From contig NZ_WTVS01000002.1 of assembly GCF_012911005.2 (NCBI RefSeq), positions 124,001 to 188,000 on the forward strand: a stretch of 64,000 nt of DNA, read 5' to 3'. A model generated the notes under the pieces. The model worked only from the letters and a program-made list of their open reading frames with translations, was not told the DNA's origin and searched no databases. Shown here piece after piece: positions 1 through 64,000 of this stretch; within the stretch, counting starts at the first letter, position 1, and each line of letters begins with the position of its first letter. The stretch comes from Aromatoleum toluolicum. Its GTDB lineage: Bacteria > Pseudomonadota > Gammaproteobacteria > Burkholderiales > Rhodocyclaceae. A program made the position numbers and the translations under genes.

Positions 1-672
1 GAGTCGACGCACGCGAATTACGACTATCCGCCCGGGTCCGAGATCGCCACCCCGGTGCTGCAGGACTTCAACTACCTGACGGCGGACTTCGGCGCGCAGA
101 TCGGGCAGATCAAGAACCGCTACATCAACGCGGCGCATCACGTCGACAGCCAGATCGGGCGCATGATCGACCACCTACAGAAGCGCGGCCTGCTCGACGA
201 CACCATCGTGATCGTGCTCGGCGATCACGGCGAGGAGTTCATGGAGCGCAGCCGCTGGGGTCACAGCGCGGAGTTCAACCGCTTCCAGACGAGCACGCCG
301 GCGGTCATCCGCGTGCCAGGCCGCGCGCCGCGCGTCGTCGCCGGCATCACCAGCCACCTGGACATTCCCGCCACCCTGATGCCGCTGCTGGGGGTGCAGA
401 ATCCCGTCGAGGACTACTCGCTGGGCCACGATCTGCTCGCGCCGGATTTTCACCGCGACTACGCCGTGGCCGCCGACTGGAACCGCCTCGCCTACATCGG
501 CGACGACTACAAGGTGACCTTCCCGGTCAATGCGATCGGCGCCGTGCGCAACGAGGCGACCGACGGCGAAGATCGCCCGCTCGCCAGTGCCGACGAGGCG
601 ATCGCATCGATCCGCTCTGCGATGGTCGAGATCATGGCAAATCTGGCGCGATTCAGCCGACACCGCGGATAA
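1..672 (+). CDS. Sulfatase/alkaline-phosphatase superfamily membrane enzyme, C-terminal part
   Basis: The reading frame is open from the first base, so the gene begins before the window; about 223 codons are visible. The fragment has the hallmarks of the sulfatase/phosphoglycerol-transferase branch of the alkaline phosphatase superfamily: a histidine-rich segment (NAAHHVDSQIG), the metal-binding GDHGEEF motif, and a second histidine in WGHSAEFNR. The usual substrate class is a sulfate or phosphate ester at the cell surface, as in YejM/PbgA-like and LtaS-like proteins. The N-terminal membrane segments expected for that class would lie outside the window, so membrane location is inferred. The stop is 48 bp before the downstream response regulator. 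The exact substrate cannot be told from this part. Confidence 0.75.
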   Translation, partial: ESTHANYDYPPGSEIATPVLQDFNYLTADFGAQIGQIKNRYINAAHHVDSQIGRMIDHLQKRGLLDDTIVIVLGDHGEEFMERSRWGHSAEFNRFQTSTPAVIRVPGRAPRVVAGITSHLDIPATLMPLLGVQNPVEDYSLGHDLLAPDFHRDYAVAADWNRLAYIGDDYKVTFPVNAIGAVRNEATDGEDRPLASADEAIASIRSAMVEIMANLARFSRHRG

Positions 673-720
673 TGACGGGGGCGTGACGCCCCTCGCCTGT
701 GACTGGAGACTGGAATCCGC

Positions 721-1392
721 ATGCGGCTACTGTTGGTGGAAGACAACCGCGACATTCTTGCGAATCTCGCGGATTACCTCGCGCTGAAGGGGTACGAGGT
801 GGATTGCGCACAGGACGGGCTGACCGGCCTGCACCTCGCCGCGACCCAGCAGTACGACCTGATCGTGCTCGACGTGATGCTGCCCGGCATGGACGGCTTC
901 ACGCTGTGCCAGCGCCTGCGCGACAGCGAGCGCAGCCACATACCGGTCATCATGCTGACCGCACGCGACACGCTCGACGACCGGCTGCAGGGCTTCCGCA
1001 CCGGCGCGGACGACTACCTGACCAAGCCCTTCGCCCTGTCCGAACTGGCGGCCCGCATCGCCGCGGTGCTCAAGCGTAGCCGCGGCGGCGGTCGGCGCGT
1101 ACTCAGCGTCGCGGACCTGCAGTTCGACCTCGACACGCTCGCGGTCACGCGCGCCGGGCAGTCTCTGCATGTCGGACCGATCGGGCTGAAGCTGCTCGAA
1201 CTGCTGATGCAGAAGAGCCCCAGCGTCGTCCGCCGCGAAGCGCTGGAGAGCGCGCTGTGGGGCGATTCGCCCCCCGACAGCGACAGCCTGCGCAGCCACA
1301 TCCACACGCTGCGCCAGCAGATCGACAAGCCCTTCGGCTCCCCGCTGCTGCACACCGTGCACGGGGTCGGCTACCGGCTGGCCGCGGCCTAG
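721..1392 (+). CDS. OmpR/PhoB-family response regulator
   Basis: A 223-residue two-domain regulator. The N-terminal receiver has the acidic pair ED at 7-8, the phospho-acceptor Asp51 in LIVLDVMLPG, and the conserved Lys in LTKPF. The C-terminal winged helix (about 130-223) ends in the typical VHGVGYRL strand. Length is normal for the OmpR class. It is followed 72 bp later by a histidine kinase on the same strand, so the two form a two-component pair. The target genes are unknown; the sulfatase-family gene just upstream is a candidate by position only. Confidence 0.93.
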   Translation: MRLLLVEDNRDILANLADYLALKGYEVDCAQDGLTGLHLAATQQYDLIVLDVMLPGMDGFTLCQRLRDSERSHIPVIMLTARDTLDDRLQGFRTGADDYLTKPFALSELAARIAAVLKRSRGGGRRVLSVADLQFDLDTLAVTRAGQSLHVGPIGLKLLELLMQKSPSVVRREALESALWGDSPPDSDSLRSHIHTLRQQIDKPFGSPLLHTVHGVGYRLAAA

Positions 1393-1464
1393 GCGCCCGA
1401 ATGAAGCGCTCCGGCGAAACCCCGTGCGCAGGTCCGCGCACGACGACGCTGCTAAAGGCCTGAC

Positions 1465-2733
1465 GTGGCGGCACCGCAGAGCCTCGCGTCGCGCATCGTC
1501 GCGGCTTTCGTCCTGATGGCTTCAGTCGTCGCGGGCGTCTTCGCGCTGATCGTCGTCAACGCCATCGACACGGTGGAAATGCGCCTCGTCAGCGACGCAA
1601 TGAACCGCCAGCTCGACTTCATCATCGAGGAGTCGGACCAGGGACGGTTCCCCGCGCTCGGCCCCGGTCTGGACCTGTATGTCGCACCGGTCGGCGCCAG
1701 CGCGTCCCTGCCCGCGTGGCTCGCGCCGTTGCAGGAAGGTCTGCATGAAACCGAGAACGACGACGAGGCTTATCACGTGCTCGTACGCGACCGCAGCGGC
1801 ACGCGCCATGTCCTCGTGCTCGACCAGGAAGACTTCGAGCGGCGCGAGACCATGCTGTTCGTCGCTGTCACCGCCGGAGTCGTGATCTCCATCCTCGCCG
1901 CGGCCCTGCTCGGCCGGGCGCTCGCCCGCACCGTGATCTCGCCGGTCGTGCGCCTGTCGGAACAGGTGCAGCACCGCGACCAGCTATTGCCGCTCGCACC
2001 GCCACTCGCCACCGAATACGCCGACGACGAGGTCGGCAAGCTCGCCGCGGCGTTCGACGAGACGCTCGGCAGCCTGCGCGCGGCGCTGGAGCGCGAACAG
2101 CTCTTCACCAGCGATGTGAGTCACGAGCTGCGCACGCCGCTGATGGTGATCGCCAGCTCCTGCGAACTGCTCGACGCTCAGGGCCTGGCGCCACCGCAGC
2201 GCGCGCAGCTCGATCGCATCACCCGCGCGTGCGCCGAGATGCAGGAGCTGGTGGAGACTTTCCTCGGCCTCGCGCGGGCGCCGCAGGAGCGCGGCACGAC
2301 GCTCGTGGGCACCTCCCTCGCCGCGGTGGCGACCGAGCAGCTGCACCGCTGGCAGCCCGAGGCGGCGCAGCGCGGCCTCGCGCTGGATCTCGTCAGCGAA
2401 AGCGTGGACCACGGGCTCTATCCGGCCCCCCTGTTGCGCGCGGTGCTGACGAACCTCGTGCGCAACGCGATCCACTACACCGATGCAGGCTTCGTGCGCG
2501 TGGTGCTGCGCGAGGGCGGATTTTCGGTGCTGGATTCCGGCGCGGGGATTCCGGAGGCAGAGCGCGCGATGGTGTTCCGGCCGTTCGCGCGCGGCGGCAG
2601 CACGCGCGGCGACGGTATCGGCATCGGCCTGTCGCTGGTGCAGCGCATCTGCGACCGCCAGGGGTGGCGCATCACCCTTTCCCCGCGCGAAGGTAGCGGC
2701 TGCGAATTCCGCGTCGAGCTGCGCACCTCTTGA
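1465..2733 (+). CDS. Sensor histidine kinase
   Basis: A 422-residue membrane kinase starting at a GTG. It has an N-terminal transmembrane segment (about 12-30), a short periplasmic loop, a second membrane segment (about 132-152), a HAMP linker, and a HisKA dimerisation helix with phospho-acceptor His220 in SDVSHELRTPL. The C-terminal HATPase domain has the N-box LVRNAIHY and the G-box GIGIGLSLV. It pairs with the upstream OmpR-type regulator. The sensed signal is unknown; the periplasmic part is only about 100 residues. Confidence 0.92.
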   Translation: MAAPQSLASRIVAAFVLMASVVAGVFALIVVNAIDTVEMRLVSDAMNRQLDFIIEESDQGRFPALGPGLDLYVAPVGASASLPAWLAPLQEGLHETENDDEAYHVLVRDRSGTRHVLVLDQEDFERRETMLFVAVTAGVVISILAAALLGRALARTVISPVVRLSEQVQHRDQLLPLAPPLATEYADDEVGKLAAAFDETLGSLRAALEREQLFTSDVSHELRTPLMVIASSCELLDAQGLAPPQRAQLDRITRACAEMQELVETFLGLARAPQERGTTLVGTSLAAVATEQLHRWQPEAAQRGLALDLVSESVDHGLYPAPLLRAVLTNLVRNAIHYTDAGFVRVVLREGGFSVLDSGAGIPEAERAMVFRPFARGGSTRGDGIGIGLSLVQRICDRQGWRITLSPREGSGCEFRVELRTS

Positions 2734-2769
2734 GGTGAATGCCGGACCGCCGTAGCGGCCGGCTGCCGC

Positions 2770-3720
2770 TCAGCGCGTGAGCTCGCTCGTCAGCTTCTTC
2801 AGATCCAGCGTACGTGCGCGCTCCGCGATCTCGGGCGCGTAGCGCTGCTGCAGCCCCTTGGCGTTGTCGAAGAGCTGGCCGAAGGCGGCCTTGAGCGCGG
2901 CGCCGTCGAGCCGCCGACCGTCCGCGTAGTAGCGTTTCGCGACGTGCCCCAGCGCGTAGGTCGTCGCGAAGGAGAACGCCGAACCGGTGGCCTCGCTGCC
3001 AATCGTGCGCCCGACGCGGCCCAGCACCTTGCCGAGGAGACCGCCGACGAGCTTGCGGCCGAACTGCTCGACGTATTGCGAGGTCAGGCCGACGCCCACC
3101 GTCGCGAGGAAGTCGGTGATGTGGCCGCGGTCGAGCTCGAAGCCGTGGGCCTTGCCGACGCGATACACGAGGCGCGTCTGCAGCGGGATGATCGCCATCG
3201 AAGCGAGCGACTCGGGCAGCAGTTCGAGTGCACCGTTGAGGATCGCGGCATTGAGGATCATCTTGTCGAGTTCGGCCTGGTCGGGCCCTGCGGGCGTCGC
3301 CGGCGCAGGGACGGCCGGCATCTCAGGCAGGGGCTTGTCGACCGGCGCCCTGGCAAGCGCGTCGGCCGCGTTCACGATCGCGGCCGCGTCGCTGCGTCCG
3401 AGTTGCAGCAGGGCGCCGAGACGCTCCAGGAAGGCCGTCTCGCCGGCATTGTGCACGCCGTCCGCATCGCACACGCCGACCGCCATCTCGAAGGCGAGCT
3501 GGCGCAGCTCGGGCGTATCCAGCCCGGAAACGGCCTGCTCGAGCGTCACGCGCTTCAGCAGCACGTCCTGGTACAGCGACATGACGTCGAGGCCGGCACC
3601 GGCGGACAGTGATTCGGCCGTGCGCCGCACATGGTCGCGCTCGCGCGGGTCATTGTGGCCGTCGGCGAAGGCTGCCATCAGGCAGACGGTGATCAGGGAG
3701 CGGTTCTGTTCGGGAGTCAT
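2770..3720 (-). CDS. TerB-like N-terminal / DUF697 (YcjF)-like C-terminal protein
   Basis: A 316-residue protein. I start it at the ATG beginning MTPEQNRSLITV; the frame extends upstream but that part is low-complexity antisense of a neighbour. Residues 1-130 resemble the all-helical TerB family (MAAFADGHNDPRERDHV, VCDADGVHNAGET), whose acidic residues bind metal. A proline-rich linker near 140-150 leads to a C-terminal part (about 155-316) like DUF697/YcjF, a segment often attached to membrane GTPases, with small hydrophobic glycine-rich stretches (VGGLLGKVLGRVG). It lies between two two-component systems and seems to be transcribed alone. The function is not known; TerB proteins are linked to stress and tellurite resistance. 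Confidence 0.6.
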   Translation of the reverse strand: MTPEQNRSLITVCLMAAFADGHNDPRERDHVRRTAESLSAGAGLDVMSLYQDVLLKRVTLEQAVSGLDTPELRQLAFEMAVGVCDADGVHNAGETAFLERLGALLQLGRSDAAAIVNAADALARAPVDKPLPEMPAVPAPATPAGPDQAELDKMILNAAILNGALELLPESLASMAIIPLQTRLVYRVGKAHGFELDRGHITDFLATVGVGLTSQYVEQFGRKLVGGLLGKVLGRVGRTIGSEATGSAFSFATTYALGHVAKRYYADGRRLDGAALKAAFGQLFDNAKGLQQRYAPEIAERARTLDLKKLTSELTR

Positions 3721-3776
3721 CGTTTCTCTTCTCGTAACAACAATAGGTTTTTCAGTTGGGGGCCGACCGGACGATC

Positions 3777-5131
3777 TCAAGCGGCGGGCAGGAACAGCGC
3801 GGCACGCAGCCCGCCGGCCGGCGCCTGCCCCAGCTCGATGCGGCCACCATAGAGTTGGGCGAGGTCGCGCACGATGCCGAGGCCGAGGCCGGAACCGGGC
3901 ATCTCCTCGTCGGCGCGCGCGCCGCGGGCGAACATCGCCTCGCGCGCGTCGGCCGGCAGGCCGGGACCGTCGTCGTCGATGACGATCGCGACTTCGCCTT
4001 CGCGCACCGCGACGTTCACGCCCACCTCGCGGCGTGCCCACTTGCACGCGTTGTCGATGAGATTGCCGAGCATTTCCTGCAGATCCTGCTCCTCGCCGCG
4101 GAAGGCCGCATCGTCGGGAATCGCTTCGATCGCGAAATGCAGATTGCGTTCCGCATGCACGCGCCGCATCACCCGCACCAGCCCCTCGACGGCCGGCCGC
4201 AGCGCGCTGCGCAGCCCCGGCACCTGCGTCGCCGCAGCGGCACGCGCACGCGCGAGGTGGTAATCGACCTGGCGCTGGGCCGTCGCAACCTGCTCGCCCA
4301 CCAGACGTGCGAGGGGCCCCTCCTCGCGCAGCGCGGCATTGCCCAGCACCGCGAGCGGCGTCTTGATCGCGTGCGCGAGATTGCCGGCCTGCGTGCGTGC
4401 GCGCTCGACGACCTCGGCATCGTGCTGCAGCACCGCGTTGAGCTCTTCGACCAGCGGCCGGACCTCGTTCGGAAAGACGCCGTCGAGCCGCCGGCTACGG
4501 CCGTCGCGCACCTCGGCAAGCTGCTCGCGCAGACGCTTCAGGGGGGCGAGGCCCACCGACACCTGCAACAGCACCGCGGCGATCAAACCGGCCGCGAGCA
4601 CGCCCAGCGCGATCACGAGCAGCCCGACGAACTCGCGCACCGGACTCGTCATGCCGCGCTCGTCGGCGGCGACGATCAGCCGCAACGGCTGCCCGACCGC
4701 TTCCTCCGGCCGCACGATGCGTTCCATCATCACCAGGCGTTCGCGATCCGGCCCGTCGATGCGATGCACGTGCACCTCGCCGTCGCGCGGTCCGTCGGCC
4801 GGAACGGCGAGCGTCGCATCCCACAGGGAGCGCGAGCGCAGCACGCCGCGCGCGGCGTCCCCGCCCTCGCGGTCTACCTGCCAATACAGGCCGGACAAGG
4901 GTTTGCGCAGGCGCGGGTCGCTCAGGTCGGTGCGCAGGGCCAAGCCCGCGTCGGAAGCGAGTTCGACGCTCGCAGTGAGTTGGTCGAGATGGATGCGCAG
5001 TTCCGCCTCGAAGCGCTCTTCCACGTGGCGGCGGAAGAGATCGCCGAGCACGCAGCCGGTGACGGTCAGCGTCCCCAGGATCCACACCAGGCTGCCGGCC
5101 AGCAGCCGCGCACGCAGCGAGCTCCGTGCGC

Positions 5132-5135
<4 letters not shown>
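3777..5135 (-). CDS. Sensor histidine kinase, QseC/PmrB-like
   Basis: A 452-residue kinase. I chose the ATG at 5135 because it overlaps the regulator stop as ATGA; an in-frame ATG three codons earlier is possible. It has an N-terminal membrane anchor (SLVWILGTLTVTGCVL), a periplasmic sensor, a second membrane segment (LLVIALGVLAAGLIAAVLL), a HAMP linker, and a HisKA motif of the less common type HAIKTPLAVLG. The HATPase has NLIDNACKWA, DDDGPGL and GLGLGIVRDL. It is the third gene of a leftward PepSY-regulator-kinase operon, divergent from the SHP-DHC-cytochrome b operon, which it probably helps control. Confidence 0.9.
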
Positions 5136-5793
<658 letters not shown>

Positions 5794-5794
<1 letters not shown>

Positions 5795-6129
5795 CAGCGC
5801 TTCCCTCCATTGTCACCGCGCGAACGGATGCCGAGCACGGTTCCATCGCGCGCATCGACGTCCAGCCGCACCAGCGCGCCACCGCTCCGCAGCAGGCGGA
5901 TCTCGTAGATCCAGCGCCCATGCTCGCGTTCGAGCTCGACTTCGACGACTTTCCCCGGATGTTCGCGCTCGATCTTGTCGAGGATCGTGCGCAGCGGCAG
6001 CACCTCGCCGCGCTCGAGGGCCGCACGCGCGCGGTCGTGATCGTGGTCGTCACCGCCGGCCGCGACCGGACCGATCGCCAAGGCTGCAACGACTAGCCCC
6101 ACGACAGCCGATGTCACAAGCGTGCGCAT
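5794..6129 (-). CDS. PepSY-domain periplasmic protein
   Basis: A 111-residue protein with a signal peptide (MRTLVTSAVVGLVVAALAIGPVAAG) and a His/Asp stretch (GGDDHDHDRA) right after cleavage. The rest is a single PepSY domain (ILDKIEREHPGKVVEVELEREHGRWIYEIRLL). Such small PepSY proteins are common first genes of QseBC-like operons, where they may modulate the sensor from the periplasm. It is translationally coupled to the response regulator. The HDHD segment could bind metal or haem; that is speculation. Confidence 0.85.
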
Positions 6130-6198
6130 CGATTTCTCCCTTCCATGCCGCGCGCACCGTGCGGGCAGCTTTCCGGCATCCGTTGTAAGGCCGCCGCA

Positions 6199-6237
6199 CT
6201 GAACCGCAGCTGAACGCCGCCTTCACCGTGCGTTCAG
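6199..6237. promoter_or_regulatory. Candidate response-regulator binding sites upstream of the SHP operon
   Basis: In the 202-bp divergent gap, CTGAAC occurs at 6199-6204 and again at 6210-6215, exactly 11 bp apart, with an inverted copy (GTTCAG) at 6232-6237. Direct hexamers with 11-bp periodicity are the usual target architecture of OmpR/PmrA/QseB-type regulators, and such a regulator is encoded next door. Binding is inferred. Confidence 0.5.
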
Positions 6238-6331
6238 GCTCCGCCGCGCAAAGTACGTCCTGCAGCCAGAGCAGACACTCCGGCGATCCGATTCCAAAGA
6301 CATTGTTCCACCATCAGTACAAGGAGCAAAC

Positions 6332-6745
6332 ATGAAAAGCCACCCCCTGCGGATGTTCCTGGCCGGCGCCGCCTTGCTCGCGAGCGGATTCGCCACTGCG
6401 GAGACGCCCGCCGACTTCCTCACCCGCTACCAGACCGAGGCGCGGCAATCCACGCCGGGCTTCAGTGCGTCGGCCGAACGCGGCGAGAAGTTCTTCACCG
6501 CCACGCACGGCGGCGAGTGGAGCTGCTCCACCTGCCACACCAAGAATCCCGCGGCTCGCGGCAAGCACGCTAGCACCGGCAAGGCGATCGAGCCCATGGC
6601 GCCGGCAGCCAATCCCGAACGCCTCGCGAGCACCCGCTCGGTCGAGAAGTGGTTCGGGCGCAACTGCAAGGACGTGCTCGGCCGCACCTGCACACCCGCA
6701 GAGAAGGCCGACGTCGTCGCCTGGCTGATGAATTCCCCCCGCTGA
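6332..6745 (+). CDS. shp: SHP-type class I cytochrome c (DUF1924 family)
   Basis: A 137-residue secreted monohaem cytochrome. A signal peptide (to about residue 23) precedes a CSTCH haem site at 65-69. The C-terminal block VEKWFGRNCKDVLGRTCTPAEKADVVAWL matches the signature of the Rhodobacter sphaeroides haem protein SHP, in which an Asn replaces the usual Met as distal ligand; here that Asn is 111, with Cys112 and Cys119 able to form the adjacent disulfide. SHP is a high-spin cytochrome that binds oxygen and other small ligands and receives electrons from DHC. The next two genes encode DHC and a cytochrome b561, the known partner set. RBS AAGGAG is at 6320-6325. Confidence 0.88.
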   Translation: MKSHPLRMFLAGAALLASGFATAETPADFLTRYQTEARQSTPGFSASAERGEKFFTATHGGEWSCSTCHTKNPAARGKHASTGKAIEPMAPAANPERLASTRSVEKWFGRNCKDVLGRTCTPAEKADVVAWLMNSPR

Positions 6746-6765
6746 CCCACACGGAGCTCCACGAC

Positions 6766-7281
6766 ATGACCGCCACCTTCCCCGCCCGCGCCCTGCGCGC
6801 ACTCACCCTTGTCCTCACCGCCGGCGCAGCCGGCCTCGCGCTTGCCGACGACGACGAAAACAAGCGCCTGAACATCAATCACCCCGAGTATCGCAGCGAA
6901 TGCGGCAGCTGCCACATCGCCTTCCCGCCCGCGCTGCTGGGCGCCGAGTCCTGGCGCGCGATGATGGCCGGGCTCGACAAGCACTTCGGCTCCGACGCAA
7001 GCCTCGACGCCGAAACCTCTGCCGTGATCACGAAGTTCCTCGTCGCCAACGCCGCGCGGCGCGACACCGCCGGCAGCGACGGCCGCCCGCAGCTGCGCAT
7101 CAGCGACACCCCCTGGTTCCGCAAGGAACACCGCGACGGCCACGACGGCATCACGCCCGGGATCTTCCGCAGCGCAGCCGTCAAGAGCGCCGCCAACTGT
7201 GCCGCCTGCCACCGCAACGCCGCCGAGGGCGACTTCAGCGAACGCGACATCCGCATCCCGAAAAACGGAGCACGCTCATGA
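6766..7281 (+). CDS. dhc: DHC-type diheme cytochrome c
   Basis: A 171-residue secreted protein beginning MTATFPARALRAL, with a signal peptide ending near LALADDD. Two haem sites are visible: CGSCH at 46-50 and CAACH at 145-149. Spacing and length fit the diheme cytochrome DHC that donates electrons to SHP. An ATG further upstream in this frame lies inside the SHP gene and lacks the signal peptide context, so the start at 6766 is preferred. It overlaps the following cytochrome b gene as ATGA. Confidence 0.88.
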   Translation: MTATFPARALRALTLVLTAGAAGLALADDDENKRLNINHPEYRSECGSCHIAFPPALLGAESWRAMMAGLDKHFGSDASLDAETSAVITKFLVANAARRDTAGSDGRPQLRISDTPWFRKEHRDGHDGITPGIFRSAAVKSAANCAACHRNAAEGDFSERDIRIPKNGARS

Positions 7282-8015
7282 ATACCAGCATCACCTCCAC
7301 GAGCGCCGCAGGCGGAGCCTCCCGGGCCGCCGACACCGCCGCCACCGTGCGCGTGTGGGACGTCCCGACGCGCGTCTTCCACTGGAGCTTCGCGCTGTGC
7401 TTCGCAGGCGCTTGGCTTACATCCGACTCGGAACGGCTGCGCGACCTGCACGTGATGCTCGGTTACACCTTCGCCGGGCTCGCCGTGTTCCGCCTGCTGT
7501 GGGGCCTCGTCGGCACCCGCTACGCGCGCTTCGCGAGCTTCATCTATTCGCCGCGCGAGCTCGTGTCCTACCTGAAATCGCTGCTGGCGATGAAGCCCCG
7601 GCACTACCTCGGCCACAACCCCGCCGGCGCTATCGCGATCTTCGCGATGCTGGGGCTGGGCGCGCTGATCGCCCTGAGCGGTTTCGCGACCTATCAGGAC
7701 ATTGGCGGCGAATGGCTCGAGGAACTGCACGAAGTGGCCGCCAGCACGATGCTCGCGATCGTCTTCGTGCATATCGCCGGCGTCATCGTCAGCAGCCTGC
7801 TGCACCGCGAGAACCTCGCCCGCGCGATGCTCACCGGCCGCAAGTCCGGCGCATCCACCGAGGGCATCCGCCACGCGCACCGCACCGTCGGCGCGGTACT
7901 CCTCGTCGCGGTGCTGGGCTTCTGGTTTGCCTACCAGAGCGGCGCGGCCGACGCGTGGCTGCCGCAGCCGATCACGACCGCGGACGCGCGGGACCGGCAC
8001 CACGACGACGATTAG
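7278..8015 (+). CDS. Cytochrome b561-family membrane electron carrier
   Basis: A 245-residue membrane protein starting at the ATG that overlaps the DHC stop. It has four main membrane segments. The ligand histidines fit the bacterial cytochrome b561 pattern: VFHWSFAL in helix 1, LHVMLGYTF in helix 2, and LHEVAASTMLAIVFVHIAG later. It should carry electrons from the quinone pool to periplasmic DHC and then SHP. The C-terminus is a short polar tail ending HHDDD, and a strong terminator follows at once. Confidence 0.88.
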   Translation: MNTSITSTSAAGGASRAADTAATVRVWDVPTRVFHWSFALCFAGAWLTSDSERLRDLHVMLGYTFAGLAVFRLLWGLVGTRYARFASFIYSPRELVSYLKSLLAMKPRHYLGHNPAGAIAIFAMLGLGALIALSGFATYQDIGGEWLEELHEVAASTMLAIVFVHIAGVIVSSLLHRENLARAMLTGRKSGASTEGIRHAHRTVGAVLLVAVLGFWFAYQSGAADAWLPQPITTADARDRHHDDD

Positions 8016-8042
8016 GCCGGCATCGCGCCTCTTTCCTGCGCA

Positions 8043-8077
8043 GGCCGCTCGGGCTTCCCGGCCCGAGCGGCCTTTTT
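8043..8077 (+). terminator. Rho-independent terminator of the SHP operon
   Basis: A perfect 11-bp GC-rich stem (GGCCGCTCGGG with CCCGAGCGGCC) with an 8-nt loop is followed by five T. It lies 28 bp after the cytochrome b561 stop. Confidence 0.92.
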
Positions 8078-8145
8078 GCGTATCCCGGCCGTCACCGATA
8101 GGCGGCGGCAATCGCCCCCATATCCGTCGCGTCGCCGCCCCATCC

Positions 8146-8175
8146 TTGCGTTCGGCCAAATCGCCGGTTTATAGT
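8146..8175 (+). promoter_or_regulatory. Predicted sigma-70 promoter of the leu leader
   Basis: TTGCGT (8146-8151) and TATAGT (8170-8175) are separated by 18 bp. The expected transcription start (about 8182-8184) coincides with the ATG of the leucine-rich leader peptide, so the leader may be translated from a leaderless mRNA. Confidence 0.6.
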
Positions 8176-8182
8176 CGTACGC

Positions 8183-8275
8183 ATGAACTCCGTCAGCGGC
8201 CCCCACCTCCTGTCGCTACGCCTTCTCCCGGCGGACCTGCTGCTGCTCGGTCCGCTGCTGCGCCCCGCGCGCTAA
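8183..8275 (+). CDS. leuL: Leucine-rich leader peptide of leuA (attenuation)
   Basis: A 30-codon ORF between a promoter and leuA that encodes 11 leucines, including a run of four Leu codons and further pairs (HLL, RLL, PLL). This is the hallmark of a ribosome-mediated attenuator sensing charged tRNA-Leu. An inverted repeat (GCGGACC with GGTCCGC) brackets the Leu-codon run and could form the pausing hairpin. A convincing terminator before leuA is not obvious; a weak candidate is CCGG pairing followed by TTTT near 8325-8350. No ribosome-binding site is visible in front of the ATG. Confidence 0.75.
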
Positions 8276-8372
8276 ATATACCCACCCACCTCGTGTTGCC
8301 CCACTTCCGCCAGCGTCCCAGCGCCGGCCGCTTGTCATATCCGGTTTTCCACCATTCCAGCAGGAGCCGACG

Positions 8373-9908
8373 ATGAAAGACCAGTTGATCATTTTCGATA
8401 CCACCTTGCGCGACGGCGAACAGAGCCCGGGTGCCTCGATGACGCAGGAAGAGAAGCTGCGCATCGCCCGCCAGCTCGAACGCATGCGCGTCGACGTGAT
8501 CGAAGCAGGCTTCCCGGCGGCCTCCAACGGCGACTTCGAAGCGGTCCGCGCGATCGCCGAGACGATCAAGGAATCGACCGTGTGCGCGCTCGCCCGCGCC
8601 AACGAGAACGACATCCGGCGCTCCGGCGAAGCGATCCGCCCTGCCGCACGCGGCCGCATCCACACCTTCATCGCGACCAGCCCGATCCACATGGAGAAGA
8701 AGCTGCGCATGACGCCCGACCAGGTCGTCGAGCAGGCGGTCAAGGCAATCGGCTGGGCCAGGGAATACACCGACGACATCGAATTCTCCGCCGAGGACGC
8801 GGGCCGCTCCGAGATCGACTTCCTCGTGCGCATCTTCACCGCGGTCATCGAGGCCGGCGCGAAGACGATCAACGTCCCCGACACGGTCGGCTATAACGTG
8901 CCGACGCAATACGCGAACACCCTCCGCACCCTGATCGAGCGCGTACCCAACTCCGACAAGGTGATCTGGTCCGTGCACTGCCACAACGACCTCGGCCTTG
9001 CGGTCGCCAACTCGCTGGCCGCGGTGCTGGCCGGCGCACGCCAGGTCGAATGCACGATCAACGGCCTCGGCGAACGGGCCGGCAACGCCGCGCTCGAGGA
9101 AATCGTCATGGCCGTGCGCACCCGCCAGGACGTCTTCCCCTGCGACACGCTCATCGACACGACACAGATCGTGCCCGCCTCCAAGCTCGTGTCCGGCGTC
9201 ACCGGGTTCCCGGTGCAGCCGAACAAGGCCATCGTCGGCGCCAACGCCTTCTCGCACGAATCGGGCATCCATCAGGACGGCGTGCTCAAGCACCGCGAGA
9301 CCTACGAGATCATGCGCGCCGAGGACGTGGGCTGGGGCGCCAACAAGCTCGTGCTCGGCAAGCACTCGGGCCGCAACGCCTTCCGCAGCCGCCTGCAGGA
9401 GATCGGCATCGTCGTCTCGTCGGAGGATCAGCTCAACCACGCCTTCGCGCGCTTCAAGGAGCTCGCCGACAAGAAGCACGAGATCTTCGACGAGGATCTC
9501 AACGCACTCATGAGCGACGAGGGCGTCACGCCCGAACACGAGCACTTCCGCCTGCTCGCCTCGCGCTTCCACTCGGAGACCGGAGAAACTCCGCAGGCCG
9601 AACTCACGATCGCCGTCGGCGGCAAGGAAGCCCGTACCAGCGCCGAGGGATCGGGCCCGGTCGATGCCGCCTTCAAGGCAATCGAGGCAGTCGCCAAGAG
9701 CGGCACCGAACTGCTGCTGTACTCCGTGAACGCGATCACCACCGGCACCGACGCGCAAGGCGAGGTGACAGTGCGCCTGTCGCAGGACGGCAAGATCGTG
9801 AACGGCCAGGGGGCCGATACCGACATTATCGTCGCCTCGGCGAAGGCCTACCTCAACGCGCTGAACAAGCTGCACAGCAAGTTCGAGAAACTGAACCCGC
9901 AGCTCTGA
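8373..9908 (+). CDS. leuA: 2-isopropylmalate synthase
   Basis: A 511-residue enzyme for the first committed step of leucine biosynthesis, condensing acetyl-CoA with 2-oxoisovalerate. The catalytic barrel opens with [16 protein letters not shown] and includes [23 protein letters not shown] and [20 protein letters not shown]. The C-terminal part (about 390-511) is the regulatory LeuA dimer domain that binds leucine. RBS CAGGAG precedes the ATG. It is controlled by the leucine leader upstream. No other leu genes are adjacent. Confidence 0.97.
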
Positions 9909-9987
9909 CCCGCAGCGCCAACCAGTAAGGGCCGCAGGCAAGCTGTCCGCGGCCCGCACGGCCGGGATCCGGTCGCCCGGTAACGGA

Positions 9988-10973
<986 letters not shown>

Positions 10974-11014
10974 TTATAGCCGCCCCTTCAGCCACACCCG
11001 ACCGCATCCCCTGC

Positions 11015-12238
11015 ATGCCCGCCGTGCCGTTGAACTCCACGCGCGACTTCCTGCGCCTCGTCGCGCAACGCTTCGTCGCGACCCGCTGCCCGCAGGTCGC
11101 CGGCAGCCTCGCCTTCACGACGCTGCTCGCCCTCGTCCCCCTCGTCACCGTCGTCATTGCGCTCTTCAGCAACTTCCCGGCGTTCTCCGAACTCGGCACC
11201 TCGCTGAAGATCTTCCTGCTCGAAAACCTCCTGCCCGACCGTGCCGGCAAGATCATCGCCACCTACGCCTTCCAGTTCTCGCAGAAGGCTGCAAAGCTCA
11301 CGCTGATCGGCACCGGCGCGCTGGTCGTCACCGCGCTGATGCTGCTGATGACGATAGACCGCGTGTTCAACCAGATCTGGGGCGTACGCCGCCCGCGTCC
11401 GCTGCTCACGCGCCTGACCGTGCACTGGTCGACGCTCACGCTGGGCCCGGTCGCCCTCGGCGCCAGCGCGCTCGCGACCGGCCACCTCGTCGCCAGCTCC
11501 GTCGCACTCGCCGGCAAGGGCTCGTGGGTCGTCGAAGCCTTCTCGACGCTGGTGTCGGCGGGACTGCTGTGCGTCGTGTTCACCTTCCTCTACTACGCGA
11601 TCCCCAACCACAAGGTGCGCCCGGCCCATGCGCTCGCCGGCGGCACCACCGCGGCGCTGGCCTTCCTGCTGATGCAGCAGCTCTTCGCCCTCTTTCTCGC
11701 GCGCATCCCGACCTACACGCTGATCTACGGCACCTTCGCAACGGTGCCGATCTTCCTGCTGTGGCTCTACCTGTCGTGGGTCGTGATCCTGCTCGGGGCG
11801 ATCCTGTGCGCAGCGCTACCCGGCTTCTTCGAACGCACGCGCGTGCTCGCCCCCTTCGCCGGCGACCGCGCGTGGGCCGCGACCACGGTATTGACGATGC
11901 TCGCGCGCGCGCAGGCCGAAGGTCGCACCGTAGCATTCGAACCGCTCATCGAGGCGGCCCGCCTCAACGGCAACGAAGGCGAAAGCCTGCTCGGCGAGCT
12001 GTGCGAAGCCGGCTGGGTCGCCCGCACCGAGGACGGCAACTGGCTGCTCACACGCGACGCCACCCGCATCAGCCTCGCCGACGTGCTCTGCCGGCTCGCG
12101 CTGTCGCCCGAAGCGTGGCGCAAGGCCGGCCGCAACGACCTGTCGCGCGACACCGCCGAACGCATCGCGAGCGCATTGCGCACCGCGGACATCTCGATCG
12201 CGGCACTCGCCGCGGACCAAACCCAACCGAGAAGCTAA
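11015..12238 (+). CDS. YihY/BrkB-family inner-membrane protein (UPF0761)
   Basis: A 407-residue protein whose first about 280 residues carry six membrane segments with family motifs AGSLAFTTLLALVPLVTVVIAL and YGTFATVPIFLLWLYLSWVVILLGA. The last about 120 residues form a soluble tail with a winged-helix look (NEGESLLGELCEAGWVARTEDGNWLLTRD). The family was once thought to be RNase BN; that role belongs to another protein, and the true function is unknown. Its stop codon overlaps the stop of the convergent gene. Confidence 0.88.
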   Translation: MPAVPLNSTRDFLRLVAQRFVATRCPQVAGSLAFTTLLALVPLVTVVIALFSNFPAFSELGTSLKIFLLENLLPDRAGKIIATYAFQFSQKAAKLTLIGTGALVVTALMLLMTIDRVFNQIWGVRRPRPLLTRLTVHWSTLTLGPVALGASALATGHLVASSVALAGKGSWVVEAFSTLVSAGLLCVVFTFLYYAIPNHKVRPAHALAGGTTAALAFLLMQQLFALFLARIPTYTLIYGTFATVPIFLLWLYLSWVVILLGAILCAALPGFFERTRVLAPFAGDRAWAATTVLTMLARAQAEGRTVAFEPLIEAARLNGNEGESLLGELCEAGWVARTEDGNWLLTRDATRISLADVLCRLALSPEAWRKAGRNDLSRDTAERIASALRTADISIAALAADQTQPRS

Positions 12239-13761
12239 ATCGGGTAAGGATCGACTTCGTACTGGAACAGCTCGACGTTCGCCGTCTGCATGTCGAGACT
12301 CAGCACGCGGGCCTGCGCCACATAGAGGTGCTCGCCTTCGTGCACCAGCACGAAACGGCGCGACGCATAGGTACCCGCCGGCGCAAGGATCGCCTGATTG
12401 CGGCGCAACGCGGGCAGCGGCGGCAAAATGAGCGCGTGCGTCGTGGAACTCACCTCGGCGCCGCGAAAGCCGATCGTCACCGGCGTGCAGGTCTGCGCGA
12501 CGAGCTGCAGGCCGAGCTCGACCTGCCCGGGGCTGTCGCTGCGGATCCAGCGCACGATGCACACCGACCACGGATGCCCGGCGTCACGCCGCAGCGCGAC
12601 CGCCATGCCGGCACTCAGGCTGCCCGTCACGCCCTCGACGGACATCAGCGCGTAGCCGCCGGGGCTCTCGTTGTACACCATCCATTCCGAGATGCGTTCC
12701 GTCGCGCCATCGGAGCGGGCGGCCTCCCACACCGCGCGCAGACCCACACACACCTGCACCGAATACCGGTACGCACGGCGCGACTGACCGCGATTCGGCG
12801 GCAACGCCCAGCGGTCGCGCATGCGCTGCAGCAGCGAGACCATCTCCACCGGCGTCAGCCCGACCGGCAATCCGGACGCATCCGGTTCGAGCAACTCGCC
12901 GTCGTGCTCCAACCCCACCGCCTCGGCCTCGGCCATGCGCTCCTTGAGCCATTCGAGCTGGCCCGCAAGCGCACGCGACACACCGAACGCGGAAAAATAC
13001 ACCAGCCCCTCGGCCGCCGGCGCTGCGCTGCGGATCGTCGCAATCGGTGGCAGATCCTCACCGGGATTGATCCAGAACGACGACGCGGCCGGCTGCAGGC
13101 TTTCTACCGCCAGCGCCCCCTCGTCCGCCACCCCGTCAAGGTAATCGTTTGCCCACACCAGCTCGCGCGCGGTCAGGCTCTCCGGCTGCAGCACGGCCAG
13201 CGCGAGCAGGCGCTTCAGGGCATGCAGGGCGTCTGCGGCCGCCGTTTCGGGCCGCGCCGGGACCAGCGCGTCGAAGCCGCCCCCGGCTTCGACGATGCCG
13301 TATGCCGCGAGCCACAACCCGGGCGGCGTGACCGCCCCTCCCATCGCCGCGACGACGAAGGCCTCATGCACCAGGCCCAACGCACGCGCCGTCATCGCCA
13401 TCGGATCGCCGCGGCGCACCGGACGCCAGCGATCGCGCGCTGCCGCCGCCATTTCGCCCAGCTTTCCACCGACTTCGAGCAAGGCCTCGACGAGCTCGCC
13501 TGCGACCGCATGCAGTTCGCGCGAAAGCGGCAACGCCGCATTGAGCAGGCGCGGTTTCAGGCGGCCGCACACGTCCAGCACCCTTGCCTCGAACTCGTCG
13601 ATGCATTGCAGGAGCGGCGCCCCGCCGGCGGCCGGTTCGGGAAGTCCGCCCAGATGCCCCCGCAGCGCGTTCAGCTCCGCGCGGGGATCGTCGGCCGGCT
13701 CGCTCGCCAGCCACTCCAGCACGGGAGTCAACTGTTCTGAGACCGGATCGGATACAGGCAT
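12235..13761 (-). CDS. Conserved unknown protein, PilZ-like C-terminus possible
   Basis: A 508-residue soluble protein with no signal peptide, which I do not recognise with confidence. The N-terminal two thirds are helical. The C-terminal about 170 residues are strand-rich, with SEWMVYNESPGGYALMSVEGV followed by GMAVALRR and VRWIRSDSPGQVELGLQLVA. That spacing (a serine/glycine-rich G-Y/G motif, then W-x-R) resembles PilZ-type c-di-GMP binding folds seen in betaproteobacterial proteins, but the N-terminal RxxxR of PilZ is not evident. It stands alone between the YihY gene and the rpsP operon. Confidence 0.6.
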   Translation of the reverse strand: MPVSDPVSEQLTPVLEWLASEPADDPRAELNALRGHLGGLPEPAAGGAPLLQCIDEFEARVLDVCGRLKPRLLNAALPLSRELHAVAGELVEALLEVGGKLGEMAAAARDRWRPVRRGDPMAMTARALGLVHEAFVVAAMGGAVTPPGLWLAAYGIVEAGGGFDALVPARPETAAADALHALKRLLALAVLQPESLTARELVWANDYLDGVADEGALAVESLQPAASSFWINPGEDLPPIATIRSAAPAAEGLVYFSAFGVSRALAGQLEWLKERMAEAEAVGLEHDGELLEPDASGLPVGLTPVEMVSLLQRMRDRWALPPNRGQSRRAYRYSVQVCVGLRAVWEAARSDGATERISEWMVYNESPGGYALMSVEGVTGSLSAGMAVALRRDAGHPWSVCIVRWIRSDSPGQVELGLQLVAQTCTPVTIGFRGAEVSSTTHALILPPLPALRRNQAILAPAGTYASRRFVLVHEGEHLYVAQARVLSLDMQTANVELFQYEVDPYPI

Positions 13762-13958
13762 GGAGGTAAGATTTCCACTTGCGGACGTCCACGCATTCTA
13801 TTCAAGAATCACCCTCTTGAGCGGAACCCCGCAGCCCGCGGGCCTTGCAGCCGGTTCAGGACGCCCCTTTCGCCGACGAGCCACGATCCGCACTTGTCTC
13901 ACGCGGCCGTTTGCCTTACACTCGCCTGCTTTTCGCATCCACTTATCAGGACACCCCA

Positions 13959-14210
13959 ATGGTCGTCATTCGCCTTGCCCGTGGTGGCGCCAAGAAGCGC
14001 CCGTTCTACAACATCGTTGCTGCCGACTCGCGCAATCGCCGCGACGGCCGCTTCATCGAGCGCGTTGGCTTCTACAACCCGATGGCAGCCGAGTCCGAGA
14101 AGGGCCTCGTGATCAACGCCGAACGTCTGGCCTACTGGAAGCAGAACGGCGCCCAGCTGTCCCCGACGGTCGAGCGCCTGGCCAAGCAGGCCGCGCAAGC
14201 CGCCGCCTGA
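13959..14210 (+). CDS. rpsP: 30S ribosomal protein S16
   Basis: An 83-residue protein beginning [20 protein letters not shown], the invariant S16 N-terminus. It is first in the rpsP-rimM-trmD-rplS operon and binds the 5' and central domain of 16S rRNA. Start at ATG 13959. Confidence 0.97.
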
Positions 14211-14232
14211 TCCTGCCTGACTCTTCGCAGTC

Positions 14233-14739
14233 ATGATCGTACTGGGGCGCATTGTCGCCCCTTTTGGCGTCCAGGGGTGGGTCAAGGTGCATCCCTTCGG
14301 GGATGACCCGCTCTCCTGGCGCGAAATGGCTCAGTGGTGGCTTGCCGACAAGGCCGAAGCCCCCGAAGAGGCATGGCAGCCGGTGAAACTGGCCGGTTTC
14401 CGCGCGCACGGCGCGGGTTTCATCGCCTCGTTCGAAGGCGTGACGGACCGCAACGGTGCGGAAGCGCTGCAAGGCCGCTACATCGCCGCGCCGCGCGAAG
14501 CGATGCCCGGCACCGGCGAAGACGAATACTACTGGGGCGACCTGGTCGGACTTGCGGTTGTAAACGAGTCGGGCGAATCGCTCGGCACGGTCGAGAGCCT
14601 GATGTCGACCGGCGCCCATGACGTACTGCAGATTCGCGACGGCGACGAGGAGCGACTGATCCCCTTCGTCGCCGCCTACGTACTGAATGTGGACCTGCCG
14701 GGCCGGACGATCCGGGTCGACTGGCAGAAGGATTGGTGA
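14233..14739 (+). CDS. rimM: Ribosome maturation factor RimM
   Basis: A 168-residue protein with the N-terminal RimM motif [19 protein letters not shown] and a C-terminal PRC-barrel domain ([27 protein letters not shown]). It assists 30S 3'-domain assembly and binds S19. It is 22 bp after rpsP. Confidence 0.96.
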
Positions 14740-14746
14740 AAACGGG

Positions 14747-15535
14747 GTGAGCGCACCAGCCGCCGCAAGGCGCTTCGACGTAATCACCCTGTTTCCCGAG
14801 ATGTTCGCGGCGCTGACCGCCAGCGGCATCACGCGGCGCGCGCTGGATCGCGGTCTCTATGACATCGCGTTCCACAGCCCGCGGGATTTCGTGGACGATC
14901 CGCACCGCACCGTGGACGACCGCCCTTACGGCGGCGGCCCCGGGATGGTGATGATGGCCGAACCGCTCGAAAAGGCGATCGGCCAGGCGAAGGCGCAGCA
15001 GCAGGCGCGGCTCGGCGCGGCGGGACGCGTGATCTACCTGTCGCCGCAGGGCCGGCCGCTGGACCATGCGAAAGTGCTGGAACTGAAGGAATTGCCGGCG
15101 CTGACGCTGCTGTGCGGGCGCTACGAAGGCGTCGATCAGCGACTCATTGAGCGCTGCGTGGACGAAGAAATATCGCTCGGCGATTTCGTACTGTCGGGCG
15201 GCGAACTGCCGGCAATGGTGCTGCTCGACGCGATCGTGCGCCAGTTGCCGGGCGCATTGAATGACGCCGTATCGGCGATCGAAGACTCGTTCGTGGACGG
15301 GCTGCTGGACTGCCCCCACTACACGCGGCCCGAGATCTACGAAGGCGAGCCGGTGCCGGCGGTGCTACTCTCCGGCAACCACGCCGCGATCCGTCGCTGG
15401 CGGCTGAAACAGGCGCTGGGCACGACCTGGCGCCGGCGCCCCGACCTGCTGGAAGGGCGCACGATGACGAAAGAAGAATTGTCACTGCTTGGTGAATTCA
15501 GGCAGGAGCAAGCAGGGGCCGAAGGCAGAGCCTGA
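14747..15535 (+). CDS. trmD: tRNA (guanine-N1)-methyltransferase
   Basis: A 262-residue SPOUT methyltransferase that forms m1G37. I take GTG 14747, seven bases after the rimM stop, because [11 protein letters not shown] begins soon after; the frame extends upstream into rimM. Knot motifs [17 protein letters not shown] and [26 protein letters not shown] are intact. Confidence 0.95.
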
Positions 15536-15617
15536 AGCCCGTATACAAACCGCGCGCATCAGGCATGTCCTGCTCTGCCGCAAGGCCAAGTGCCATTGAA
15601 TCGACAGGAGTCGCACA

Positions 15618-15995
15618 ATGAACCTGATTCAGCAGCTCGAACAGGAAGAAATCGCCCGCCTGAACAAGACCATCCCCGAGTTCGCCCCCGGCGACACCGT
15701 GGTGGTGCAGGTGAAGGTCAAGGAAGGCACGCGCGAGCGTCTCCAGGCCTACGAAGGCGTGGTGATCGCCAAGCGCAACCGTGGCCTGAACTCCAACTTC
15801 ATCGTGCGCAAGATTTCGTCGGGCGAAGGCGTGGAGCGTACGTTCCAGACCTACTCCCCGCTGGTCGACAGCATCGAAGTCAAGCGTCGCGGTGACGTGC
15901 GCCGTGCCAAGCTCTACTACCTGCGCGACCGCTCCGGCAAGTCCGCACGGATCAAGGAAAAGCTCAATTACAAGGGCACCGCGAAGCAAGCCTGA
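15618..15995 (+). CDS. rplS: 50S ribosomal protein L19
   Basis: A 125-residue protein with the L19 signature [18 protein letters not shown] and [26 protein letters not shown]. Last gene of the operon; an 82-bp gap separates it from trmD and a strong terminator follows. Confidence 0.97.
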
Positions 15996-16023
15996 TCGCG
16001 CGATTCAGCCAGCAGCACATGAA

Positions 16024-16048
16024 ACGGGCCCCGCGGGGCCCGTTTTTT
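16024..16048 (+). terminator. Terminator of the rpsP-rplS operon
   Basis: A perfect 9-bp stem (ACGGGCCCC with GGGGCCCGT) on a two-base turn with a T tract to 16048, 28 bp after rplS. Confidence 0.93.
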
Positions 16049-16106
16049 CATCCTCGACGAGCGCGAGCGCAATGCCGCACGCGCAGGCACCCCGCGCCGA
16101 ACGCAA

Positions 16107-16304
16107 CTACTCCTTCTTCGCGTCCTCGCCCTCGTCGTCATCGTCGTCCGGAATCACCGCATCGACTCCGGCACCGACGACCTTGGCGCCCACCTTGACC
16201 GTTGTCGCGACCACGGTCACCGCCGCATCGGCAACCGCAACCACCGCACACCCGCCCAGCATTGCCGCGCACACAGCAGCGAGCAGCAGATTCCTCACGC
16301 CCAT
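16107..16304 (-). CDS. Small secreted lipoprotein
   Basis: A 65-residue protein. I start it at MGVRNLLLAAVCAAMLGGC, giving a short signal peptide with a lipobox (LGGC). The mature part is a small Ala/Val-rich segment followed by an acidic tail (DDDDDEGED). Such short lipoproteins are frequent in this group; the function is unknown. It is the last core gene before the tRNA remnant. Confidence 0.75.
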   Translation of the reverse strand: MGVRNLLLAAVCAAMLGGCAVVAVADAAVTVVATTVKVGAKVVGAGVDAVIPDDDDDEGEDAKKE

Positions 16305-16487
16305 TTTCCCCCGATCCCTTTCCGAAAACGGCCACGCAGGCGCGGCCGCGCGACACTTCCGCCTCAATGGCGTCGCGCCGCGATTATTCCCCGCGCCGGG
16401 CGCCCTATGTGTATCGACTAGTATCGCCCCGGCGGAGCACGGCGACACGACCCGATCCGCACCTGCCCAAATTCGCGCCTAACGCCG

Positions 16488-16522
16488 CGCAAAAGAAAAA
16501 AGCCGCCAAAAATCGGCGGCTT
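16488..16522 (-). terminator. Terminator of the original tRNA-Ser transcript
   Basis: Stem AAGCCGCC (16500-16507) with GGCGGCTT (16515-16522); to its left the + strand is A-rich, so on the minus strand the hairpin ends in a T tract. It lies just beyond the displaced tRNA 3' end, as expected for the native tRNA-Ser terminator cut off by island 1. Confidence 0.7.
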
Positions 16523-16534
16523 CTTCTTCATGGC

Positions 16535-16548
16535 TGGCGGAGAGTGAG
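16535..16548. repeat. Left attachment repeat (tRNA-Ser 3' remnant)
   Basis: TGGCGGAGAGTGAG is identical to the 3' end (including CCA) of the tRNA-Ser at 28252-28345. The remaining tRNA body is absent here, so this is a displaced end and not a gene. Confidence 0.85.
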
Positions 16549-16682
16549 TCTGCTGAAAGGGATTATCACCGCCCCTCATCCGACTTCACACGCCCCGCCG
16601 TTCTCCATTAACCATGCGTATCTACGCCGAGCGCATGGACGCATAGCATATCATCGCCTATCATTAGGTCGCACGCCTTTCG

Positions 16683-17924
16683 ATGGGTCGCTTGATGGGT
16701 AAGAAGGCTAACGAGCTCTCGCCGCTGTCGGTGTCACGTCTTGTTCAACCGGGCCTCCACTTCGTCGGTGGCGTCGCTGGACTGGCCCTGCAGGTATCCG
16801 TCAGCGGGGCCAGAAGCTGGATCTTGCGCGTGTCGGTCGCAGGAAAACGACGCGACATGGGATTGGGGGGCTACCCCGACGTCACCTTGGCGATGGCACG
16901 TGATCGCGCTCGACAGGCACGTGATCAAGTGCGAAATGGCACCGACCCCATCGAGGACGCGCGGGCCCGACGCAGTGCTTTACTCGCTGAGCGCGCAGCG
17001 GCGCTTACCTTTGACGAATGTGCGGCGGCCTATATCGAGGCGCACGAATCAGGGTGGCGCTCGCCGAAGCATGCCGCACAGTGGCGCACGACGCTCAAGT
17101 CGTATGCGAGCCCGATCATCGGCGCGCTGCTCGTGCGCGACGTTCAGCTTTCCCACGTAATGCGCATCTTGGAGCCAATCTGGAGCACGACGACCGAAAC
17201 CGCGACTCGCGTGCGAGGCCGGATCGAGGCTGTTCTCGATTGGGCAACGGTGCGCGGCTACCGCAGCGGCGAGAATCCGGCCCGTTGGCGAGGGCACCTC
17301 GACAAACTGCTGCCCAAACCCTCCAAGGTTGCACCCGTCAAGAACCACGCCGCGCTCGAGTGGCAGGACATGCCGCAGTTCATGGCAGAGCTTCGGAAGT
17401 TGACCGGTGCCGGCGCACGAGCACTCGAGTTCGCGATTCTCACGGCAGCTCGCTCAGGGGAAGCGCGCGGTGCCCGATGGAGTGAAATCGACATCGCCAG
17501 GGGAGTCTGGACTATTCCGGCTACGCGCATGAAGGCGGGAAAGGAACATCGCGTACCCCTGTCGCCGGCAGTGGTCGATCTACTCCGGGCGGTGCCGAAG
17601 TTTGCCGAATCGGAATACGTTTTTGTCGGAGCGAAGGGCTGCGCGCTCTCAGATATGACGCTCACGGCCGTCCTACGCCGGATGAAGCGGAAAGTGACAG
17701 TCCATGGCTTCCGGTCGAGCTTTCGCGACTGGGCCGCCGAAAGTACCGCGTACCCCAACGAAGTCGCCGAGATGGCACTCGCACACGCCATTGGCAACGA
17801 AACGGAAGCAGCCTATCGACGCGGCGACCTTTTCGCGAAACGGGCACGCATGATGTGCGATTGGGCCCAATACTGTGAGCGCCAGGCAACTGCCGTAGCC
17901 GAGGTTGTCGCGCTCCATGGCTGA
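16683..17924 (+). CDS. Tyrosine integrase, P4 type (DUF4102 N-terminus)
   Basis: A 413-residue site-specific recombinase. The N-terminal arm-binding DUF4102 domain (about 15-105) has LALQVSVSGARSWILRVSVAG and MGLGGYPDVTLAMARDRA. The catalytic domain shows Arg in ILTAARSGEARG, Lys in TRMKAGKEHRVPLS, the HxxR box TVHGFRSSFRDWA, the second His in LAHAIGN and a Tyr nucleophile in AAYRRGDL. The start could be ATG 16683 or ATG 16695. It lies 135 bp inside the left attachment repeat and should catalyse integration at tRNA-Ser. Confidence 0.93.
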   Translation: MGRLMGKKANELSPLSVSRLVQPGLHFVGGVAGLALQVSVSGARSWILRVSVAGKRRDMGLGGYPDVTLAMARDRARQARDQVRNGTDPIEDARARRSALLAERAAALTFDECAAAYIEAHESGWRSPKHAAQWRTTLKSYASPIIGALLVRDVQLSHVMRILEPIWSTTTETATRVRGRIEAVLDWATVRGYRSGENPARWRGHLDKLLPKPSKVAPVKNHAALEWQDMPQFMAELRKLTGAGARALEFAILTAARSGEARGARWSEIDIARGVWTIPATRMKAGKEHRVPLSPAVVDLLRAVPKFAESEYVFVGAKGCALSDMTLTAVLRRMKRKVTVHGFRSSFRDWAAESTAYPNEVAEMALAHAIGNETEAAYRRGDLFAKRARMMCDWAQYCERQATAVAEVVALHG

Positions 17925-18666
17925 CTCGGTGATTTCCTCGGGGCAGGAGGACGCCCCGGCCCGACGCGAGCCGACCTTACCCCCCTGCTCGCTTCCACCT
18001 CGCTTCCTTCATGAACTCGAAGGCACCATCGCCAACGCGACCAACGGCGACCTCCAGCACACGATAAACCTGCTCACCGCCTTCTGCATCCTAGCTCAGG
18101 GAGACCACCCGCCGCCGGCTGCACTGGTCCGCTGGATCGGGAAGTTCCTCTACCACGCCTGCGATAGCGAATGGCTTAGACAAGCTCGTCGAAACCGCAG
18201 CATTCGGCACCAAACCGCTCGGAGCCGAAATACGATTGGTGTCGCAGAGTCGCTGCGATCCCTCGCGGGTGGCAGGAACCCCGGCATCAGCCGCTTAACC
18301 CAGATTTATTACGGCCAGGCAGGGACAACCGATTTGGCCGAGTTCATCGACACCGCTGCTCGCAATGGAACGCCGTCGGCAAACTGCCTCAAGGCCGCCT
18401 GCGCAGCAGCGAGCCGCCTCCGACATATTCTGCTCCGGGACGACCCTACCGGATTCAACCATCGCAGCAAGGTCGGCATACGCGGATGGGGCGCTTGGAA
18501 GTCCAGCGATGAGTTTCATTCGGAGATTGCCGACGAGTTGACCCGGGCGGCGGCTACGCGGGGGAGGTCTCTGGCTGCCCTATTCCGCGAGATCGGCCCA
18601 CGGTTCGGCCTGACGTCCGAGGGGGTCAAGAAAATCTGGCAGCGCGCACAACGCCAGCGCAAATAG
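17917..18666 (+). CDS. Unknown protein coupled to the integrase
   Basis: A 249-residue protein starting at an ATG that overlaps the integrase end by 8 bp. No family recognised. The C-terminal segment (RGRSLAALFREIGPRFGLTSEGVKKIWQRAQRQ) looks like a helix-turn-helix. A helical central part carries basic stretches (RQARRNRSIRHQTARSRN). Its coupling to the integrase suggests a role in element excision or control. Confidence 0.6.
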   Translation: MADSVISSGQEDAPARREPTLPPCSLPPRFLHELEGTIANATNGDLQHTINLLTAFCILAQGDHPPPAALVRWIGKFLYHACDSEWLRQARRNRSIRHQTARSRNTIGVAESLRSLAGGRNPGISRLTQIYYGQAGTTDLAEFIDTAARNGTPSANCLKAACAAASRLRHILLRDDPTGFNHRSKVGIRGWGAWKSSDEFHSEIADELTRAAATRGRSLAALFREIGPRFGLTSEGVKKIWQRAQRQRK

Positions 18667-18785
18667 GGACAGCCACTCACCAAATTTCAGTAGACCTCGG
18701 CGATACAAACGGTATCGCGCTGACTCATGCGACGTCGCCGCCGCGCAACGGCAATCAAACCTCGTCGCTGCGAGAGGTCTACAAC

Positions 18786-19076
18786 ATGAAGCCGAAGTTC
18801 AACGCCACCCTTGGCACCAAGCAAATTCTAAAGGCCGTCTCCGCGGCCCACCCCGCTCCCCCCTCAAAAGACCTGCCCCCGGCACTCGCGAAATTCGACG
18901 ACCTGCCCGAATCGGCTTACGTCCGCATGCCCGTGGTGAAGGAGCTCCTCAGCTGCTCGGAGGCGACGGTCTGGCGCATGGCCAAGGACGGACGCCTCCC
19001 CCGCCCGCATAAGTATTCGACAAATATGTCGGGCTGGAACGTCGGCGAGCTGCGTCGCGCGATTCGCAACGCATAA
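18786..19076 (+). CDS. AlpA-like excisionase/regulator
   Basis: A 96-residue protein. The C-terminal half (YVRMPVVKELLSCSEATVWRMAKDGRLPRPHKY...GWNVGELRRAI) is the winged-helix AlpA/MerR-like DNA-binding fold that regulates integrase expression in P4-like elements. The N-terminal about 45 residues are a polar extension, longer than typical AlpA. Confidence 0.8.
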   Translation: MKPKFNATLGTKQILKAVSAAHPAPPSKDLPPALAKFDDLPESAYVRMPVVKELLSCSEATVWRMAKDGRLPRPHKYSTNMSGWNVGELRRAIRNA

Positions 19077-19092
19077 GCAGGGGGAAGAGGCC

Positions 19093-19422
19093 ATGACGAC
19101 CCCCAATGCTGACCGTAACCCCGCCCACTCCTGCATGACGGAAAACACGTGTGACGCGCAAACCAACTCGGGCACGTGCCGCCAGCCCGTACATGACCGC
19201 CTTCATTCCCAACAGATCGCGTACCTGAAAGCCGTGCCATCCAAGATTCGCGCGCTCTTCGCGAAAGCCTACGCTGGCCGCGCCTCACCGCGCCAGGCGA
19301 TTCAAACGAAGTGCCTGCAATGCAGTCATGCAGACCGTGCCGAGATTTCGCATTGCCCGATCCAAACGTGTCCGCTGTGGGCCTACCGCCCGTACCAGTC
19401 GAACTGCGCGGAGGGCGAATAA
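19093..19422 (+). CDS. Small cysteine-rich protein, probable zinc binder
   Basis: A 109-residue protein with cysteines grouped as KCLQCSHADRAEISHCPIQTCPLWAYRPY near the C-terminus, a zinc-ribbon-like arrangement found in small proteins of integrated elements. It shares one base (TAATG) with the next gene. The function is unknown. Confidence 0.65.
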   Translation: MTTPNADRNPAHSCMTENTCDAQTNSGTCRQPVHDRLHSQQIAYLKAVPSKIRALFAKAYAGRASPRQAIQTKCLQCSHADRAEISHCPIQTCPLWAYRPYQSNCAEGE

Positions 19423-19577
19423 TGGATCCCGAATCCTGGCTCGACCTCTTGGCAATGCTCGCGGTCCGCTTTGCCCATACCGGCATCGTGGACGATCTCC
19501 GCACCCTGGATCGCGAAGAACTCTGGGGCCTGTACCTGCACCTGTCACGTGCGGAGGTCGGTGAGAACGATGACTAA
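19422..19577 (+). CDS. Small acidic protein in the island 1 operon
   Basis: A 51-residue protein (MDPESWLDLLAMLAVRF... ends RAEVGENDD). The start overlaps the previous stop as TAATG and the end overlaps the next start by 8 bp, which is the main evidence that it is real. No family recognised. Confidence 0.55.
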   Translation: MDPESWLDLLAMLAVRFAHTGIVDDLRTLDREELWGLYLHLSRAEVGENDD

Positions 19578-20073
19578 ACGCCCTGACCGCCCGGATCCGT
19601 GGAAGGGGGTTGCCCACTACCGCGTGCGACTGGAGGGCGCTGACAGCCCTGCGTTTCGGGTGCTGAGTTTTTCGGCGAAGGCATTGTATGGCGACCTTCG
19701 GGCAAAGATGCGGAGCAACAACAACGGCAACATCAACGCGACCCTTTCCGAAATGCGCCATCGCGGCTGGACCTCCTCCGCAACGTTGTCAAAGGCGTTA
19801 CAAGAACTCGAGGCGATGGGGTTCATTGCCAAAACCCGCCAAGGCGGCATTGCCGCAAACGCGCGCTATTGCAGCCTTTACCGCTTCACCGACACCGAGG
19901 TTTGGGAGTGGCCGAAACTGGGCATCGGCCCCATCGAGGCCACGAATGAGTACAAGGCATTCGGCACTGTAAGAGAGGCAGAAGTGGCCATGAAGAACCA
20001 CCGCGACCGCGTCACCTTTCTCCAGAAAGCGCGACGGGCCGAGAAGATGGGGGCTCGCGACGAAAAAAAATAA
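19570..20073 (+). CDS. Winged-helix protein, possible replication or control function
   Basis: A 167-residue protein starting MTKRPDRPDPWKGVAHYRVRL. The middle (SFSAKALYGDLRAKMRSNNNGNINATLSEMRHRGWTSSATLSKALQELEAMGFIAKTRQGG) is a winged-helix of the kind found in small replication or transcription proteins of phage satellites and plasmids. The C-terminus is basic. It is last in the tight 19,093-20,073 run. Confidence 0.65.
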   Translation: MTKRPDRPDPWKGVAHYRVRLEGADSPAFRVLSFSAKALYGDLRAKMRSNNNGNINATLSEMRHRGWTSSATLSKALQELEAMGFIAKTRQGGIAANARYCSLYRFTDTEVWEWPKLGIGPIEATNEYKAFGTVREAEVAMKNHRDRVTFLQKARRAEKMGARDEKK

Positions 20074-20098
20074 AGCTTCAAAAATCAAAGCGCGGAGC

Positions 20099-20259
20099 TT
20101 CAGATTCCGAAGTGTGGCAGCAGGAAACCGATGCAAATTCTGAACATGGGAATCCTCGCCCGCTTCGGAATCTGAACACAGCAATTACCGCCGAATCCCT
20201 CGCCACTCCTGGCGCTCGGGCGATCCGGTGTGCGACGCCCCCGTCTTCAGAATCCGAAG
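20099..20259. repeat. Three 14-bp palindrome-related motifs
   Basis: TTCAGATTCCGAAG at 20099-20112, its inverted form CTTCGGAATCTGAA at 20163-20176, and TTCAGAATCCGAAG at 20246-20259. Each contains an imperfect dyad, and the arrangement (direct, inverted, direct) at 64 and 83 bp spacing suits operators or a replication/recombination site. No gene with good support overlaps them. Confidence 0.5.
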
Positions 20260-20375
20260 TCCATTACTACCATTACCACCCCCTATCGCAATAACACGAC
20301 AACGGATTGGAGACTTCGCCCGCCGACTGCCGCCGCCCAACAGTCCATCCGCTAGCTGAGGACCGCCACAACATC

Positions 20376-20669
20376 ATGAAAGACAAGTACGACACCAAGA
20401 CCCTCGACCTCCTCGACCGCGTCCCCCAATCTGAAGCGCCGAAATCGATCAACGCACATCCGAATACCCCTTCCGGGCGCAAGCGCCCTAAACCGACGCA
20501 GTTCCCTGACGACGTGGACATATCCCGCGCCACCAAGGCCGCCCTCCTGTCCATCGTCGCCAAGCTCAACAGTGGCAGTGAGGAGACAAAGGCGCAGGCC
20601 GTTCTCAAACTGGGTGAGCACCTCGGCTTAAATGTCACGATCACGCCACCGCCGTCACCCCCACCCTAG
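20376..20669 (+). CDS. Small unknown protein
   Basis: A 97-residue protein starting MKDKYDTKTLDLLDRV, rich in Lys and Pro, ending TPPPSPPP. A short amphipathic helix (LLSIVAKLNSGSEETKAQAVLKLGEHLG) is its only visible feature. No family recognised. Confidence 0.45.
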   Translation: MKDKYDTKTLDLLDRVPQSEAPKSINAHPNTPSGRKRPKPTQFPDDVDISRATKAALLSIVAKLNSGSEETKAQAVLKLGEHLGLNVTITPPPSPPP

Positions 20670-21082
20670 ACAGGAGCAGCGCATACACTCGCCGTATTCA
20701 CCTGGCCGCGCCAACCAGGGCGCAATCACTTTCCCAAACAGGTAACGCCAGCCCCACACGTAGGCGCCGACAACGAGACCGCTGGGTTCGCGCGCGCGCG
20801 CGTGGGGCTGCAAACCGAAGCGCGAAACTTGTCCTTGCAAGTCCCTGACAGAGCGATTTCGTGGCGGGCTCTGCGCCCAATGGGACAGTCATCTCAGGCG
20901 CTCACGAATCCACACGGTGCTGCCCGACAGAACAACGTAGTCCCCTCTGCGCACGCGATTTGCCCGACCGACAGAACCGTCAGCGCCCGGCTCAAATCAA
21001 CGCGGCGTGATGCACTCCCTTTCGGCCCACACAAACGGGATATACCTTCGCGATATCCCGCGAAACTATTTTTGGGGCTTCT
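20670..21082. promoter_or_regulatory. Gap before cas3 with inverted repeat
   Basis: No gene with support in these 413 bp. Close to the cas3 GTG, CGGGATAT (21036-21043) pairs with ATATCCCG (21053-21060), and an overlapping alternative TTCGCG/CGCGAA pairing (21047-21064) is possible. It could be an operator or a structure in the cas leader. A run of alternating CG lies near 20790-20802. Confidence 0.35.
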
Positions 21083-24000
21083 GTGCTCGACAGGCTCTTC
21101 GACGAGATTTTCGGCGCCCCCCCGTCCATTTGGCAGCGCGCCGCCTACGATGCCTTCGTAGCTGGCACCCTGCCGCGTTACATCAAGGTTCCGACGGCCG
21201 GCGGAAAGACTGCAATCCTGGCCATCTTCCTCGCGGCGCTCGCGACCCAGGCCGGGACTCAACGGATTACGCTTCCGAGGCGACTGGCATTGGTGGTCAA
21301 CCGCCGCAGCCTCGTGGATCAGTCCAGCGCGCTAGCCGCAAAACTTGCAGATATCGTTCGCGGCGGAACCCTGCCTGCGCTAAGCGACGCGCTCGCAACG
21401 CTCTCCCCCCGCGGCATCCCGTTGTCGGTCTCGACCCTGCGTGGCGCCCTTGCCGACAATGGCGACTGGGCGATAGACCCAGCCACTCCTGCTCTGATCC
21501 TCGGCACCCCTGACATGATCGGGTCGCGGCTGCTATTTCGTGGCTATGGCGTCGGCCGCTCGCGGGCCGCCACGCATGCGGGCTTGCTCGGCATCGACAC
21601 TCTGGTCGTCCATGATGAAGCACACCTCGCCCCCGTGTTTTCGTCCGTACTGAGGGAAATCGAGGTGCTAGCCCGACGCAGCGCCGACGCCGTCGGGCGC
21701 CCGCCCCTGCACGTTGTGGAGATGACCGCCACCCCCGACCCGCATTCAGACGTTGGCCAGATCCTCGAATGCCGAGTGAGCGATGATCCGGCGCTCGCCC
21801 GCCGTATGCGGGCCGGCAAGGCCCTCACTATCATCGACGTATCCACCAACGCGACCAAGGGAAAACCTGCCGCCCGCGTGCTCGACATGCTTGCCGAGCA
21901 GGCGCTCGCCCACAAGAACGCGTGCAAAGCGGTCGCGCTTTTCGTCCACCGGCCGGAAGCCGCCAACCATTTGACTGGGCGACTGCTACAAGGAGGAGTA
22001 CCGCTCGACCGCATTGTCACGCTCACTGGCACCCAACGCGCCAGCGAGCGAGAGCACCTCATCCACAGTCCAGCCTTTATGCGGTTCTCGCCCGAGCGCC
22101 CCGACGAAGGAGCACCGACGGCTTACTTCATCTGCACTTCGGCCGGGGAGATCGGCCTCGACATCGACGCCGACATCGGGCTCCTGGACTTGGTCACACT
22201 GGATCGCTTCATCCAGCGCGCCGGACGCATCAACCGCCGCGGGTGCAGCAGTGGCGAGTTGACCCTGGTCCATGCCTGCGGCGAGGAACTCGGCGACGCG
22301 CTTACGGAACGAAGCCGGACTGCGCTCAGGCTCCTTGATGGTCTGCCCCATGTCCCGGCGGGACGAGATGCCAGCCCGATCGCGCTCACGCAGCTCACAG
22401 AGCACCCCCGCTATCGAGAGGCTGTACCCGCTGTCCCGCCTCGTCGTAGCCTCGAACCGTCGATCCTGACCCAATGGTCGATGACGGCCCTTCGGCTCGA
22501 CGCCCTGCGCGTCCCGCCGCCGGATATCTTCCTGCACGGACTCGACGACGAGGACCACGATGTCGACCTGGTGTGGCGAACTCTGCCGGCCGACACCGCC
22601 CAGCTCACGGACTGGCTCGAGGCCTGGCCCGTGCTGGCACATGAACGCGCAAAACTGCCCCTACACAAGGCGCGGGACCTGATCGAAGCCGTCTTGAAGC
22701 GAGCCGGTCATGACGACCACCGGCATCGCGCGGTTCTTGTTCTCGACAGCCAGGGACGAGTCGTTGAACACGAGCCTGTTACCACTGACCGTTCATTGCG
22801 TGGCCTCATGCGTCTGGTTGTACCAGGTCGAACCGTCATTATTCGCGATGAACTCGGTGGGCTGTCCCCTGCGGGGCTCCCCGACATCGACAGCATTGCA
22901 CCAGTGGTCGACGTCTCCGCGGAGGGTCGCGGCGAAATGCTGACCCTCATCTGTTCGGTCGGACTCGCAGATGGCGCCATGCAGTGGTCCCACGTCGGTG
23001 AGCACGCGGAATCCTTACCGGCCCTAGTCGCGATGATCCGGCCCGACCACGAAATTGCATTCGCCGAAGAGCTGGTGTTACCGGTATCCGACCTGATGAC
23101 CCGCGATGACTCGACCGTGCATCGCCGCGCGCGTGTCTGGCTCCACACTCGACAAGTGTCGGGCCCTGACGCAGGTGACCTTGCATCCCTGAACCGCTGC
23201 GATAGGACTCTCATCGATCACCTCGAATTGGCGCACAAGGCCGCGCATCGCCTGTTGCAGCATATCGACCTGCCCCCGATGCTCGCCACCGCGGTAGCGA
23301 CCGCTGCCGCCCATCACGACGTCGGCAAGCAGGAGCCGCGGTGGCAGGCTGCGCTCGGCAATCCGACGCCTGCGGTCCCGCTTGCGAAGAGCCGTCGCCC
23401 CGTCTTTGACGTGCGTTTGAACGACGGCTACCGCCACGAGCTCGGCTCCGTGGTGATGTTGGGCGAACAGGTGGGCATGCTGGAACGACACCTGATCGCT
23501 GCGCATCATGGCTGGGCCCGACCGGGCTTTACAGAAAAGGCGCGGACAAAACCCGGATGCAGTTCTATCGCCGACCGAGTGGCGAAGTCGTTCGCCAAGC
23601 TTAACGAGCACTTCGGCCCCTGGGGGCTGGCCTATCTGGAAGCCATGGTAAAGAGTGCGGATGTGCTCGCGGAACTGGAAGCCACACGTCTCGCGGAACA
23701 CCCCCTCCCGTCACCGCGCACCATTGTCACTAAACACGACGAGGAAGCCCCCGGCAGCGCGATCGAGATTCCCGCCGACGCGCGCAATTTCGGCGAATAT
23801 CTCGCTTGCCTAGGGTTACTCGACCTGCTCGCCCGCTTCCGCTCGGGCCTCTCAGCATGCTGGACGGCACGGGGTTTCAGTATCGTCGGAGCCGATGACG
23901 CGGCAGTGCTCGCCGCTGTAGATGCGCTGCTCACCGTCGAGGCGAGTGTCGATGAGGCCGCACTACGCGACGATTTGCACGGTGAGAAATTCCCCCCCTT

Positions 24001-24559
24001 ACGGCTACGCCTGAGCAACTCTGGTCACCAGTTTTACGTCAATGGCTGGCTGGCGATGGACTACGGCGGCAATTCTCGCTGGAAACTGAGCGCGGGCCAG
24101 ACCGATGCACTGGCAATCCTGCGCGGCCTCGTATCCGCTGCCCACACCCTTCGTTCCGACCTCGTCACAGGCGCAGACCTCTTCCGGCTCGGCACAACGA
24201 TGAAGGAGCGCTTTCGCTTCGACGCGGCCACGAGTTGGTCGGCCTTGGACGCCGGTTTCACGCTGAACGAGGACGACCGCTTTAGTACTGCGCGGCCGTT
24301 TGTCGAGCTTCTCTCGATCCTGGGCCTACAGCATGCCTTCGTTCCTCCCGGCGACCAGCCCCCTTGCCACTATGTCGTGTGGCACACGCCACTGCCAGCC
24401 GCGCTGTGCCTACCTGCTGCGAAAGGGCTGATGTCCGTGTCGGGCGAGCGCTACCGCCCCCGGCTCGTGACATCGGGGAAAATGAAAGACGTTTTCACCT
24501 CCGAACTCACCCTCTCGAATGAGGAAAGCACATGGCTACCGAACCATCTGATCGTCTGA
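21083..24559 (+). CDS. cas3: Type I-G Cas3 helicase-HD nuclease fused to Csb3/Cas8-like domain
   Basis: A 1158-residue protein starting at GTG. Residues 1-480 are an SF2 helicase: Walker A VPTAGGKT with Lys42, DEAH at 178-181, motif VI DRFIQRAGRINRRG with QRAGR at 378-382. The HD nuclease follows (HHDVGKQEPRW, His745-Asp746; AAHHGWARPG, His808-809), the helicase-then-HD order known for subtype I-G/I-U. From about 894 the sequence starts afresh with IPADARNFGEYLACLGLLDLLARF, resembling the N-terminus of separate Csb3 (Cas8u2) proteins, and continues 265 residues. I infer a Cas3-Cas8 fusion. csb1 overlaps by 28 bp. It should supply target recognition, unwinding and DNA degradation. Confidence 0.85.
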   Translation: MLDRLFDEIFGAPPSIWQRAAYDAFVAGTLPRYIKVPTAGGKTAILAIFLAALATQAGTQRITLPRRLALVVNRRSLVDQSSALAAKLADIVRGGTLPALSDALATLSPRGIPLSVSTLRGALADNGDWAIDPATPALILGTPDMIGSRLLFRGYGVGRSRAATHAGLLGIDTLVVHDEAHLAPVFSSVLREIEVLARRSADAVGRPPLHVVEMTATPDPHSDVGQILECRVSDDPALARRMRAGKALTIIDVSTNATKGKPAARVLDMLAEQALAHKNACKAVALFVHRPEAANHLTGRLLQGGVPLDRIVTLTGTQRASEREHLIHSPAFMRFSPERPDEGAPTAYFICTSAGEIGLDIDADIGLLDLVTLDRFIQRAGRINRRGCSSGELTLVHACGEELGDALTERSRTALRLLDGLPHVPAGRDASPIALTQLTEHPRYREAVPAVPPRRSLEPSILTQWSMTALRLDALRVPPPDIFLHGLDDEDHDVDLVWRTLPADTAQLTDWLEAWPVLAHERAKLPLHKARDLIEAVLKRAGHDDHRHRAVLVLDSQGRVVEHEPVTTDRSLRGLMRLVVPGRTVIIRDELGGLSPAGLPDIDSIAPVVDVSAEGRGEMLTLICSVGLADGAMQWSHVGEHAESLPALVAMIRPDHEIAFAEELVLPVSDLMTRDDSTVHRRARVWLHTRQVSGPDAGDLASLNRCDRTLIDHLELAHKAAHRLLQHIDLPPMLATAVATAAAHHDVGKQEPRWQAALGNPTPAVPLAKSRRPVFDVRLNDGYRHELGSVVMLGEQVGMLERHLIAAHHGWARPGFTEKARTKPGCSSIADRVAKSFAKLNEHFGPWGLAYLEAMVKSADVLAELEATRLAEHPLPSPRTIVTKHDEEAPGSAIEIPADARNFGEYLACLGLLDLLARFRSGLSACWTARGFSIVGADDAAVLAAVDALLTVEASVDEAALRDDLHGEKFPPLRLRLSNSGHQFYVNGWLAMDYGGNSRWKLSAGQTDALAILRGLVSAAHTLRSDLVTGADLFRLGTTMKERFRFDAATSWSALDAGFTLNEDDRFSTARPFVELLSILGLQHAFVPPGDQPPCHYVVWHTPLPAALCLPAAKGLMSVSGERYRPRLVTSGKMKDVFTSELTLSNEESTWLPNHLIV

Positions 24560-25629
24560 ATGCCCTCCTGCTCGATCGCAACGCCGTGGCAATCGTATGC
24601 CGGCAACCGCTCGAATCCGTGGAGGGCCCGGGTGGCGTGGTGTTTCCGCCCACCTACGCGGGGAAGGGCGACAACGCCCCCCCCGAATACAACATCAGCG
24701 ATTTTGGCGATGGTCGAAACGTTTGCACCATGGACTCAGTCCAGTCCCAGGCAAACCGCATCGAAGCAGCCTTCCTCACGGCCCCATATCGCGCCCTCGT
24801 GCGCGAAGTCACGGTCCGGGCCGAACTCGCCGACGGGGAACAAAGGATCATCGACGTTCTCGAAGCGCCACACCGCCTGGCCGACGCGACAATCCGATTC
24901 TCCGATCTGCGCCAGGACGCCGAAAGGGCGTTTCGCAACTTTCGCGATGCCCCTCGCGCCGTCGCCGAACTGTCGCCGATGAGCCTGTTGATGGGCGCAT
25001 TTGACTCGCGCGGCACATATTGCAAGATTCCGCGCGCCCTGACAGCGCGAATTGAGGCCCACAACGTCCGCCGTCTCGTTCGCAGGGCGCTTTACTCGGC
25101 GGCACTCACCGGCAAGGACCTCGGGCACGAGGACAGCAAGCTCTCCCAAATTGGCCTCGACAATGCTCTGGACGGCCCCATTCCTGGCGGAATCATCGCC
25201 GACGGTGGCATCTGGCGGGAGGCGGTCTTGAACCTTATCGCCTTGCGCCAGAATTGCGGCCAACGGGTGACGAATCGCTACGACGAGAAGCCGTCGAAGA
25301 CTCCGCCTGACGACTTGTCTGCCTACATCTTCGGGCTCGGCCTGGTGAGCCTGACGCTCCAACCCGAGACCTTCTTGCGCCAGGGATGCCTCCTGGTGGC
25401 GGCGGCGCCCGTAGCGGCCACGATAAGGTACGCGGATGGCGCAAAGACCAGTTTTTCCCTAAGCACAGTGGACGCCCTCGAATTCGCGAAGACGGCAGCC
25501 CTGCGTTTTGGTGTTGCCTCGCTGCCGCCGCGGCAGGGTCATTTCCAGCGCGAACTGATCGACGAGGCGAACCGTCAGGCACAAGAGAAAAACGAGAAGA
25601 AAAAAGTGAAGGGGAACAGGGGTGCCTAA
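24532..25629 (+). CDS. csb1: Type I-G Cas7-family protein Csb1 (GSU0053 family)
   Basis: A 365-residue protein. The N-terminal FPPTYAGKGDNAPPEYNISDFGDGRNVCTMDSVQSQANRIEAAF is the Csb1 signature. Csb1 forms the Cas7 backbone of the type I-G surveillance complex along the crRNA. RBS GAGGAAA lies 5 bp before the ATG inside the cas3 3' end; the stop overlaps csb2. The C-terminus is lysine-rich. Confidence 0.92.
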   Translation: MATEPSDRLNALLLDRNAVAIVCRQPLESVEGPGGVVFPPTYAGKGDNAPPEYNISDFGDGRNVCTMDSVQSQANRIEAAFLTAPYRALVREVTVRAELADGEQRIIDVLEAPHRLADATIRFSDLRQDAERAFRNFRDAPRAVAELSPMSLLMGAFDSRGTYCKIPRALTARIEAHNVRRLVRRALYSAALTGKDLGHEDSKLSQIGLDNALDGPIPGGIIADGGIWREAVLNLIALRQNCGQRVTNRYDEKPSKTPPDDLSAYIFGLGLVSLTLQPETFLRQGCLLVAAAPVAATIRYADGAKTSFSLSTVDALEFAKTAALRFGVASLPPRQGHFQRELIDEANRQAQEKNEKKKVKGNRGA

Positions 25630-27019
25630 CCACTGGCTCGTGATAGAGGCGCAGTTCCTCACGGGCATCTACCGTGGTGCCGAGTGGCCCCCGGCTCCCT
25701 TTCGCCTGCTCCAGGCAATCGTAGCGGGCAACCGCTCCGTCACGGCCCCGGGGCTGGGATGGCTGGAGCGGCAGCCCGCGCCCGACATTATTGCGCCATC
25801 CAGTCCGCCCGAACTGCGCTACACGATTTACGTCCCGAACAACTCGGACAGGCGTAAGGCTAAGGCGGCGACGACGAGCCGGGAGGTAGTAGAGCGACGC
25901 GTTGCAGGACCGGTGCGCTACGTTTTCGCGCTCACGGACGAGGAGTCGTGCCGCGATGCGTTCCACGTGATCGATACTGCCTCGCATCTCCATACCCTCG
26001 GGTCCGGCCAGGACCAGGTCAGTGTTACCGGGCATATCACGTCCGTGCGACCGACGTGCGCGGCGAGCGAAACACATTTCACTGCCTCACTGGGTCCTGC
26101 CGCACGCGCACTACGGAGCAACGTCGACGTCATCTTGCGCGTGCCCATCCCCGGCTCCCTGAGTTCGCTTGAAACCCGTTTTCAGGCTAGCCAGACACGC
26201 CTCGACAAGTCTAAGGGCTGGATTTCCCCCGTGCTGGCCCCGGGCCTTCACGACATCGCTGCCTACACACCGGCTGGGCAGGCAGCGCGTGTGGCGATGG
26301 TGCCCCTTCGCCTGCAGAAGCCCGGCAATCCTCGCACCTTCCGCCCATTCGATCCGCGGAACACGGTGGTCGTCGCAGGCATGTTACGGGGCGCGGTCAT
26401 GCAGCGTACTGCGGGTCTGCCGTTGGCCGACTTTGCTGCGGGCTATGCCCCGGAGAGCGATCTCGAACGGCGGCTCTCATGGGTGCCCCTCCCCTCGCTC
26501 GGTCACGATCACGCCGATGGCTTGCTGCGCCGCGCCCTGCTCGTTGCCCCCATCTCGTGCCTGCCCGAGGTAGCCAATGTCCTCCACTGCCTCGGTAACG
26601 AGCCCCTGCGCCTGGTCGAGGAAAACTCCGGCGAGCACGTTGCCGACGCTGCCTTGGCGGATCCCGAAGACGGAGTTTTCGCGGCGTATCGCAGACCGAG
26701 CCGTACATGGACCAGCGTGACGCCCATGATCCTGCCCGGGGACCATGCAGGTAATTCGCGGTTGGTACGAAACCTCGTGCTTAAGGCGCTGAGCAATTCG
26801 GCGATCGACGCCGGTCTGCTCGAGGACATGGAGGTGAGCCGACTCCCCTTCCTCCCCCAAGCACACCACGTCGCCGATTACAGGCTCAAGGCTTGGCAAG
26901 CGGGGCGGCTCATGCCCTACCATGTGCGCCTCCACTTCCGCGAGCCAATGCGTGGGCCTGTTTTTCTCGGTCGCGGCCGACATTTCGGGCTTGGCGTGTG
27001 CTGCGCGAACCCGAAGTGA
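25622..27019 (+). CDS. csb2: Type I-G Csb2 (Cas5-Cas6 fusion, GSU0054 family)
   Basis: A 465-residue protein from GTG 25622, overlapping csb1 by 8 bp. The N-terminus HWLVIEAQFLTGIYRGAEWPPAPFRLLQAIVAG is the Cas5-like Csb2 start. The C-terminus (VRLHFREPMRGPVFLGRGRHFGLGVC) has the glycine-rich loop of Cas6-type RAMPs. In type I-G this protein caps the crRNA 5' handle and processes the pre-crRNA. The array begins 147 bp after its stop. Confidence 0.92.
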   Translation: MPNHWLVIEAQFLTGIYRGAEWPPAPFRLLQAIVAGNRSVTAPGLGWLERQPAPDIIAPSSPPELRYTIYVPNNSDRRKAKAATTSREVVERRVAGPVRYVFALTDEESCRDAFHVIDTASHLHTLGSGQDQVSVTGHITSVRPTCAASETHFTASLGPAARALRSNVDVILRVPIPGSLSSLETRFQASQTRLDKSKGWISPVLAPGLHDIAAYTPAGQAARVAMVPLRLQKPGNPRTFRPFDPRNTVVVAGMLRGAVMQRTAGLPLADFAAGYAPESDLERRLSWVPLPSLGHDHADGLLRRALLVAPISCLPEVANVLHCLGNEPLRLVEENSGEHVADAALADPEDGVFAAYRRPSRTWTSVTPMILPGDHAGNSRLVRNLVLKALSNSAIDAGLLEDMEVSRLPFLPQAHHVADYRLKAWQAGRLMPYHVRLHFREPMRGPVFLGRGRHFGLGVCCANPK

Positions 27020-27166
27020 ACGTGATAGCCCGGGAGGTTCGCGCTGATCCTACGCCTTGAATTGGCAATACTTCTTCGGCCGCAGTCAGGGCTAAAGGCG
27101 TGTATTAGGTCGGTTCGCGCCATCCGAGCAAGAGGATATTCAAGATCAACACGTTGCTGGTATGGT
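27020..27166 (+). promoter_or_regulatory. CRISPR leader region
   Basis: These 147 bp lie between csb2 and the first repeat. The intact repeats are at this end and the decayed ones at the far end, so this is the leader side. I could not identify a clear promoter; TTGAAT near 27056 is a weak -35 candidate. Confidence 0.5.
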
Positions 27167-27927
27167 GTCGCACTCGCCTACAGCCAGGCGACTACGTTGA
27201 AGCATCTTGAGCAGCGTGACGTCGCCCCGTGCCCTGAGGTCGCACTCGCCTACAGCCAGGCGACTACGTTGAAGCAAGATCGCCCGCTCGACCGGAACGA
27301 CGCTCACCGAGTCGCACTCGCCTACATCCAGGCGACTACGTTGAAGCACCTCGGCGTCGAACTGCGCCACGCGCGCCTGATAGGTCGCACTCGCCTACAG
27401 CCAGGCGACTACGTTGAAGCAACGAGTACGCCGCCATGTGGCGCGAACCGCTGGCGTCGCACTCACCTGCGGCCAGGCGACTACATTGAAGCGCGCCCGC
27501 GGTCAGCCCCGTGCGCAGAGCCGTCGTGTCGCACTCGCCTGCAGCCAGGCGACTACGTTGAAGCCATTCCTGGCCCTTTTTCCTGCCCCCCGGCAGCAGA
27601 GTCGCACTCGCCTGTAAGCAGGCGACTACGTTGAAGCGGGGATGCACACTACTACTCCGGCGAGGCAAACACGTCGCACTCGCCTCTACGCAGGCGACCA
27701 CGTTGAAGCCAGAAGTACCGCAAGGGCGTCGGCGAGATCACCGAGTCGTATTCGCCTGTACGCGGCGACTACGTTGAAGGCGCTCCTTCATCGGATCCAC
27801 GATGGCCTTGACGAGCATCGCACTCGCCTCTAACCGGGCGACTACGTTGAAGTGTCGAATCATTCGGCGAATGCTCCGCGAACGGTCCCCGCCACATTCG
27901 CCAATAACGAGGCGACTACGTCGACAG
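27167..27927 (+). CRISPR. Type I-G CRISPR array, 10 repeats plus one decayed
   Basis: 37-bp repeats begin GTCGCACTCGCC and end ACGTTGAAGC, with a TCGCCT/AGGCGA stem in the middle. Repeats start at 27167, 27239, 27311, 27384, 27456, 27528, 27601, 27673, 27745 and 27817, with a strongly degenerate one at 27891. Spacers are 35-37 bp. The first two are identical. The third and fourth differ by at most one base, the fifth carries several changes, and the sixth to tenth vary in the loop. The ninth lacks one base and the tenth starts with A and ends with T. Each spacer is unique. Some read as open coding (spacer 3 on the minus strand, spacers 8 and 9), consistent with phage or plasmid genes. Confidence 0.95.
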
Positions 27928-28213
27928 TATTCGGCGAATGCGGCCTTCCGCGCCGCCCGTTCCCGATCGGCGCCCCGACTCGGGGGCGGGCCCGTCAGAC
28001 CGGATGGAGAATGCCTTGGAAGCTGCCGTATGTGTTCGGCAAGAAGACTTCCGGCGGATTACTCTGGCGAGCAAGGACGTATGCTGGCCATCGCTTCGAC
28101 CACCTTAATCTGCCCCTGTCGCGAACGATCCGCTGAATTCAGGCGATATTGAATTGTCCCGGACAGCGACGGGTCCATGCCGGCAATTTGATGGGCCGGA
28201 TGATGGGTACAAC
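27928..28213. other. Gap between array and tRNA
   Basis: No supported gene. The perfect 11-bp palindrome ATTCGGCGAAT, present in the last spacer (about 27862), recurs about 68 bp later just after the decayed repeat (about 27930). A short open frame near 28010-28135 (WKLPYVFGKKTSGGLLWRAR) may be a gene remnant. GATGGGCCGGATGATGGGTA at 28190-28209 mirrors the GATGGGT pair at the integrase start. Confidence 0.4.
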
Positions 28214-28241
28214 AAAAAAGCGCCCCGAAAGGCGCTTTTTT
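28214..28241 (-). terminator. Bidirectional terminator next to tRNA-Ser
   Basis: AAAAAAGCGCC (28214-28224) pairs perfectly with GGCGCTTTTTT (28231-28241). It ends the minus-strand tRNA transcript and would also stop rightward transcription from the CRISPR array. It came with island 1, replacing the native terminator now at 16488-16522. Confidence 0.85.
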
Positions 28242-28251
28242 GCTGATGCTG

Positions 28252-28265
28252 TGGCGGAGAGTGAG
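28252..28265. repeat. Right attachment repeat (tRNA-Ser 3' end)
   Basis: The second copy of TGGCGGAGAGTGAG, inside the intact tRNA gene. It shows that island 1 restored the tRNA on integration. Confidence 0.85.
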
Positions 28266-28345
28266 GGATTCGAACCCTCGATACGAGTTTTAGCCCGTAT
28301 GCTCCCTTAGCAGGGGAGTGCCTTCGACCTCTCGGCCAACTCTCC
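28252..28345 (-). tRNA. tRNA-Ser (anticodon GCT)
   Basis: On the minus strand the 94 bp (CCA encoded) fold as a class II tRNA: acceptor GGAGAGT with ACTCTCC, D arm, anticodon stem CTCCC/GGGAG with loop CTGCTAA (GCT, decoding AGC/AGT), a long variable arm around CATACGGG...CTCGTAT, and T arm GAGGGTTCGAATCCCTC. Its 3' end is the attachment site of island 1. Confidence 0.97.
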
Positions 28346-28447
28346 AACTCTTATCTTTCAGTGAGTTATCGATGACTTTGGTGCGCCGTATTGACCAAAA
28401 CCCACCAAAAACCCACCATCTACTTAAAACTCACCAGAAGAACCGCC

Positions 28448-29551
28448 ATGGCCCGAAACACCAGCACCAACGGTATCCGCGAGATTGTACTCGACGATGG
28501 CACCAAGCGCTTCGAGGCGCGCGTACACCGCAGCGGCGAACCCGCGAAGTCGAAGCGCTTCAAGACCCGGACGGAAGCACTCAAATGGAAACGGCAACTC
28601 GATTCCGCCATCGACGTGGGCCGACCAGCCCGGGACCGCAAAACGGTCCTCATCCGGGACATCATCGATGACTATCTCGCCTACAAGAACGCCTCCCTCA
28701 AGCCGCTACCCTCGAACAAGGTCACGGATTACCAGCGTGTTCGCGACGACCTTGCCGAGTGGTCCATCAGCAAATTGACAAACATTGATGTGGAGAACTA
28801 CGTCCGCCTCCTGCTGGGCGAACCCATTAAGCGTGATGCGAAGAAGGAGGATGCTAAGCGCCCCAAGCGCACGTACAAGCCCGCCACCGTGCGCAAGTTT
28901 TACTACGCGCTAAAGAAAGCGGTTGAATGGCACTCAAAGACCTACAAATACCATGTCGACGAGCATCTCTTCTCATTCGAAAAGGGCACCATCCCCGACG
29001 GTTGGTCCGGCAAACGCGAGCGACGACTGAAGGCGGACGAAGAAAGGCGTCTTTACGCCGCAGGACTTGACCGTGAACACACATTCACCGAGGCCGACTG
29101 GCGGGCCATCATTGGCTTTGCACTCGAGACAGCCATGCGCGAACAGGAAATCGTCGGCGTTCAATGGAAGTGCCTTGCCAACGACGACCGCAAGCTGAAT
29201 ATCCCTGGAGAGCTGACCAAAACGGGAAGACCACGCGTAGTGCTCTTGAGCCTACGGGCACGTGAAATCGTCGCCGAGCAACGAGCAAACTGCCCGCCCG
29301 GCGAGGCCAGGATTTTCCATCAGTTCCCGACGCCGGATTCGGTCTGCGTTTCCTTTGCTCGACTCTGCAAACGTGCCAAGGTAAGCAACCTTACTTTTCA
29401 TGACCTTCGCCACGAGGCCACCAGCCGGCTCTGTGAATCCGGCAAACTCAACATGATGCAAATCATGGAGATGACGGGTCACTCGAGCATGACGACATTC
29501 CAGGGCTACCTGCATCTCCTGAAGCACGAAACCTCCGTCGTACTCGACTAA
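28448..29551 (+). CDS. Tyrosine integrase of island 2
   Basis: A 367-residue recombinase beginning MARNTSTNGIREIVLDDGTKRFEARVH; an upstream TTG in frame is less likely. The N-terminal SAM-like domain precedes a catalytic domain with Arg in FALETAMREQEIVGVQW, Lys in ELTKTGRPRVVLLS, the box TFHDLRHEATSRL, His in MTGHSSMTTF and Tyr in FQGYLHL. It is unlike the P4-type integrase of island 1. It starts about 100 bp from the 5' end of tRNA-Ser, and AAAACCCACC is repeated at 28397-28406 and 28410-28419 just before it, possibly arm sites. No second attachment repeat was found. Confidence 0.9.
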   Translation: MARNTSTNGIREIVLDDGTKRFEARVHRSGEPAKSKRFKTRTEALKWKRQLDSAIDVGRPARDRKTVLIRDIIDDYLAYKNASLKPLPSNKVTDYQRVRDDLAEWSISKLTNIDVENYVRLLLGEPIKRDAKKEDAKRPKRTYKPATVRKFYYALKKAVEWHSKTYKYHVDEHLFSFEKGTIPDGWSGKRERRLKADEERRLYAAGLDREHTFTEADWRAIIGFALETAMREQEIVGVQWKCLANDDRKLNIPGELTKTGRPRVVLLSLRAREIVAEQRANCPPGEARIFHQFPTPDSVCVSFARLCKRAKVSNLTFHDLRHEATSRLCESGKLNMMQIMEMTGHSSMTTFQGYLHLLKHETSVVLD

Positions 29552-29629
29552 GGCAGCTTCACGGCTGAAGTTGCCCAGCCGGCCACCACAAGTATGAAAC
29601 GCCCAGCCTTGCCGGCCGGGCGTCGAGTT

Positions 29630-30493
29630 CTATTGCTTCATGACCACACCATACCGCTCCACGTGCTCCCTCACCTTCTGCTGACGCTTATGCAACGCGA
29701 TGCGCTGCGGATACGGGAGCCCCGCCGCCTCACAGCGTGCCTGCACAGCCCTCCACGCCGCATACGTCGATGAGTGCCTCGCGACCTCTTCATCAATAAT
29801 CGCCTCGGTTTCCTCGGGCCAGTACCGACGAGTCAGCGGCCCAAGCTCCAGGGGCACCCACGAGGCAAAGAACAGCCGTCCGTCGATGACCTGCCAACGC
29901 CCCCCTGCCCTGCGCGCTGCGTTCCGTACGTCAGCATTGCTTACCAGCGCTCGATTGATGGCAACAACGAAATCCTCATCCTGCGCGTCGTCGTCCACCT
30001 TTTCGAGGACGCGGTGGGTCAGCGAATACAGGACCTCACGCCAACGCAGCGCTTCCTCGCCGACGCGAACGCCGATGTGGCTGTCGGCACCTAGGTCATC
30101 AAGGCATCCCGAGAGGAGCCAGGACTTCGGGACCTGCAGGAATTCAGCCAGCCTCTCCAGTCGCTCACCGCGGGGAGGGTGGCGATTCTCCCCCCAACGT
30201 CTTGCCAGCTCCCGACTGACCTCCATGTACCGCCCCACCTGACTGTCCCTAAGTTCGCGGTAGTCCCGAGCGATGCGATAGCGTTCGCCGAATGTCGTGC
30301 GCGCGGACTCCGCTTGCTCGGCCTTTCGGTTCACTGCCTGCTCAACCCGTTGGACCGTTTCCGCATCAGGCCGCGGCCGGCGACCGCACCCCACCCTATC
30401 GGATGCAACAGCAAATTCCCTCCGGGAAGTCCGCAGAAATTTCGTCATCGCCGCGACGTACTGCGTCGTCGAGCGGCTCTCGAACATACTCAT
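29630..30493 (-). CDS. Helix-turn-helix (XRE/CI-like) regulator
   Basis: A 287-residue protein; I use the ATG at 30493 (MSMFESRSTTQYVAAMTKFL), with 30487 as an alternative. A central HTH (about 95-150: TFGERYRIARDYRELRDSQVGRYMEVSRELARRWGENRHPPRGERLERLAEFLQVP) resembles CI-type repressors. The C-terminal part is helical and ends with a basic segment. No protease domain is visible. It sits next to the island 2 integrase and may control it. Confidence 0.65.
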   Translation of the reverse strand: MSMFESRSTTQYVAAMTKFLRTSRREFAVASDRVGCGRRPRPDAETVQRVEQAVNRKAEQAESARTTFGERYRIARDYRELRDSQVGRYMEVSRELARRWGENRHPPRGERLERLAEFLQVPKSWLLSGCLDDLGADSHIGVRVGEEALRWREVLYSLTHRVLEKVDDDAQDEDFVVAINRALVSNADVRNAARRAGGRWQVIDGRLFFASWVPLELGPLTRRYWPEETEAIIDEEVARHSSTYAAWRAVQARCEAAGLPYPQRIALHKRQQKVREHVERYGVVMKQ

Positions 30494-30604
30494 ATTGACC
30501 TCGTCTGCTCTCAGGCGACTTTGCCTACAGGGGTATAGGCAAATCGCGCGCAAACGAAGGTCGTAACAGAATGCCCCCGGCCGGCAAGGCTGCGCGGCCC
30601 GACT

Positions 30605-30718
30605 TCAGTTCTGCTGTTCCGGTGTTGGAAGCGGGGAGTTACGAAGAGACTTACCTACGATGTCGAGCCTTCGAGCGTCTCGGCGCTCAGGCCAACATTT
30701 GTCCAGCAGCAGATTCAA
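30605..30718 (-). pseudogene. Truncated VapC/PIN toxin remnant
   Basis: After the Phd-type antitoxin, a TTG overlapping its stop opens a frame whose first residues are NLLLD, the usual start of a PIN-domain VapC toxin (MNLLLDTH). The similarity then ends and the frame stops after 37 codons. The PIN acidic residues beyond the first Asp are missing, so the toxin appears deleted. Confidence 0.5.
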
Positions 30719-30963
30719 GGTTGCTCCGCGCCAAGGAACAACCGCGCCACTTCCTCATTGTGGGCGTCGATGGTGTCGGGCACCTCGAACTTTCCCTTGG
30801 CGACACCAATGCGTTGCCCGGCCGACACCGCATCTATCGGAACAAGCTTTGCCGCCGGCCGTCCATTGCGGACGATGAGAATTGCCCGCTCCCGTCCCTG
30901 CTCAATGGCATCGACCAAACGAGACAGAGAGGACTTCGCCTGCCGGATGCTGATGACGCGCAT
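30715..30963 (-). CDS. Phd/YefM-family antitoxin (orphan)
   Basis: An 82-residue protein beginning MRVISIRQAKSSLSRLVDAIEQG with ILIVRNGRPAAKLVPI, the Phd/YefM DNA-binding fold. The C-terminal part that would neutralise a toxin is present (VPDTIDAHNEEVARLFLG). A VapC partner should follow, but only its first residues remain. It may now act as an anti-addiction module. Confidence 0.85.
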   Translation of the reverse strand: MRVISIRQAKSSLSRLVDAIEQGRERAILIVRNGRPAAKLVPIDAVSAGQRIGVAKGKFEVPDTIDAHNEEVARLFLGAEQP

Positions 30964-31377
30964 GGAGTCCCCCAGAGCACATGGCCGTTCCGCTTAGTCT
31001 ATCTGACCCGGCAGTATCTCTCAGGAGCGGAGAAGCGTACTTCGACTGCGTGAGCTTGAGCCCGATGCTATCGATATCTGCTACGGAGTATCAGCAGAAG
31101 GCTTCCGGAAGCTTTCGGCAAGCCCAGTCTCTGAATCAGTCAGGCAGTTGACCGATGGAGCAGGGGCTCGTCCCGGTGCGTCTTCTGCTGCGCCAGACCG
31201 TGCGGGACGTCGCCCGATTATCAGCCGACATCCGGTTGCTTCGCGCTATCAGTGCGGTTGCTCCTCGATTGCAGGACGGCCGTTCCGACCGCCAGGCTCG
31301 ATGCTACCGAAGTAGCAATGCCCCGGAAAGCGCACCACCGGGTAGCATATGCGCATCAACTTCGAGGGTCGAAGGAA
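30964..31377. other. Gap upstream of metallopeptidase
   Basis: No convincing gene in 414 bp. It contains GAAGGCTTCCGGAAGCTTTCGG with a 12-bp perfect palindrome (GCTTCCGGAAGC) near 31098-31125, similar to a hairpin at 33277-33310. Confidence 0.35.
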
Positions 31378-32280
31378 GTGGTTCGCTTATTCTGCATTTT
31401 CATGCTCGTGGCGCTCGCGCAGCCCGCCAGTGCTCAGATATTCATCAGCAGCGCTGGACCGACCCCGCTGAATCGATACGTGGACTCGCTGAACGCGCTC
31501 ATTGAGACCAACGGTCCCATCTCGCTCGTAGTCCAGCCCTGCGGAGCCGAAAACGCGTTCTGGGACAACGCCGGGCGAATCACTTTGTGCGAGGAGATTA
31601 TTCACAAGGCGTCAGAACGCCGCAGCCGGGCGCTTGCAATGGGGCAGTTGAGCCGGGAGTCCATCGACCAGACCACGGATGGCGAAATTCTATTCGTCGC
31701 GCTGCACGAGCTCGGGCATGCCGTCATCGACCGGCACCGCATCGCTTTCTCTGGCCGGGAAGAGGATGTAGCCGACCAGTGGGCGGCTTGGCTCATCATG
31801 CGACTGAACAATGCACCAATGTATGTCGGCGCGATGAATTTTTTTATGGAGCCGGCGCGACTGCTGCACATCTTTGGTAAGAGGCAACTGACAGACGAGC
31901 ACGGGCTTAATATCCAGCGGCGGGCGCAGCTCGTGTGCTGGGGCTACGGGCGAGCGCCGGCAGGAATGCAGCCCTTCGCCGACCATGCAGGACTGAGTGA
32001 GGCCCGGCGGGCCCGTTGTGCCGAGGAGTACCAGCAGCTGATGCGAAACACTCCTGAAGTATTCCGAGCCGCACTCAAGGCGCCGCGCAGCCGGAATGGC
32101 TACGGTTACGGGTACAACAGCGGCTCGGCATACCCGCCGCCAGCACCACCCCCAACGCCAGCCCCTAGGCCAAGCAGGGGCTACGGCTACGGGGGCGGGC
32201 CGGCAATCCCAGAGATACCCGAAATTCCCGAGATACCTGAGATTCCCCCGCTGCCCGAGTTACCACCGCTCCGTTACTAA
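31378..32280 (+). CDS. Secreted zinc-metallopeptidase-like protein (DUF4344-like)
   Basis: A 300-residue protein. I start it at GTG 31378 because a GAAGGA site lies just upstream and a signal peptide begins there (MVRLFCIFMLVALAQPASAQ). ILFVALHELGHAVIDRH provides HExxH with the third ligand likely the Glu in REEDVADQWAAWL, as in DUF4344 putative metallopeptidases. The C-terminal tail is low complexity: Tyr-Gly repeats (YGYGYNSG, YGYGGG), a proline-rich linker and a run of IPE repeats. The substrate is unknown; export to the periplasm is likely. Confidence 0.75.
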   Translation: MVRLFCIFMLVALAQPASAQIFISSAGPTPLNRYVDSLNALIETNGPISLVVQPCGAENAFWDNAGRITLCEEIIHKASERRSRALAMGQLSRESIDQTTDGEILFVALHELGHAVIDRHRIAFSGREEDVADQWAAWLIMRLNNAPMYVGAMNFFMEPARLLHIFGKRQLTDEHGLNIQRRAQLVCWGYGRAPAGMQPFADHAGLSEARRARCAEEYQQLMRNTPEVFRAALKAPRSRNGYGYGYNSGSAYPPPAPPPTPAPRPSRGYGYGGGPAIPEIPEIPEIPEIPPLPELPPLRY

Positions 32281-32580
32281 CCCCCCGCCGGGTGTCAGCG
32301 GTCGTCGGGTGCCCACGGGTCCTGGGTCCCTGAGGTCTTTCTGGCCAGTGAGCGGCAGACGGGTCACGCAGGCCGCTTGACGGCTTCAAGCAGACCGCGA
32401 GCGACACTCCTGTAGCCCAATTGCAACGTTGAGCTGACTGCTGCGAGCCGCCTTCACTGACCGGCGGTGGACCGTTGCATTGGTCTCGCTACAGGCAAGC
32501 TAGTCGTTGCTTTCGACGTAGTTTTGGATAAATGTGAAATAGCTCAACGTTGATGTTGAGCATTCACATGAGGAAACGTT

Positions 32581-32931
32581 ATGTCTGAAACTGAGTTAGC
32601 AGCCGCCAAGGCGGCACTTAGTCAACAAAAGAGGAAACTTGTGGCTGCGCTAAGTGTAGGGGATGCTCACTTTGCGGCCTTTAAGCTCCGGTTCGTCGAA
32701 GAACACGACCGGGAACCTACTTTGGACGAGTCACCGGAGACGGCGGAGCTTGTTCTCGAGGGTAGGCGGGTATTACGGACGATTGAGAAATGGGAGACGG
32801 CCCTGCGCAACATCGACGCCACTACGTCACCCGAGACAGTCCAACGCATCGTTGACGGCGCCTTTAACACCGCCAATGACGCGCGAATGGTGGCTGAGGC
32901 AATCGCGGCTACTGTCCGACGTGGGAAATAA
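32581..32931 (+). CDS. Unknown coiled-coil protein
   Basis: A 116-residue acidic, helical protein (MSETELAAAKAALSQQKRKL...). The N-terminal 30 residues suit a coiled coil. RBS GAGGAA precedes the ATG. No family recognised. It lies alone. Confidence 0.55.
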   Translation: MSETELAAAKAALSQQKRKLVAALSVGDAHFAAFKLRFVEEHDREPTLDESPETAELVLEGRRVLRTIEKWETALRNIDATTSPETVQRIVDGAFNTANDARMVAEAIAATVRRGK

Positions 32932-33318
32932 AATAATTATGATGCCGATGACGGACGAGGGCCGGGTCACCGCGGGTGACCATTTACGTCGCACGCATCG
33001 GGACAAGCTGAACGAAAGCGCTGCTTGCGAAAGCCATTTCGCAACGCCGTACAGCTCAATGGCACCAACGGATGCGGGTTGCTGAATTCATCCGTACTAG
33101 ACCAAAATACACTGCTTGTGCCCCGTTTCGATGCCCTGTGGCAGACCCGCCGCCGACTGGCTCGTGAGTGTCACAGTCACAGCTAAGGCAACGAGTACGA
33201 GAAAGGTCCTGATTGAGACCAGGTAGACCTCCATACGCCCCTCCACCGTCGATGGCGGAGGGGCCCCGCGAGATTTGCCGAAGGCTTCCGGAACCCTTCG
33301 GTAGACCCAGCCACTACC
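32932..33318. other. Gap downstream of the partition genes
   Basis: No supported gene. CCCCTCC...GGAGGGG (33238-33263) and CCGAAGG...CCTTCGG (about 33278-33301) can form hairpins; the second lies just after the stop of the minus-strand partition protein and may be its terminator. Confidence 0.4.
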
Positions 33319-33567
33319 TCATTCCGGCAGAAGGCTGATGGCGTAGGCGATGGCCGCGGCGCGGCTCATGCTTCGCTTACTCGCCCACGCGTCGACTGCA
33401 TCCAGGGCATCGGGGCCTATGGAGACCGAGATGATGAGTTTGTTGCCGATGGACCTCGTCACCCGGCGGTTCTTTACCTCCTCGACAGCTGCTAGGCTCT
33501 TCGAATCAGGTGCCCCGGCAATGAAAGTATCCGCACTGATGGGCAACTTTCTTTTCGGTATTGTCAT
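33319..33567 (-). CDS. Ribbon-helix-helix DNA-binding partner of ParA
   Basis: An 82-residue protein. The C-terminal half (NKLIISVSIGPDALDAVDAWASKRSMSRAAAIAYAISLL) is a ribbon-helix-helix fold; the N-terminus is basic. It is 12 bp after the parA stop, the place of a small centromere-binding protein in type Ib partition systems. Binding sites were not identified. Confidence 0.7.
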   Translation of the reverse strand: MTIPKRKLPISADTFIAGAPDSKSLAAVEEVKNRRVTRSIGNKLIISVSIGPDALDAVDAWASKRSMSRAAAIAYAISLLPE

Positions 33568-33579
33568 TTCGTCGCCCCC

Positions 33580-34203
33580 TCAGTGAAAGACCGCGGCGAC
33601 CAGGGCGCCCAGTTCCGCGGCCGCCTTGCCATCGCGACCGGGCTGCTCGAGCATACTCATCCCCTGCCCAGCTGACTCTGCGATTGCCTTCCGGCGTCCG
33701 ACCATGACGGCCAGCGCCCGCATCCCCGCCGGGATTTGGCTCGCGGCTTCCTGGTTGTCCGCTCCGCGCGGGTCGGCCATCGTGAGGAAGCATGCGGCAT
33801 CGATGTCTTTGACGCAGCGCCCTTCAGCGAGGAGTTCCTGCATGTCCTCGAGCGCCCAAACATCGTAAGCCCGCGGCACGAACGGAATAACGACGAGGTC
33901 AGCAAGCAGCATCGCTGCGCGGAGGCACGAGTTGTCGCGTCCGCCGGCATCGATAACGATATCGTCGTACACAGACTTCGCCAGACCAACTTGCTGCCGC
34001 AACACTTGCCCGTCCGTGTACTGCGCCGACGCAATCGCTGGGGTACGCCCTTCTCGTTGCGCGATTGCTGCCAGCAGGCTCCCCTGCCGGTCGCCGTCCA
34101 CTGCCAGAACCCGTCGTCCCTCCAGGGCTCGGCCGATGGCTAGATTGAGTGCGGTCGTGGTCTTGCCTACACCCCCCTTCGAATTCAACACTGCGACAAT
34201 CAT
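33580..34203 (-). CDS. parA: ParA-family partition ATPase
   Basis: A 207-residue protein starting MIVAVLNSKGGVGKTTTALNLA, with the deviant Walker A lysine pair (KGGVGKT, 10-16), Walker A' DDIVIDAGGRD and Walker B LVVIPFVPR. The short length without an N-terminal HTH fits type Ib partition. Its presence inside a chromosomal island suggests a plasmid ancestry or a maintenance role. Confidence 0.9.
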   Translation of the reverse strand: MIVAVLNSKGGVGKTTTALNLAIGRALEGRRVLAVDGDRQGSLLAAIAQREGRTPAIASAQYTDGQVLRQQVGLAKSVYDDIVIDAGGRDNSCLRAAMLLADLVVIPFVPRAYDVWALEDMQELLAEGRCVKDIDAACFLTMADPRGADNQEAASQIPAGMRALAVMVGRRKAIAESAGQGMSMLEQPGRDGKAAAELGALVAAVFH

Positions 34204-34561
34204 GCGTAAACCCTCCAGAACGCTTATGGAATGGCTGCATGCTATTTCCGCAAGGTTGCCGCAGCCACTACCGTATAGCGCGGGCAAGCCGTTTCAGTAG
34301 GGTTTCGACAGAAGGTTATGCGTTCACGGCGGAGATTACTCACTCAAGGGCGGTTATTGGTCGCATCTACGGAGGACAGGAGGACGAGCCTCGTTCAACT
34401 CGATTCACGTTCATGCGCATCCATCCAGAGACCGAAACAAGAGAATATCTTTTGATTTTCCTCATTGACGAATTTCGATTCTGAGTAATCCATGACGACT
34501 CCAGCGGGGAAGAATCGAAAGAACATTGGCAATCCGACTCGACACGGATAGCATATCTCTG

Positions 34562-34648
34562 ATTTATCGGCAAACCGCGCGGAAACGGCGGGACGCAAAG
34601 CCACGGGCCTTCTCCTTCGGGAATGGCAGCCAGGCTGCCTGCAGACGG
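34562..34648 (+). ncRNA. Cyclic di-GMP-I riboswitch (GEMM-I)
   Basis: The core GGCAAACC, a GAAA tetraloop-type turn, GGGACGCAAAGCC, then ACGGGCC and GGCAGCCAGGCTGCC appear in order, matching the GEMM-I aptamer consensus. It sits 73 bp before a Sel1-repeat gene on the same strand. The expression platform was not resolved; no strong terminator is seen, so translational control is a possibility. Confidence 0.88.
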
Positions 34649-34721
34649 ATTCACGCGTCGTCCGCAGCATTGCATCCCGCCTGCATGCGCGCTTTCACTA
34701 ATGCATGGCTCAGGGGACAAT

Positions 34722-35333
34722 ATGCAACTCAAGCTCTACACCCGACTCGCAGGAGCGCTGATGGCTGTAGCCGTGACTGGCGTGGTGCAGGCCGGCTTCG
34801 ACGAAGGTGAAGCCGCGTTCAAACGCCAGGATTACGCAACCGCTCGAACTGAGCTCTTGCCGCTCGCCAACCAAGGACATGTCGCCGCTCAGGGCCTCCT
34901 CGGATTTCTGCTTCTCGAGGGACGTGGGGGCGCGGTCGACTCGGAGGAGGGATTGAAGTGGGTAAGGCGCGCCGCGGAGCAGGGAGACGCGCCTGCACAG
35001 CACACTATTGGAACCCTCTTTATTGATGGCAAGGTCGTGGAGGTCGATATCAATACTGCAGCGATGTGGTTCAGCCTTTCGGCTGCCCAAGGGTTCGGCC
35101 CGGCCCAGCACAATATCAAGGTCCTCACCCGGGACGCTGAGCTGAACGCGTTTCGCAGCGGCCCCTTATATGGCTTCCACCAGGCGATGCAGGTCGGACA
35201 AGAGACCGCTTGCGGCAAGGTCAACGAGCTCCGCCTCGAGGCGGCGCTCGTCGAGGACGCCGCAGCGAAGACAACCTGGACGGCGCTACGCAACCTGCAG
35301 CCCGTTGGCGGGGTCTGCCGAAAAGTCAGCTGA
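34722..35333 (+). CDS. Exported Sel1-repeat protein under c-di-GMP riboswitch
   Basis: A 203-residue protein starting at ATG 34722 with RBS AGGGGA. A signal peptide (LYTRLAGALMAVAVTGVVQAG) precedes Sel1-like repeats: YATARTELLPLANQGHVAAQGLLGFLLLEGRGGAVDSEEGLKWVRRAAEQGDAPAQHTIGTLF and NTAAMWFSLSAAQGFGPAQ. Sel1 repeats mediate protein-protein contacts. The upstream riboswitch ties it to c-di-GMP levels and so to surface or biofilm behaviour. Confidence 0.85.
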   Translation: MQLKLYTRLAGALMAVAVTGVVQAGFDEGEAAFKRQDYATARTELLPLANQGHVAAQGLLGFLLLEGRGGAVDSEEGLKWVRRAAEQGDAPAQHTIGTLFIDGKVVEVDINTAAMWFSLSAAQGFGPAQHNIKVLTRDAELNAFRSGPLYGFHQAMQVGQETACGKVNELRLEAALVEDAAAKTTWTALRNLQPVGGVCRKVS

Positions 35334-35454
35334 GCCCCCTCAGCACATCATCCCCGGTCCGGCCAGGGAATCTCAGTGTTCCCATACTACATGGGCCTGG
35401 GGTGTATATCTGGAGATGGCCTGGGGCGGGCCGGTAGACGGTCCTCGACTCTGC

Positions 35455-35530
35455 GCAACCCGGCCACCAATTCTGCGGGGGAGTAAGCCCGTAGGCTTGG
35501 GGTCCCACCGCCTCCTAACGAAAGTGCCAA
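35455..35530 (-). ncRNA. Degenerate GEMM-like sequence
   Basis: On the minus strand GGTGGGACCCCAAGCC, then TACTCCC-type loop and GGTGGCCGGGTTGC, align with the riboswitch at 39552-39640 but with changes in the ligand-binding core (GGGACCCCAAGCC for GGGACGCAAAGCC). No gene follows on the minus strand. It looks like a decayed copy. Confidence 0.45.
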
Positions 35531-35583
35531 TTATGGCCGAACCGGCAACCGTCGCGCTCGCACCACCTCTGGGAGTATCCCTT

Positions 35584-36045
35584 ATGCATTCGTCCCTCCT
35601 GCTTATCTCTGCCGCCGCGGCCCTTGCGCTGTCAGGCTGCGCCACGACCCTCTCCCATGTCGCCGGCTACAAGGCGGGCGACGTCATGCGTTTCCGCGCT
35701 AAGCAGGTGGTCGAGAAAACCGAGCAGGCGAAAATCTGCGACCAGTTCAAGGACGGGGCCATCACGGTTGCGCAGTGCAAGGAGCGAACACTCGCAGTGC
35801 TGGAGATTGAGCCAAAGTTCACCCAGCTCACGCGCACCGAGGTGGTGATGCTCGTGCCGGAGCCGCTCGCCGTGGGCGACGTCGTGCAGTATAAGCTCGC
35901 CGGCATGCTGCACGAAGTAAACGGACCGGAGCCCGAGTACCAGGGCGTCATCTGTCGTGCCACCGACAAGCCCTGCCTTGACGACCCCAAGCGTGGCAGC
36001 ACGGGAAAGGTTGACCCGGGCACTGGCGTTGCAGCAGGCGCCTGA
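35584..36045 (+). CDS. Lipoprotein of unknown function
   Basis: A 153-residue protein starting MHSSLLLISAAAALALSGC, a clear lipoprotein signal with Cys19. The mature part has a helical stretch (RFRAKQVVEKTEQAKICDQFKDGAITVAQCKE) and then a strand-rich part. Its stop overlaps the next start as TGATG. No family recognised. Confidence 0.75.
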   Translation: MHSSLLLISAAAALALSGCATTLSHVAGYKAGDVMRFRAKQVVEKTEQAKICDQFKDGAITVAQCKERTLAVLEIEPKFTQLTRTEVVMLVPEPLAVGDVVQYKLAGMLHEVNGPEPEYQGVICRATDKPCLDDPKRGSTGKVDPGTGVAAGA

Positions 36046-36998
36046 TGAGCATTCCTGAGAACCCGCTCGTCCTCGCCATCACGAAGCGGGTGCGCATCCT
36101 CCTGGCGCTTTCAGTGCTTGGAGCGGCGCTACCGATTCTTGCTAGCTTACTCCCCAAGAAGCAGGCCACACTGGCGTGGGCGCTCGACTTGGCCGTCCAT
36201 TGGCAGTGGGTCTACGTCGTGCTCGGCGTCCTTTGCATCATCTGGCTGGTGGGCCTGGGTACGTTTCACCTTGCGGCGCCGGCGGCGGCGCTGCTTACGG
36301 CCGGGTTTTTCTGGACAGGTTCCACTGCCTACAGTGCAGGGGCCTCTCAGTCCAACACCCTGACTGTGGTCACCGCCAACCTGAATGCGGACAACCAGGA
36401 CACCACTGCGCTCCGCACATGGGCGGACGAGCTCTCGGCTGACATCGTCGTGCTGGAGGAGGTTACTCCGGGAGTGGTGTCGCAACTAGAGCGATGGAAG
36501 GCCTACCCCTACCAAACGATTCACGCGCAGGTGGGCCTGTTCGGTCTCGCCATCCTGTCAAAGCACCCGCTCGAGGACACTCAGGCGCTTGAGGAGTTTG
36601 GACAGACGCTCCATGTTCGCACGCGGGTGCGATGGCGCGACACTGAGTTCGCGCTCGCGGCAGTGCATCCGATGCCGCCGCTGAATGCCGAGTACCACAC
36701 TCGACGCGAAGAACTGTTCCACACGGAATCGAACTGGGCGACTGGCAGCAACCTGCCGTCCATCATTGCCGGGGACTTCAATGCCAGCCCTTGGTCACGA
36801 GCCTTCCGGCCATTCAACAATCACGGAATGAGGCTAGCGACAGCCCTCAAACCGACTTGGCCGGCGGTTCTTCCCATGATTCCCATCGACCACGTCATTA
36901 CCTCCGGGCACTGGCAGGTCGTCAGGGCAGGCGTGGGGCCGCGCATTGGCTCTGACCATCGCCCCGCCTATGCCGTGCTTGCACAAGGAACTCGATGA
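36045..36998 (+). CDS. Endonuclease/exonuclease/phosphatase family membrane protein
   Basis: A 317-residue protein with three N-terminal membrane segments (to about residue 100) and a C-terminal EEP catalytic domain: TANLNADNQD, DIVVLEEVTP, AILSKHPL, AAVHPMPP, IIAGDFNASPW and IGSDHRP. The acidic and His residues needed for metal-dependent phosphoester cleavage are intact. The layout matches the YafD-like/EEP membrane subgroup. The substrate (nucleic acid, phospholipid or other) is unknown. It is coupled to the upstream lipoprotein gene. Confidence 0.85.
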   Translation: MSIPENPLVLAITKRVRILLALSVLGAALPILASLLPKKQATLAWALDLAVHWQWVYVVLGVLCIIWLVGLGTFHLAAPAAALLTAGFFWTGSTAYSAGASQSNTLTVVTANLNADNQDTTALRTWADELSADIVVLEEVTPGVVSQLERWKAYPYQTIHAQVGLFGLAILSKHPLEDTQALEEFGQTLHVRTRVRWRDTEFALAAVHPMPPLNAEYHTRREELFHTESNWATGSNLPSIIAGDFNASPWSRAFRPFNNHGMRLATALKPTWPAVLPMIPIDHVITSGHWQVVRAGVGPRIGSDHRPAYAVLAQGTR

Positions 36999-37174
36999 CG
37001 CAGTGAATCTTGCCTTGGCGTTCGCCTCGGGCGTATGGCTTGCCCTGAAACATCACGCCTGGTGATGCACAGCGGCTTTACCGCATAAGTAGCCCGTCGC
37101 CGTATCGCCTGACAGTTCAGGACCCCGATGTCGTGCGTACTTTCAATTGCAGCAAATACATCAAGGAGAGCGAA

Positions 37175-37447
37175 ATGGGCATCTTTGGCGGAATCTGGAA
37201 TGCATTGTTCGGCGGCTCCACGCAGGCAGATGAGGCGCTGTCTTTGACGGATTTGCATCAGGACTTGGGCCTGTCCTCCGACTTGCCGAAAATCAATCCC
37301 ACCACAGGCTTGCCGATGGTGGGCGACGTTGGTGGTTTAGACGTCGCGGGCAACGCATACGGCGAGATAGTCGCCCCCATTGCGCACCCATTCGACAGCA
37401 TGTCTAGCTCGTTCGAGGGCAGCCCCGACCCGTTCGACGACTTCTAG
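37175..37447 (+). CDS. Small unknown protein
   Basis: A 90-residue protein starting MGIFGGIWNALFGGS with RBS AAGGAG 8 bp upstream. The N-terminus is a glycine/phenylalanine amphipathic segment, the rest acidic (ends SPDPFDDF). It could associate with membranes. No family recognised. Confidence 0.6.
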   Translation: MGIFGGIWNALFGGSTQADEALSLTDLHQDLGLSSDLPKINPTTGLPMVGDVGGLDVAGNAYGEIVAPIAHPFDSMSSSFEGSPDPFDDF

Positions 37448-38416
37448 CCCAATCAGGTAGTTTCGAACGGCGCCGCCCGACTCTCTGTAAAGACGCCGGC
37501 CCTGCGCTATTCGGGAACAGGTACGTGCCGCAATTGGAGCAGTGGGCGCTGACGGAGTTGGACCGATACTGTCCTCGGCGCCAGACACCCTCGTGCCCAC
37601 AGTGGATGCAGTGATGCTTGCCGTTGTGCTTTGCGTGCGGGAATCCGTAGTACGTAGCAGGCGAAATGGGGACGGAAGCTCCGAGGCGCGCCGCCGATAA
37701 AGCAGCCGAAACCGACGGCTAACGCACCATAGAATCAGGGCTACCACCCCTCGTGCGGTATGAGCGCCAGCAGCACGCCAACATTCAACGCGAACCCGCC
37801 CCCCATGGCGAACATCAGGATGCGCCCGGCCTTGCCGTGCATCCGATATTCCGCCGCCAGAGCGTCTAGGGACTCGCGATGCGGATACCCGGGGCGGATG
37901 CCGTGCTTTGTGGCGAACGGCTGACCGGCGGTGTGCTGCGGGGAGCTGGCGCGGTTTCCGTAGCGACCTGGACTATAGGCTCTGGCAGCGCCGGGCTGGA
38001 CAAGCGCGCCTGGGAGAACGTCCGCTGCGGGGGCATCCGCTGAGGAATCGTCTTGGATTGTGCACCGTCAATCGAGTGGCCTCATGCACCGTCAATCGAG
38101 TGGCCTCAATGTCGGCAGCGCTTCAGGCTGGCGACGTGTTCTTTTCAGCAATTTGGGCACTGCATCTCATCTCCTTACATAACGGCTAATACGCTATGGA
38201 CATTTTCCAACACTGCAGGTGAGCGTCGGAATCGCAGTATTCGACACCCGCCTTCACTGCACGCGAACGGCAAGCACCGGATTTGGCCTATCCGCCGCCC
38301 GCCTTCACTCCACGCTTGAGTAGCTTGGAGCGCATGGTTGTCCTCCGTTCGAATGATGTTGCCCACGCTCGGTCTAGCGCGGGAAATCAGAGGGAGCGGA
38401 AGACAACGAGACGCCC
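37448..38416. other. Gene-poor stretch with fragments and repeats
   Basis: On the minus strand, 37,440-37,680 encodes a zinc-ribbon-like segment (KHHCIHCGHEG...HCSNCGTYLF) with no start codon, and 37741-37842 a 33-residue hydrophobic peptide (MHGKAGRILMFAMGGG...) whose frame extends upstream without a start. Both look like gene remnants. A 24-bp sequence is repeated in tandem at 38061-38084 and 38085-38108, and an 18-bp motif (CCCGCCTTCACT...) recurs 51 bp apart at 38247 and 38298. Confidence 0.4.
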
Positions 38417-39481
38417 TTAGCGGCAGGTGGCCGAGTCGTTGCCAAAGACTTGGCAATACTGCGGGTGGTCCTGCATTGGCAGGATGTGTCCGTTGAACAT
38501 GCCGGTCTGCGATTGCGGCTCAACCGGGGCAGAGCCGCCACTGCGGACGGTAACGGTCGTGTTGCGCATGTACCTCAGGGCATCATGAACGGCCAAGCTG
38601 AGCTGATTAACCTGCTCCTGCTCCGTTGCGTTAACCCATGGCCCCCAGTCTCGGACGAACGCATCAAGCCATGCCTTCGCCAACTGCAGGTCGCCCGGCT
38701 GATTACGAGCGGCGAACTTCTTCGCGAGTTCAATCTGAGCACGCAAGTGGCCCAAATTTCCCGCACGCAGGAGCAGACTGAGGGCTCTGTCACGGTCTTG
38801 GTACTCGGGTGACTTAGCCACTTGGTGAAACACCGCAAGCCAGAAATGTCCATCCGGGTCGTCTGCGGCGGACGCTTTGCTCAGCCACTCATACCCAAGG
38901 CGCTCGTCCGCCGGAGAATACTCACCACTCGCGTAGACCCGCCCAAGCTTCACTTGGGCCTTCGTACCGCCCGCCTGCGCAGCCTGCTCCAGCAACGCCA
39001 CTGCCCGAGGCTTATCCATCGGAACCCCATTTCCGTACAGCAAGGCCTCGGCGTAGTAGGCCGTCGCGTCGAGGTGACCCAGTTTCATACCTTTCTCGAG
39101 CCACTGGGCTGCCGTTTCAAGGTGGTACCGCCGGCTGAAGTGGAAGGCATACTCGAGAATACCCCGCGGGTCGCCCGCCTCAGCGGCTTTTACGAGGAGC
39201 TCGAATGAACGCTTCCGGCTTGCCTCTGCCTTTGCGGCCCCCTTCGGCGTCGTCACATCGGGAGGGATGTAGACTGCATGCGCATAGGAAAGGGGGTATA
39301 TCGCCGTCTTGTCTCCGCGCTTGACGGCTTGGGTGAGGCGCGCGATTTCCTTAGCGCTATTTTCAACCAACCCCTTGCGTTCCTGCAAACCGAGAAACTG
39401 ACCCCAGTTATCCGCCGCAGCTCCGGATGACAGAACCGCGAGTACCCCCGCACACACCAGAGCCTTCCATTTCGACCGCAT
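38417..39481 (-). CDS. Exported Sel1-repeat protein, second c-di-GMP-controlled copy
   Basis: A 354-residue protein with a signal peptide (MRSKWKALVCAGVLAVLSSGAAA). At least five Sel1 repeats are visible, for example YPLSYAHAVYIPP, RGILEYAFHFSRRYHLETAAQWLEKGMKLGHLDATAYYAEALLYGNG, AVALLEQAAQAGGTKAQVKLGRVYASGEY and ALSLLLRAGNLGHLRAQIELAKKF. The start is 71 bp after a GEMM-I riboswitch. With the gene at 34722 it forms a pair of Sel1 effectors under the same second messenger. Confidence 0.88.
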   Translation of the reverse strand: MRSKWKALVCAGVLAVLSSGAAADNWGQFLGLQERKGLVENSAKEIARLTQAVKRGDKTAIYPLSYAHAVYIPPDVTTPKGAAKAEASRKRSFELLVKAAEAGDPRGILEYAFHFSRRYHLETAAQWLEKGMKLGHLDATAYYAEALLYGNGVPMDKPRAVALLEQAAQAGGTKAQVKLGRVYASGEYSPADERLGYEWLSKASAADDPDGHFWLAVFHQVAKSPEYQDRDRALSLLLRAGNLGHLRAQIELAKKFAARNQPGDLQLAKAWLDAFVRDWGPWVNATEQEQVNQLSLAVHDALRYMRNTTVTVRSGGSAPVEPQSQTGMFNGHILPMQDHPQYCQVFGNDSATCR

Positions 39482-39551
39482 CCCTTCCTCCTCGACCTAC
39501 GTTGCACGAAGCAGCCCGAAAAGGAAGCAGGAGACGACACCGGGGTGGGGT

Positions 39552-39640
39552 GTGCAGCCCGGCCACCGTTCCCGCACAGGGAGTAGGTCCGAAGGCTTTG
39601 CGTCCCGCCGTTTCCGCGCGGTTTGCCCATATGAAATATC
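39552..39640 (-). ncRNA. Cyclic di-GMP-I riboswitch (GEMM-I), second copy
   Basis: On the minus strand the core GGGCAAACCGCGCGGAAA, CGGCGGGACGCAAAGCC and a closing GGTGGCCGGGCTGC follow the GEMM-I order. The first half is nearly identical to the aptamer at 34562, the second half differs. It precedes the Sel1-repeat gene at 38417-39481. Confidence 0.88.
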
Positions 39641-39789
39641 AGCCTAACCCATTCTGGGTTATGTAAGCAATTATTTCAGCCCCCCGGTGTAGGCTTCTAT
39701 TTATTTTTGAAATGCATCAAAACTTTCGAAAGAACGCACTTCCGCTAACGAAATGTCGCCTCCGGGTAATCCCCGGAGGCGACCGAGCA

Positions 39790-40269
39790 TCATTCTTGCC
39801 TCGCGTCTCGCAAACTTGAAGGAGTCCAAGTCCAGTGCCGCGCTCCCATGAGCATCTTTCCGGTCGTTGTCTCATAGAGAAGGACGACTAGGTGCTGCAC
39901 CGGCAACGGAACCTCTTGCAGTATTTCGGAATTAACCGCGACCTGCATTCCGAACGTTGAGGCCGCTACGTGCTCAAGTGCGGCCCGGAGCTGGCTCTCC
40001 ACATCCGCTCCCGGGTCGATGAAATCGTCAGGTCGCAGTTTGCCTGCCATCAACATGCACGCGACAGCCGGCAAGCCAAGGTATACCGCAACTCCCCGCA
40101 GGAGCTCATCCCCTGCTGCGGCAAAGGCTCTCCCGCCCGAGAGGAGTTCCGACAGGTAGCTCTGACTCACGCCTAGCTGCTTCGCTACCGATGAGACCCT
40201 CTCCTTCTTGATTTCGATGTGCCGCGCAAGCTGAATGGCCAAGGGCCTCCCGTCATGCTGTGACGTCAT
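39790..40269 (-). CDS. XRE-family regulator
   Basis: A 159-residue protein starting MTSQHDGRPLAIQLARHIEIKKERVS at ATG 40269, with GAGGAA 6 bp upstream. The HTH is VSSVAKQLGVSQSYLSELLSGGRAF (about 27-51). The C-terminal half (helical, then VQHLVVLLYETTTGKMLMGARHW) is of unknown role, perhaps a sensor or dimerisation part. It stands alone. Confidence 0.75.
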   Translation of the reverse strand: MTSQHDGRPLAIQLARHIEIKKERVSSVAKQLGVSQSYLSELLSGGRAFAAAGDELLRGVAVYLGLPAVACMLMAGKLRPDDFIDPGADVESQLRAALEHVAASTFGMQVAVNSEILQEVPLPVQHLVVLLYETTTGKMLMGARHWTWTPSSLRDARQE

Positions 40270-40511
40270 GGTCTGTTCCTCGGAATCCGGACACATGTCC
40301 TTCTCCGTATAGCGCATTGGCGTTGAGGCTCGCATGCGGGTTCGAGGGTCGCCTCGTAAACCAGACGGAAACTATTCACTCACCAATCTGGACGCTCCGC
40401 AGTGAATCAGGGCCATCGCTACCAACGATGTCTCATCGCTGGTAGCGATGAATTTCGTGAAAGCGCCAGCTTTCGCTACTGTTCTCGGCACAATTTCTCG
40501 AGACGAAGGAC

Positions 40512-40979
40512 ATGGGGAAACGTCGCAACCCCTTTGAGGGGCTCGTTTACAACGGGGATTGGCACACACCACTACTGCGGTGGCTGGACACTGCGGAAGA
40601 AGACACGTCATCCGACAAGCTGCTCGAGGCGATTGCCGGCATGAAGAAGCTTCTCGCCGAAAACGATGAGTGCGTCCACACGCGTACCGCCGTCGCCCGG
40701 GTGCCCGAGGGAATCGAAGTGGAGTTCGCCGCGGACTGTACAAGGAACACCCGGCACGGCGAAGAGGTGTCGGTGTCGGTGGGCGAAGACCGGGACATTT
40801 CGCTGACAGTCACCGTCCGAGGAGACCGCGAGTACGCGGAGCGCTGCGCAAAACAGCTACTCAGCGAGGGAATCTATAGAGCGGAGTTCACCCTGAGTTG
40901 GCGCTCAGAGCGCCGGACGCTGCCTTCGTCACCCGACACGCAAGCTCAATCGCTTCCTGCCAATAGCCGGTCAGGGTAG
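40512..40979 (+). CDS. Unknown protein
   Basis: A 155-residue protein, MGKRRNPFEGLVYNGDWHTPLLRWLD..., with a helical segment (SSDKLLEAIAGMKKLLAEND) and a strand-rich middle (VPEGIEVEFAADCTRNTRHGEEVSVSVGEDRDISLTVTV). GAAGGA lies 5 bp before the ATG. No family recognised. Confidence 0.55.
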   Translation: MGKRRNPFEGLVYNGDWHTPLLRWLDTAEEDTSSDKLLEAIAGMKKLLAENDECVHTRTAVARVPEGIEVEFAADCTRNTRHGEEVSVSVGEDRDISLTVTVRGDREYAERCAKQLLSEGIYRAEFTLSWRSERRTLPSSPDTQAQSLPANSRSG

Positions 40980-41475
40980 TCCTTCGACCGGAAGATAGAA
41001 GCCGAGTCCTTCGCTCGCAGTGCTATTCTCCCTGGGGCGTGAGCTTAAGCCGCTTGAATGCAAGCTCGAACTTCACTCGCATCCCCTCCTTTAGGGAGAC
41101 CCGGATTGACTGAAGGCGGTGCCCGTAGTTTCCTAGGCTCGCAGGCGCCGTCCCGGTCGGCCACCCGAATGAAAGTGTAACATGACGAATGGCCCCTCCT
41201 CGGGGCCATTCGCATGTTCACGGCTTGAAAATGGCATACGTGAAACGGTGACTACGCGCGTCTCAGCACGCTCAACACGGCAGCCCGTCGTCCTCGTACT
41301 CGCCAACGCAGCAACTTTCCGTTGCGACGCATTCGCTGGCCGATTCCTTCCACGACGCCGACTCCGCGTTCGGACGCAAGCGTCTTGAGGCCTTCGAGGG
41401 AGAGCCCAAACCTACCCACCTACCCACCTACCGAGCTACCGAGCTACCGAGCTACCGAGCTACCGAGCTACCGAG
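40980..41475. other. Gap with hairpin and 8-bp tandem repeat
   Basis: No supported gene. CGAATGGCCCC (41186-41196) pairs perfectly with GGGGCCATTCG (41202-41212), a terminator-like hairpin without a T tract. TACCGAGC is repeated six times at 41429-41476. Confidence 0.5.
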
Positions 41476-41476
41476 C
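41429..41476. repeat. Six tandem copies of an 8-bp unit
   Basis: TACCGAGC x6, preceded by two related CTACCCA units. The array ends on the stop codon of the CcdA-like gene, so changes in copy number would alter the 3' flank and could touch the stop codon. Confidence 0.9.
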
Positions 41477-41730
41477 TATCTTCCCAACTCTCGCGGGACA
41501 AACGAGCCGTGCTGGTCGTGGAAGCGGTTGAGGGAAGCGCAGACCTCGTCGTTCGTCTCCTGACGCAGCCGCCGTTCGTTGCGTTTCCGGTCAATGAACT
41601 CCACTAGCAGTTTGTCGACCATGGTCGAAAGGTCGTCCGTGTAGCGCAGCGCCTCTTCGCCCCGGCTCGCTGTCAGCGTTAGCCTATAGGGCCGCTTGCC
41701 GGGCTGGTCGTTGCAAGTTCCAGTCTTCAT
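41476..41730 (-). CDS. CcdA-like antitoxin (orphan)
   Basis: An 84-residue protein starting MKTGTCNDQPGKRPYRLTLTAS at ATG 41730, with GGAGG 5 bp upstream. The N-terminal ribbon-helix-helix and the C-terminal LNRFHDQHGSFVPRE, like the NGSFADE toxin-binding end of CcdA, suggest a CcdA-family antitoxin. No CcdB-like gene follows; the tandem repeat lies where it should begin. Confidence 0.55.
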   Translation of the reverse strand: MKTGTCNDQPGKRPYRLTLTASRGEEALRYTDDLSTMVDKLLVEFIDRKRNERRLRQETNDEVCASLNRFHDQHGSFVPRELGR

Positions 41731-42458
41731 CCACGCCTCCGATACGTCGTGCTCGGGTCTCCCTCCGGGAGCCCGTTCAGCGCATTCAACCTCGTTAGCT
41801 ATTGAGCTCCCCCAACGCGGCTCCCCTTCATTCCCCTGTGGCTCAGGCCACACAGTCACCCGCCAGAAATCTAAGGTCGGAGGGCCCCACCGGGCTACAT
41901 GACTCTACTCTAACGTCGGAGAGCTCACCTACCCTACGCATTGCCAACCCTCACTTGCATGCGTTCTGGCCTCACGCGAACCACCACTACAAGGCGACAT
42001 GCGAGAGCGACTCGGGATTCCCGTCCGGCGACCTCCCGGAGGCTCAACAGGCATCGCGCGGGGCGACGAACATGGCGCACCTTCAGGCTCCAGACGAGCA
42101 GCCGCTGAGACATCAGACGAGAGCGGCCTCGCGAGCCCGGGGAGACACTGCCGAGCGCAGGCGAATTCGATGCATCGGGAGGCGGCCACAGCGAAATTTG
42201 AGAGCGACGTAGGCCCGTCCCCGCCATGACAAGGAACCTTCGCCACCAGCCACCCCAGGGCAGCCACCCCACCAAGGAACGAAACCCGCAATCTTGTTTT
42301 TTTGTTTGCGCCCACGCCTCCCCGTTCCGTTCCCGTCTCGGGCGCCCCTTTCAGATACCCAACATGCAGGTGCCAGACAAGCTCATTTAGTGAGCTAGCC
42401 CGCGCGGATAATGGGCTCCATCACCACAAGGGGGAGTTACACGATGCCGTAAGCAGCG
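41731..42458. other. Gene-poor gap
   Basis: 728 bp without a frame I can support. The motif ACGTCGGAGAGC at about 41911 recurs near 49229, suggesting a dispersed short repeat. No promoter is obvious. Confidence 0.3.
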
Positions 42459-42728
42459 ATGACTCATCACGCGACCCGCCGTCTGCAGCAACGCGGGATT
42501 CAGGAGGAGGTGCTGCCACTCCTGATGCAGTTCGGCGCTCACGAATACGACAAGCGCGGCGCAAAGCTGATGTATCTCACGCACAAGAGAAAGGAACGCA
42601 TCCACCGCACCGTCGGCAGTGACGCCTTCCGGCGCATCGAACCGGCCCTGGACGTCTACGCGGTGGTCGACAAACGCGGCACCGTCATCACGGTCGGGCA
42701 TCGTACCCATCGCATTAATCGCAATTAA
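42459..42728 (+). CDS. DUF4258-like small protein
   Basis: An 89-residue basic protein (MTHHATRRLQQRGIQEEVLPLLMQFG...VVDKRGTVITVGHRT). The HATRRLQQRGI opening and the strand ending VITVGHR resemble DUF4258 proteins, a RelE-like/toxin-like group. It lies 12 bp before the ADP-ribosylglycohydrolase gene and probably shares its transcript. Confidence 0.55.
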   Translation: MTHHATRRLQQRGIQEEVLPLLMQFGAHEYDKRGAKLMYLTHKRKERIHRTVGSDAFRRIEPALDVYAVVDKRGTVITVGHRTHRINRN

Positions 42729-42740
42729 GGAGCTCCTGAT

Positions 42741-43520
42741 ATGTTGGGCGCAGTCATCGGTGACATCGTTGGGTCGGTCTACGAGTTCAGCAACTTCCGC
42801 TCGAAGAATTTCAACCCGTTCTTCCATCAGAAGGCCTTCTACACCGACGACACGGTCTGCACCATTGCGGTGGCCGACGCACTCGTAAATGGCCGGAACG
42901 CTGCTGAAGCGTTTAAGGACTGGGGTCGCCGCTATTGGGACAACGGCGGCTGGGGCGCGAGATTCGGCGAGTGGCTGCTGTCGGACAGCTTGGCCCCTTA
43001 CGGAAGCTTCGGCAATGGTGCAGCAATGCGCGTCGCGCCGGTCGGTCTGCTCGCCCGGTCGGTTCAGGACGTGACGACACTCTCACGGCGGGTCACGGCT
43101 GTGACCCACGACCATCCTGAGGGTCTGAAGGGTGCGGAGGCGACGGCCCTTGCCATTTTCCTGGCAAGAAATCGCGTCACGCCGCGCAACATCAAGGTTG
43201 CCGTGACCGAGCGCTTCGGTTACGACCTCACGCGAACCGTCGATGCCATTCGGCCGGGCTACCGCTTCAACGAAACCTGCATGGAGACGGTGCCAGAAGC
43301 GCTCATCTGCGCCCTGGACGCCACTGACTTCGAGGACGCCATTCGCAATGCCATCTCCATCGGCGGGGACAGTGACACGGTGGCCGCCATTGCCGGGGGT
43401 GTTGCCGAAGCACTGTTCGGCATCCCCGACGACATCGCCGACCAGGCATGGAGCTATCTGCCTCACGACATGCGGGAAGTCCTAAGCCATCTTTATCAGG
43501 AAGTGGGTCAGCTCGCCTAA
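42741..43520 (+). CDS. ADP-ribosylglycohydrolase (DraG family)
   Basis: A 259-residue enzyme that removes ADP-ribose from proteins or nucleic acids. Metal-site motifs: MLGAVIGDIVGSVYEF, FYTDDTVCTIAVADAL and GGDSDTVAAIAGGVAEALFG. GGAGC 7 bp before the ATG. All metal-binding Asp/Thr residues are present. It could reverse a modification by an ADP-ribosyltransferase not seen in the window; the small protein upstream is a possible partner by position only. Confidence 0.9.
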   Translation: MLGAVIGDIVGSVYEFSNFRSKNFNPFFHQKAFYTDDTVCTIAVADALVNGRNAAEAFKDWGRRYWDNGGWGARFGEWLLSDSLAPYGSFGNGAAMRVAPVGLLARSVQDVTTLSRRVTAVTHDHPEGLKGAEATALAIFLARNRVTPRNIKVAVTERFGYDLTRTVDAIRPGYRFNETCMETVPEALICALDATDFEDAIRNAISIGGDSDTVAAIAGGVAEALFGIPDDIADQAWSYLPHDMREVLSHLYQEVGQLA

Positions 43521-43615
43521 CGGGCGAAAAGGACACCTGCGGCGTGGCAGCTCAGGCTTCGTCGCGACCGCCCTGCCCGCGACGATGGGATGCGACTCAC
43601 CGCCGCTATTTACCA

Positions 43616-43661
43616 CTTGTATTTGACAGTTTTGCTGATATATTTAAGCAGCAAATACAAG
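43616..43661 (+). promoter_or_regulatory. Nested palindrome operator before the MerR gene
   Basis: CTTGTATTTG (43616-43625) is perfectly inverted as CAAATACAAG (43652-43661), with an inner TTTGCTG/CAGCAAA pair. Promoter-like TTGTAT and TATTTA fall within it at 18-bp spacing. It lies 8 bp before the MerR start and is likely its autoregulatory site. Confidence 0.6.
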
Positions 43662-43669
43662 AGGGCACC

Positions 43670-44119
43670 ATGGAAGTCACACCGACCTACACCTTCGATG
43701 AACTCTGCACCATGGTCGAGCTGCCCTCGCGCACCGTGCGCTACTACATCCAGCTCGGGCTCGTTGACCGGCCGGACGGCGCGAATCGCGGGGCGCGCTA
43801 CGGAGCTCGCCACATAGAACAGCTGCTGACCATCCGCAAATGGCAGTCCGCGGGACTCTCGCTCGAGCGCATCCGCGAACTCCTCGAAGCCCCGGATGCG
43901 AACACGCCTCCGCCGCGGAAACGCGGGACCGGCACGGTCGAGGTGTGGAGTCACCTCGTGGTGGCGGACGGCGTCGAGCTGCATGTGGAATCGGGCGTTG
44001 CGGGCCTGTCACCCGAGGAGCTGCGTGAGTTATTCCGCGGCGTGATGGCCCAGTTCGAAGCCATCCGGGCACGACGCAACCAGAACCAGAATGAGAAAAA
44101 GGGGAACGGCAATGACTGA
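43670..44119 (+). CDS. MerR-family regulator
   Basis: A 149-residue protein starting MEVTPTYTFDELCTMVELPSRTVRYYIQLGLVDRPDGANRGARYGARHIEQLL, a MerR winged HTH. No metal-binding cysteines. The C-terminal part may sense a ligand. It overlaps the VIT-VWA gene, so it probably governs that operon. GAGGGC precedes the ATG. Confidence 0.85.
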   Translation: MEVTPTYTFDELCTMVELPSRTVRYYIQLGLVDRPDGANRGARYGARHIEQLLTIRKWQSAGLSLERIRELLEAPDANTPPPRKRGTGTVEVWSHLVVADGVELHVESGVAGLSPEELRELFRGVMAQFEAIRARRNQNQNEKKGNGND

Positions 44120-46379
44120 GCAGATTGGCCTTCGCACGAACTCGGGAGCTTCGCTGGCACTTCGCGGAGTCGACGCGACTGCACGAATCGCAGGACTCCT
44201 CGCGACCACCACGCTGGTGCAGCAGTATGAGAATGCGACAGACACGAACCTCGAGGTCGCCTACTCGTTTCCCCTTCCCGTGGATGCGGTACTGCTGGTC
44301 TTCACCGTGTGCATCGGCGAGCGACGCTACTGCGGCGAAGTGGTGCCACGCCGGCAGGCCGAGCAGAAGTACGAACAGGCGGTCGAGTCCGGGAACTCGG
44401 CCTTCCGCCTGCAGGAAGTCTCAAAGGGGCTGTACAGCGCTACGCTTGGCAATGTGCTCGCCGGCGAGCGCGTCCGCATTGAGCTCGAATACGCCGAACC
44501 TCTGTCCTGGGACGGGAAAAACATCCGATACCGGCTGCCCACCACGCTCGCACCGCGCTACGGGAAGCCGAGGAAGTTTGCACCTTGGCAGGAACCGCGC
44601 ACGAGCCTCGAAGCGCAGTATGCGCTCAAGGTGTCGGTCGAGTTGCGAGGGGAGCTCGCGAAGGCATCAGTGACCTCGCCGAGCCACGATATCCAACTTG
44701 CTGCAGAGGTAGGTTGCCTGAAGGTCCTTGCGGCCGAAGGCGCCTCCCTGGACCGCGACTTCATTCTCGATGTGCGCGGAGATGAATTGCAGTCGCTGGG
44801 TGCCGCAGCTTCCGCGCTCGACACTCATGTCGCTATGGTGACCTTCATGCCGCCTGCAGTGGCCTCCGATACGGGTCGCGATACCGTCATCGTCCTGGAC
44901 TGTTCCGGCTCCATGATGGGGGACAGCATCCGGCTCGCCAAGGAAGGCGTGCAGTTCGCCATCGGCCACCTTACCCCCGCAGACCGCTTTGGGCTCATCG
45001 GTTTCGGCTCGACCTACACCGAACTCTCCCCTGCTCTCCAGTCGGCGGACTCCCGGTCCGTGCAGCGCGCCCGTCGTTTCGTGAGCGACCTGGGCGAAAT
45101 GGGCGGCACTGAACTCGCCAACGCTCTACTGGCAGCACTGGCATACGCTCAAGACCGTCCCTTCGACATCCTGCTCCTCACGGACGGCGAGGCGTGGAAT
45201 CTGGAGGACGTCACCGAAAAGGCAAATGCGGTGAGCGCACGCATCTTCACCATCGGTATCGGCTCGGCGGTGGCCGAAGACACGGTGCGCATGCTCGCGG
45301 ACCAGACCGGCGGCGCGTGCGAACTGGTGTCCCCCAACGAAGACATGAGCGCGCGCATCGAGCGGCACTTCAACCGCATGCACCAACCCCGCATTCAGGA
45401 CGTCACGGTCGCATGGCCGGCAACTCCCCTCTGGGAATCGCGTCCGACCCGTGCGAGCTTCGCAGGCGATGCCTTCACCGTGTTTGCGGCGTTCCCCTCT
45501 GAAGTCGCCGGGACCGTGACGGCAAACCTCAGTTTCACCGAGGGGGAGCACGTAACCTCCACCGCCATCCGCCTCGACTCCGTCCAGAACATGGACACCG
45601 AAATCGTCCGCGTTGCGGCCGCGGCGCGCATGGCCGTGCTGAACGAAACGGAACAGCAGGAGTGGGCGGTTCGCTATCAGCTGGTGACGGACGAGACCGA
45701 CTACATCGTTACCCTCGCTCGCACAGCCGATGAGCGGCCGCAAGACCTGCCTGAATTGCACGTTGTCCCGCAAATGCATCCTGCTGGTTGGGGTGGATTT
45801 GGCACGGTCCGCAGCTCCGCTGCCGTGCATGGCCTCACATGCGAATCCACCGCCTTCACTGTCGCTGAGTGCGACACTGCGATGTACTCGCCAAGCACGG
45901 CGCTTGGCCCAGACCTCGATATACCCGCAGTAATACGCTGCCGTCCGCGCCCAGTTCGCACCGCGGCAACACATCGTCAGGCCATCCCGACCACCCTCGG
46001 TGAATTCTTGGCCCGCGTGAAGCGCCGCGCGCAACGGCGAATCCTAGCTGGGCTGCCGACCACACGTGCGGAGCTCGTCAAACTTGATTGTCCCGTTGAG
46101 TTGCTCGCGGTACTCGACGAAGCACTTCAGACCGGTCAGGACGAAATCGCAGCCGTTGTCACTTTGTACTCGGCCCTCGCCCACCACGCGTGCGCGTCGA
46201 TTCTGGGGGAGCAGTTCGTAGCCGCCACGAACAAACTCCTCGCGGCGACCGAGGTCGCCCCCCATTTGCAGTTGCGATTCGCCGAACAGCTGGACGCGCT
46301 CTGGTCAGAGGACCACGCACAGCATTCCCAGCGAAGCCAATATGACATTCCAGCATTCCTGAGGCGTGACGCCGACTAG
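44112..46379 (+). CDS. VIT and von Willebrand factor A domain protein
   Basis: A 755-residue protein; I use ATG 44112 (MTEQIGLRTNSG), with AAAGGGG 7 bp upstream. Residues about 5-130 are a VIT domain (ATTTLVQQYENATDTNLEVAYSFPLPVDAVLLVFTV). A VWA domain follows (about 255-420) with MIDAS DCSGSMMGDS, then TPADRFGLIGFGS and ILLLTDGEAW. The C-terminal about 250 residues include a helical basic segment (LARVKRRAQRRILAGL). No signal peptide, so it should be cytosolic. The chain MerR, VIT-VWA, WYL regulator is suggestive of a regulated stress or defence unit. Confidence 0.88.
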   Translation: MTEQIGLRTNSGASLALRGVDATARIAGLLATTTLVQQYENATDTNLEVAYSFPLPVDAVLLVFTVCIGERRYCGEVVPRRQAEQKYEQAVESGNSAFRLQEVSKGLYSATLGNVLAGERVRIELEYAEPLSWDGKNIRYRLPTTLAPRYGKPRKFAPWQEPRTSLEAQYALKVSVELRGELAKASVTSPSHDIQLAAEVGCLKVLAAEGASLDRDFILDVRGDELQSLGAAASALDTHVAMVTFMPPAVASDTGRDTVIVLDCSGSMMGDSIRLAKEGVQFAIGHLTPADRFGLIGFGSTYTELSPALQSADSRSVQRARRFVSDLGEMGGTELANALLAALAYAQDRPFDILLLTDGEAWNLEDVTEKANAVSARIFTIGIGSAVAEDTVRMLADQTGGACELVSPNEDMSARIERHFNRMHQPRIQDVTVAWPATPLWESRPTRASFAGDAFTVFAAFPSEVAGTVTANLSFTEGEHVTSTAIRLDSVQNMDTEIVRVAAAARMAVLNETEQQEWAVRYQLVTDETDYIVTLARTADERPQDLPELHVVPQMHPAGWGGFGTVRSSAAVHGLTCESTAFTVAECDTAMYSPSTALGPDLDIPAVIRCRPRPVRTAATHRQAIPTTLGEFLARVKRRAQRRILAGLPTTRAELVKLDCPVELLAVLDEALQTGQDEIAAVVTLYSALAHHACASILGEQFVAATNKLLAATEVAPHLQLRFAEQLDALWSEDHAQHSQRSQYDIPAFLRRDAD

Positions 46380-46480
46380 GGCGGGATGGAGCACATACAC
46401 TGCGCTGGCGTATGGCGTTGACATGCCAACTCCAGAACATCGACCATGCGGTCCATACCGAACAAATCGACTGACAGGCT

Positions 46481-47445
46481 ATGGACCGCACCGAGCGCTT
46501 CTATCATATCGACCGACTGCTCAACGAACGCCGCGTGGTGCCGGTCCAGACCTTCCTCGACGAACTCGAGGTCTCGCTCGCGACCTTCAAGCGTGACCTG
46601 GAATACCTCCGGGAACGCTTCAACGCCCCCATCGTCTGGGACCGCGACGCCGGCGGCTATCGCTTCGATGCGCCATTGTCCGGGCCACGTTACGAGTTGC
46701 CAGGCCTCTGGTTCAATGCCTCGGAAGTTTTCGCGCTGCTCACAATGCAGCAGCTCCTCAAAAACCTCGAACCAGGACTGCTTTCGCACCACGTCGAACC
46801 TCTTTTGACCCGGCTGCGCGCAATCATGGGCGAAGGAGACATTTCCGTTGAAGACATAGACAAGCGGATTCGCTTTCATCGGCAGGCCGCTCGGGCCCAC
46901 GATGCCAAGCACTTCACCCCCATTGCCACTGCAGTGCTGCAACGTCGTCGAATCACTATCGACCACTACGTGCGCACGCGTGACGAGACCGTTCGTCGCG
47001 AGGTCTCCCCGCAGCGCCTGACCTTCTACCGGGAGGCCTGGTACCTCGTGCCTGGTGTCACCTCCGCGAGGGACTCCGCAGCTTTGCCCTCGATGCAATC
47101 CGCGAGGTCACCCTCTCTACGGATAAGGCGAAGGAAGTCAGCGGCCGGGAGATACGCAAGGTTCTCGACGGAGGCTACGGCATTTTTTCAGGGAAAGAGG
47201 TGGAATGGGCTGAACTAGAGTTCACAGCCGAACAAGCGCGATGGGTCAGCCGCGAGGTCTGGCACCAGAACCAAAAGGGGCGATTTCAGGACGACGGGAC
47301 TTACCGGCTGCAGGTGCCGTTTAGCAACCCCACCGAACTCACGATGGATATCCTGCGTCATGTGCCGGCGGTGAAGGTCATCGAACCGGCATCGCTGCGG
47401 GAACGCGTGCGTCAGCAGCTTGAGCGAGGGATGCAGAATATTTAG
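46481..47445 (+). pseudogene. WYL-domain transcriptional regulator, frameshifted
   Basis: The first part has an HTH (TERFYHIDRLLNERRVVPVQTFLDELEVSLATFKRDLEYL) and the start of a WYL domain (FYREAWYLV). Near 47050 the expected LVAWCHLREGLRSFALDAIREV continues only in another frame, as if one G were missing in CTCGTG-CCTGGTG. The new frame runs on through the WCX end to 47445. Either a real mutation or a base-call error; with the base restored the protein would be about 321 residues, the normal family length. Confidence 0.8.
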
Positions 47446-47613
47446 GACGCCCCATCCCGCGAGCAACTCAGCTACCAGAATCTCTCCGCACCGTCCAAAG
47501 GAGTGGGGCATCACGCAGACACGCACCGGGCGTCGTCATCCACATCATCCTGCTCAATGACGCACAGCCCTGAGCTGGAACCGTTCGGAATCCCGTTGGA
47601 GGAACCTTCCACA

Positions 47614-48027
47614 ATGACCAAGCGCAGTCGAGCGACGGCTGTCGTCGAACACGAGGGTCGAATTGTCCTTACCGAAACGCGTCATGGACTGATTCTTCTC
47701 CCCGGTGGGGGCATCAATCGCGGTGAACCGCCACTTGCGGCTGCAGTTCGGGAACTCGACGAAGAGACCGGTTTGGTCGCAACTCAGGGCATCTACCTGT
47801 TCGAGCACGAATCGCCTTCGAACCGCCATTTTGTGTTTTGGCTATCGGCCACTGGAGCACCGACTCCACGTGACGATGCCGTCGCACTCCACTTCCTTGC
47901 CCGCGACGAGCAGCCTGGCCCGCTGCGATTGTCACCTGCGACGCATGAAATCCTCCGCAAATACCTTGCGTTGACGAATGCGAATCGCGACTTGTTTGCG
48001 ATGCTTGCCGCACTCGAAGCTGGATAG
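47614..48027 (+). CDS. NUDIX hydrolase
   Basis: A 137-residue protein starting MTKRSRATAVVEHEGRIVL. The Nudix box GGGINRGEPPLAAAVRELDEETGL fits Gx5Ex7REUxEExGU exactly. It should hydrolyse a nucleoside diphosphate linked to another moiety; the substrate is unknown. GGAGGA lies 9 bp before the start. Confidence 0.9.
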   Translation: MTKRSRATAVVEHEGRIVLTETRHGLILLPGGGINRGEPPLAAAVRELDEETGLVATQGIYLFEHESPSNRHFVFWLSATGAPTPRDDAVALHFLARDEQPGPLRLSPATHEILRKYLALTNANRDLFAMLAALEAG

Positions 48028-48058
48028 ATTGGCGACACGCCTCCAATCCTGGCCCATC

Positions 48059-48987
48059 TCACGGACTTGTGACCTCGTCGATGACCACAACATCGTTCTT
48101 CACGCCGTAGAGCACCTGCCCGGCGGGTGCCACCAAGGCGGCGGACTCACAATGAGCGGCTTGGTCATCGAAAAAGAAGTCGGGCTCGAATTCGTTCAGA
48201 AAAGGACCTTTGGGGAGCCCCCCGAGGAACATCGCCTCGTCGACGCCGATGTCCCAGGCCATCAGCGTCCGGATGGCGCGCTCATGCGCAGGAGCACTCC
48301 GCGCCGTCACCAAGGCGGTGCGAATCCGCATCGGCACACCGGCACCGACACTCTGCAACTGGTGTAACGCCGCAAGAAATGGTTTGAAGGGACCTGGCGG
48401 AAGAGGAATCTTGGCCTTCGCGACCTCGTGGGCCTGAAACTGACTCAAGTCGCCGAGATGGAAGATGCGCTCGGCCTCGTCGCTGAACAAGACCGAGTCG
48501 CCGTCGAAGGCAATCCGAATTTCCCCAGGATTCCGTTGCGCGTCAGCAACCGACTGCGGATACACCTGCGCGGCGGGAAAATGGTGATTGAGCGCCTCGC
48601 GGACGTCCTCACCGTTTGCGGACAGGAAGAGGTTTGCATTGAGCGGCTTGAGATAGCGATGCGGCGGCGCCCCCCGCGTAAAGATACCGCGCTCGAGCGT
48701 GAGCCCATGGTGCGTCGCCGAGGCGAAGACGCGCAGGCCACTTGCCGGGTCATTGCGCGAGAGAATTGCCACCTCCACGCGCTGCTGGTCGGGCGTATTG
48801 AAGGCAAGCAGTTTCTTGATGAGGGCGAAGGCAACACCCGGTTCAGCCGGCTGGTCGAGACGCTCGAGTTGCAATTTCATGTAGCGGCTATCGTCGGCCG
48901 CATCGAATACCTCGTTCTCATCCTGAAGTCGAACAGGGCACGCGAAGAGATGGCCACGACCAGTTTGCCATCCAGGGATGCGGGCAT
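48059..48987 (-). pseudogene. 5'-nucleotidase (PF06189-type), frameshifted
   Basis: The protein should begin MPASLDGKLVVAISSRALFD at ATG 48987, after GGAGG. Near 48927 the frame breaks; the continuation LQDENEVFDAADDSRYMKLQLERL is in another frame and runs to 48059. One missing base in GACTTCAG restores the join. Downstream motifs such as RIAFDGDSVLFSDEAERIF and FFFDDQAAHCESA fit the cytosolic 5'-nucleotidase family. Real mutation or sequencing error. Confidence 0.75.
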
Positions 48988-49425
48988 TACAAACCTCCAA
49001 CTGTTTGTTCTCGACACACAGCGGGCACGCAATCGTGACATGGAAGTAGGTTCTGAACCGTAACCTGCCGCCGCCGCACATGCATCTTTGACGGATTGCT
49101 CCAAGAATACGGCACACGGTAGCTCGGCACATGAGCCTCCCCGCGCCTTCGTACCCATGTTTTGAACTCTCGGTCTTCGGCCGACGGCCAAAGTTCGGCG
49201 AACTCAGCAATTCTTCATACTGTACTTTGACGTCGGAGAGCCCGCCTACTCACCATAACCGCGGCGCTCGCTAGGAGCTTGAACAGTCGTTGCCCACCTA
49301 CTGCAACCGACTCTCACCGGACGTTCAACCCAGTTGATGCTAGACACCAGCTTACTATCTAACGCCCTACGGCCATAAACCAGTTGTGGCGACCGAGAAT
49401 AGCTCGGCCATGACAGCTTTCGCTG

Positions 49426-50055
49426 TCACTCCCTCGCAAAGTGCCAAATATCCTCATTTTCGTGGTGTACCAGTAGCCTTTCCGCAAGGATTTTTCCCAC
49501 GTGGGAAAAATAGTTGCCGGTCTTGCTGGAAGTGTAGGCTTCGTGGCAATCGAGAAATTTCCCTCTAGCAATTGACGCATGGAGAAGCGGAACAATCGTC
49601 TTGGGCGGCGAACTTCGTTCATGAAACTCCTTGGCGAGACCCTTTACAGTCCAACTCGTATACCTTTTGAATTTCTCATTCTCCACCGGAAGTTCAATTG
49701 CTCGACGGCAAAATTCAAATGCAAAACCTCCAAACGTAAGAATCAGCTTAGGGCGACTTCTCGAAAAACGTTCTCTGAAACTGCAAAGGCGTTTTTCCAG
49801 ACGCGCCCATTCCGCTTCAGTTGAAGGCCGAAGGCGATGATTGGATATGGCATTGCGAATATGGATTTTCGAACAATCTACGCGACGACCAGCGCTAAAT
49901 GCATACCCCTGTATCTCATTGAGAATCGGAGTCCAAATACTATGTCGAGTGGGATGCTTTGGGTCAAGCGCAACATCAAGTTCTTTGGACCATCCTTGCG
50001 GATTTGAGTCCCCAATCAACCAGACGCTACTTGAAATGTCGCCACTAGATTTCAT
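49426..50055 (-). CDS. Uracil-DNA glycosylase superfamily-like protein
   Basis: A 209-residue protein. SVWLIGDSNPQGW, KLILTFGGFAFEFC and IVPLLHASIARGKF match in order the GEAPG-like, central and HPS-like motifs of the UDG fold, with changes in the catalytic positions (GDSNP, LLHAS). It is encoded in visibly AT-richer DNA than its surroundings. The role is unknown; UDG-like proteins occur in defence and counter-defence settings. It starts 104 bp downstream of the next minus-strand gene. Confidence 0.55.
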   Translation of the reverse strand: MKSSGDISSSVWLIGDSNPQGWSKELDVALDPKHPTRHSIWTPILNEIQGYAFSAGRRVDCSKIHIRNAISNHRLRPSTEAEWARLEKRLCSFRERFSRSRPKLILTFGGFAFEFCRRAIELPVENEKFKRYTSWTVKGLAKEFHERSSPPKTIVPLLHASIARGKFLDCHEAYTSSKTGNYFSHVGKILAERLLVHHENEDIWHFARE

Positions 50056-50158
50056 GAATTATCTCTATCAAAATGATAGCCGACCGCATCATTTATAACC
50101 ACACGGGAGTCTCTCTACATTTGACGAGCCAAGCGATTACTCATTAGCTGCAGTAGAA

Positions 50159-50671
50159 TCAGGCTTCCTTCTTGAAGAGACGAGTAAATTCCTTCTGGGC
50201 TTCGCGTGGGAGGATGCGGTACATCGTTAGCAGGGCGTCGGCCAAACGATTCGGTGCCGTATCTTCCGAAGCATTATCGAGTATCCCCACGCGGATGACC
50301 GAAACGCGAGCGAGTGAGCTGGGTTTCTTGGCAAAGTTTGCCAAATATTCGTTAAGCCCCTCCATCAACTCATTGCGTTCGGGGCCTGCGGACACTTCAG
50401 CGAACCAACCCCGCAGGGCGGCTTCAGTTTTTCTGCCATCCATTTGGACGTTATTGGCGTCGTAGTCTTCCGCAGTTAGGCCTATATAGCCTACCCACTT
50501 TGAGGGTGCGTACAGCGTTCGCCCGTTCTCCTTCAATACGAACCATGAGCGAAAATGACTTAAGGTTCTGACTAACTCGTTGTCGCGACTGTTAGCCTCA
50601 ATTTCTTGCTGAAAGGTACGGATGTTATCGACGGCTTGTTCAGCCTTTGTGACGATTCGGAGAGTGGGCAC
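50159..50671 (-). CDS. Unknown protein, partner of the UDG-like gene by position
   Basis: A 170-residue protein starting MPTLRIVTKAEQAVDNIRTFQQEIEANSRDNELVRTLSHFRSWFVL. SHFRSWFVLKENGRTLYAPSKWVGYIGL looks like a small domain of unknown role seen before nuclease domains; the rest is helical. It shares the AT-richer composition of the next gene. Confidence 0.6.
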   Translation of the reverse strand: MPTLRIVTKAEQAVDNIRTFQQEIEANSRDNELVRTLSHFRSWFVLKENGRTLYAPSKWVGYIGLTAEDYDANNVQMDGRKTEAALRGWFAEVSAGPERNELMEGLNEYLANFAKKPSSLARVSVIRVGILDNASEDTAPNRLADALLTMYRILPREAQKEFTRLFKKEA

Positions 50672-50746
50672 TGGATACCTCTTGGCAAGAAATACATGTA
50701 ATCAATGAGCCGCACGGGACATTGAACACATTATTTCGCACCCCGT

Positions 50747-50772
50747 TGCAATGTGTCAACCGACACATTGCA
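50747..50772. promoter_or_regulatory. 11-bp inverted repeat upstream of the 50671 gene
   Basis: TGCAATGTGTC (50747-50757) and GACACATTGCA (50762-50772) are perfectly inverted around AACC. CACATTG-type motifs also appear nearby. Likely an operator for the leftward gene pair. Confidence 0.55.
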
Positions 50773-51274
50773 CACATTCGTGTTCGCTAACCGCTTGATA
50801 GCCCTTGAGGTGGATTTCGGGCCCAGCAATAGATGTCTCTCACCGATGAGTGGGCACTAATGACCGATGCCGACAACGGACCGCCCCTGCCGGAGCCATC
50901 GTAGGCTTGCAGCGGCTCGTTTCGGGAGAGAACGCATCCACCATCCGTGGGCCAAGTTCTTCTGCAAGTACGACTTCGTTTAAGCCGGTTGCTCTTCGAA
51001 TTGCTTTGTTTCAAGCCGAACACGACGCGCGCCCAGCAGGTCACCTTCGAAAATCTAGTAGCCCGAACCGCTGACCGAAGTCGATTTGTAGCCCATCTCA
51101 TGAAGTGCCTTAAGGGCAGCAGCGAAAGGCTCAGCACGTCCGGACGCGCCCTTACCTACAGGAGTCGCACTCAGCGAGTGCCTCGTGGAAATCCCGTCGC
51201 GAACATCTCAGTTGCGCCACGTGGAGCCTCCGGAGGACTAGCCGGGGTGACCGTTGGTACCTTGACCTCGCGAG
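50773..51274. other. Gap with possible gene remnant
   Basis: No intact gene. A minus-strand frame about 51060-51210 (EPFAAALKALHEMGYKSTSVSGSGY) ends at a stop but has no start codon, suggesting the 3' end of a lost gene. Confidence 0.3.
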
Positions 51275-51622
51275 TCATTCCCAGCGTGCTGGAACGACTG
51301 CGATATTCGAACCATCGACCACGAGGAACACCCGGTCGTTGCTCCCCAACCCTTCGTCTGTAAGGAGGTGGGCGAGCCTTGTCTCGGTCCCGTCGGCCGC
51401 AACCACGTCGGGGCAAATCCAAACATAGAGGTTGTGTTCGGTTGCCCGAAGCCCGGCCCGATAGAGACGGCGGCCAATACGGAGTACGACTGGTATCCGT
51501 TCCCCTTTGCGATGCGGCATGCCATGAGCGCGGTCCGCCCGCACGTGAATTTCCATGCGCTCGGTTCCGTCCGCGTACTGGCTTCCAAGCCCGCGCACGA
51601 CACCGTCAATGATGATAGCCAT
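51275..51622 (-). CDS. Unknown small protein of the HEPN-LOTUS operon
   Basis: A 115-residue strand-rich protein (MAIIIDGVVRGLGSQYADGTERMEIHVRADRAHGMPHRKGERIPVVLRIG...). Third gene of a leftward set, 8 bp after the HEPN-LOTUS stop. No family recognised. Confidence 0.6.
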   Translation of the reverse strand: MAIIIDGVVRGLGSQYADGTERMEIHVRADRAHGMPHRKGERIPVVLRIGRRLYRAGLRATEHNLYVWICPDVVAADGTETRLAHLLTDEGLGSNDRVFLVVDGSNIAVVPARWE

Positions 51623-51630
51623 CGCCCCTC

Positions 51631-52572
51631 CTATTGCTCACCAGTCTCACCGAACTCCAGCGAGATTCCGGGCTTCATCCGATAGAACACGCGGACGCCT
51701 CCCTTTTCCGTCGGTTCTTCGACCAGGTCGAACAGTTCGGTCGCGACAATCAAGGCCTTCAGGCTCTTGTAGCCGCAGCGCTCCTTGAGGGCCTTCGTCT
51801 CCTCCGGAGCATGCAGTCGTAACAGGTTTCCCGCGGTGTTGAGCAGAACGTAGCCGTCGTCACGCCCCATCTTCTGTGCGATGTCGCCGAGCAGCAAAAC
51901 AGGTCGACTATGCCGCAGGTCGGTGAGCGAAAAGTGCTTCGCCCATTCGCCCGACAACAGGAATTCACCTGTCTGACGCCAACCATCCTCCAACGCACCC
52001 ACAAGGCTCTTCAAGTGCTCGAACTCGGGGAGAACGTTCGCTCGCTGTCGGTCGAGGTACTCATCCGCTGCTCGCATGCTTTCCATCGACATCAAGTCCC
52101 AGCGTGGGAGGAAGTGGTGGACCAGTTCATTGCGTTCAGCCACCGCGGCCGCTAGTGCCGATTTCCGTTCTTCGTAATACGCGTTATCAACCTCCAGCCC
52201 GAATCCGATGGAAAACCAGAGGCCAGCGAGGTCATCCGGCGCTTCACGCGGTCGCCCCTTGTCAGTCAGGGCATCCTCGAGAAACGCCCCGACCAAATTG
52301 CCCATGGTCTGCTTTTCGACTCTTTCCTCCTGCCTCTTCTGTTTCGCATGCAGCTCGTGTACGTAACCTGCCAGCGAGCTTTTGGCGATGAGGAGCTTGA
52401 GCATTCGCTCGATTTGCTGGAAGAGCAGGAGATTCCGGCCCATCTTGCGCATAACCTCATTGCGCATCGCCTCGTGCTCCGCATCCACGACAGGAGGGGG
52501 CGAGGCTTCGGTCACGGGCTCAGCGGGGGCGAGCTGAACCACGAAGGTCATGCTGGAATCACTGTCCGCCAT
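51631..52572 (-). CDS. HEPN-like and OST-HTH/LOTUS domain protein
   Basis: A 313-residue protein; start MADSDSSMTFVV at 52572 (GAGGG upstream), with 52590 as an alternative. The helical N-terminal two thirds contain AERNELVHHFLPRWD, which fits the HEPN RNase motif RNxxxH. The C-terminal 65 residues (DDGYVLLNTAGNLLRLHAPEETKALKERCGYKSLKALIVATELFDLVE) are an OST-HTH/LOTUS RNA-binding fold. Together they suggest an RNA-targeting protein, possibly a nuclease acting in stress or phage defence. It sits between a pRiA4b-ORF3 gene and a small unknown gene. Confidence 0.72.
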   Translation of the reverse strand: MADSDSSMTFVVQLAPAEPVTEASPPPVVDAEHEAMRNEVMRKMGRNLLLFQQIERMLKLLIAKSSLAGYVHELHAKQKRQEERVEKQTMGNLVGAFLEDALTDKGRPREAPDDLAGLWFSIGFGLEVDNAYYEERKSALAAAVAERNELVHHFLPRWDLMSMESMRAADEYLDRQRANVLPEFEHLKSLVGALEDGWRQTGEFLLSGEWAKHFSLTDLRHSRPVLLLGDIAQKMGRDDGYVLLNTAGNLLRLHAPEETKALKERCGYKSLKALIVATELFDLVEEPTEKGGVRVFYRMKPGISLEFGETGEQ

Positions 52573-52580
52573 CTCATCCC

Positions 52581-53165
52581 TCACACCCATCTGTTCCAGG
52601 CCATCCGCAGGAGTGCAGCATTCGCCGCGATGCGGTCGAATCGCTCAGGGTCGAAGTCCGTACCGGCCCACGCCAGCCAATCCTGCGCCTCTTCGGACAT
52701 TCTGCGGGTGGTGATGGCCTCCACGAACTCCATATACGAATCCGCGCCACCGACATCCTCGGGCGGACAGGCGCGCTCGCCAGCTGCGACTTCGGCAACA
52801 CCATCTGGCTCACTGGGTTCCGGGTCGACGGCCTCGACGATGATGCGATGGCTCCAGCTGTCGCCGAAGTCGTATCGATAGACGAAATGGTCGCCCGCTT
52901 TGACCAGCTTTGAGAGTTTCGCGCGCCGCTCGTCGCTCACCGGGCGCTCCGGGTCGTCATCGGGGTGAGGAACCGCGAACACCTGCCCGGCAATCTCGAA
53001 TTCGTGGAGGTGGGCATCGGTCCACCCCATGGCAGCCTGAAGATAGTGATGCAGTTTCCCGAGGCTGACTGAACCATCAACCAGGATGCGTCGCCAGATG
53101 AGCGGCCGGACGCCCTCAAGCTCGATTCGCAACGTGTAGGTGTGGGTGAGATTTCGAGAAGACAT
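52581..53165 (-). CDS. Plasmid pRiA4b ORF-3 family protein
   Basis: A 194-residue protein: TYTLRIELEGVRPLIWRRILVDGSVSLGKLHHYLQAAMGW...HEFEIAG...FVYRYDFGDSWSHRIIVE is the clear signature of the pRiA4b ORF-3 family. The family is common on mobile elements; the function is unknown. First gene of the leftward three-gene set. Confidence 0.9.
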   Translation of the reverse strand: MSSRNLTHTYTLRIELEGVRPLIWRRILVDGSVSLGKLHHYLQAAMGWTDAHLHEFEIAGQVFAVPHPDDDPERPVSDERRAKLSKLVKAGDHFVYRYDFGDSWSHRIIVEAVDPEPSEPDGVAEVAAGERACPPEDVGGADSYMEFVEAITTRRMSEEAQDWLAWAGTDFDPERFDRIAANAALLRMAWNRWV

Positions 53166-53795
53166 GACCCATCCGCATGAAGAAATGATACGTACCTATT
53201 CTAGGCGGGAGCCGGACCTTACGGAGGTCAACTTTGGGTGGGCATGAATCGCTTCACGCGGCCTTGTATCCAAGTTGCGATATGAGGAGACGGGACCGCC
53301 AACCGCCCCACGAATGCTCAAGAAGACGCGCTGCGACTAAGCTCGTCTTGTTGCGGGGCTTGCTCCGCGGCGGTTCGGCGCATCGACGTGCCTGTCCGGC
53401 TGGAGCATCTTGCCCCGGGAAGCCACATACCCCGGGAAAACACCCATAAATACTTAGCCGCTAATAGGCATTAGGGGCAAAAAGCCGGTTTGCCATCCTG
53501 GTTCGAGGCAGGTGTGAACTGCGTCCAGAAAATGCACACAGCGCTTCAACGGAACAGCGGAACAGCGGAACAGGCTCATCTTCGGAACCGACTTCAAGGT
53601 GTTCACGCGACAACCGAGGTCGAGCTGGCCCTCCGCTCTTTTCCAGTCCTCGGCTGTGTGAACCAGAGGCTGCTGGTCGACCACTAATATCCCGTTGGTC
53701 GTAATGAATGAACTTATCACTTACGCACGCCCGTGGCATCATTCGACTTGCATTGCCCTCACCTATTGAATCAACTCCCGGCCCTCAACGTGACC
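53166..53795. other. Gap with 8-bp tandem repeat
   Basis: 630 bp with no supported gene. CGGAACAG is repeated three times at 53550-53573, an 8-bp tandem repeat like the unrelated one at 41429. Confidence 0.4.
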
Positions 53796-54263
53796 ATGAA
53801 CCTCCGCAGCTACAGCCTCCCGCAGCTCAAGCAACTCCGCACCCGAATCGAGAAAGAAATCGCCAAGCAGGCGTCAGCGGGGAAGGTATCCGTTCTCAAG
53901 AGGCTGCGAAAACTGGCCCACGAGCACGGGCTGTCACTCGAGGAAGTCCTTGGGGGCGCAGCCCCGGTCAAGGCGACGAAGGCAATACCCACGAGTGTGG
54001 CAACTCCGAAAGCGCCCCTACCTGTGAAATACCGGCACCCCTCGAAGCAGGACCTCGCGTGGTCCGGGCGTGGTCGCAAGCCGCAGTGGGTCGAAATGTG
54101 GCTCACTCAGGGCGGAGCCTTGGAAGCATTGTCCACGGCCGCGCAGAAGTTCGAGAAGAAACAGCAACGCAAGGCAATGGCCTCCCGGGAGAGCGAATCA
54201 GCACGCCCCGTTGTCGCATCGGAAAATGTTGCCCCTGCTGATGTCGCGGCCACGACCGAGTAA
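53796..54263 (+). CDS. H-NS family nucleoid protein
   Basis: A 155-residue protein starting MNLRSYSLPQLKQLRTRIEKEIAKQ, an N-terminal dimerisation coil. The C-terminal DNA-binding part has YRHPSKQDLAWSGRGRKPQWVEMWLTQGGALEAL, with an AWSGRGRKPxW motif typical of betaproteobacterial H-NS. Residues after about 120 form an extra Ala/Glu-rich tail. Carried on an island, it may silence foreign genes or help the element stay silent. The start could also be the nearby GTG. Confidence 0.88.
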   Translation: MNLRSYSLPQLKQLRTRIEKEIAKQASAGKVSVLKRLRKLAHEHGLSLEEVLGGAAPVKATKAIPTSVATPKAPLPVKYRHPSKQDLAWSGRGRKPQWVEMWLTQGGALEALSTAAQKFEKKQQRKAMASRESESARPVVASENVAPADVAATTE

Positions 54264-54293
54264 CCCAACTACCTTCTTTTCGCATACGGGAAC

Positions 54294-54563
54294 ATGGCGA
54301 TGACCCAAAGTTCAGGCGCTGCAAAACCTCGGAAACAGCCAGCACTGCGTTTCAAGAATGGTGAAGACGTCCGCGAGATACGCAGAAAGCTCGGTATGAA
54401 TCAAGCTGAATTCTGGAGCAAGCTTTCAGTGACGCAGTCCGGAGGCTCCCGATACGAATCGGGCCGAAGCATCCCTGGGCCAGTCCGCATGCTGTTGCAC
54501 ATGACCTATGGTACGGAGAAGCAAGCCACCGATTTGCTGGCTTGGCTCCGCGAGAGGTCATAG
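54294..54563 (+). CDS. XRE-type HTH protein
   Basis: An 89-residue protein. The HTH is [49 protein letters not shown]. It is a single domain, like small phage or TA regulators, between the H-NS and IHF genes. Confidence 0.75.
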
Positions 54564-54586
54564 CCGATACGGGAACGCTAGACGAA

Positions 54587-54958
54587 ATGACTTTGACGAA
54601 AGCAGACCTCATTCAACTCATCGTCGACACCGTTGGTTTGAACAAGCGCGAAGCTGCGGACATGGTCGAAGCATTCTTCGAGGAGATTTCACGTGCGCTG
54701 GAGGCTGGCGATGACGTCAAACTGTCGGGCTTCGGCGGATTCCACCTTCGCGACAAGCCCGCACGCCCCGGTCGCAATCCGAAGACGGGCAAAACTGCGG
54801 TTGTCACCGCCCGTCGCGTGGTGACTTTTCATCCGAGCCAGAAGCTAAAGGTGGCGGTTCGCGGCCTTGCGAACCCTGACGATACAGCCCGGGGACCAGG
54901 CGAATTCGAGGCGGCGGAAGATAGTCGTACGCGCCGGACAGTTTGGGAGCCGGCTTAA
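54587..54958 (+). CDS. ihfA: IHF alpha-like DNA-bending protein
   Basis: A 123-residue protein starting [68 protein letters not shown], close to IHF alpha, with the DNA-contacting arm and the Pro in RPGRNPKTG. The C-terminus is longer than IHF alpha by about 25 polar residues. A second copy on a mobile element could assist site-specific recombination or control of the element itself. Confidence 0.9.
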
Positions 54959-55262
54959 GCGAAGGCCTGAGCCACTGGCGTTCGACCCAATGTGCCCGTC
55001 CTTCGATTAAAGACCACCTTCCTCGCCAGACCTCCGGGCAGTAGACATTGCCGCACCGCGGCTGGGAGGTGACCGAAAATGTGCCAGGCCCGTCCGAGTG
55101 TCGTGACGAGCCCGTCATCCCGAGCTGTTCACGCGGCAAGCCCACCGCAAACCACGCCACGGGTACCCGACGGGCGCCGATGGACGCCGCGAAGCATACC
55201 AACGAAGGCATAAATGGGCGCACACAAGAACAGTCCCGAGTGTAGCGGGAATCGCAAATAAC
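54959..55262. other. Gap before the hip operators
   Basis: 304 bp without a supported gene or obvious signal. Confidence 0.3.
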
Positions 55263-55390
55263 GTTCGTGAAATCGAGGTTTAATTGCGCAGCGCTCGAAA
55301 TTACGAGCACAACCTTGACACGACACTGAGCCATCACCACTATCGTTCGTAGTTTCGAGAATAAAGCCAAAGAGCCTCGTTTTTACGAAC
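55263..55390 (+). promoter_or_regulatory. Four operator copies before hipBA
   Basis: A 15-bp motif of the form GTTCGT-N4-TCGAG occurs at 55263-55277 (GTTCGTGAAATCGAG), inverted at 55294-55308, at 55345-55359 (GTTCGTAGTTTCGAG) and inverted at 55376-55390, right before the hipB start. They surround a TTGACA-like -35 (55315). HipB binds such repeats to repress its own operon. Confidence 0.75.
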
Positions 55391-55732
55391 ATGAAGGTCA
55401 GCCAGTCCGCCACTCTCTCGCCCCAGCTGCTGGAACAGAGCAAACAGCTCGGTCAACGTCTGGCCCGACTGCGCCTCGCCCGCCGCATCAAGCAGACCGA
55501 TGCTGCGGTGCGCGCGGGATTGTCCCGCAACACGGTTTACCGGCTCGAACGGGGCGACCCCGGACTCGCCATCGGCCAAGTGCTACGTTACCTCGACGCG
55601 ATTGCTCCAGGCAGCACGCTGCTGGACCTCCTGTCCGAGTCGGACCCGGCCCTTTTATCACTCAGGATTCGCGAGCAGTCCAAGCGCGTGCGCGACTTGA
55701 CGTCTTCCGAACTCGACGAGTTGGACTTCTAA
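55391..55732 (+). CDS. hipB: HipB-like antitoxin/repressor
   Basis: A 113-residue protein with an XRE HTH (LGQRLARLRLARRIKQTDAAVRAGLSRNTVYRLERGDPGLAIGQVLRYLDAI) and a C-terminal tail. It stands 5 bp before hipA and would neutralise HipA and repress the operon through the four upstream sites. Confidence 0.88.
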   Translation: MKVSQSATLSPQLLEQSKQLGQRLARLRLARRIKQTDAAVRAGLSRNTVYRLERGDPGLAIGQVLRYLDAIAPGSTLLDLLSESDPALLSLRIREQSKRVRDLTSSELDELDF

Positions 55733-55737
55733 CCACG

Positions 55738-57084
55738 ATGGCTGTGAAGGACGCCAAGCTCATGGTCTTCGCCCACCTTGGCGCGACGTGGGCCCCCTGC
55801 GGCCAACTCGTCCTCACAGAGGAAGACAACCGCCTGCTCGCTTCGAGCTTCGCTTATGGTCTGAACTACCTCAAGGGCGAGGGCGCGCTCGAGGCGGACC
55901 CGGTGAGCCTAAGCCTCGCCGACGTGGCAGCGGTACGGGGCAAGCGTCTACTGCCCGTCAACCAGCTTCCCTTCTTCGGCGGCATCCGTGACGCAGCTCC
56001 TGATGCCTGGGGACGGCGGGTCATCGCAGCCAAGCTCAAGGTGCCCGCCAACAGCCTGCCGGAATCGCAGTATCTCTTGCATGCTGGGGCCGAGCGCGTC
56101 GGGGTGCTGGACATCCGCAGTGAAATCCACGATGTCCCCTCCTCTGGCGCAGGTGGGTGGCACACGCTGGTTAACCTGGTGGAAGCCGCCGAACGCATCG
56201 ACGAGAGCCTGCCCGTCCCCGCACACTTGGAGGGCATCTTCTTTGATGGCGCCGCCCTGGGCGGAGCGCGCCCCAAGGCCTCGATACGTGACGAGGAGGG
56301 GGTGCTGTGGTTGGCAAAGTTCTCCAGTCGGCACGATGCCTTCGACGTGCCCGGCGTCGAGTACGCGGCACTCCAACTGGCCCGTCACGCCGGACTGACG
56401 GTTCCGCCGGTGCACACGCTCATGCTGGGCAACCGGCGGGTCATGCTCATTCGGCGATTCGACCGGTACTGGGCCGCGCCGGGGGCCGTGCTCGACCCGG
56501 GGGCCGAACTGCTGGCCACCGGCCCCGGAGAAGGGCGCGTCGAGCACCGGATGGGTTTCGTCAGCGGGCTGACGCTGGTGGCTTGCGACGAGACCGAATC
56601 ACGCACCAAGTCCTACGCCGACCTCGCTGAGGCGGTACGCCGCTACTGCCACCCCGGCGTCATCCGCCAGGACAACGAAGAGCTGTTCAAGCGGATGGTG
56701 TACAACATCTTCGTGAGCAACGACGACGACCATCTTCGGAATCATGGCTTCGTCCGCGACCCCAGGTTGCCGGGCTGGCGATTGAGCCCCCTTTACGATG
56801 TGCTGCCGCGCCCGAGCCGGGCAAGCGAGCGTTTCCTGCACCTGGATATTGGTCCGCGAGGCCGACTGGCAACGCTCGACAACGCGGTCGCTGCTCATGA
56901 CCGGTTCACGCTGTCACGGGCGACGGCATGCCGGGCCATCGGCGACATCTGGCGCGTGGTGCGTCAATGGCGCATGTATTTCTCCGAGGCCGGCGTGTCG
57001 GACTCGGACCAGGACAAGATTGCCCCTGCATTCCGGCACATCGACGATATCTCATCGGCGGAGCTGCGCCGGTCACTTCCGTGA
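55738..57084 (+). CDS. hipA: HipA-family serine/threonine kinase toxin
   Basis: A 448-residue protein. The N-terminal subdomain has GLNYL and LPFFGGIRDAAPDAWGRRVI. The kinase part has LGGARPKASI (phosphate loop), LAKFSS with the ATP lysine, VLMIRRFDRYW-type core, and the catalytic FVSNDDDHLRNHGFVRD plus LSPLYDV metal motif. HipA phosphorylates glutamyl-tRNA synthetase in E. coli and induces growth arrest; the substrate here is not known. Catalytic residues appear intact. Confidence 0.93.
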   Translation: MAVKDAKLMVFAHLGATWAPCGQLVLTEEDNRLLASSFAYGLNYLKGEGALEADPVSLSLADVAAVRGKRLLPVNQLPFFGGIRDAAPDAWGRRVIAAKLKVPANSLPESQYLLHAGAERVGVLDIRSEIHDVPSSGAGGWHTLVNLVEAAERIDESLPVPAHLEGIFFDGAALGGARPKASIRDEEGVLWLAKFSSRHDAFDVPGVEYAALQLARHAGLTVPPVHTLMLGNRRVMLIRRFDRYWAAPGAVLDPGAELLATGPGEGRVEHRMGFVSGLTLVACDETESRTKSYADLAEAVRRYCHPGVIRQDNEELFKRMVYNIFVSNDDDHLRNHGFVRDPRLPGWRLSPLYDVLPRPSRASERFLHLDIGPRGRLATLDNAVAAHDRFTLSRATACRAIGDIWRVVRQWRMYFSEAGVSDSDQDKIAPAFRHIDDISSAELRRSLP

Positions 57085-58330
57085 CGCCTGACGTGGTTAA
57101 GCAGTGGTGAGGGCCGGCTGCGTCCCAAAACAACGCGCACTCCGTGGGGTGAGCGAGGTTCCGCAGCACGTCCTGACACTCGATATAGCGGGTTCCGACA
57201 ACATCGCGTAGCGCAGGTGGCCGAATTTCTGCACTGTCGACGCCCTCGGATTAACCGGTCCGCTCCTACGTCGCGGCAAGGGTTAATCCCGCTTGTCTGT
57301 GCCCCCTCTGCACTGCAGCACGCTCGTCAACCCGGAACACTCAGCCGTGCAGCTTCCACCCTCGAACATCCGACATACGCGTGGCGGACTCCTCCTTCGC
57401 TCCACAGCATCACCCCCAACGCGCCACGCCTGCACCAATGACTCCGGCCAGGTCATCGCGTTCCTGGCCGGCTTCGATGCGGCCCTGCGGGAGCTCGAAG
57501 ACACAATCAGGCGCCTCCCGATGGCTCGAGTCCTGGCCAGAGTTTCTGGCTCAATCGCCATCCCTGGCAGGCAACCCTGTCCACCGACGCGCTGGTCCCA
57601 GCACACCCCAAGAGCTCTCGCTTCCAGGTTCCTCGGAGCTGCAGTTGACGCTTGCCTCAGCCATCGCCAAACGCGTAGTAGACTTGTGTAACCCGAAGGG
57701 CGGCCTGCCAGGGTCGCCGACCTGGATGACCTCGAACGCGCTGCACACATCGCACTCCTCGCCCTGCCGGAACTCGAACGGACGGTGAGGCGCCTCGCCA
57801 TGGTTCGACTCCTGGCCAGAGCCGTGGCTCAATCGCCGTCCCTGGTTGGCGGCCCTGTCCACCGAAGGCCCACACCCCAGTGAACCACACAAACTTGCGC
57901 ATCAAGGTTCCCTCGGGTTGCGGCTTCGCTCGTCACCCCAGCCATCGGTAAGCCTACTGGCGCGGCGGAAACTCGCGTACCCCGAAGGACGGCCTGCCAG
58001 GGTCGCCGGGTCGGCGACCTGGAGAATCTCCACTCGCACCTTGTTCCCTCCCGACGGCACTCGTCAGCCCGACTTCGTCTCGCCCATTGGGATAGCTGTC
58101 GCGCCGGCGCACTCGGCCTGCTCGCACTCACCGAGGGCGGGCTTAACCCGTCCTGGCACACACGCACATCTGCCTATACTCACCAGAACGACCTCCATGG
58201 GACTGGCGGAGTTCGCTCAAGAAGACGGGTTAAGCCGCTGGGGCGGGGGAACCTAGTAGAAACCTATGGGTTGACCTAGGGCGGCCGGCAGGAAAGAAAT
58301 CGAGCCCTTCTTAGCGCCTGATTTTCACCC
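57085..58330. repeat. Decayed tandem duplication, about 280-290 bp units
   Basis: Two long degenerate units are visible: around 57488-57700 and 57768-57995. Shared stretches include the GGCGCCTC..ATGG run, CTGGCCAGAG, GCTCAATCGCC and CCCTGTCCACCGA, and CCGAAGG-CGGCCTGCCAGGGTCGCC at 57692 and 57981. In one frame both encode an ELExTxRRLxMxRxLAR segment interrupted by stops, so the units look like decayed copies of a small gene. Confidence 0.55.
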
Positions 58331-58339
58331 AAACGGCAT

Positions 58340-58430
58340 TTATACACTACATGCATCACACTTTATAGCTCTGCGCATCACACTTTCCAACTATGAATAT
58401 CACACTTTTTCACTACCTACATCACACTTT
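58340..58430 (+). other. Iteron-type replication origin
   Basis: ATCACACTTT occurs four times at exactly 22-bp intervals (58355, 58377, 58399, 58421) on the same strand in an AT-rich stretch. TTATACACT (58340-58348) resembles a DnaA box. Two-helical-turn iterons next to a Rep gene define a theta-type plasmid origin. Confidence 0.82.
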
Positions 58431-58451
58431 GCAACAAACGGCGGGGGCCGC

Positions 58452-59594
58452 ATGAAGAAACTGGCCCCTCGTACTCCCACCAGCGGAACTGAAAAGGGAA
58501 GGCAGCTGCGACAGGAAGCCGACGCAGTCATGCAAGTCATCGAAGGTGCAAACCCGGAAGCATTGCTGGAAGCCCTGCGGTCCGCTAATGCGAGTCTCCG
58601 GCGCGAAGCTGACCGTGCGGACAATCCTGCGACCTACGAGGCGGCGGTGCGCATCCTCGATAGTTACACACACCCCGACCTTGTTCTCGAGGCACGGCAA
58701 GTTCAGGCGGTTCGCTTCCGTTCGGACGTGTTCTTGCCCGTTTTCGAAGAGGGGCAGTCCGCACTACCCAACTGTTTCGTGCGGTCCTCGTTATTTCCCG
58801 GAGCAGACCCTGAGCCACTACCTGCCTCCACGGCGGCCCCCCTGAGCGCCGTGGAGAACACCAGCCATGCGGAGAGCCCTGTGAGCGAAATTCCGCTGCA
58901 CGAGGTGAAGGTGCAGTCGACGAAGAAGAGGAAGATTACCCTGACTCTGGAAGGCGAGTGCCTCCAATCGTACGACCGGCGGATTTTCGCTGCGTGCATA
59001 TCACGATATCGAGACCATCCGCTGGCACATGGCGCCGATTGCCCGTGGATGGAGCTCACCTTGGGCGCGCTTGCGAAGGAGGTGTGCGTCACCCGAGGAC
59101 CGACCACCTACGCCGCCATGAGGGCAAGCCTAATTCGCCTCGGGAGAACGACACTCACCGTTGGCCAGTCGTTAGGGAAGAAACGCATCACGTTGGCACC
59201 GTTGCTCGAGGTTCAATTGCCCCCTGCTGACGCGCCCGACGCACGAAAGGTACGCTTCCGCATTCATGAGAACATCGCCGAGCTGTATGGGCGGAATGAT
59301 TGGAGGCGCATCCCGATGGGGGTGCTATCCAAGCAGGGCCTCGTCGGATGGCTCGGGTCGTTTTACGCGTCCCATTCCATAGCCAAGGAGATTGCTGTTG
59401 GACACCTCTACAAGCTGTCCGGTCTCCGATGTCGCGACTCGGACTTCCCCAGGCTCCTCAAGGACGCATTGGGAAAACTGAAGGACACTGGCACCCCAAG
59501 CGCGGCCCGCGTGACCTCCTTCAAGGTTTGGCGGACGGAGGCGGGTGTTCTGACCACGAAGGTCAAGACAGCGACCATGACGGATTCCGACTAG
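58452..59594 (+). CDS. Plasmid replication initiator (Rep/TrfA-like)
   Basis: A 380-residue protein 21 bp after the last iteron. The C-terminal half (RKITLTLEGECLQSYDRRIFAACISRYR..., DCPWMELTLGALAKEVC, YAAMRASLIRLGRTTLTVG, LVGWLGSFYASHSIAKEIAVGHLYKLSG) has the tandem winged-helix layout of TrfA-type initiators that bind iterons. The N-terminal about 150 residues are a helical extension. Assignment to a particular incompatibility group is not possible here. Confidence 0.75.
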   Translation: MKKLAPRTPTSGTEKGRQLRQEADAVMQVIEGANPEALLEALRSANASLRREADRADNPATYEAAVRILDSYTHPDLVLEARQVQAVRFRSDVFLPVFEEGQSALPNCFVRSSLFPGADPEPLPASTAAPLSAVENTSHAESPVSEIPLHEVKVQSTKKRKITLTLEGECLQSYDRRIFAACISRYRDHPLAHGADCPWMELTLGALAKEVCVTRGPTTYAAMRASLIRLGRTTLTVGQSLGKKRITLAPLLEVQLPPADAPDARKVRFRIHENIAELYGRNDWRRIPMGVLSKQGLVGWLGSFYASHSIAKEIAVGHLYKLSGLRCRDSDFPRLLKDALGKLKDTGTPSAARVTSFKVWRTEAGVLTTKVKTATMTDSD

Positions 59595-60188
59595 CACACT
59601 GGCGCAGACCGATGACGAAGGGGCGGTTCTCGTTTCGACTGAACGGACATATTCAAGTGGGAGGGGGAGAGGACGATGCCTTTCTATCCCGTTGAGCCGC
59701 CGCCGCTCCGCTTCGCGCCCTTTCCGCGTCGCGAAGCGGCAAAGCCGGACGACGTCTGATGACGTACAGAATGGCTACAGGCGAGCTATCCCATTTTCCA
59801 CCCAAGTTCAGGCACTCGCTCGACGGGGCTTCACGTCACAGACCTGTAAGTCCAAGGAGCGCAGCATGTTCACCAGCGCCACCCCTTCCGTCGTGGCACC
59901 CGCGCCCGTGGTCACCGCGACTCCGGCATATCGGAAGTAGTCGCCGCCCTGCGTGATAGGCGCAATTTAAGTGAGTCCGGGCGATTGAACGCCTTCAGCG
60001 TGAGCACCTGCGCCACGCGAAGCTCGCGCTGTAGTTTCACGCCCTGGAACCGCGTTCTGGCAATAGCACACGATGCTCCGCTCGGACACCTTGCTCACAG
60101 AGCGGCCTCTGCGCCGACGGCTGGCATCTCATCCCAGCCCTTCATATCAACAGGGGGCGGCGCCTTTTCGTCACACTGCGCCAGCAGC
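59595..60188. other. Gap containing a possible micro-ORF
   Basis: No gene of normal size. A 24-codon ORF (59866-59940) with a good ribosome-binding site lies inside. A second frame that would extend the GIY-YIG protein occupies 60095-60235 on the minus strand. Confidence 0.4.
59866..59940 (+). CDS. Possible 24-residue peptide
   Basis: MFTSATPSVVAPAPVVTATPAYRK preceded by AAGGAGCG 5 bp before the ATG. Composition is Ala/Pro/Val/Thr. Only the Shine-Dalgarno match supports it. Confidence 0.3.
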   Translation: MFTSATPSVVAPAPVVTATPAYRK

Positions 60189-60662
60189 TCATTGAGCGCA
60201 TACTGCTTTCTCGTTCGCGGGGTCAGGGCCAGCCCCCCCTCTCCGCTTGACCGTGTTCTCCGGCGGATTGAGCCGCCCAATCAGATAGTCTTCGAGCGCC
60301 GGCGCCAAGTAATTCAGCGCCATGGGAAAGCCGATGGTGCCGATGGAGTCGACTTCAAGGTCCCGCCAGCGCTCCCGCGGGACATAGCTTTCGCCGTCTT
60401 GTGCGACTCGCATCACGTGCGACAACAAGCGGCGGCTGATGCCGCGGTCCACGTAGATGCCGCCACCCCGGCTACTCCCCAGCCCGATGTACACCAGCTC
60501 GCCCTTACGGAACAAGGCGTAGAGCCCCCCGAGCAGGTAGTTCGGCACCGCACCGCGCCAGCCCCAAGTGAAATCCCAGGACGGCGCAGGGCCGTCAACC
60601 GAACTCCAGTGCCGCACGAAAAACTCGTTGGTATGTCGTGCCAGTTCGTCACGCGTCGTCAT
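60189..60662 (-). CDS. GIY-YIG-like nuclease, possible frameshift at its end
   Basis: A 157-residue protein. GGLYALFRKGELVYIGLGSSRGGG, SRRLLSHV and ALEDYLIGRLNPPEN fit the GIY-YIG nuclease fold (GIY, YIG, Arg and the metal-binding Glu). A run of seven C (60233-60239 on the + strand) lies near the end; with one base fewer the frame would run to 60095 with a good-looking extension (LALTPRTRKQYALNELLAQC...). The present stop may therefore follow a slip. Confidence 0.7.
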   Translation of the reverse strand: MTTRDELARHTNEFFVRHWSSVDGPAPSWDFTWGWRGAVPNYLLGGLYALFRKGELVYIGLGSSRGGGIYVDRGISRRLLSHVMRVAQDGESYVPRERWRDLEVDSIGTIGFPMALNYLAPALEDYLIGRLNPPENTVKRRGGAGPDPANEKAVCAQ

Positions 60663-60711
60663 TGTCAGTCCGGCTCCTACCGCAAAATCCAGTCTGCATG
60701 ATATCGCGGCA

Positions 60712-61392
60712 TCAGGTAAGTGGCGTCACCAGGTCGGCGTCCTCATTGCGTACGTTGCCCACCAGAGGCGAAACGGCATGCATGCGGATTTGGTCGGGGG
60801 CGCAGGGAGCAAGGAGGCGATGCAGGAGTTCGGGCGGAGTTTCCTTGCTGAGCCACAGACCGTAATCCGCTGGGGGCACGATTACCGGCATGCGGTCGTG
60901 AAGCTCACGCATCACGTCGTTGGCGTCGGTCGTGAGGATGGTGAAGGTGTCGAGTGCCTCGCCATCAGGCCGAGCCCACCGTTCCCACAGGCCGGCGAAG
61001 GCGAAGAGAGTGTCATCGGCTGGGTGGATGAAGAACGGCTGCTTGCGGCCGCCGCCCGTGGCCGGCTTCCACTCGTAGAAGCCGGAGGCTGGCACGAGGC
61101 AACGTCGGCTCTTGTACGCTGCGCGGAAGCTCGGCTTCTGCCCGACGGTTTCGCTCCGTGCGTTGATGAGCTTGGAGGCGATGTCCGCGTCCTTGGACCA
61201 GGAAGGGATGAGTCCCCAGCGGAGAAGATGGACGATGCGTTCACCGGTCGGGCGCTGTCGAACGACCGGCAACAACTGCTGGGGCGCGGCATTGTATCTC
61301 GCCTTGAAGTCCAGCACTTCTTGGTCGAGCTCCGCCGCGAACTGTTCTCGGACGCGCGAAACGGGGCCGTAGAGGGCGTAGCGACCGCACAT
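60712..61392 (-). CDS. yedK: SOS-response-associated peptidase YedK (HMCES/SRAP family)
   Basis: A 226-residue protein starting MCGRYAL, so the catalytic Cys2 that bonds to abasic DNA is at the mature N-terminus. FKARYNAAPQQLLPVV, LRWGLIPSW, INARSETV, RRCLVPASGFYEWK and the active His in HDRMPVIV are all present. It protects abasic sites in single-stranded DNA. It lies downstream of umuDC on the same strand, in a DNA-damage gene set. Confidence 0.93.
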   Translation of the reverse strand: MCGRYALYGPVSRVREQFAAELDQEVLDFKARYNAAPQQLLPVVRQRPTGERIVHLLRWGLIPSWSKDADIASKLINARSETVGQKPSFRAAYKSRRCLVPASGFYEWKPATGGGRKQPFFIHPADDTLFAFAGLWERWARPDGEALDTFTILTTDANDVMRELHDRMPVIVPPADYGLWLSKETPPELLHRLLAPCAPDQIRMHAVSPLVGNVRNEDADLVTPLT

Positions 61393-61501
61393 CGACAGGG
61401 ACTCCTGCTCATCAATGCTTGATACAACCATACACCGACAAGCGAAACGCGTGGCGGGCAAACGGACGTCCTCGCGCTCGGCTTCTTCAGCATCGCCGCC
61501 C

Positions 61502-62794
61502 CTAAATGGCCCGCACGCACGGCACGTCCTCCCAGGACGTCGTGTACGCTGGCGAGAGGTTTCCGCGACGCATCTGCCACGTCTTGGTTATACCCTCCGC
61601 AGAGGAACGGAGAGTTCCCCTTCCCCACTTCGCGTTGATTGCATCCAGCGCACGCATCAATGCCTCCGACTGCTCGTCCACGGCCGGCGCTGAGAACAGG
61701 CACCCTTGCACAACGCTCTGCGGTCGGAGCTCGCAGAGCATCACCCCGGCCTTCTGATAGGCAAAGCCCGGCTTGTACATATCGTCGAGCAGGCGAAGCG
61801 CCCACGCGGTCAATTCGCGGGTGTCGGCGGTCGGGCTTGGCAACGGAACGGTCGCCGTTCGCTGGTACTGCGGCTCCTTGGGCTTGAACGGGTTCGTCCG
61901 TATGTGGACCTGCACAGCCCCAGCGACCGAGTGCTGGGCGCGGAGTTTTTCGGCTGCCTTGCCCATGTAGCTGCCTACTGCCTCACGCAGTTCAGCAAGC
62001 TCGTACACGTACTGGCCGAAGGAGCGGCTACTCATGATTTGCTGCTTGGCAGGGGCCATCTCTTCCAAGTTCAGGCAGGAGACTCCGCGAAGCTCCCGCA
62101 CCGTTCGCTCGAGCACGACAGAGAACCGGGCGCGAATGGTGTCAGGGTCGGCGTCGTGTAGCTCCCGAACCGTCTTGATACCCATATCTTCCAGGCGCGC
62201 GGCAATCTTGCGGCCCACGCCCCACACCTCGCCGGCTGAAATCTGGTGGTACAGCGAGGTCAGTTCGCCATCGGTCATTACAGCGAAATCGCACACGCCA
62301 TCCGCTCCCGCCAGGCCCTTCTTCGCGCAGTGGTTGGCCAGCTTGGCCAGCGTCTTGGTGGGTCCGATACCGACACAGACGTGCAACCCCAACCAGTCCC
62401 GAACCCTTCGTCGAATCTTCCGACCGTACCCCGTCAGCCCTTCCGGGTCTTGAAGCGCGAACCCCTCCAGGTCAAGGAAGGACTCATCGATGGAGTAGAC
62501 CTCCAGCCGCGGGCAGAACTGCCCGAGCACCTCGACGAGCCTATTACTCATACAGGCGTACAAGGGGTAATTGGATGAAAATGCAGCGATTCCTTCACGT
62601 CGAGCCAAGTCTCGCAACTGGTGCCATGGCGCCCCCATCGGCACGCCCAAGGCCTTGGCTTCGGCCGAGCGCGCGACGACGCAGCCATCGTTGTTCGACA
62701 GGACCACCACCGGCTTGCCTGCGAGGCGTGGGTCGAACAGCTTCTCGCATGAGGCGTAGAAGTTGTTCGCGTCGACGAGTGCAAATACCGTCAT
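61502..62794 (-). CDS. umuC: DNA polymerase V catalytic subunit UmuC
   Basis: A 430-residue Y-family polymerase beginning MTVFALVDANNFYASCEKLFDPRLAGKPVVVLSNNDGC. The catalytic SIDESFLDL and YGRKIRRRVRDWLGLHVCVGIGPTKTLAKLANHCAK are present, as is the C-terminal UmuC-type extension. It performs error-prone translesion synthesis with UmuD'. It is 35 bp after umuD. Confidence 0.96.
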   Translation of the reverse strand: MTVFALVDANNFYASCEKLFDPRLAGKPVVVLSNNDGCVVARSAEAKALGVPMGAPWHQLRDLARREGIAAFSSNYPLYACMSNRLVEVLGQFCPRLEVYSIDESFLDLEGFALQDPEGLTGYGRKIRRRVRDWLGLHVCVGIGPTKTLAKLANHCAKKGLAGADGVCDFAVMTDGELTSLYHQISAGEVWGVGRKIAARLEDMGIKTVRELHDADPDTIRARFSVVLERTVRELRGVSCLNLEEMAPAKQQIMSSRSFGQYVYELAELREAVGSYMGKAAEKLRAQHSVAGAVQVHIRTNPFKPKEPQYQRTATVPLPSPTADTRELTAWALRLLDDMYKPGFAYQKAGVMLCELRPQSVVQGCLFSAPAVDEQSEALMRALDAINAKWGRGTLRSSAEGITKTWQMRRGNLSPAYTTSWEDVPCVRAI

Positions 62795-62829
62795 CTTTAC
62801 GGAAGCAATACGGAAAACCTGCGGAAGAA

Positions 62830-63312
62830 CTACAGCAGACGCTTGAACTTCCCGACCACGACGCCCCAAACGACGAGCTCATCCGCGTCGCTGACCTCAA
62901 AATCCGGATAGGCCTGGTTGGCAGAGCACAGGACCACACGCCCTCCTCCCCGCTTCTCGAGTCGCTTGACCAAGCGCTCGCCACGCAGGAAGGCAACGAC
63001 GATGTGCCCGTGCTGCGGCGTCACACTGCGGTCGACGACAAGCATGTCGCCATCGAAGATTTCCGCCTCAACCATCGAGTCTCCAGACACCCGGAAGAAG
63101 AATGTCGAGACCGGGTTGCGGATGAGGTACTCGGATACGTCGAGGCGCCGGTCCTCATAGTCTGCCGCCGGCGAAGGGAAGCCTGCTGCAACCGGCGACA
63201 AACCCAAGGGGATGAGGCACGGGAGGACCGGCAGTCTCGCTGCCCAAAGGTCGGAGAGCACTGCGTGGCAAGGCATAGGCGCGAGCGGCGGCGCCAGCTG
63301 CAATTCGCTCAT
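62830..63312 (-). CDS. umuD: UmuD-like S24 self-cleaving protein
   Basis: A 160-residue protein. The cleavage region is VAAGFPSPAADYED; catalytic Ser in FRVSGDSMVEAEI and Lys in GERLVKRLEK. RecA-stimulated autocleavage yields UmuD' for polymerase V. It overlaps the preceding small gene as ATGA and belongs to its operon. The N-terminus is longer than that of E. coli UmuD. Confidence 0.94.
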   Translation of the reverse strand: MSELQLAPPLAPMPCHAVLSDLWAARLPVLPCLIPLGLSPVAAGFPSPAADYEDRRLDVSEYLIRNPVSTFFFRVSGDSMVEAEIFDGDMLVVDRSVTPQHGHIVVAFLRGERLVKRLEKRGGGRVVLCSANQAYPDFEVSDADELVVWGVVVGKFKRLL

Positions 63313-63527
63313 AGTTCGACAGCAAGCTCGGGTGTCATCACGGCCGGACGGCTACGTGCTGTGGAGGCCGCTGAGTCGGGTTGCCCGGAGAGTGACGACC
63401 TCAACGGGATGAGCCCGTCGCAACGCGGGCAGACCAAGCATTCGTTGGTTGAAACCAGCGCTGGTTCGAAGGCGGCGATGGGCACGGGACAGTGACATTG
63501 GGGACAGACGTGGTGCACGACAGTCAT
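63309..63527 (-). CDS. Small zinc-ribbon-like protein opening the umuDC operon
   Basis: A 72-residue protein, MTVVHHVCPQCHCPVPIAAFEPALVSTNECLVCPRCDGLIPLRS, with two CPxC pairs forming a zinc ribbon. It overlaps umuD by ATGA and lies directly downstream of a LexA box, so it is part of the SOS operon. No family recognised. Confidence 0.7.
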   Translation of the reverse strand: MTVVHHVCPQCHCPVPIAAFEPALVSTNECLVCPRCDGLIPLRSSLSGQPDSAASTARSRPAVMTPELAVEL

Positions 63528-63593
63528 GGTTCGACTCCGGTAACGCTGTGTAGGTCCATGCGGCATCCGGGTGGTCCGACGGAACGCTGAATA

Positions 63594-63609
63594 CTGTACA
63601 TTTGTACAC
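63594..63609 (-). promoter_or_regulatory. LexA-binding site (SOS box) of the umuDC operon
   Basis: CTGTACATTTGTACAC matches CTGT-N8-ACAG with one mismatch, within TACTGTACATTTGTACACA. It lies 67 bp before the zinc-ribbon gene start on the minus strand. Confidence 0.8.
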
Positions 63610-63874
63610 ATGATAGCTCTTGGTTCGGCCATCGGCTACTCAGGACGCGGGGCGACTTGTTCGACGGTATTCAGCCGGACGGGGCGTACCCGGTCCGTGT
63701 CGCGCGACTTCGGCGATGTCTCTAGTAGTGACATGTCGGCGGCGGCCTCACGGAGAGCGGGGTATAGGCTAGCGCCTCGGGGTCGTCAGCCGGCCAGAAG
63801 CGGCCATTAAACGTATCCCTACTCCAAGTCATGTAAGATAGATTTCAATTCTGGAGAAAGCTTAACTGTACGCG
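63610..63874. other. Gap near the right edge
   Basis: No supported gene. The stretch becomes AT-richer after about 63,800. Confidence 0.3.
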
Positions 63875-64000
63875 ATGACTACAAGCACACTAATTGAGCA
63901 TGCCATATGGTTCTCCCCTGGCTCGCAATCAGATGACAGAATTTGCGAAATTTTTTGTCTCTTGTGGGAAGAGACTTGGAAATTCTGGAATTTGCCGCCA
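63875..64000 (+). CDS. Possible gene running off the right edge
   Basis: From ATG 63875 a frame stays open for 42 codons to the last base (MTTSTLIEHAIWFSPGSQSDDRICEIFCLLWEETWKFWNLPP). The DNA is AT-rich and a GGAGAAAG site lies 15 bp upstream, rather far. No family recognised. Confidence 0.4.
   Translation, partial: MTTSTLIEHAIWFSPGSQSDDRICEIFCLLWEETWKFWNLPP

Follow-up and report, generated by a model that had tools for sequence, protein, structure and literature searches.

A natural Cas3g-Cas8g2 fusion in a type I-G CRISPR locus of Aromatoleum toluolicum

Can the Cas3 nuclease-helicase and a Cas8-type subunit of a type I-G CRISPR system be one protein, and what would such a union change? 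One gene raised this question in the window, the whole stretch of 64,000 nucleotides of Aromatoleum toluolicum DNA that was analyzed. The gene (21083 to 24559, forward strand) begins with GTG and runs for 1158 codons without a stop, encoding 1158 aa. The sequence-only reading had seen a Csb3/Cas8-like domain on the same polypeptide as a Cas3 helicase and its HD nuclease, and the single open frame indeed matched both profiles. The motifs were found where that reading had put them: GGKT at residues 40 to 43 (with Lys42), DEAH at 178 to 181, QRAGR at 378 to 382, and His745-Asp746. The HD residues 745 and 746 are C-terminal to the helicase motif QRAGR. Residues 3 to 863 matched the Cas3g profile TIGR02621 with 643 bits (cutoff, 400) over profile positions 3 to 852 of 854, and the Cas3 part alone gave an E value of 1.3e-192. 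From the profile, the motifs, and the invariant catalytic residues, the Cas3g part comprises residues 1 to 866 (21083 to 23680, +), an SF2 helicase followed by the HD nuclease. A linker, residues 867 to 895 (23681 to 23767, +), connects it to a Cas8g2-like domain, residues 896 to 1158 (23768 to 24556, +). We confirmed that the Cas3g-Cas8g2 fusion in 21083 to 24559 is real.

To which family does the C-terminal domain belong? Searched separately, the N-terminal part matched TIGR02621, and the C-terminal part matched Cas8g models. The C-terminal part alone aligned with the PADLOC model PDLC01375 (E value, 1.9e-20; positions 2 to 237 of 250). It also aligned with the 282-position NCBIfam profile TIGR04106 (E value, 7.6e-17) at 61.9 bits, or 56.1 bits for the whole protein, which is below the curated cutoff of 125 bits. 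An hhalign comparison of six fused C termini with five stand-alone Cas8g2 proteins scored 99.6% (E value, 3.6e-24; 238 columns), and the negative control, Csb1, scored 0.3%. These profile comparisons establish homology between residues 896 to 1150 and Cas8g2/GSU0052, the small subunit of type I-G. The domain is not a normal part of type I-G Cas3, because the Cas3g profile stops at residue 863 and because a distinct Cas8g2 frame comes after the Cas3 frame in 11 split loci.

TIGR04106 had a single match in the source genome (G000), the fusion gene itself. The C-terminal part had no Pfam match at an E value of 1, and none of the type I-E large-subunit profiles matched it. The 718-position Csx17 profile matched none of the five fused genomes searched, G000 among them, and was present in two of seven other genomes. 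The AlphaFold models had a mean pLDDT too low for use, 35.7 for the whole protein (the window protein aligned with the proteins of L015 and L016) and 34.5 for the C-terminal domain alone. A PDB sequence search with P0001 gave nothing at an E value of 0.1, and three PDB matches to a Cas8g alignment (best E value, 0.65) were read as chance. The GSU0052 type has been described as a deteriorated Cas8, identified by its helical C terminus and its place in the operon (PMC3150331). Because of this manner of identification, we partly infer the large-subunit role of the domain type itself.

Two effector genes follow on the forward strand. The first, csb1 (Cas7g; 24532 to 25629), starts within the end of the fusion gene and matches TIGR02570 with 112.6 bits (cutoff, 38). 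The second, csb2 (Cas5-Cas6; 25622 to 27019), matches TIGR02165 with 174 bits (cutoff, 45). Next comes a CRISPR array (27167 to 27927, +) with 11 repeats of about 37 nt and ten spacers of 35 to 37 nt. The locus thus consists of the fusion, csb1, csb2, and the array, and its three interference genes, nuclease included, take up 5.9 kb. It has the type I-G effector hallmarks of a GSU0051-type Cas3g with the HD domain after the helicase, Csb1/Cas7g, and Csb2. A further hallmark, a separate Cas8g gene, is absent, and Cas8g2 is fused to Cas3. Type I-G is also marked by a cas4-cas1 fusion and cas2 next to the effector genes; the search for such a module, made with the Cas1 profile PF01867, found no match in G000, a draft genome of 289 contigs. 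The window copy may be ageing, because the last repeats of the array are degenerate.

Among the ten spacers of the window array, one had phage matches. This was spacer 8 (27710 to 27744, +), which matched a phage lipoprotein gene. Nine records matched, all with spacer 8 alone. In the three phages read, 31 or 32 of the 35 bases were identical, and a TTC adjoined the protospacer in each; the published type I-G PAM is TTN (PMC9638904). No spacer of the G019 and G129 arrays matched a phage, and exact pieces of 24 to 33 bases from spacers 1, 2, 4, 7, and 8 were not found in viral contigs (0 of 5). Eight plasmid records were taken for chance matches to the spacers (best E value, 0.2). A regular-expression search did not find the window repeat in L022 and L023, where the arrays have different repeats.

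The fusion locus and its array are carried by an integrative island of 11.7 kb (16535 to 28251), recognized by an integrase, an att repeat, a tRNA target, and empty sites. The tyrosine integrase gene (16683 to 17924, +) matches PF00589, PF22022, PF13356, and phrog_1, and a gene for an AlpA-like excisionase/regulator (18786 to 19076, +) matches PF05930 and phrog_66. The left att core is a 14-bp direct repeat (16535 to 16548), and the right core (28252 to 28265) equals the 3' end of the tRNA-Ser (GCT) gene (28252 to 28345, reverse strand), the site of insertion, for which same-genus genomes have empty sites. This is the sole direct repeat of at least 14 bp at a spacing above 8 kb in window positions 14001 to 30000. 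Around the other fused loci, long direct repeats (at least 18 bp, more than 5 kb apart) were found for L022 only; there were none around L095, L097, L023, and L098.

An intact fused frame is present in seven genomes, the source genome and six others. In a Cas3 tree of 19 rows, a branch with support of 100/100 sets six fused proteins apart from the rest, and their catalytic residues are invariant (6 of 6). The Cas3 parts are 48% identical between G000 and G129, which belong to two families, and 42% between G000 and G1389. In six pairs, linker identity was 17 to 34%, versus 42 to 63% for the Cas3 part and 29 to 63% for the Cas8 part. Codon-position counts in six pairs showed that, in the Cas3 and the Cas8 part alike, third positions change more often than first or second ones, the pattern that purifying selection would give. 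A broken copy of the fusion is present in G1357. Between residues -60 and +5 relative to the conserved GEYLA, near the domain boundary, one of the six fused genes (G019) has an internal in-frame start preceded by a GGAG that resembles a ribosome-binding site. No such start is common to the set, and we set aside the idea of free Cas8g2 made from it. G780, with an open frame of 1210, was rejected as a fusion: its Cas3 terminates and a separate 385-aa frame follows. Fused relatives were found in none of 43 candidate stretches of viral contigs, and none of 23 matching plasmid records had 80% query coverage. These sequences indicate that the fused forms are a natural variant common to a few related bacteria. 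The sequence-only reading had mentioned neither the single branch of fused forms nor the island nor the missing Cas1.

We propose that the Cas3 nuclease-helicase works in one chain with Cas8g2, a subunit of the type I-G Cascade, and that a loose linker, roughly 30 residues long, lies between the two. Through its C-terminal domain, the chain would dock with Csb1 (the backbone) and Csb2 (crRNA processing), so that each assembled complex would bring its own Cas3. Once a TTN-flanked target has been recognized and an R-loop has opened, the displaced strand would be nicked and unwound by the HD and helicase domains of that chain. The fusion would have a single origin, in cas3 and cas8g genes that stood close together, and would have fixed an association already stable in ordinary type I-G. 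The window copy, with its array, would be a module for interference only, carried on an integrative island at tRNA-Ser. We give this proposal as a whole a probability of roughly 0.7; within it, we infer that the protein assembles into Cascade, that its C-terminal domain acts as the large subunit, that DNA is cleaved, and what the fusion changes.

Would the fusion remove the recruitment step of Cas3, as the sequence-only reading had claimed? The nuclease is built into one chain, and to that extent the claim stands. However, it was overstated, because in the type I-G complex studied Cas3 is already bound together with Cas8g (PMC9638904). In Thioalkalivibrio sulfidiphilus, Cas3 coelutes with Cascade without a target if Cas8g is present and is required for stable target binding (PMC9638904). 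That biochemistry concerns a Csx17-type Cas8g, and the fusion here has the smaller GSU0052 type. A review classifies the Cas3 of type I-G as both integral and autoinhibited (PMC11127173). Since Cas8g, though of another type, already keeps Cas3 stably bound in the complex studied, the fusion probably makes a preexisting contact permanent.

The fusion may also be neutral: an ancestral frameshift joined two neighbors, and the product works like separate Cas3 and Cas8g, with timing and regulation unchanged. This explanation overlaps with the main one and is plausible, although we do not favor it. In all 11 split loci, a possible cas8g start lies no more than 13 bases from the cas3 stop, and in 10 of the 11 cas8g is in a different frame, so a small indel could join the two. 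The weakly conserved linker also fits, as does the report that type I-G Cas3 is a stable subunit anyway (PMC9638904). However, the fused form has been retained in two families, down to 42% identity, and a type I-E Cas3-Cse1 fusion increased interference in yeast (PMC9241507). It is improbable that the fusion serves as a guard against anti-CRISPR proteins that hold Cas3 off Cascade. An engineered type I-C Cas3-Cas8 tether, made after the Streptomyces griseus type I-E fusion, escapes AcrIC3 (PMC7913775), and one window spacer has phage matches, but a Cas3-Cas5 fusion was inactive in that study (PMC7913775), and type I-G Cas3 may lack recruitment in trans, possibly leaving nothing to block. We consider it very improbable that the locus is a remnant in decay and that its genes were fused by accident along the way. 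The lack of a Cas1 match in the genome, the degenerate terminal repeats, and the broken G1357 copy point that way; the invariant catalytic residues, the third-position excess in both domains, and the seven intact copies argue against it. Even in a draft genome, a sequencing or assembly error that masks a stop codon or frameshift separating two ordinary genes is ruled out by the same open fused frame in six further genomes.

The single-chain reading could be extended to a separate type I-G lineage. This would be a three-gene (5.9-kb) machine with Cas3 permanent in every Cascade and without adaptation. In at least two members it would be cargo, ready for use, on small integrative islands that sit at different tRNA genes, and its built-in nuclease would make inhibitors that part Cas3 from Cascade ineffective. 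We regard this extension as rather unlikely. Under the main reading, nature has joined two proteins that biochemistry finds touching in type I-G. The fixed one-to-one tether could serve the study of Cas3 placement on the type I-G Cascade, and so compact an interference machine, with its nuclease, has practical appeal for tools that make long-range deletions.

How does the fusion compare with known systems? The stand-alone Cas8g2/GSU0052/Csb3 family (TIGR04106) is homologous to the fused domain over 238 columns. However, its members are separate frames of 247 to 386 aa in the 11 split loci, and the fused form scores below the family cutoff. The T. sulfidiphilus type I-G (formerly I-U) system likewise has Cas3, Cas7 (Csb1), and Csb2 (Cas5-Cas6). 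Its Cas3 is bound to Cascade via Cas8g, and its PAM is TTN (PMC9638904); both may apply to the window locus as well. There, cas3 and cas8g are separate and Cas8g is Csx17, whereas the window has the GSU0052 type fused to Cas3. Myxobacterial type I-G loci, like the window locus, have the I-G effector genes and repeats ending in TTGAAGC, and some lack an adaptation module, as the window locus may; unlike it, they encode four separate interference proteins (PMC11237760). Some type I-C systems have a Cas3-Cas5 fusion, in which Cas3 is likewise joined to a Cascade subunit (PMC7913775), but the subunit and the subtype differ. A natural type I-E fusion of Cas3 and Cas8 (Cse1) occurs in Streptomyces griseus (PMC7913775) and is described as naturally occurring in PMC9241507; like the window protein, it is a single chain with Cas3 first, a short linker, and the large subunit second. 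It belongs to another subtype than the type I-G fusion of the window. In type I-E Cas3, the HD domain is N-terminal to the helicase, whereas in the window fusion it comes after the helicase. Type I-G is thereby added, after I-E, as a second subtype with Cas3 joined to a Cas8-type subunit.

The open reading frame at 21083 to 24559 (+) has 1,158 codons and encodes a Cas3g part (residues 1 to 866), a linker (867 to 895), and a Cas8g2-like domain (896 to 1158). The sequence-only reading had placed Cas3 and a Csb3/Cas8-like domain in one 1,158-residue chain. Searches with TIGR02621, TIGR04106, and PDLC01375 and a profile-profile comparison bore this out. Its helicase and HD motifs (Walker A K42, DEAH 178 to 181, QRAGR 378 to 382, H745-D746) were likewise found in place when we read the translated frame. 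When the two parts were searched separately, the Cas3g part matched TIGR02621 over residues 3 to 863 with 643 bits for the part alone (cut-off, 400). The C terminus matched TIGR04106 (Cas8g2, GSU0052) below the cut-off of 125, with 56.1 bits for the whole protein and 61.9 bits for the domain alone. The PADLOC Cas8g model PDLC01375 matched the C-terminal domain over positions 2 to 237 of 250 (E = 1.9e-20). A Pfam search with the C terminus gave no match. A profile of six fused C termini scored 99.6% against five stand-alone Cas8g2 proteins (E = 3.6e-24, 238 columns) and 0.3% against Csb1, the negative control. Because of the two model matches and this difference, the C terminus is, by sequence comparison, homologous to the small subunit Cas8g2 over its whole length, though divergent. 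Structure prediction of the fusion yielded no usable model.

Residues K42, the DEAH residues, Q378, R379, R382, H745, D746, H785, H808, H809, and D860 are invariant in six fused proteins, and residues 353 and 744 vary. In six pairs, amino acid identity was 42 to 63% in the Cas3 part and 29 to 63% in the Cas8 part, and third codon positions changed most in both. Judged from these sequences, both domains of the fusion are kept. The 29-residue linker, where the alignment is unsure, was 17 to 34% identical; third positions led in only four of the six pairs, and 48 to 69% of first and second positions had changed. A start codon with a ribosome-site-like GGAG was found near the domain boundary in one of the six fused genes, and no start was common to them.

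A survey of fused versus split forms across genomes found intact fusions in seven genomes, one broken copy, and separate frames elsewhere. Among relatives, 10 of 121 genomes had any match to the fusion protein, full-length in two, G000 (the window's own genome) and G019; these and the following sample counts are not independent because G000 sits in most samples. In the order sample, TIGR04106 matched 5 of 399 genomes, with fused frames in G000 (1,182 aa) and G129 (1,194 aa) and separate Cas8g2 frames in G202, G210, and G424. TIGR02621 exceeded its cut-off in 8 of 398 genomes of the phylum sample and was fused only in G000, as called from frame length; the frames of G780, G465, and G564 were also read. 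Profile A2, built from three fused C termini, matched 6 of 369 genomes of the class sample (G000 fused, five separate frames of 306 to 414 aa). In the family sample, A2 matched 6 of 297 genomes: G000, G019, G1303, G1260, and G1389 had fused frames, and the sixth, G1357, had a copy with a stop. In the family of G129, the C-terminal profile A6 matched 2 of 74 genomes, G129 and G1403, both fused. The G1357 copy (10939 to 11652 of stretch L096) consists of the Cas8g2-like part only, with an in-frame stop, and nothing in the surrounding 19.9 kb matched the Cas3, Csb1, or Csb2 parts. This copy is a remnant. A 354-aa frame in the same-genus genome G012 (stretch L005) matches Cas3 residues 8 to 367 with 37% identity and is perhaps a remnant of another Cas3.

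The Cas3 tree contained 19 rows from 25 loci with I-G Cas3. Five loci with a partial Cas3 frame in the available stretch (G210, G599, G738, G969, and G1027) were excluded, as was Rh2, treated as a near copy of Rh1. All six fused rows (G1403 was found later) lay on one side of a branch with 100/100 support. This branch is long, and the split rows G697 and Rh1 were also flagged as long. Cas8g2 could be recognised in 11 split loci, three of which had contributed to the profile that recognised it. In all 11, a candidate cas8g start codon lay no more than 13 bases from the cas3 stop, in a different frame in 10 of the 11; part of this nearness is expected by chance because ATG, GTG, and TTG are common. 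We infer that the simplest route to the fusion would be a minor frameshift between two such neighbouring genes.

The fusion gene is followed by csb1 (24532 to 25629) and csb2 (25622 to 27019), both above their profile cut-offs, and by a CRISPR array of 11 repeats (27167 to 27927). The repeat stems are mostly preserved, and the loop bases vary from repeat to repeat (e.g., ACAGCC, ACATCC, GCGGCC, GCAGCC, GTAAGC, CTACGC, and CTAACC), whereas the G019 array (stretch L022) is more uniform. At the csb2 place, two split I-G loci have long frames of 734 and 742 aa (L024, 4597 to 6801; L025, 4313 to 6541), versus 465 aa in the window. A genome profile search found no second TIGR04106 match in G000. Csx17 (TIGR04113) matched none of the five fused genomes searched; its matches in two of seven other genomes show that the probe works. 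G000 thus yielded a single large-subunit candidate, the fused domain.

Cas1 (PF01867) had no match in the G000 or G019 genome. The one match in G129 is on another contig and adjoins a putative different repeat type; G1303, G1260, and G1389 carry Cas1 on other contigs only. Cas1 was thus nearby in none of the five intact fused loci that could be judged, which do not include G1389, at a contig end, or G1403. In G1357, Cas1 and the broken copy share a contig and are about 25 kb apart. In nine of 17 other genomes (G465, G1170, G969, G057, G738, G202, G424, G564, and G780), Cas1 shares a contig with an I-G gene and lies no more than about 8 kb from it. Four (G210, G1083, G643, and G697) had no genome-wide match, two (G599 and G052) have it distant or on other contigs, and in G942 and G1027 its position was not judgeable. 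Because the fused loci form one branch, the absence of Cas1 near them counts as at most one event and not as a statistical association. I-G systems without an adaptation module are recorded in myxobacteria (PMC11237760).

The system lies in an island (16535 to 28251) inserted at tRNA-Ser (GCT; 28252 to 28345). A 14-bp direct repeat of the tRNA 3' end occurs at 16535 and is the only one that long more than 8 kb apart in window positions 14001 to 30000. Between the repeats are a tyrosine integrase, an AlpA-like protein, and the I-G genes. This tRNA-Ser lies within 1.5 kb after rplS in 7 of 16 other same-genus genomes. In five of the seven, the window's left flank aligns to its last base, in the att core, as one piece (L060 and L062) or two (L064, L066, and L068); in L067 and L072 it aligns in part only. 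On the right, the tRNA alone aligns in all seven (95 to 102 bases), since in the window a further integrase lies directly beside it. This second tyrosine integrase (28391 to 29551) probably means that another element adjoins the island; a ParA/MinD-like ATPase gene at 33580 to 34287 (-) is perhaps part of it. L062 has the empty site: its left flank extends to 2407 and its tRNA starts at 2394, an overlap equal to the 14-bp core. In G003, the left flank also reaches the core, followed by a different element before the same tRNA-Ser (L082, 1680 to 8548) with a related integrase (64% identity). This tRNA-Ser is an integration hotspot. The G019 fused system (L022, 6014 to 18920) is flanked by copies, 48 bp long and 12.9 kb apart, of a tRNA-Thr 3' segment and adjoins a different integrase. 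Therefore, island borders are shown for two fused loci by flanking repeats and for that of G000 also by empty sites in same-genus genomes.

Spacer 8 was the one spacer of ten with a phage match, to a lipoprotein gene in nine records (E = 1e-4 to 0.2) whose hosts are Xanthomonas, Stenotrophomonas, Erwinia, and Vibrio. Two further records, with matches mostly within a repeat, were left out. Agreement, counted by eye, was 32/35 bases for PB119 and CKB-S1 and 31/35 for Piffle. The records place PB119 and Piffle in the Schitoviridae (Pokkenvirus) and CKB-S1 only in the Caudoviricetes. TTC adjoins the match in all three of the nine records that were read, for this one spacer. The published I-G PAM is TTN (PMC9638904), and another I-G system reportedly uses TAT (PMC12915315). 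Plasmid searches with the spacers gave matches at chance level only, and the G019 and G129 arrays had no phage match at E = 0.1.

In Thioalkalivibrio sulfidiphilus, I-G Cas3 is reported to co-elute with Cascade without target DNA, only if Cas8g is present, and efficient target binding requires Cas3 (PMC9638904). A review treats the Cas3 of I-G as autoinhibited and integral to the complex; it also places I-G among subtypes in which HD and helicase are two proteins, a description at odds with the Cas3g of the window (PMC11127173). The T. sulfidiphilus Cas8g is of the Csx17 type, whereas that of the window is of the GSU0052 type, which has been characterised as a Cas8 that has deteriorated (PMC3150331); Cas3 and Cas8g are the two partners whose counterparts are linked in the fusion. 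Csb3 reportedly has a part in the assembly of Cascade (PMC12915315). By analogy, the fusion would make the Cas3-Cas8g contact permanent and would fix one Cas3 per complex. The sequence-only reading had proposed that it removes the recruitment step. This idea fits subtypes that recruit Cas3 in trans better.

We found no description of a Cas3-Cas8g fusion in the open-access literature searched, which included PMC9638904, PMC10482374, PMC3150331, PMC12915315, PMC10333696, PMC11127173, PMC11237760, PMC12231136, PMC7284854, and PMC6360697; the 2020 classification paper, outside that scope, may mention one. Tethering Cas3 to Cas8 in I-C, a design taken from the natural I-E fusion of S. griseus, allows escape from AcrIC3 (PMC7913775), a Cas3-Cse1 fusion increased interference in yeast (PMC9241507), and an engineered E. 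coli Cas3-Cse1 is functional (PMC3890593). Such effects may extend to the I-G fusion. Because a natural Cas3-Cas8 fusion is already known in I-E, the Cas3-Cas8g fusion is a variant on a known theme.
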